A DNA stretch of 22,384 bases from Gracilariopsis chorda (Eukaryota > Rhodophyta > Florideophyceae > Gracilariales > Gracilariaceae). Of this stretch, positions 1-22,384 are shown one piece after another. The stretch is from NCBI GenBank assembly GCA_003194525.1, contig NBIV01001153.1:1-22384 (forward strand), given 5' to 3'. The first letter of the stretch is position 1; each line of letters starts with the position of its first letter. Under the pieces are notes generated by a model. The model saw only the letters and a program-made list of their open reading frames with translations, ran no database searches and was not told the origin of the DNA. The position numbers were made by a program, and so were the translations under genes.

Positions 1-36
1 GGTGCCACAGCTGGTTCTAAGGATGTTGAAGGTGGG
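1..36 (-). pseudogene. Severed downstream part of the ORF interrupted by the element
   Basis: If the retrotransposon and one target duplication are removed, these bases join to 11568 and extend the minus-strand frame of the ORF at 11568-12061 without a stop to the window edge. The sequence is too short to identify a domain. Confidence 0.55.
32..36. repeat. Target-site duplication, left copy (GTGGG)
   Basis: GTGGG lies directly before the TG of the 5' LTR and recurs directly after the CA of the 3' LTR. A 5-bp duplication is typical of Ty3/gypsy integrase. Confidence 0.93.
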
Positions 37-224
37 TGAAGTGCAACGCCCTCAGGGAGGGATTCTTGGTACTTGATTGTTTTCCCGATATTATCGGTTG
101 TGTAGTGTGTATATGAACTACGCCCCACTACGGTGGGTATGGACACGTGGGACACGGTTTTGGGTCAATTGGCGGTTGGCCACAGTAGTGGATGTTGCCA
201 CGGAATGTGGAGTACTTTAGTTAA

Positions 225-240
225 TTTTATTTATTATTTT
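225..240 (+). promoter_or_regulatory. TATA-like AT tract in the 5' LTR
   Basis: TTTTATTTATTATTTT is the only long AT tract in an otherwise GC-rich LTR and lies about 30 bases before the strong hairpin. It repeats at 10944-10959 and, with changes, at about 21245-21260. A role as core promoter is inferred from position and composition. Confidence 0.45.
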
Positions 241-269
241 CACAGCCATTTCTGGGAAGCTAGTACTTA

Positions 270-294
270 GTGCGACGGCGCACTGCCGTCGCAC
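270..294 (+). other. Strong LTR hairpin, 9-bp stem with 7-nt loop
   Basis: GTGCGACGG pairs with CCGTCGCAC around the loop CGCACTG. It is the longest perfect stem I found in the LTR. The same 25 bases occur unchanged at 10989-11013 and in the diverged LTR at 21290-21314, although flanking bases differ there. Its place just after the TATA-like tract suggests a 5' RNA structure, a protein-binding palindrome or a poly(A)-control element. Confidence 0.85.
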
Positions 295-832
295 CAGTAA
301 ACCTTCCCCAACAAGGGACCCCAACCTGGGGAATTGGCTCTGAGCTTTACCGCCTCCGCGTGTTCTCAACTCCTCCTTGGAGGGAAGCACCGTAGTGTAC
401 GGAAGTTCACCCCCTTGCACATCTAAAGGAGACCCATCATTGGGAGTACTAATTGTTCCAATCATATTGGTGTTTCGCCCTGTATAGGGAGTCCTGTCCA
501 CCATCGCCGTATCTACTCGTCGCTCTCGCGACCCACTCGTCCTTCCTCTTTCCCCTTTTTAGGTAGCACCTCCCGCTATCCGCGGCCCTCGTGTGCGCAT
601 CCGCTCACACACCCCCACTTACGTGGAAACATACCTCTACTGAGGACCACACCCCGCTCACGCGGATACCGATTCTTCGCCTTCACCTCCCTGCGCGAGT
701 CGCGACAGGTGTCCCTGGTCTTACAAACCGGCTTCGCCGTGACACCTCTGGGAGGGCTCTACCCAACTGGGTTCACCTCGTGAGAGGAAGATCCCGGACG
801 TCTTTCGGTGTTTTTCCCCTTTGGGGCATTGC

Positions 833-845
833 ACCACAAAGTGGT
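833..845 (+). other. Hairpin across the LTR/primer-site junction
   Basis: ACCAC-AAA-GTGGT (5-bp stem, 3-nt loop) joins the last LTR bases to the start of the presumed primer-binding site. It is preserved at 21856-21868 in the second element. It could hide or present the primer site, or take part in priming; this is inference. Confidence 0.6.
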
Positions 846-855
846 CTCCCGACCT
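842..855 (+). other. Primer-binding site (candidate)
   Basis: TGGTCTCCCGACCT lies three bases after the LTR end and starts with the TGG expected to pair with a tRNA CCA tail. It is identical at 21865-21878 in the second element. The complement would be a tRNA ending CGGGAGACCA; I cannot assign it to a particular tRNA. It is not the common initiator-Met site. Confidence 0.65.
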
Positions 856-943
856 AGAATCAGTTTTTGTTTTCCCTCTTACGAGGTTTGTTTTCATTCA
901 CCGGAAGTTCCGTGATCGTTTCCCGTCGTAACGGTATTTTCTC

Positions 944-3118
944 ATGTCGAGAAATCCCTCCGACGCGGAGCCAGTGGTTACGCGTAGTCGCTCCCGCGAC
1001 AACGCGGACTCTTCCGAAGTTCGGTTCGTACCCCGTATCCCTATACGGACAAGTTCCAGCCGTGCTGGCGCCGCTTCATCGCGGAATGATACCCCCGACC
1101 GGGAACCCCGGAACCTCCTTTTGCCCTCGTTATCACCCCGCAGGGGAATGCAGCATCGACTCCGGCTGTTGCCGCAGTGCCCCAGGCACCCCGGCCTGCT
1201 CCCGCTGTCGCGGCTTCAAGCCCCCATGGAACGGGCGATAACACCCCCAGGGGACTTCCCTGGAATCCCAGGTCCGCGCTCTGTGGACCGCCCATGACAC
1301 CCTTGTAGGGGAACTAAAATCCCTCCAAGAGGTGGTCTCGGCAACCCCCGTAAAGGAGGTCGCCGAGGAGCTCCGTATTTTACGGTCTGACGTCAACTCC
1401 GTGTTGGAGAGTTTGGGGCAACCCGCCGCCTTCATCGAAGGAGTTGAAGCCCGATTTGATCGGATTGGTGCCCGCCTGGAGACGCTGGAGCAGTTCGTCC
1501 TCATGGACAAACCATCCCCGGGTGATCCGGTCAACGAGGCATCGCACAACGACCAGCTTGCTGGGAAGAAGAAACGCCGTCATCGACGGAAACACCACCG
1601 AAAATATTCGGACTCCGATTCTTCGACATCGTCGGACTCACCCCGAAACCATTCGGTTAGCTCGAGCTCCTCGGACTCCGACTCGGAGGACGAGAAGCGA
1701 GGCTACTCCTCCCGCTCGAAGCGGTCATCGGCCACTGAAGGTGTGGTCCGAACCCGCCAGAAGGGGAGAAGACACCCCGGTCTCCGGGAATTGAAACCGA
1801 CAAACCCGGATTACCGGAAGCTTTTATCATACCGGTACTACCGGCTTGAAGATTCGTCACTTGGACGTACGCCCCGTGGTACGGGAAAAGTGCGAGAATG
1901 CATTAAGCGAATGCAGCTCTCGCTCCGCAACCAGTATTTTACTGGAGAGGACCCAGTCCTAGTACTGGATTTCCTATCCCGCTTTGTAGCGGAGGCCCAT
2001 ATCCTCGGTATGAATGAGGGACAAGCCTATTTGGCTTTACCGTATTTCTTACGGGGAGTGGCGGAGGACCAATACACTCTGTCAGAGGATCTTCTCGCGC
2101 CTCCGAGGGAGGAGTTACTTGCTGGCCGGAGGCTGTGCAGTATCTTCTGCGCTCCTACGCCACCAACACCGCTATTCAGCAGGCTATCCTCGCTTTGCGA
2201 GATACACGCCAGCGTGCTGGAGAGACCGAGACCGATTACTCGGTGCGCCTTAACAAGGCTTTCCACAGATGTGGTAACGTATACCCCGCTGGGGAGCGCA
2301 GTACCATGTTCATTGATGGTCTTGACCCGGCAATCCGGAGTTTAGTTACCCGTTATCGGGAGGACAAGCGAAGGATCACCTACCTCGAGCTGGTCCAACA
2401 CGCTCGAGCGGAAGGGGATGCACTTCGTGCAAGAACTCCGAACAATCGGTCTAAATCCGCCAAGGCGTTGTTGCTGGAAAGCGAAGCTTCCTCTCTCCCG
2501 CTCACCGCGGATGGGAACCCTGGACAGGGATTTGATACCGTGCATTTAGCGCAGGGGGATGGTGTGTCGATACCCACCAGTGAGTTACCGTTAACGACGG
2601 AGATGACCCATGATACGGGAACAGAAGATCCCGTTCTATACGGTGGTAACAGTCGGGTTCAACCCCAACGACTCCCGTTTTCAAACGGTCAATCCCGTTA
2701 TCAACGGCCTGGATGGACTGACACCCGCCCTGCGGTTCGCTTCTCCGATACTCGGAATAATCATCCGCGTGTCGCGGTGCTGGCTCTCATTTGCCACCTG
2801 TGCTATGCCCATGGCCATACCTCTCCTCAGTGTATTTGTTCACTGAAGGATATGGCCAAGGTGGTGGCAAATTATGAGGCCCTCACTCCAGAGGAGAAAC
2901 GTTCCGTCCCGACGGCTTCCTACCTCCGTGCTAAAACGGACTTTTCTCACGCCCTACCACAGACCCCGCGTGCGCGGCCAGCTTCATACACCCCGATTCG
3001 GGAGATCACGCAACCATCCGTTGCAACCCCCGCTTATGCGGATAGAAACCCCGTCAACGGGATGAAGCACTCGTTGTCGAGGAAACCAACCCACCGCCGA
3101 AGGCGGAAAACTAACTGA
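944..3118 (+). pseudogene. gag: gag, frame-broken, with CCHC zinc knuckle
   Basis: The ATG at 944 is shared with the second element (21967), where the same first residues follow. The frame then changes at least three times: between about 1070 and 1180, near 1244-1253 (the second element has one more base there), and near 2100-2130. Readable parts in order: a Pro/Ala-rich head; a helical, probably coiled-coil stretch (about 1290-1500); a Lys/Arg-rich tract followed by a Ser/Asp-rich tract (about 1560-1730); the retrotransposon gag domain (about 1900-2420); and a CX2CX4HX4C knuckle (CHLCYAHGHTSPQC) at 2792-2833. Gag would form the particle and bind element RNA through the basic tract and knuckle. 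Several breaks lie in or beside C/G runs or hairpins, so both mutation and sequencing indels are possible. Confidence 0.85.
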
Positions 3119-3131
3119 GGGAGTCTCCCCT

Positions 3132-4000
3132 TTGGGAGAGGCGTCCTCAGACAAGAGGCTGTTGGCGCCCGAGGCGTCCCTGCCTCGCTCCCCGGTGAAA
3201 ATCCTCTCGAGGAAAGACACCGCTGACGCGGACTCTGCGCACCTCGGTGTGTTGCGTCGCCCGTGGATACGGAGTAAAAATCCCCGGATTCCCGGTAGAG
3301 TCTTGATCATGGCCAAGCGCAACTATAAGGTCTATGCCGACCTTGGCCTTGATCCCCAGTTTATGGTGAGGTTTCTCACCGTCCTGGATACAGGTGCAGG
3401 CCCCAACTTCGTTGTGGAATCATTGTTACCCCGCTTGTGCGGTCTCGTATCCGCTCTGACGCGGTCCCCGACATTTCGGATGCGAATAACAACCCGTTAC
3501 AAACGGTGGGCACGGTGGACCTCGTCGTGAGACTTGGTACCTCTGTGGTGAAGTTGGACTTCATCGTTTGCCGTTCATTGGCAGCACCAGTTATACTGGG
3601 ATGTGATTACTGCGACAGATTTGTCGACGCAATCAGGCCCCGCCTCAGGCGTGTAGAACTTGACGACGGATCGTCGGTTCCGATTGTTCGCCGCCCGCTA
3701 AAGCGGTCCTCTCGGAAACAAGTTCCGCTCCCTGCTGCGCAGGAACCACCGCCCGCGTCCCGCGAGTCCACCAAGCTCCGCGTCGCTGCCTCGGTTTCTA
3801 TACCGGCTGAGTCCCAAGTCTGGGTACAGGTAAATTCCCGTCAACACGGTCTTCGGGTTATACAACCCCTCGCCTCGTTGTACGAGAAATCCCAGCTGGC
3901 GCTGGCTAATGGAATTGTCTCCATTTCCCCGGATGTTCCTTTCCGGATATTGGTTGCCAACCTTGGCAAACACCCCAGTATCTGGTCAAACACCAAGTAA
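3132..4000 (+). pseudogene. Retropepsin (aspartic protease) region, frame-broken
   Basis: The first part (3132 to about 3440) contains the active-site motif LDTGAGP with the Asp codon at 3387-3389. The frame then shifts, and the rest of the protease continues from about 3437 to 4000, including the hydrophobic VILGCDYCDRF segment typical of the retropepsin C-terminal half. The last residues of that frame overlap the start of the pol ORF (3909) in a different frame, so a further break lies near 3980-4020. Protease would cut the Gag-Pol precursor into working parts. A programmed shift between gag and pol cannot be excluded, but several unrelated breaks argue for damage or sequence error. Confidence 0.8.
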
Positions 4001-7000
4001 TTGGGAGTGTAACCCCCATCCTATGGGAATGCTGCCAACGAAGATGACAGCCGCCGATGTACTCGGAGTTACCACCTCTTCTGAGGAGTTCACCCCGCCG
4101 TCCGAAGACGTCAAGTCTAAGGAGGGGGAGGAAACCGCTACTTCAGCGTCGAACATACCGAGTAACTCGGAATTGCGAACCACACCTGTTCCACAGGACA
4201 ATGCTCCATCGAGCAATGACCGGATTGATCCGGAAAAAGCACTTGAAGCGCTGGACTTCAGCCACGTGCCAGAGTCGCACCGCGACAAACTCCGTACTAT
4301 GTTACGGGAATTCACCACAATGTGGGATGGCTCGCTTGGCGAGATTGATGCAACGGAACACCGGATCGATTTAATCCCCGGTGCGCGACCGGTTGCACAA
4401 CCCCCTTACAGGGCAGTTCCGAAAGCTCGGGAAGAGGAGCAGTCCCAGGTGGACAAGATGCTCCGCGCAGGTGTGATTGAGCCCGCTCAATCGCCCTGGG
4501 CATCCCCAGTTGTACTGGCTTTAAAGGCTGACGGAACCTGGAGGTTCTGTGTCGACTACCGCCGGCTCAATGCCGTGACTGTTAGGGACACGTACCCCAT
4601 CCCTCGTATGGACGAGTGCATTGACTCACTTGGAGATGCCACCGTGTTCACGGCCCTTGATGCCAATTGGGGATATTGGCAAGTACCTGTCAGACAGGAG
4701 GATCGCGACAAAACCGCATTCACCTGCCATGCAGGAACGTACCGCTTCAAGCGGATGCCATTTGGGTTAACCAACGCCCCCGCCACCTTTCAGCGTGCAG
4801 TAGATATTCTACTCAACCGCTTTAAGTGGCGGAGTTGTCTGGTCTACCTTGATGATATTATCATCTTCTCCAACTCGTTGGACGACCATCTCACTCACGT
4901 CCGAGACGTGCTGACCGTACTCCGCGATGCGGGAATTACCCTCAAGTTGAGGAAATGCGAGTTTTTCACAGATACTGTGAATTATCTGGGTCACATTATC
5001 CGTCCTGGACGGTTAGCGATCGAGAAAGCTCGAGTCAAATCCCTCGTTGAGGCGAAAGAACCCCGTACTCAAACGGAACTGCGCTCCTTTCTGGGGCTGT
5101 TCAACGTCTATCGACGGTTTATCCCGAACTTTTCGGATACTGCAGCGCCCCTGAACGCGTTGTTGCGAAAGGGGAACCCCCCAAAACTGGGAACATTTAC
5201 GCCCGAGCAATCGGAAGCCTTTAACTCCTTGAAGGAGGCTGTCACATCAGCACCAATCCTACATCTCCCAAAACTTGGGTTGCCATACTCCGTAGATACG
5301 GACTCGAGCGACTACCAAGTCGGGTGTGCTCTTTTTCAAACCACCCCCGAGGGGGAAGGACACCCAATTGGTTATTGGTCGCGCTCGCTCAATGTCCATG
5401 AGCGGAACTACTCCGTATCGGAGAAAGAGTGCCTCGCCGTCGTATGGGCGATGACCACTCTGCGCCCCTACCTTATGGGAGTCCATTTCACCGTGTACAC
5501 GGATCATTCCTCACTGAGGTGGTTAATGAATATCTCCGACCCGTCGGGACGCCTCATGCGCTGGAGACTCCGCCTCGCGGAATATGACTTCCAAGTCATT
5601 TATAAAAAGGGCGCGCAGAACACCCAAGCCGACGCTCTGTCGCGTTTACCCACAAGTGGGGAGGCACTCCCAACGGAGGATGATGAAGTCCCATGTTTCA
5701 TGGCAATGGACCCGGATGATCCGGAATGGGCCGTCGAGGCTGAGCCAGAAAACTGGGACGAAGATGCTGACTTCGACTACCTACTCGCATCGCGAGATGA
5801 TTCTGAGAAACCCATACCGGGAAATTATGTACCGGTTGAGACCGAGGAAATGATCCGAGAACAATTCGGGGACCCCTTCTGTACAAGGATACGTGCACGC
5901 CTCAACGGCGGAGAGAACCTCCCCTTCGGGGTGAACGACATTGGTTACCTCGTGAGGACCGTCGAGGCTACCCCACAAGTTGTGGTACCGCACACGCTAC
6001 AGAAGCGGATATTGCACCTTTCGCATTACCCGAAACTCGGGGGACACTCCGGTGGGAGGAAGCTTTATCTAACCCTTCGCAGGGATTTCTACTGGCCCGC
6101 CATGGCGGTTGATTGCTACGCTACGGTGCGGTTTTGCACGCAATGCGCGAAGAACCGGGTCAAACTCCGGAAGCACTCCAAACGGATGAAGCTATTCCCC
6201 ACCAGGGCGCCGCTCGAGTTTGTCGCAATTGACATTCTCGGACCATTGCTCTCTACCAGGAGAGGCAACAAGTTCCTACTCGTTATTACGGACAGGTTCT
6301 CGAAATTAGTTCGGACAGTCCCTCTAAAGAGGATTACCGCCTACACGGTCGCTCACGCCTTTGTGCGGCATTGGGTGTTTGCCTACGGACCTCCTTTGGA
6401 GCTACTTTCCGACAACGGGAAACAGTTCGCATCGCGATTTTTCCAGGACGTCTGTCGGATACTGGACGTGAAGAATCTCTTCACGACCACGTATCATCCC
6501 CAGTCTAATGGGCAGGTCGAGCGTTTCAACCGGACAATGCTCGCAGCTCTCCGTGCTTACACGGCTGACCACCCCAGGACTTGGGATATCTACACGGATG
6601 CCGTGACCTTTGCGTACAATACGCAGGTACACCGGACTACCGGAATATCCCCTTTCGAGTTGGTCCTTTCACGGACACCCCCGCCAATGGCGTTGGAATC
6701 CCAACCTACGTTGGACGCGTTCCCTTCTGTGAAGGATTACCGCCAGAAGTGGAAAGCATGGCTGACCAAGCTGGTACCCGCAGCGCGGAAGGCGATGGAC
6801 CACGCCCAAGCCGTCTACAAACGGAATTTCGATGCTCGCTTGCGAGGAGGCAAACCGGAACAGATCAACTCCGGGGACTTCGTATTCGTCCGCAAGGAGT
6901 ACTACAACCCTGAAAGGGAGAAGCACCATAAGCTCTCGCCTGTGGCGGATGGTCCTTTCAAGGTTATCTCCGTCACGACGGACACAGTGGTTGTGGAAAT

Positions 7001-8039
7001 GGGTGACGCGCATGAGCGGTTATCTCGCGATCGCATCGTGCTAGCTCCGCCACCCTCGACTGAGGCTGCACCAGCTACGCTGGACCCTACGCTGGAATAT
7101 GGCTCTGCATCCGATACATCGGTGGTGAGACGGCCTACCGTGTTACCACACCCCTCCCGGGGACTCTCAGACGTACCGACCCTGTCGGACTCACCGGCTC
7201 AGCCGGGTAATTCGGGCCTCTCTGTGCCCGCCCCTATGGCGCGAGTCTACACCCGCCAGGCGGGGCATGTTATCCCTTATGCCGCCGCTCCGTCTCAGGA
7301 GGGGGAGGAGAACGCTCGTTTTCGAGGAATGAGATCGCCGTCGCAACGGGAAACACGCCGTACCATACGGACAACTGACCGTGGAGCACGGAGTATCTCA
7401 CGCGACACTAATCCCCCGTCCTCGGGCAGCGCTGTGCAACAGGAACCAGACGCGCAGGTCCCGCAAAGGCGGCAAATACACCGTGTTACACGGGAAGCTG
7501 AAACGCAGCTACCGCACACCCCTGTCAGGGAAGGATCCCCGATACGGGAGTACGGCGACAATCGCCCTCAATCCCCTGAGCAGGGAGATGCCTCAAAGCC
7601 GCCATTGGCGGAAGTCCCCGCGGAAGCGGTTCAATCAGGTCGCTCAGACCCGCGCCCCGCGGAGAAGAGGCGCCCAGATACACCAGCGCCGCTGGGAAAT
7701 ACCCACACCCCTATCGGGGAAAAGGGTAGCCAAGCCGCATCCGAAGCTTCAGGCCCTGGCGCGCAGCGCTCGGAAACGCTCCCCGTCGCAGACGGAATCG
7801 AAGCCCCCGTTCCGGGGAATAATTTGCGCCAACCACCGCAACGCTGCGGCGAAGAACCGAGGAACTCGGGAAAAACGCGCGCCATCGCACGCTCGAAACC
7901 GGTCGTACCGGACGCTGCTCCTCCTCATGGAGACGGTGCACCGCACTTAGCGGCCAGGCCCCTGAAAAGGGTGTCATCGGCACCTGCCCGGCACCCCCAA
8001 AGGGGAATTTTGACCAAAATACCGGTGTACCGGAGTTAG
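3909..8039 (+). CDS. pol: Pol polyprotein: reverse transcriptase, RNase H, integrase
   Basis: An open frame of 1376 codons. Reverse transcriptase spans about residues 150-400, with catalytic Asp 251 (LDANWGYWQ) and YLDD at 313-316. RNase H follows, with DTDSSDYQ at 463-470. Integrase has a zinc-binding HHCC domain (first His about 703, CTQC about 742) and the D,D35E triad at Asp 775, Asp 835 and Glu 871, then a GPY/F-type module (DGPFKVI, about 1013-1019). The last 340 residues are a Pro/Arg-rich linker of low conservation and very high hairpin density. The listed start is only the first Met of the frame; in an intact element this would be part of Gag-Pol or Pol. The expected chromodomain is in another frame (8093-8719), so one more frame change lies in the linker. 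All visible RT and integrase catalytic residues are present. Confidence 0.95.
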   Translation: MELSPFPRMFLSGYWLPTLANTPVSGQTPSNWECNPHPMGMLPTKMTAADVLGVTTSSEEFTPPSEDVKSKEGEETATSASNIPSNSELRTTPVPQDNAPSSNDRIDPEKALEALDFSHVPESHRDKLRTMLREFTTMWDGSLGEIDATEHRIDLIPGARPVAQPPYRAVPKAREEEQSQVDKMLRAGVIEPAQSPWASPVVLALKADGTWRFCVDYRRLNAVTVRDTYPIPRMDECIDSLGDATVFTALDANWGYWQVPVRQEDRDKTAFTCHAGTYRFKRMPFGLTNAPATFQRAVDILLNRFKWRSCLVYLDDIIIFSNSLDDHLTHVRDVLTVLRDAGITLKLRKCEFFTDTVNYLGHIIRPGRLAIEKARVKSLVEAKEPRTQTELRSFLGLFNVYRRFIPNFSDTAAPLNALLRKGNPPKLGTFTPEQSEAFNSLKEAVTSAPILHLPKLGLPYSVDTDSSDYQVGCALFQTTPEGEGHPIGYWSRSLNVHERNYSVSEKECLAVVWAMTTLRPYLMGVHFTVYTDHSSLRWLMNISDPSGRLMRWRLRLAEYDFQVIYKKGAQNTQADALSRLPTSGEALPTEDDEVPCFMAMDPDDPEWAVEAEPENWDEDADFDYLLASRDDSEKPIPGNYVPVETEEMIREQFGDPFCTRIRARLNGGENLPFGVNDIGYLVRTVEATPQVVVPHTLQKRILHLSHYPKLGGHSGGRKLYLTLRRDFYWPAMAVDCYATVRFCTQCAKNRVKLRKHSKRMKLFPTRAPLEFVAIDILGPLLSTRRGNKFLLVITDRFSKLVRTVPLKRITAYTVAHAFVRHWVFAYGPPLELLSDNGKQFASRFFQDVCRILDVKNLFTTTYHPQSNGQVERFNRTMLAALRAYTADHPRTWDIYTDAVTFAYNTQVHRTTGISPFELVLSRTPPPMALESQPTLDAFPSVKDYRQKWKAWLTKLVPAARKAMDHAQAVYKRNFDARLRGGKPEQINSGDFVFVRKEYYNPEREKHHKLSPVADGPFKVISVTTDTVVVEMGDAHERLSRDRIVLAPPPSTEAAPATLDPTLEYGSASDTSVVRRPTVLPHPSRGLSDVPTLSDSPAQPGNSGLSVPAPMARVYTRQAGHVIPYAAAPSQEGEENARFRGMRSPSQRETRRTIRTTDRGARSISRDTNPPSSGSAVQQEPDAQVPQRRQIHRVTREAETQLPHTPVREGSPIREYGDNRPQSPEQGDASKPPLAEVPAEAVQSGRSDPRPAEKRRPDTPAPLGNTHTPIGEKGSQAASEASGPGAQRSETLPVADGIEAPVPGNNLRQPPQRCGEEPRNSGKTRAIARSKPVVPDAAPPHGDGAPHLAARPLKRVSSAPARHPQRGILTKIPVYRS
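4506..5012 (+). other. Dense micro-hairpin cluster in the RT domain
   Basis: Nine perfect inverted repeats with at least 5-bp stems and exactly 3-nt loops in 507 bases: 4506-4518, 4686-4698, 4723-4735, 4742-4754, 4851-4865 (6 bp), 4896-4910 (6 bp), 4940-4952, 4965-4981 (7 bp) and 5000-5012. A tenth, 4817-4829, has one G-T pair. About 0.5 would be expected by chance. Confidence 0.9.
5124..6041 (+). other. Micro-hairpin cluster, RNase H to integrase zinc domain
   Basis: Nine exact 5-bp/3-nt hairpins: 5124-5136, 5225-5237, 5267-5279, 5411-5423, 5569-5581, 5712-5724, 5784-5796, 5973-5985 and 6029-6041. About 0.9 would be expected by chance in 918 bases. More exist with 2- or 4-nt loops. Confidence 0.88.
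7176..7911 (+). other. Micro-hairpin cluster in the Pro-rich linker
   Basis: Ten exact 5-bp/3-nt hairpins: 7176-7188, 7194-7206, 7252-7264, 7358-7370, 7379-7391, 7481-7493, 7599-7611, 7805-7817, 7857-7869 and 7899-7911. Other stems have 2- to 5-nt loops, for example 7836-7849. About 0.7 would be expected by chance in 736 bases. Confidence 0.9.
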
Positions 8040-8092
8040 CCTTAGGCAACCCCCCAGTAGCCGGGGACACCACGGCGTCGCCGGAACGTACG

Positions 8093-8719
8093 GTGCAGAG
8101 CGCTCGTGCGCCTGGCAGGGAGGCGGTTTGCCATCCAACCACCGTGTCGCACGGGACCCCCCAGGGGATCGTGGAAACGCCGATTCCGCAGGAGCGGTCA
8201 TCTTCCCGCAAACTCGCGGTTCGTGAGTTCAACCGCGAATGCGGAGTTCAAGTCCCCCGCCGGTTGGCGGTTCGCCTGGCCTACCGTGAAGACGGGAACA
8301 ACGACACCCCAATGGGGAATGACTTGCCGGGGAAAACCGTGACACCACATACCCTCTTGAGGGATATTTTCCCGCATGAGCAGCGGCCACTAGGACAGCG
8401 CACGGCAACGTCGGAGTTATCGCCGAACACCCTGCTAAGGGACATTATACCGCACCGCGGACAACCCTCGCAAGGGAGTACAACCACCACCCGGCACGCC
8501 CGGCAGGTCTACGAACGAGAGTTCGTAGTAGACCGACTTGTCGGACACACCTGGGACCAGGATGGTATTCTACAATACCGCGTCCGCTGGTACGGGTACG
8601 ACCCCAGTGGGGATACGTGGGAGCCAATTGAACATCTCCCACGGTCGCAGATCGTGCGATACCACCGTCAAACGGGAACTGCAGCCCCAGCCACGCTGGT
8701 TAATGCCCAAGTTGGGTAA
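8093..8719 (+). CDS. Chromodomain at the integrase C-terminus (separate frame)
   Basis: This ORF ends in a clear chromodomain at about 8510-8670: EREFVVDRLV, then YRVRWYGYDPSGDTWEP. The three histone-cage aromatics appear as Phe (REF), Trp (VRW) and Tyr (YGY), so methyl-lysine binding is plausible. In chromoviruses this domain is fused to integrase and steers integration to heterochromatin. Here it is in a different frame from pol; that frame is open upstream across the pol stop at 8039, so the domain probably belonged to pol before a frameshift in the Pro-rich linker. No ATG suits a free-standing protein; the listed start is a GTG. Two related segments (TLLRDIFPH and TLLRDIIPH) form a short internal repeat ahead of the domain. 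Confidence 0.85.
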   Translation: MQSARAPGREAVCHPTTVSHGTPQGIVETPIPQERSSSRKLAVREFNRECGVQVPRRLAVRLAYREDGNNDTPMGNDLPGKTVTPHTLLRDIFPHEQRPLGQRTATSELSPNTLLRDIIPHRGQPSQGSTTTTRHARQVYEREFVVDRLVGHTWDQDGILQYRVRWYGYDPSGDTWEPIEHLPRSQIVRYHRQTGTAAPATLVNAQVG

Positions 8720-8912
8720 CGTTGCCGCGCGAGCGGAGGGCAATGAGAAAGGATAGCAAGGGAAAGTCCGCCTAAGACGGGGAATGCTAATTGGAAATCA
8801 CCGTTCTAAACGGGAAAGTTTATTCAGGGGAGCAGCTAGCTCCTCACGATACTACACTACACTAACTGGCATAGCCAGGGAAAGAATACCAGGAAAACTG
8901 GACAAAAGGAGC
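8720..8912. other. Spacer between converging ORFs
   Basis: These 193 bases separate the chromodomain stop from the antisense ORF stop. I see only short inverted repeats and no ORF; 3' ends of sense and antisense transcripts could lie here. Confidence 0.4.
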
Positions 8913-10700
8913 TCACTCTTCGCCGTTGCCCGGGGCGTAACCCCCAGCAAGGCGGTAGGCCAACGCGTCCGCCATGGTGGTGACATCCCCCGATACCTTG
9001 GCAGCGCTAAGACCGGCACCCCGGAGGAAACGTGCGATGATTTCGTTTTCATTCGCCGTCACCCCGCTGGGGATAGAAGGTCCGGCACTTGCCGTTGAAG
9101 GGTCAGCAGCCGGCTCGGCCGGAGATACCCCCTCTGGGAAAGCTTCCGCGCTAGCGCCGGTTTCCTCTACGTCCATCTCCCCGGGTTCTTCCGGTTCGTT
9201 ATCGACCATTGGGTCATCCCCGCCGTATGCGTGGTAGTAGTCGTCAGAATCGACGTACCCCACCGGGTGGTCTTCCGGCACGTGCCGGGGCGCATCGCGA
9301 AGTTCGCGCGCCTCCTCGGAGGAAATTTCCCGGAACTCCCAGGGGTCGAAGTAGATAAAATCACCCGCAAGGGCGGTGTTTCTACCCAGTCCCGGGCCAC
9401 CGGTGTTACCGCTGCCGCCATCCAGACGACCGCTTTGCTCCAGCGGGACCTCACTCCAGCTAACGCTGTCGATGTACCCAAGTAATTGGAGGACCTCTTC
9501 ATTGTTGGCCTGGCCCCCAAGGGGGATGCGAAGATCCAGGTTTCGGATCGCTGCCCGCACACGCGGTTGAAGGAACCAGAGACGATACTGGTCGTACGCC
9601 TCGTTGAGGATATAAGCCGCATTGCGGGCCGCCCACTCCGTAACCACTACGGACCACAACCCCGACCGGGGATCCTGCATGAGCAGCGAACCGAGGTACG
9701 TAAGTACCGGCGGAAGTTCTACGTAGCACCCCCGGCAGGCTTCATGGAAGCGCCACCACTCGGGGAGTGCTACGTACCGACCCAGTCGGTGAGGCGGCGC
9801 AATCCGCTCTATCTCCACGTTCTGATACGGGATGAAATACCCGAATCGGGATCGCCAACGCCGCTCATAGCGGATGAAGTTCTGGAGGAAGTTTGACCGG
9901 TATTGCCGGGAAAGATACCTGAACTCCGCCCGAATGATCGGTCGCTCCCAACAAAGGGCCTCTTGCCGCGCTGCGGGGAAATTCCTCCAAGCGAGGGTCT
10001 CGAGGCGGGACAGGTTCTCGCCGTATCCAATCTCCCCGCGAGTGCGGAAGTGGCTAATGTCGAAGCCAAACTCCGGTGGGACCGGTACATCGAACGGAGC
10101 CCGGCTCTGCCGTTGGTACGCCATGCGCGTCAGCGCGGTCTGCGCCGCAGCGACGGTCTCGCCCGAATTCCTTCGGAGGTGGTGACGCGGAATCGCGATC
10201 CGGTGACGCCAATCCCACGATGTGGTAACTGCTCTGGGCAGATCCCCCGGAAGGGTGTCTGAGCCATCCGCATAAGCGGTGACCAATCCCTCATTGAGGA
10301 CGGCGACCGGGTGAAACCACGGGGCAAGGCGCAGGCGCGACGCGTGATTCCGATTCATCGGGTTGAGCCCCACCAGGGTGTTGTAAGTTGGCCAGTTGGA
10401 CACCGGAGTGGTCCCGGAGGACACCACCGAAGGTGGTAGTGCGAAGGGATGGTCGGCTTCAGCAGCCGTATTTCCCGGTTGTACCGGATTTCGATCGCCC
10501 TGAGGCAGGGGAACTGACCGGAAACCGGTGGTGTATCGCCCGAGAAGTCTCGGAGGTTGGCTGTGGTTGTTGATGTTGTTGTCGTCGTTCATTTCTCCCT
10601 TGTCGAGGGTGGCTGTTGTTGTCGTTTGTGCACTTGAGGACTCTGGTGCAGAGGAATTTACCGGAGAACCGGAGACAAAGCACTTGCTTTTATCACCCAT
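8913..10700 (-). CDS. Antisense accessory ORF, 595 codons, unknown function
   Basis: An uninterrupted frame runs opposite to gag-pol, starting 55 bases from the 3' LTR and ending 193 bases from the chromodomain stop. The N-terminal 60 residues are Ser/Thr/Asn-rich. The middle is rich in Trp, Arg and Tyr (for example ALPEWWRFHEACRGCYVELP) and looks like a folded domain. The C-terminal third is acidic (EPEEPGEMDVEETG) and ends in a short, possibly helical tail. I see no signal peptide, membrane segment, zinc finger or known catalytic motif. Its intact state beside a broken gag suggests real coding selection or a recent source copy. Antisense ORFs between pol and the 3' LTR are known in some plant Ty3/gypsy elements (for example Grande), but I recognise no homology. 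Transcription would have to start in or near the 3' LTR, antisense. Confidence 0.72.
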   Translation of the reverse strand: MGDKSKCFVSGSPVNSSAPESSSAQTTTTATLDKGEMNDDNNINNHSQPPRLLGRYTTGFRSVPLPQGDRNPVQPGNTAAEADHPFALPPSVVSSGTTPVSNWPTYNTLVGLNPMNRNHASRLRLAPWFHPVAVLNEGLVTAYADGSDTLPGDLPRAVTTSWDWRHRIAIPRHHLRRNSGETVAAAQTALTRMAYQRQSRAPFDVPVPPEFGFDISHFRTRGEIGYGENLSRLETLAWRNFPAARQEALCWERPIIRAEFRYLSRQYRSNFLQNFIRYERRWRSRFGYFIPYQNVEIERIAPPHRLGRYVALPEWWRFHEACRGCYVELPPVLTYLGSLLMQDPRSGLWSVVVTEWAARNAAYILNEAYDQYRLWFLQPRVRAAIRNLDLRIPLGGQANNEEVLQLLGYIDSVSWSEVPLEQSGRLDGGSGNTGGPGLGRNTALAGDFIYFDPWEFREISSEEARELRDAPRHVPEDHPVGYVDSDDYYHAYGGDDPMVDNEPEEPGEMDVEETGASAEAFPEGVSPAEPAADPSTASAGPSIPSGVTANENEIIARFLRGAGLSAAKVSGDVTTMADALAYRLAGGYAPGNGEE

Positions 10701-10744
10701 TTTCGTCTGGGAATCCTCCGCGTCCGCGGTCGTTTTCCCGTCTT

Positions 10745-10753
10745 AGGGGGGGA
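10745..10753 (+). other. Polypurine tract
   Basis: AGGGGGGGA, two bases (TA) before the TG of the 3' LTR, is the expected RNase H-resistant primer for plus-strand DNA synthesis. Confidence 0.85.
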
Positions 10754-10755
10754 TA

Positions 10756-11562
10756 TGAAGTGCAACGCCCTCAGGGAGGGATTCTTGGTACTTGATTGTT
10801 TTCCCGATATTATCGGTTGTGTAGTGTGTATATGAAATACGCCCCACTACGGTGGGTATGGACACGTGGGACACGGTTTTGGGTCAATTGGCGGTTGGCC
10901 ACAGTAGTGGATGTTGCCACGGAATGTGGAGTACTTTAGTTAATTTTATTTATTATTTTCACAGCCATTTCTGGGAAGCTAGTACTTAGTGCGACGGCGC
11001 ACTGCCGTCGCACCAGTAAACCTTCCCCAACAAGGGACCCCAACCTGGGGAATTGGCTCTGAGCTTTACCGCCTCCGCGTGTTCTCAACTCCTCCTTGGA
11101 GGGAAGCACCGTAGTGTACGGAAGTTCACCCCCCTTGCACATCTAAAGGAGACCCATCATTGGGAGTACTAATTGTTCCAATCATATTGGTGTTTCGCCC
11201 TGTATAGGGAGTCCTGTCCACCGGCATCGCCGTATCTACTCGTCGCTCTCGCGACCCACTCGTCCTTCCTCTTTCCCCTTTTTAGGGTAGCACCTCCCGC
11301 TATCCGCGGCCCTCGTGTGCGCATCCGCTCACACACCCCCACTTACGTGGAAACATACCTCTACTGAGGACCACACCCCGCTCACGCGGATACCGATTCT
11401 TCGCCTTCACCTCCCTGCGCGAGTCGCGACAGGTGTCCCTGGTCTTACAAACCGGCTTCGCCGTGACACCTCTGGGAGGGCTCTACCCAACTGGGTTCAC
11501 CTCGTGAGAGGAAGATCCCGGACGTCTTTCGGTGTTTTTCCCCTTTGGGGCATTGCACCACA
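10756..11562 (+). repeat. 3' LTR, 807 bp
   Basis: This direct copy of 37-838 differs by one substitution and three small insertions: one C near 11130, GGC near 11223, and one G near 11286. TATA-like tract at 10944-10959, strong hairpin at 10989-11013. It is followed by the GTGGG duplication and host DNA. Confidence 0.97.
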
Positions 11563-11567
11563 GTGGG
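11563..11567. repeat. Target-site duplication, right copy (GTGGG)
   Basis: This is the right-hand match to 32-36. Its GTGG can pair with the CCAC at the LTR end just before it, so the junction itself reads as a short inverted repeat. Confidence 0.93.
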
Positions 11568-12061
11568 TGACAGTCTTTCTGAGACGCATCCTGGAATGAA
11601 TGTGGGCTTGTCCTCACTCGCTTTCTCGTGCGCTCCAAGGAGCTTTTCTTTCTCCGTTCTGCCCTGTGGCGTCCATTGTTTGGCGGACGGATCCCTGATG
11701 AACTGAAATCTTTTGTAGAAGAAGATGGATGCAGTAAAGTGACAGTATTCTCTGTTTCTTCCGCGTGTTCTGTTAATGAAGCCAGCCTTGTTTTAAAGGT
11801 ACGTATAGCTTCGAAGTGTGTCACTTTTCCTTGAGAAATGTCCGTGATGGAATCCCTTAAAAGACGTAGAACACCACTCACCGCAACACGTCCAATTCCA
11901 GTAGCTTGTCGATGTAAAGCATCGTAGAGGTTTTTTCCTTCCATGTACGTATTGTACCCATCTACTTCCGAGTCTTCTCTACTGGTTCTAAGTATATCTG
12001 AGTCAATGGGGATAAACTCTTTCTCCGTCGACTCATCAAAACGGCGTAGTCGGTAATCCAT
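11568..12061 (-). pseudogene. ORF of unknown function cut by the retrotransposon
   Basis: An open frame starts at ATG 12061 and runs into the 3' LTR, where it would end on LTR-encoded residues. The native part (about 165 residues) is charged, with acidic and basic stretches (ESTEKEFIPIDSD near the start, ERRKKSSLERTRKRVR near the insertion). I recognise no domain. It lies just downstream of the MULE transposase remnant on the same strand, so it may be a second gene of that transposon or the tail of its region. The empty-site sequence (bases 1-36 joined to 11568) keeps the frame open, so the element disrupted an ORF rather than a spacer. Confidence 0.5.
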
Positions 12062-12139
12062 CTCCTCGATTTTGAAGTATCGGGTCTTTCACCTGAGTTT
12101 CGCCAAGTATGGGACTGTCATAGCAGAAGTATCTTTTCT

Positions 12140-13884
12140 TCAGTATGTAGAGAAAAGCGCTTCAAGAAGTATGAAGAATTCTAGTATGTTTCGTAGTTCA
12201 GGGAACCGCAGACGTTCTTCCTGATAAACCACGGCACATCGAACCATGTGACGACAAGCAAAGCCAACGGACCAGGGCTGCCCACAGGAACAGACACCAA
12301 TAAACTCTGCCTTAACGTCATCCCCCGACCCCGTATACCTTTTTGAGTATTGTACAACAGTCTTCTGTTATGAGCGTTCTTCATCAACCGACGCATTCCG
12401 GCTCTGACTCAGATGGCTTCCCCATTTCAACTTAAAACGAGCTACAGGTCCAATTGCTGGGGTTGAACTACTATCCAGGTTCTAATTGCTTCCAGACACG
12501 CTTCCTGTGAATAATCCACAAACTCTGTGCTGAAAAGAATGTAATTCTTCGAGGGCTTAAAGCTCAAATCTACGAAGTGCGCCAAGGCGTAGTTCGTGTA
12601 CTCAGCCAGCAGGCTGTCTACAACTTCTACAAGTAGAAAGTACTCAAGCTCTCTTGTCTTCCGATATCTCCACTTTGAGAAGATAAGGTTCGTACAAGCT
12701 CCAAGTTCCGGATATCAACCCGTTCTTGGGATATACGCCGAACCTCCAAAGGAACCTTGCACAAGGGAATCTTCTTCGATATAATGATCTTCTTGTATGC
12801 AGAGTTAGAAGATTCGGTGTAGCCAGTTCCTTGGAACATGTAACGGGTAGGCATAGCCGCATTTCGGAAGCAAGACACCAGAATATGCGGCTTGTAGTGG
12901 TACAAGTACTTATACCACACAGGGAGACGATCCTCAAAAGCATCAAAGTACTTGGATTCTAGCATTCTTCTCTTTCGAAAAACGTTTCCGACGTATATGA
13001 CTTTCTGAGGTTGAACAGGTCATTCTTCATATCGTGCATCCACTCCATCTTACCAATCTTTCTACACCAATTGGCCACATTCTCCTTCTGATTCTCGTTC
13101 AGATGCCATTCGTCGAGGTTTATATAGGACGAATTGAACACCTTCTCAGCTGCATTTATACAAGCAGTGTTCTGGTCCATCACTACCATCGCCGGTGAGA
13201 CGGCGACTATAGACTTGAAGTAGGACAGAATTCGTACGAAGTCCTCTTCTGTTTCGGAGCACATGTACCCCATGAAAAATGTAAAAATGTCAACACATGA
13301 CCATCATTGGCTCTTCCATTATTGGTGACCAGAGGTAAACCGTATCTATTGGCTCTGGCTTTACAATCAATAGATACCCCTGAACAATGCCGAACTTCTG
13401 ATAGTCTTCCATCCACTCTCGAAACGACCAACAAGCGTACTTCATCCTACCCGAATCATCCGCAGCGAAGAATCCCTTATTCCCTGCATCTTCCTGGCTC
13501 AACGAAAAGAGCAGGTCACACAACCTTACACATTCCAAATCGCGGGATTGCTTGTGGAGGAAGCATATCTCAACTTCTTCCTCGCCTATACCGGATTATC
13601 TTTTGATTGTACTTGTCTTCCAGGTATCTTATCGTGTCTCTGAAGCTCATATGCAAATCGTTCGTCATATGTATCGCTTCAGAACGCATTTGCGGCTTGA
13701 GATGTCTAATAACAAAGCTCCCATAGGGACCATGTCCATGCTTACAACCATTTAAATTAGCCACGTAGATCATTCCACCATCTTCCTCGTGCCCAGAATC
13801 CTCCGTCTTAATCGTTATCCAGAAGAGGCATCGCCTCATATTGTTATTGTATTGATCGCACTTCAAGATTCCCTTCTTCAGCAC
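12140..13884 (-). pseudogene. Mutator-like (MULE) transposase, frameshifted, with SWIM finger
   Basis: Successive minus-strand frames give the parts of a MULE transposase in order. A CKHGHGPYG segment (about 13740) suggests the N-terminal zinc region. DCKARANRYGLPLV (about 13340) carries the first catalytic Asp in the usual setting. VVMDQNTACINAAEKVF (about 13165) carries the second Asp, followed by the typical DEWHLNENQKEN. MPTRYMFQGTGYTESSNSAYK (about 12820) lies in the C-terminal half. A SWIM finger CXCX9CXH (CSCGQPWSVGFACRH, 12292-12248) leads to a stop at 12140-12142. At least four frame changes separate these parts, so the gene is dead unless some are introns. It would move a DNA transposon by a DDE mechanism. 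I found no terminal inverted repeats. Confidence 0.82.
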
Positions 13885-13929
13885 CCTTCTATTCCACGTT
13901 CAGCACCCTTCTATTCCCACGTTCAGCAC
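13877..13929. repeat. Short tandem duplication, 22-23 bp unit
   Basis: TTCAGCACCCTTCTATTCCACG is followed by the same unit with one extra C, then a 9-base partial third copy. It lies at the presumed N-terminal side of the transposase frame and adds to its disruption. Confidence 0.85.
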
Positions 13930-13981
13930 CACGACTCCTCGGAGACTTTGCCTTATCCGTAGATCGCTTTCGTTCTCCAAA

Positions 13982-14410
13982 CTATATAGAAGTCCTTACG
14001 AATAAGCTGTACCCGAAGCAGTCCGCGATAAATTGAACTTCCTTCAGAACCGTCACACCAGAAGCATTGAGAGGAAGGGTTTCCAGATAGGCTAAGACAG
14101 CTGGTTTAAAACACTCCTCAATTATCTCATTCGGTATCGTGTTCTGTACGGATTCCGTGCCCAGTTCTTCATCACCATCTTCTGTCCAGTACTTTTTGTC
14201 CTTCTCTCCAAGGCCATCCTTCTCCTTTGGTTCTGATTCTTCTTCATTTAGGATGCCACCATCAGAGTCTTCGAAGAAGCATGAAGGAACTTTCTCTTTG
14301 TCATCTAAGAATGGATCAATGAGCAGCGCCTCCTCTTCTTCAACGGATTTCTCATTTGAAAACCTGCTGCGCATATGCAACGTTTGCGTTGAGAGTTTCA
14401 CTATCCTCAC
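13982..14410 (-). CDS. Acidic ORF upstream of the MULE transposase, possibly its N-terminal part
   Basis: A 142-codon open frame on the transposase strand. The first 95 residues are strongly acidic (SVEEEEALLIDPFLDDKEK, EEESEPKEKDGLGEKDKK). The end (VQFIADCFGYSLFVRT) is a mixed hydrophobic segment of the sort found before FAR1/MULE N-terminal domains. It may be the original N-terminus of the transposase, cut off by a frameshift near 13980. No domain can be named with certainty. Confidence 0.4.
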   Translation of the reverse strand: MRIVKLSTQTLHMRSRFSNEKSVEEEEALLIDPFLDDKEKVPSCFFEDSDGGILNEEESEPKEKDGLGEKDKKYWTEDGDEELGTESVQNTIPNEIIEECFKPAVLAYLETLPLNASGVTVLKEVQFIADCFGYSLFVRTSI

Positions 14411-14421
14411 TCATTTTGAGC

Positions 14422-14904
14422 CTAATTCGGCTCCCACAGCGCTGTGGGTGCACGCTCGCATTTCGCGTCCACTGTTTGTGTTGAGGAATTTGGAAAAGCA
14501 GCAGGGGGGTCAGCTTCAAAAGAGCTAATGCCAAAATCGCCTCCTACGCCACTCTCGACGGTAAACGCGTTATCCAGAAGTCCATCCGAGCATTTTACAT
14601 CGTTTACGTCACCTTTCCCGATGCCTTCCCGCTGAGATAGGTCCTTGCTGCGGCCTCTTCGGTAGATTGGAAACCGGCCTACCTCCTTCCTGCGAAACCG
14701 AGGAGTGTTGCTTCCAAAGCTCGGCTTTGGGCTCGTGCACTCCTCTTTGCGAAGCACGGCCATCAAAAACACCTCCCCTCTCAGGGAATTTCGTGATATG
14801 CAACACGCAATAGAAAGGATAAAATTCCTCAGCCCCACTGGAGTCGCCATACGCCATATCGTCTTCGCTACCTGTTTCTGCATTGACTTAAGATAAAGGT
14901 CCAT
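14422..14904 (-). CDS. Hypothetical ORF, 160 codons
   Basis: An open minus-strand frame ending 12 bases before the acidic ORF at 14410, in another frame. The N-terminus is hydrophobic and basic, the middle Arg/Lys/Ser-rich, the end Pro/Thr-rich. I see no recognisable domain. It may be an exon or fragment of the same decayed gene as its neighbour, or a chance ORF. Confidence 0.25.
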   Translation of the reverse strand: MDLYLKSMQKQVAKTIWRMATPVGLRNFILSIACCISRNSLRGEVFLMAVLRKEECTSPKPSFGSNTPRFRRKEVGRFPIYRRGRSKDLSQREGIGKGDVNDVKCSDGLLDNAFTVESGVGGDFGISSFEADPPAAFPNSSTQTVDAKCERAPTALWEPN

Positions 14905-15138
14905 GTGAATGCTCTAGGAGGTAGCATGATGAGCTGTTTGTAGAACTCGGCTCCTGGAAGGGAGGTATGGTTCGAAATATGCATGACAGACGTACATATT
15001 CTCCCCATTTTTCAGTATGTGCTCTTCTCATTCTTGTAGACGGGAGGCTAAAGAGGAGCGAATGCCCTCAAACCTCCTTTTCACAACATCATCAGGCATG
15101 GAAGTTGTTGGGGGGTATGCGTGTGTATCAGGTCCTGT
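14905..15138. other. No feature seen
   Basis: These 234 bases between hypothetical minus-strand ORFs hold no recognisable gene, repeat or dense hairpins. Confidence 0.4.
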
Positions 15139-16178
15139 TCAACTACTCAACATCTCGCCATGGGATAGAACTTTGCCCGAATGTTGGAGCGGCACTGCGA
15201 CTTGTGCCGCAGACACCGCAATTTTCCGGTGAGCAGCGCAGACGACCTCGACTTCCTCGTCTGTAAGCACTGAGAAGTATAGTACACCATAGAGGTACCC
15301 AAAGTTCTTAGCGATGTAAGCAACCAGTACAGAGAGGTGAAAGACCTCCTTAAACCTTTCAGAGTTGAGACAAGCTCTCGTTTGACATCAAAAGTTCTTT
15401 CTTGCATTCACCAGCGTCCTGAAGTTTCACATCAACCCTGAAGGCCTTCCATCGTTTTCAAAATCTCTCTTGGAAGTCTGCCTGAACCTCAGTGCATGAA
15501 CCGGTCTTCGTATTTCGTCTTTCACACATATTCATTGATAGTAGCTCCATGTGCCGCTTCTCCTGTATCTGAGCATCAGAACAGGCTGCCAGCTCTTCAT
15601 TCAGCTCTTGAGCTTGAACACCATTCTCAGAAGCCTGCTTCTTCTCTTCAATCTGTTTTTCAGTTTGTGCCTTCAGCTCGGAAGGCGCCGCGGTATCCCT
15701 CGCTCCTTCTTCAGCTTCAACTTCTACCTGTGCCTGTGTCGAACTAAGCGTCTTTGCTGGTGAATTTCCTTCAATTTACATGTCTACTTCACTACCTTCT
15801 CCATTCTGAATCCTTTTCTGCTCCTCTTCTACACCTGATACTCCACCTACTTCAGAATTTCTTCCAGTTTTTCTCATCTAGCGCTTTGTGCACCACCTCT
15901 GAGCGCTGTGATACACATATCGCAATCCATGTGTTCAAAATTCCCGCTACAATCGGAGCAGAATCAGAAAACCGCACTTGTCCCTTCATGCGAATCTTCA
16001 GAGGTAGACACATCTTACTGCTCTGAACAGAACTTTGGCTCAGCTCATGAACACGCTTTTTTCGCTGGCTTTTCCTTATAGCACGCGCCTCAGAGTCGCG
16101 CGTACCAAGGCATTGGCTGAAGATTCGTCTCTGTACAGGGGTCGTTGAAAACATCCACGACCTTTCCTTTTCCTGCAT
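15139..16178 (-). pseudogene. Decayed gene with coiled-coil segment, unknown function
   Basis: Minus-strand pieces in successive frames look protein-like. 16178-15852 opens with ATG and is Lys/Arg-rich. 15775-15458 is a charged, heptad-like helix (ELKAQTEKQIEEKKQASE, then AQELNEELAA), likely a coiled coil. About 15370-15139 reads KEVFHLSVLVAYIAKNFGYL and then LTDEEVEVVCAAHRKIAV, a plausible folded helical segment. Stops and frame changes separate the pieces. I cannot name the protein. Introns could explain some breaks. Confidence 0.4.
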
Positions 16179-16987
16179 ACCGTTCTCCCAGAACTGTATT
16201 CACATCCATTCCTCTTCCTTTCCAGCTTCTTCCTTTCCATTCTGCTTCCCAATGCTCCACTCCACGCTTCGTGTCTTACGCTGCCGTTGTTTACCTTCCC
16301 TCTTCATGCGAAGGAGGTCTAAACGATGCTCGACCGGAGCCGTACGACCATTGTTTCAGTAACAATGTTGGTTTGAAAGAACTTCTTTGCATGAGTATGT
16401 GTAGAATCCGGATTCTAATGGAAATCTATCGAATCCTCTCAGTCAACTCTCGGCTGTACGTAGAGGCGTAGGTTCGCTTGGATACAGCGTGGTCCGCACT
16501 TAGCATGGTGAAAAGGGAAAAAACATAGCAACCACAGCTGTACGAGTCCTTTTGTCGCTTAAAAACCTTTTACCTGTAGCATGTAGTTCCGCTCCGATAT
16601 CACCGCACATAGCGTGTCGTCTCCTGTGAGACAAAAGGGAAACAAGAAAGAGAACAGTTTCAGAATCCTTCGATCAACAGACATTCCACGAATGTCTCCA
16701 AACCAAACCGTCCATCGTTGCGTTTCTCGCGCCGCATTGACAATTTTCTTCCTATGAAAACACCCGGTGGCTGTTAAACATGTTCAACGGGATTACAACG
16801 CTGTTTGTCTCTGTATCACCATTACCATTAAAGGTAAACCACTTCTTGAACACTTCCAAATCCTCTTCCGGTATGTTTTCCTTCCTTCCCTTTGAATGAC
16901 TTCGATAGTCTTGTGAGCATCACTCCAATAGAAAATGAGGCAAAGCCACAGCAACATAAGGTACCATGTTCAATACAGCTGTTGAGA
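16179..16987. other. Noncoding or unrecognised stretch
   Basis: About 800 bases, CT-rich on the plus strand to about 16320, then mixed. The only open frames are short and have low-complexity translations. I see nothing to call. Confidence 0.4.
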
Positions 16988-17197
16988 TCAAATCGCTACA
17001 TATTTCCGAAACAGGTTTTGTAACTGTGTACCAAAGAAACTAGTGATGTTTTCTTTGCCTTCTGCGATCAGGATTCTGGCTACATGGTCCTTCACAACCA
17101 CAAAAAGGACTTCGGAACTCGCAGTGCAATCGCTGAGCTCATTGCGTACGCTTTTCAAGATTCTCTCAGAACGACGTAAAGGTTTCATATAGTTCAT
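16988..17197 (-). CDS. Short hypothetical ORF, 69 codons
   Basis: A minus-strand frame whose translation has ordinary protein character (SDCTASSEVLFVVVKDHVAR, then a mixed helical tail). It has no recognisable family. It may be an exon or remnant of the decayed minus-strand region, or chance. Confidence 0.2.
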   Translation of the reverse strand: MNYMKPLRRSERILKSVRNELSDCTASSEVLFVVVKDHVARILIAEGKENITSFFGTQLQNLFRKYVAI

Positions 17198-18323
17198 GTT
17201 CTGGGAGAATGTCTACGTAATCAGACGCTTTGTTTTGCTCTATTGCTCAAAGCAATAGAACAATACACGAGAGTGGTCAGGTAAGGAGATTGGGACGTAG
17301 AGGAAGTCAGCAGTCTTTGAAAAGGGTCGTCGAAGATATGAAGGAGGACGTAGTACTGACGTATCTGTCATTTCCACACATTTTGACGACGCGCGCGGTA
17401 ACCTCGACTGCATCTACATCTCATTTACGTTTGTGCTGACTTGCGGCGCCGGAGAGAGCAGGGACAGAGAGAATGCTCTGACTCTGCGCATCACTGGTTG
17501 AAATCCAAAATAGGGCGTATTATTGGCTACAGTAAAATCTCAAGTGGCACGGGCATTGTGCAGCTCGCCGTGGCATGTGCCGCTGACTCTCTCTTTTTAT
17601 TGGTGCAAATGCGCGCTGACTACCCTACACCCGCGAAAACTCATATTCCAAAAACTTAGTCGCTCGGGAGACGTCACGGAGCTGTGTAAAAAAGTTTTTC
17701 CGTGACAGTGTCCACGCACTCTCTTGTCAAAGTTTTGGCGAAAAAGTAGCAAAGTAGACACACTTTCTGCAACCCCAATGACTGTATTCATTAAAAAGGG
17801 TACTGAAACGAAAGCTGCATTGCTTGCAATGCAAACCAACAGGCATCACATGAAGCCGCCGACGTGAAGTAAAAACCTACTCAAAAACTGCAAATATTTG
17901 CCAGTTTTTTGCTTTAGTGTACAAACTCAAATAATTTGTAGTCATGTACTTCCCAAATTTATTTCTCTGCTTTGCAAGACGGAGTCCGGGCATGAGGGTT
18001 TTCGCTGACTGCTGTTGCCAGTTGATCCGAGCACCTTGCGTGTGGGGCACTTTGCCGAGCAGAGTCTGCTCTGTCAAAGGATTTTGAAGCGCCTGCGACA
18101 GCGGCCTGAGGCTGCCGCGTGTCTCATACGCTCTGCAACATATCCATACGCTGTGTGTCAGCTTCTGTTATCTACGCCTTCGCTTGTATCCTCATACTTC
18201 ACCAAACTCACGGCTTCCGGTCCATGACGCCGGACGTGCCCTTGCCACTACTGTGCCGCAGGCAGCAGCATCACAGGAGTCATCGCCGTCGCCCATATGG
18301 CTTCTCTTCCCGTCAGCACCAAT
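17198..18323. other. Unrecognised region upstream of the TPR gene remnant
   Basis: About 1.1 kb with only short, unconvincing ORFs. It contains one 8-bp-stem inverted repeat, TCTATTGC/TCAAA/GCAATAGA, at 17239-17259. It may include the old promoter of the TTC27-like gene, but no defined element is visible. Confidence 0.35.
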
Positions 18324-20790
18324 ATGTCCCTTGCGGCCTTTGAAAGCGCGCTTTTCACAGGAGATATTGACACGCTTCATATCATTCCACCCCACGCTGC
18401 CCTTGTGGTCGCTGGTCATTATGATCTGTTTCTGTCTTGAATCACGATTGAATAATGTGACGACGTGTATGAAGATTTGTCTTTGTAATCACCGCCGAGT
18501 GTATTCAGAGCGCAGCTCAGCTAAACATGATCAGTGATAGTTTGAAACGCGCGTTGATTGATGGCGCGAATGGAGCTGTTCACTCCGTGATTGCCGCGTA
18601 TTTGGTGGGCGTGGCTTTGCTTCAGGCATTTGTGCGAGAGACTTGGGCGAAAACTATTTCTAGGACCTCGTGCGCTGCACAGATTAAGAGTGCTTCTTTC
18701 TTTTTTGTTGTAGATGGAGAAGAGGTTGCTATTCCGGCAAAGTGTCTTAATTGGCAACGTGCTGCCCGCTTCATATTAGTTGGGCATGTTCAGCAATTTG
18801 TTGCATGTGGTGCTTCTCTTGCACCATGGTGGGCTGCTAGGGTTCTTCTTGCTCCCCAATCCATTCTTGCAAACCCGACGCCCACTACGCAATACACCCT
18901 GTTTCGAATGTATTGTAGATTTATCGGAAAGCACGTTGCAGATATTTGTTACCGTTCCGAACAACCCATTGAAGACACCAATCGCCACCACCAGATCGCT
19001 CAAGAAGAGGACGATGAAGCAGACGATTTTGATCTGTTACCAGCACCAGTCGCTGAAGGAAATGATACCATTGCTGATTAGGATGATGAATTTCGACAAG
19101 TGCTAAGTAAAGATAAAGCGCACGATAGACAGCTAGCGGCTCTTACATACATTGAGCTGGCACATGTGCAGAAGTTGTTTTATGACAGAGATGGTGCGCT
19201 TGGAAGCCCCAAAAATGCTGGCAGACTTTACCATGTAACATTTCGGCTCACTGGAGGGATGGGCGTTCGTACCAAGCATCAAAGCAAACCTTCAGCTCAG
19301 CTCATCTCGAGAGCCTTTGTCTTGAATGACCATTCGGATTCGTTTGTGGGTGGTATGAAGAAAAGTGCATTTTGCGTAAAGTTCCCTGGGAATGTAGAAA
19401 GATCGGATAATAGTGCCAATGGCTAAGCTATCTGGTCCATTACTACTGCGCTTCCACTCCCCAAATATATTGAAGTTTGCAATGAAGACGTTCTTGGTTT
19501 TGTGAAACTGACGAGCAGCGACGAGATTCTGAGTCAGGCCTTCAGTGAGAAAATTGAGATTGATGATAATGATGAAGAGTTAGCGAATCCCGAAACTATT
19601 GGAGCTGAAATGAGAAGCCTCACTCCCTTGCCACAGGCTTTAGCGCTTTGTCATGAAATTGGTAACTGAGCTAGAAACGCCTCACACGTTTTGAAGAAGG
19701 AGGAGATGTCGCCATTTGCCAGCTTGTTTATAGAAGGAGCAATAAGTCCGTACGGAACAAGCAGCGTACTGCAACTAAGAGCACTGATGCTTCGCGTCGG
19801 GCTTGAAGGGGAACGTGGACGCTTTCTAGAGAGGTGCATGCATCAGATGGAAGAGAATGGACGGTTTTCTGACGATCCTCTTGAATCACTAGAAAGGACC
19901 TTAGGTGTTCTGCCGCAGCAGAATGAAAAATGTTCGTATATCGCACGTCTTTGCCATCACGGAGGGAAGTGAAGAACGAACTGGCAATTTCAATCTGCAG
20001 GAATGGTTTAGTTAGATCAGCCATGGAGATCTTTGAAGAGCTAGAGTTTTGGGATGAAGTAGTAGATTGCCATCGCTTGATTGGCAATCTCGGAGCCGCC
20101 GAGGACCTCGTGCGTAAAGAACTAGATAGACTTGACAAAGCAGTGCTTGACGAGGAATTTCTGACGATGCCACTTTTGATCAGTCATTCAGAAAAGGGGC
20201 TTATACCAGAGCAGTTCAAAGTAGGGCTGCTAGAAGACCACTTCTGATCTGCGTAATTGGAAATGTAACAAGACCTCAAGAGCACTTTGAAATTGCTTGG
20301 GAAGAGATTGGCCATCGTTTATGCTCGAGCCAAGCGTGCTTTGGAATAATGTGTATTGATTCTGAGCAATGGGAAGCGGCGATGGGGCATTATAAACAGG
20401 CGCCTGGAATCATTTCCCTCTTTCTAGAGGCGTGGTTCGTTTACGGATGCGCTGCAATACAAACAGGAGACATACAGACTGGCGCCCATGCGTTCACGCG
20501 AGTTATTCAAAAAACACCTGAAAACGGAGAAGCTTGGAACAACTTGGCCAAAGTTCTGCATGATCTGGGAAAGATGAAGGGAGCTCTAAAATCTCTCATC
20601 GAAGCAGGTAGACTCATGAGAGATTCTTAGCGGGTGTGGAATAACGTTTGCTCCTCTCTACAGAACTACAAGCATGTCCCGAAATTCTCAGAGCTTTGAA
20701 CAGACTTCTGGATATCCGAGGGAAAAAAGGTGTGTCGACGTCGTCCATAGGGGTTGTAACTGTTAACGACGCAGCACAGAACAAGAGGCT
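18324..20790 (+). pseudogene. TTC27/EMW1-like tetratricopeptide-repeat protein, decayed
   Basis: The main frame starts at ATG 18527. A short frame from ATG 18324 (FESALFTGDIDTL) may be the true N-terminus. Family-like segments appear in order: YLVGVALLQAFVRETW; PWWAARVLLAPQSILA; LTGGMGVRTKHQ (19247-19282); SAMEIFEELEFWDEVVDCHR (about 20020); a TPR run ending in GEAWNNLAKVLHDLG (about 20530); and EILRALNRLLDIRGKK (about 20680). In-frame stops are at 19079 (TAG), 19424 (TAA) and 19667 (TGA); frame changes lie near 19930-19970, 20230 and 20630. TTC27/Emw1 proteins carry C-terminal TPRs and are linked to essential cell functions in yeast. Three stops in one frame make this a pseudogene, unless short introns or sequencing errors explain them (19663 reads GTAACT, a possible donor). 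Confidence 0.75.
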
Positions 20791-21057
20791 TTGATGCATG
20801 AGTAGATGCGGAATCATGGGCAATAAGTCTATGGGATGGAGAACCAGCTTCCAAGAGTAGTCTTGACTCGAGCGGGCGCCCCTCGTATAGAGTATCTGTG
20901 TCGGGTTGGCGATCGCCCTCGTCAGTTTGAGTTCAGTCCGCGAATCTCCGGCGAAGTTGTGTATGAAACGGAGAAGGGCTAAGTTTTTGTAATGGATTTG
21001 GGAAGTGGTGTCGTGAAGGCTTCTTGTCATTTGATGGTGGCTCTGAAGCTCGTGAAC
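20791..21057. other. Short spacer before the second element
   Basis: 267 bases with no recognisable feature. The bases TGAAC at 21053-21057 would be the left target duplication of the second element; its partner lies beyond the window. Confidence 0.4.
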
Positions 21058-21861
21058 TGAAGTGCAACCCCCTCAGGGAGGGATTCTTGGTACTTGAATG
21101 CTTTCCCGATATATTGGTTGTGTAGTGTGTATATGAACTACGCCCCACAATGGTGGATATGGACACGTGGCACACCGTTTTGGGTCAATTGGCGGTTGGC
21201 CACAGTAGTGGACGTTGCCACGAAATGTGGAGTATTTTAGTTGATTTTACTTATTATTTTCACACCCATTTCTGGGAAGGTAGTACTTAGTGCGACGGCG
21301 CACTGCCGTCGCACCAGCAAACCTTCCCCAACAGGGACCGCAACCTGGGTAATTGGCTCTAGTTGTTACTGCTTGCGCGCGTGCTCTACTCCTCCTTGGA
21401 GGGAAACGCCGTGAACCACATCTAAAGGGACCCATCACTGGGAGTCATATTATTCCAATTGCATTGGTGTTTCGCCCTGTGTGTAGGGATATTGTTACCG
21501 GCATCGCCGTTCGCCCCCGTCGCTCTCGCCACTCACTTCGTCCTCTCTTCCTCCTCTTCGCCTTTCCTTTTCCCCTTTCTAGGGTAGCACCTCCCGCTAT
21601 CCGCGGCCCTCGTGTGCGCATCCGCTCACACACCCGCACTTACGTGAAAACCTACCTCTGGCGAGGACGCATTACCGCTTTCGCGGATACCGATTCTTTT
21701 TCCTAAACCCTCTTGCGCTATTCGCGAAGGGTGGCCTCGGTCTTACAAACCGGCTCCGCCGTGCCACCCCTAGAGGGGCTCTACCCAACTGGGTTCGCCT
21801 TCAAGGAGGAAATATCCCGAACGTCTTTCGGTGTTTCTCCCCTTTGGAGCGTTGCACCACA
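21058..21861 (+). repeat. 5' LTR of the second element, 804 bp
   Basis: Starts TGAAGTGCAACC and ends TTGCACCACA. The 25-base hairpin at 21290-21314 matches the other LTRs exactly. Many small hairpins are kept with changed loops (21431-21442, 21455-21467, 21655-21666, 21675-21686, 21751-21761). The repeat at 390-402 of the first element is deleted here, and those at 124-137 and 319-331 are damaged. Confidence 0.95.
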
Positions 21862-21864
21862 AAG

Positions 21865-21878
21865 TGGTCTCCCGACCT
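21865..21878 (+). other. Primer-binding site of the second element
   Basis: Identical to 842-855, three bases after the LTR end. Confidence 0.65.
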
Positions 21879-21966
21879 AGAATTGGTTTTTGTTTTCCCT
21901 CTTACGAGGTTTGTTTTCATTTACCAGAATTTCCGTGATCGTTTCCCGTCTTAACGGTATTTTCTC

Positions 21967-22384
21967 ATGTCGAGAAATCCCTCGGATGCGGAGCCAGTGG
22001 TTACGGGTAGTCACTCCCGCGACAACGCGGACACATCCGAAGTTCGGTTCGTACCTCGTATACCTATACAGAAAAGTTTCAGCCGTGCTGGCGCCGCTTC
22101 ATTGCGATCCGGCTATTGCCGCACTGCCCCAAGCACCCCAGCCTGCTCCCGCTGTCGCGGATTCAAGCCCCCGTGGAACGGGCGATAACACCCCTCAGGG
22201 GACTTCCCTGGAATCCCAAATCTGCGCTCTGTGGACGCCCATGACACCCTTGTAGGGGAACTAAAATTCCTCCAAGAGGTGGTCTTGGCAACCCCCGTAA
22301 AGGGGGTTGCCGAGGAACTCCGTATTTTCACGGTCTGACGTCAACTCCGTGTTGGAGAGTTTGGGACAACCCACCACCTTCATC
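21967..22384 (+). pseudogene. gag: gag of the second element, 5' part, frame-broken
   Basis: The start MSRNPSDAEPVVT matches the first element. Relative to it, about 80 bases are missing after 22105 and one base is missing near 22237, and there is an extra C in the sequence matching CCGTATTTTACGG (about 22321-22333). The frame from the ATG stops at 22188. The Ala/Pro-rich part continues in another frame (IAALPQAPQPAPAVA). The window ends inside the coiled-coil part of gag. Confidence 0.8.

What the first reader, a model, noticed from the sequence alone, without database searches (positions are those of the whole stretch)
85..11562. An LTR retrotransposon paved with 5-bp/3-nt micro-hairpins
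Seen directly: 28 perfect inverted repeats of stem 5 or more and loop exactly 3 were checked base by base in three pol blocks totalling about 2.16 kb (4506-5012, 5124-6041, 7176-7911), where chance predicts about two (one per 1024 start positions at even base use, similar at 55% GC). Stems favour CC...GG ends; loops are variable; spacing is irregular and not tied to codon phase. The pattern covers LTRs, gag, pol, linker and the antisense ORF, but not the flanking host DNA by eye. Inference: either selection for a distributed RNA/ssDNA structure (many Gag-binding packaging sites, compaction of an 11-kb genome, shielding from long dsRNA and RNAi, control of RT pausing) or a replication process that keeps turning near-palindromes into palindromes. 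I know of no described retroelement system with this architecture.
Basis: seen in the sequence. Interest (0 to 1): 0.93.

Follow-up and report, generated by a model that had tools for sequence, protein, structure and literature searches.

The report
Red-algal retrotransposon paved with selected micro-hairpins
A very common jumping element in the genome of the red seaweed Gracilariopsis chorda carries over two hundred tiny perfect hairpins along its length, and comparison of its copies indicates that natural selection keeps them while the element spreads, which points to an unrecognised structural code in a retrotransposon.

Summary
The element (37-11562, a Ty3/gypsy chromovirus of Gracilariopsis chorda) holds 96 stem>=5/loop-3 hairpins in 37-10755 against 11.8 in dinucleotide shuffles (max 23 of 200) and exceeds every codon shuffle in all five ORFs tested. 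Three host ORFs and the host flank show no excess. The unit is 5'-[A/C]CC...GGA-3', 11-14 nt, without G.U tolerance, and bounded: CC/GG is the outermost pair (7 of 163 extended, 36 expected). In 44 copies over 3000-7100, private mutations hit stems almost as often as elsewhere, but variants in three or more copies nearly avoid them (3 versus 119; p=4e-5), and loops are free; mutation does not over-produce hairpins (9 gains, 8.1 expected). Many hairpins keep their place at 60-75% DNA identity; paired changes are suggestive only (11 of 22 versus 33 of 112, p=0.08). A relative (53% protein identity) has the same 5-bp/3-nt geometry (27 versus 4.4) without the CC/GG rule. This favours selection on a distributed single-strand hairpin array over a copying error.

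The parts
37..11562 (+). whole LTR retrotransposon copy (Ty3/gypsy chromovirus)
   Evidence: two LTRs 99.26% identical, TG...CA ends, 5-bp TSD; Pfam RVT_1, RNase H, H2C2, rve, Chromo
32..36 (.). left target-site duplication GTGGG
   Evidence: seen in sequence; printed
11563..11567 (.). right target-site duplication GTGGG
   Evidence: seen in sequence; printed
37..838 (+). 5' LTR, with hairpins (e.g. 85-97, 319-331, 390-402, 458-470)
   Evidence: CC..GG hairpins 27.3 per kb over 37-843
10756..11562 (+). 3' LTR
843..862 (+). probable tRNA primer-binding site
   Evidence: TGG... just inside the 5' LTR, read; inference
10745..10752 (+). probable polypurine tract
   Evidence: AGGGGGGG before the 3' LTR, read; inference
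1332..3118 (+). gag-like ORFs (1332-2345 and 2135-3118, two frames in this copy), with a CX2CX4HX4C zinc knuckle near 2792-2833
   Evidence: no Pfam hit; knuckle read by eye; 5/3 hairpins 14 and 7 versus codon-shuffle means 1.6 and 1.2 (max 11 and 6 of 1000)
3437..4000 (+). ORF between gag and pol (protease-like by position only)
   Evidence: no Pfam hit; 5/3 hairpins 6 versus 0.6, max 4 of 1000
3909..8039 (+). pol: RT, RNase H, integrase and a variable tail; 45 stem>=5/loop-3 hairpins
   Evidence: 45 versus 5.8, max 16 of 1000 codon shuffles
8093..8719 (+). chromodomain ORF (separate frame in this copy)
   Evidence: Pfam Chromo 3.1e-11
8913..10700 (-). antisense ORF of 595 aa, no Pfam domain, with relatives in Gracilariopsis chorda and Gracilaria domingensis
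   Evidence: 12 5/3 hairpins versus 2.9, max 9 of 1000
4506..5012 (+). block 1: 10 stem>=5/loop-3 hairpins
5124..6041 (+). block 2: 11 stem>=5/loop-3 hairpins
7176..7911 (+). block 3: 14 stem>=5/loop-3 hairpins; those at 7599 and 7783 keep pairing in copy L057 although both partners of a pair changed
8142..8154 (+). example of a hairpin whose inner pair and loop are replaced in L057 with pairing kept

Best explanation
The element carries a distributed cis-acting array of about 230 short, bounded, Watson-Crick-only hairpins (4-5 bp stem, 3-4 nt loop, base CC/GG, A after it on the + strand), kept by purifying selection while the element replicates. Shown here: excess, geometry, boundedness, absence of wobble tolerance, avoidance of stems but not loops by spread variants (3000-7100), persistence of many positions, and a relative with the same geometry. 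Inferred: the hairpins act on a single-stranded form of the genome (genomic RNA or first-strand cDNA), because only pairing explains complementary arms of varying sequence; they are recognised by shape plus stem base rather than loop; and the most likely reader is an element-encoded nucleic-acid-binding protein (the Gag zinc knuckle, or less likely the antisense-ORF product) that uses many weak sites to select and condense the roughly 11-kb genome into particles.
For: Excess over dinucleotide and codon shuffles. CC..GG 246 versus 23.1 (max 38 of 200); GG..CC 32 versus 22.2 (max 39), i.e. near chance. Given CC..GG and the other inner pairs, the remaining inner pair is Watson-Crick in 61 of 66, 61 of 69 and 61 of 76. 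Outward extension avoided: 2 of 60, 5 of 87, 0 of 16 against 12.8, 21.0, 2.5 expected. A is the commonest base after GG in LTR+gag, pol and antisense ORF. Selection: private variants stem/other 88/510, variants in >=3 copies 3/119 (p=3.8e-5); synonymous only, private 26/175, in >=2 copies 2/89 (p=0.0024); hairpin losses among shared variants 11 against 27.3 expected. Divergence in 7090-8700: stems 0.018 and 0.035, loops 0.110 and 0.196, flanks 0.091 and 0.129 (L043, L049); stems 0.249, loops 0.538, flanks 0.481 (L057). Same centre in 11 of 19 (75% identity, L043) and 18 of 46 (60% identity, L057); 0.4 and 0.9 expected for independent placement. L074, a relative in another record: 27 versus 4.4 (max 13 of 200).
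Against: Only 98 of 229 hairpins exceed 0.5 pairing probability in local RNA folding (mean 0.42; shuffle-made hairpins 0.31). G.U is no commoner than A.C among near-hairpins (45 versus 49; 14 versus 23), unusual for an RNA structure. Paired changes do not exceed the slid-partner control significantly: 11 of 22 versus 33 of 112, p=0.08 in L057 7090-8700; 3-5 of 8-11 versus 6-9 of 36-42 in 5900-7090, p=0.11-0.67. In 5900-7090 stems differ (0.220-0.256) hardly less than flanks (0.241-0.281). In L057 7090-8700 27 of 46 hairpins are broken; L048 keeps 12 of 46 there (the copy lacks much of that stretch). In the old relative L068 almost no positions are kept (3 of 67 and 0 of 18 intact). No loop motif and no regular spacing. 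The CC/GG rule is not seen in L074. The selection test covers only 3000-7100, not the LTRs or the antisense ORF. No binding or probing data exist.
Confidence: 0.42

Rival explanations
1. Generic genome-scale ordered RNA structure: what matters is that the RNA is folded everywhere (hiding from host RNA surveillance or RNAi, or limiting long duplexes), without a specific reader.
For: Mean folding z of 150-nt windows -1.55 to -2.07 on the + strand in LTR, gag, PR-pol and tail versus -0.40 in host flank. The frequency pattern (single changes equal, recurrent changes at unpaired sites) is the one reported for SARS-CoV-2 (PMC7642675, passages).
Against: Bounded fixed-size unit with CC/GG base, no wobble tolerance, many positions kept, whereas that paper reports mostly displaced, non-homologous pairings. 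Predicted RNA folding only weakly favours the hairpins.
Confidence: 0.22
2. The hairpins serve on single-stranded DNA: first-strand cDNA (or its complement) folds into beads, for compaction, protection or strand transfer, so only Watson-Crick pairs count.
For: Watson-Crick pairing without G.U preference; the CC..GG unit reads the same on both strands; weak RNA fold prediction.
Against: A follows GG on the + strand, T does not equally precede CC; + strand RNA pairing probability slightly above - strand (0.42 versus 0.36, p=0.03). Nothing here separates cDNA from RNA directly.
Confidence: 0.2
3. A copying error, such as intrastrand template switching by the element's reverse transcriptase, keeps converting near-palindromes to perfect ones; no function.
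For: Geometry without base preference in L074; Watson-Crick-only pairing; examples of pairs with both sides changed.
Against: Private variants do not over-produce hairpins: 9 gains, 8.1 expected, of 598 (many private variants may be host mutations after insertion, which weakens this). Correction should leave as many spread changes in stems as outside; variants in >=3 copies are 3 in stems versus 119 elsewhere. Stems stop at CC/GG; CC..GG is favoured and GG..CC is not.
Confidence: 0.08
4. Dispersed inverted-repeat binding sites in double-stranded DNA for a dimeric host factor (for example a CCG...CGG zinc-cluster type site; recalled).
For: CC..GG with an 11-14 nt span; third pair often G-C.
Against: Independent half-sites would not make variable inner bases complementary (61 of 66 against 24.3 expected), and L074 has the geometry without the CC/GG rule.
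Confidence: 0.04
5. Chance, base composition, codon usage or protein sequence.
For: None found.
Against: Exceeds all 200 dinucleotide shuffles and all 1000 codon shuffles in each of five ORFs; three host ORFs stay inside their shuffles.
Confidence: 0.01

Closest known systems
Genome-scale ordered RNA structure (GORS) of plus-strand RNA viruses
   Same: hundreds of short stem-loops along coding sequence; excess folding energy; recurrent changes avoid paired sites (PMC7642675, passages)
   Different: here the unit has a narrow size, CC/GG base, no wobble, many kept positions, and sits in an LTR retrotransposon including its LTRs and antisense ORF
Dispersed packaging signals of ssRNA viruses (MS2, picornaviruses, HBV pregenome)
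   Same: many short stem-loops spread along the genome, proposed to bind the coat protein (PMC6281560, passages)
   Different: those share a recognition motif (MS2: loop motif and bulged A); here loops are free and the stem base is shared; about 230 sites, no binding data
Ty3 and Ty1 genomic RNA structure
   Same: LTR retrotransposon RNA with structured regions; UTRs and POL needed for Ty3 RNA localisation and packaging (PMC11381356, passages)
   Different: no hairpin array of one geometry appeared in the passages seen; the Ty3 well-folded core covers about 19.4%
Short-range template-switch palindromes (recalled)
   Same: perfect short inverted repeats
   Different: no mutational gain excess, bounded stems, stem avoidance by spread variants
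Iterated palindromes of algal organelle genomes and HIP1 of cyanobacteria (recalled; one green-algal mitochondrial example in a search listing)
   Same: dense short palindromes
   Different: here variable-sequence hairpins inside one nuclear retroelement family, including its genes

Membership tests
Ty3/gypsy chromovirus | RT-RNase H-integrase order in pol | tested here: met
   Pfam order along window:3909-8039
Ty3/gypsy chromovirus | chromodomain downstream of integrase | tested here: met
   PF00385 3.1e-11 in 8093-8719, a separate frame in this copy; many of the 120 listed relatives have it in the same protein
Ty3/gypsy chromovirus | LTRs, TSD, PBS, PPT | tested here: met
   LTRs and TSD; PBS and PPT by inspection only
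Genome-scale ordered RNA structure | folding energy below composition-matched shuffles along the genome | tested here: met
   mean z -1.55 to -2.07 on + strand; antisense-ORF part only -0.78 (- strand -1.55); dinucleotide, not codon, shuffles
Genome-scale ordered RNA structure | pairings turn over quickly between relatives, as described for coronaviruses | tested here: inconclusive
   many centres kept at 60-75% identity, but almost none in the old relative L068
Genome-scale ordered RNA structure | ordinary RNA pairing with G.U tolerated (recalled) | tested here: not met
   G.U not above A.C; only the loop-closing pair leans to G.U, 7 versus 0 of 15
Dispersed packaging signals | many stem-loops with a shared recognition motif | tested here: inconclusive
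   shared stem base CC/GG and 3' A, no loop motif; rule not seen in L074
Dispersed packaging signals | capsid or Gag protein binds them | not testable with these tools
   no binding data
Template-switch palindromes | mutation itself produces perfect hairpins | tested here: not met
   private variants: 9 gains, 8.1 expected, of 598

The most novel reading that the evidence does not exclude
A retroelement genome written in a second, shape-based code: hundreds of size-limited, Watson-Crick-only micro-hairpins at largely kept places, superimposed on genes on both strands and on the LTRs, read by a dedicated element protein; the geometry (5 bp/3 nt) is shared between species while the base rule (CC/GG) is lineage-specific.
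Probability: 0.35. Interest if true: 0.95.

Novelty: new variant of a known kind. Interest (0 to 1): 0.82.

Why it matters
It would make the question of how retroelement genomes are recognised and condensed testable, and it shows that dense overlapping constraint can coexist with coding on both strands.

Tried and rejected
Host-wide property: rejected; three host ORFs (two in L069, one in L065) lie inside codon shuffles, and host flank and four of five random 4-kb loci show no CC..GG excess. The fifth, L068, proved to be an old relative of the element. Against a clean contrast: random locus L066 has 9 loop-3 hairpins versus 3.8 (max 8 of 30), without CC..GG excess (4 versus 2.8) and with longer palindromes; and L068 exceeds shuffles in CC..GG (20 versus 5.0, max 10) but not in loop 3 (7 versus 3.6, max 8).

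Property of all retroelements there: none of six Copia loci exceeds its shuffles in loop 3 or CC..GG (L063 and L064 have identical counts, so they are probably near-identical copies). L059 has a moderate excess at loops 6-12, left as a lead. Property of all gypsy-like elements: L070-L073, L075, L076 (33-40% identity) and L077, L078, L080 (28-38%) do not exceed the shuffle maximum in loop 3; L077 reaches it in CC..GG (9 versus 3.0, max 9). Regular spacing: CV 0.68, random range 0.65-0.84. Loop motif: none. RNA-only folding: weak. Covariation: suggestive, not significant. Structure of the antisense protein: model too poor to search (pLDDT 44.5). Relatives in viral contigs: none found.

The first version of the polymorphism test treated two overlapping sets of one subfamily as separate groups (copy C2:248501 was in both); it was redone with merged groups and that duplicate removed, and only those numbers are used. 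Two pairs of copies are identical (L005/L006, L017/L012), may be assembly duplicates, and were kept. Rows dropped: of 57 aligned loci, nine repeats of the same place or of the window itself, L040 (duplicate), and L048, L049, L057 (mosaic or intermediate), leaving 17 + 27 = 44; variants carried by more than half of a group were not counted.
Full report
What was asked.

The element. The window lies on contig C1038 of a 91.3-Mb, 1081-contig assembly. A prolyl-tRNA synthetase ORF from contig C51 of that assembly is 100% identical, over 89% of the ORF, to the Gracilariopsis chorda protein, whose listed contig has the same length (362,139) as C51, so the host is taken to be the red alga G. chorda. 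The element runs from 37 to 11562: LTRs 37-838 and 10756-11562 (99.26% identical), GTGGG on both sides. Pol has RT, RNase H, H2C2 and integrase domains, followed by a chromodomain ORF, hence a Ty3/gypsy chromovirus. This copy is split over several frames; by my count 20 of 111 scored copies show a single open frame of 1,875-1,887 aa with no stop in the match. A 595-aa antisense ORF (8913-10700) has no Pfam domain; six relatives were found, among them proteins of G. chorda and Gracilaria domingensis, and 62 of 74 scored genomic copies have no stop in it. The family is very abundant: 4707 first-look candidates for the RT query, 111 scored.

The observation. Stem>=5/loop-3 hairpins: 35 in the three blocks and 100 in 85-11562, against 12.6 (max 22) in 100 dinucleotide shuffles. 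In 37-10755: 96 against 11.8, max 23 of 200. Against 1000 codon shuffles each (mean, max): gag ORFs 14 (1.6, 11) and 7 (1.2, 6), 3437-4000 6 (0.6, 4), pol 45 (5.8, 16), antisense ORF 12 (2.9, 9). Three host ORFs stay inside their 500 shuffles (0, 1 and 3 observed). Host flank 12100-21000: 10 against 9.7. One random host locus, L066, does exceed its shuffles in loop 3 (9 versus 3.8, max 8 of 30) but without the CC..GG class.

The grammar. Maximal hairpins with stem >=4 and loop >=3 cluster at 4 bp/4 nt (133), 4 bp/3 nt (97) and 5 bp/3 nt (90). The stem base is CC/GG; CC..GG hairpins of at least 4 bp and span 11-14 number 246 (229 without overlap) against 23.1, while GG..CC number 32 against 22.2. 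Density by region is 15.5-30.8 per kb against 0.7 per kb in host flank. Inner bases vary but pair: when CC..GG and the other two inner pairs are Watson-Crick, the remaining one is too in 61 of 66, 61 of 69 and 61 of 76 cases. The unit is bounded: an outward Watson-Crick extension occurs in 2 of 60, 5 of 87 and 0 of 16 hairpins of three size classes, against 12.8, 21.0 and 2.5 expected from base use. An A follows GG on the + strand in 36 of 70, 47 of 83 and 12 of 25 unextended hairpins in LTR+gag, pol and antisense ORF, whereas T before CC, the mirror image, is seen in 25 of 178. The asymmetry is weakest in the antisense ORF: with a slightly different selection A follows in 10 and T in 9 of 23 there. 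Loops show no motif and spacing is not regular.

No wobble. Among near-hairpins with one non-Watson-Crick pair, G.T is not commoner than A.C: 45 versus 49 in the 5/3 class, 14 versus 23 for CC-based ones in 85-8900 and 7 versus 5 in the antisense-ORF part. At the loop-closing position alone G.T is 7 and A.C 0 of 15. A pure sense-RNA constraint normally tolerates G.U (general knowledge), so this counts against it or asks for a strict reader or a DNA form.

Folding. 150-nt windows fold better than shuffles on the + strand (mean z: LTR -2.07, gag -1.92, PR-pol -1.58, tail -1.55; host -0.40); in the antisense-ORF part the - strand is the better folder (-1.55 versus -0.78). Yet only 98 of 229 non-overlapping hairpins have mean pairing probability above 0.5 (mean 0.42; - strand 0.36; hairpins arising in shuffles 0.31, 46 of 160 above 0.5).

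Copies. The 20 stretches fetched have 28-47 stem>=5/loop-3 hairpins in 3.3-4.8 kb, against 47 in the same window part (no shuffles were run on them). In 44 copies (17 + 27) over window 3000-7100, private variants fall 88 in stems and 510 elsewhere, variants in at least three copies 3 and 119 (Fisher p=3.8e-5), in at least two copies 10 and 193 (p=1.1e-4). Synonymous only: private 26 and 175, in at least two copies 2 and 89 (p=0.0024); in at least three copies 2 and 55 (p=0.052, not significant alone). Hairpin-losing variants among 203 shared ones: 11 against 27.3 expected; among 598 private ones 76 against 91.7. Hairpin-gaining variants: private 9 against 8.1, shared 6 against 3.6 (all). So new mutations neither avoid stems strongly nor create hairpins; stems are cleared when variants spread. 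Variants in two or more copies number 21 on 278 loop sites, 172 on 3179 outside sites and 10 on 644 stem sites (sums). Many private variants may be host mutations after insertion, so the gain test bears on reverse transcription only in part. One search replaces, whose grouping double-counted.

Persistence and paired changes. In 7090-8700, stems differ from copies L043 and L049 at 0.018 and 0.035 per base, loops at 0.110 and 0.196, flanks at 0.091 and 0.129; from L057 (60% identity) stems 0.249, loops 0.538, flanks 0.481. In 5900-7090 the contrast is small: stems 0.220-0.256, loops 0.267-0.347, flanks 0.241-0.281 in five copies. At 73-75% identity (5900-7090) 8-12 of 19 hairpins keep their centre (0.3-0.4 expected for independent placement, which ignores common descent); at 60% (L057, 7090-8700) 18 of 46 (0.9 expected); L048 keeps 12 of 46 in that part but lacks much of it. 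Five L057 hairpins are intact with both partners of at least one pair changed, e.g. CCGTCgcaGACGG to CCGTTcatAACGG at 7783 and CCGTGtcgCACGG to CCGCGtgaCGCGG at 8142; 8 more are intact, 27 broken, 6 gapped. Of true pairs with both sides changed 11 of 22 pair, of slid partners 33 of 112 (p=0.08); in 5900-7090 3-5 of 8-11 against 6-9 of 36-42 (p=0.11-0.67). Covariation is therefore a lead, not proof. Five of the 20 stretches were used.

Breadth. The random locus L068 is an old relative (70-73% identical DNA segments) with 20 CC..GG hairpins against 5.0 (max 10 of 30), but its positions do not match (3 of 67 and 0 of 18 intact). L074, a contig in a Robiginitomaculum MAG encoding a 53%-identical pol fragment, has 27 loop-3 hairpins against 4.4 (max 13 of 200); CC..GG 14 versus 5.4 and GG..CC 18 versus 4.9, so no CC/GG preference. 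Its longer ORF exceeds all 500 codon shuffles (18; mean 4.1, max 10), its shorter does not exceed the maximum (10; mean 1.7, max 11). L070-L073, L075, L076 (33-40% identity) and L077, L078, L080 (28-38%) do not exceed their shuffles in loop 3. So the geometry seems older than the base rule and limited, as far as sampled, to this clade; one relative is a thin sample.

Mechanism. Complementary arms of varying sequence require pairing within one strand. Selection acts in cis on the spreading lineage. The bounded size, stem-base rule and free loop suggest recognition of shape and base rather than of a loop. The simplest reader is an element-encoded nucleic-acid-binding protein; gag carries a zinc knuckle (by eye). 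Packing of genomic RNA or cDNA by many weak sites is my best guess, at 0.42; cDNA-level function, generic folding and mutation bias are the rivals.

Literature. Searches on retrotransposon with hairpins, template switching and palindromes (15 of 21 papers listed), LTR retrotransposon packaging stem-loops (2 of 2), GORS with retrotransposon (5 of 5), Ty1 and SHAPE (8 of 25), dispersed packaging signals (8 of 11), and red algae, LTR retrotransposon, hairpin, palindrome (12 of 94) showed no title or abstract start describing such an array; passages of PMC7642675, PMC11381356 and PMC6281560 were seen, nothing was read whole. The library is partial, so this does not show that none exists.

Noticed in passing
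21057-22384: A second, 78-95% similar copy of the same family begins here (LTR and gag start) and runs off the contig.
   Followed up: partly
8913-10700 (-): 595-aa antisense ORF without Pfam domain, without stop in 62 of 74 scored copies and with relatives in Gracilariopsis chorda and Gracilaria domingensis; AlphaFold model too poor to interpret.
   Followed up: partly
270-294 (and 10989-11013): A 10-bp/5-nt perfect hairpin in the LTR, much longer than the bounded class; possibly a separate LTR signal.
   Followed up: no
L059: A Copia-type element of the same genome has a moderate excess of stem>=5 hairpins with loops 6-12 (76 versus 33.2, max 60 in 60 shuffles; 63 versus 35.7, max 56 in 200 codon shuffles), a different geometry.
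   Followed up: partly
about 5684-7090 in L049, L043, L039 and others: Mosaic structure: this part of pol is about 75-78% identical to the window copy while the part before it is 97-98%, suggesting recombination between subfamilies.
   Followed up: no
L074: A contig binned into a Robiginitomaculum MAG encodes a relative of this algal retroelement, so the bin probably contains eukaryotic DNA.
   Followed up: partly
L066: A random host locus with several long perfect palindromes (e.g. 9-bp arms around one base near 1765).
   Followed up: no
12100-16500: Host stretch with more stem>=5 inverted repeats at loops 13-20 than shuffles (60 versus 35.5, max 56 in 60 shuffles); nature unknown.
   Followed up: no
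11553-11567: The target duplication GTGGG is complementary to the LTR end CCAC, so insertion created a short palindrome at the 3' junction; may be chance.
   Followed up: no
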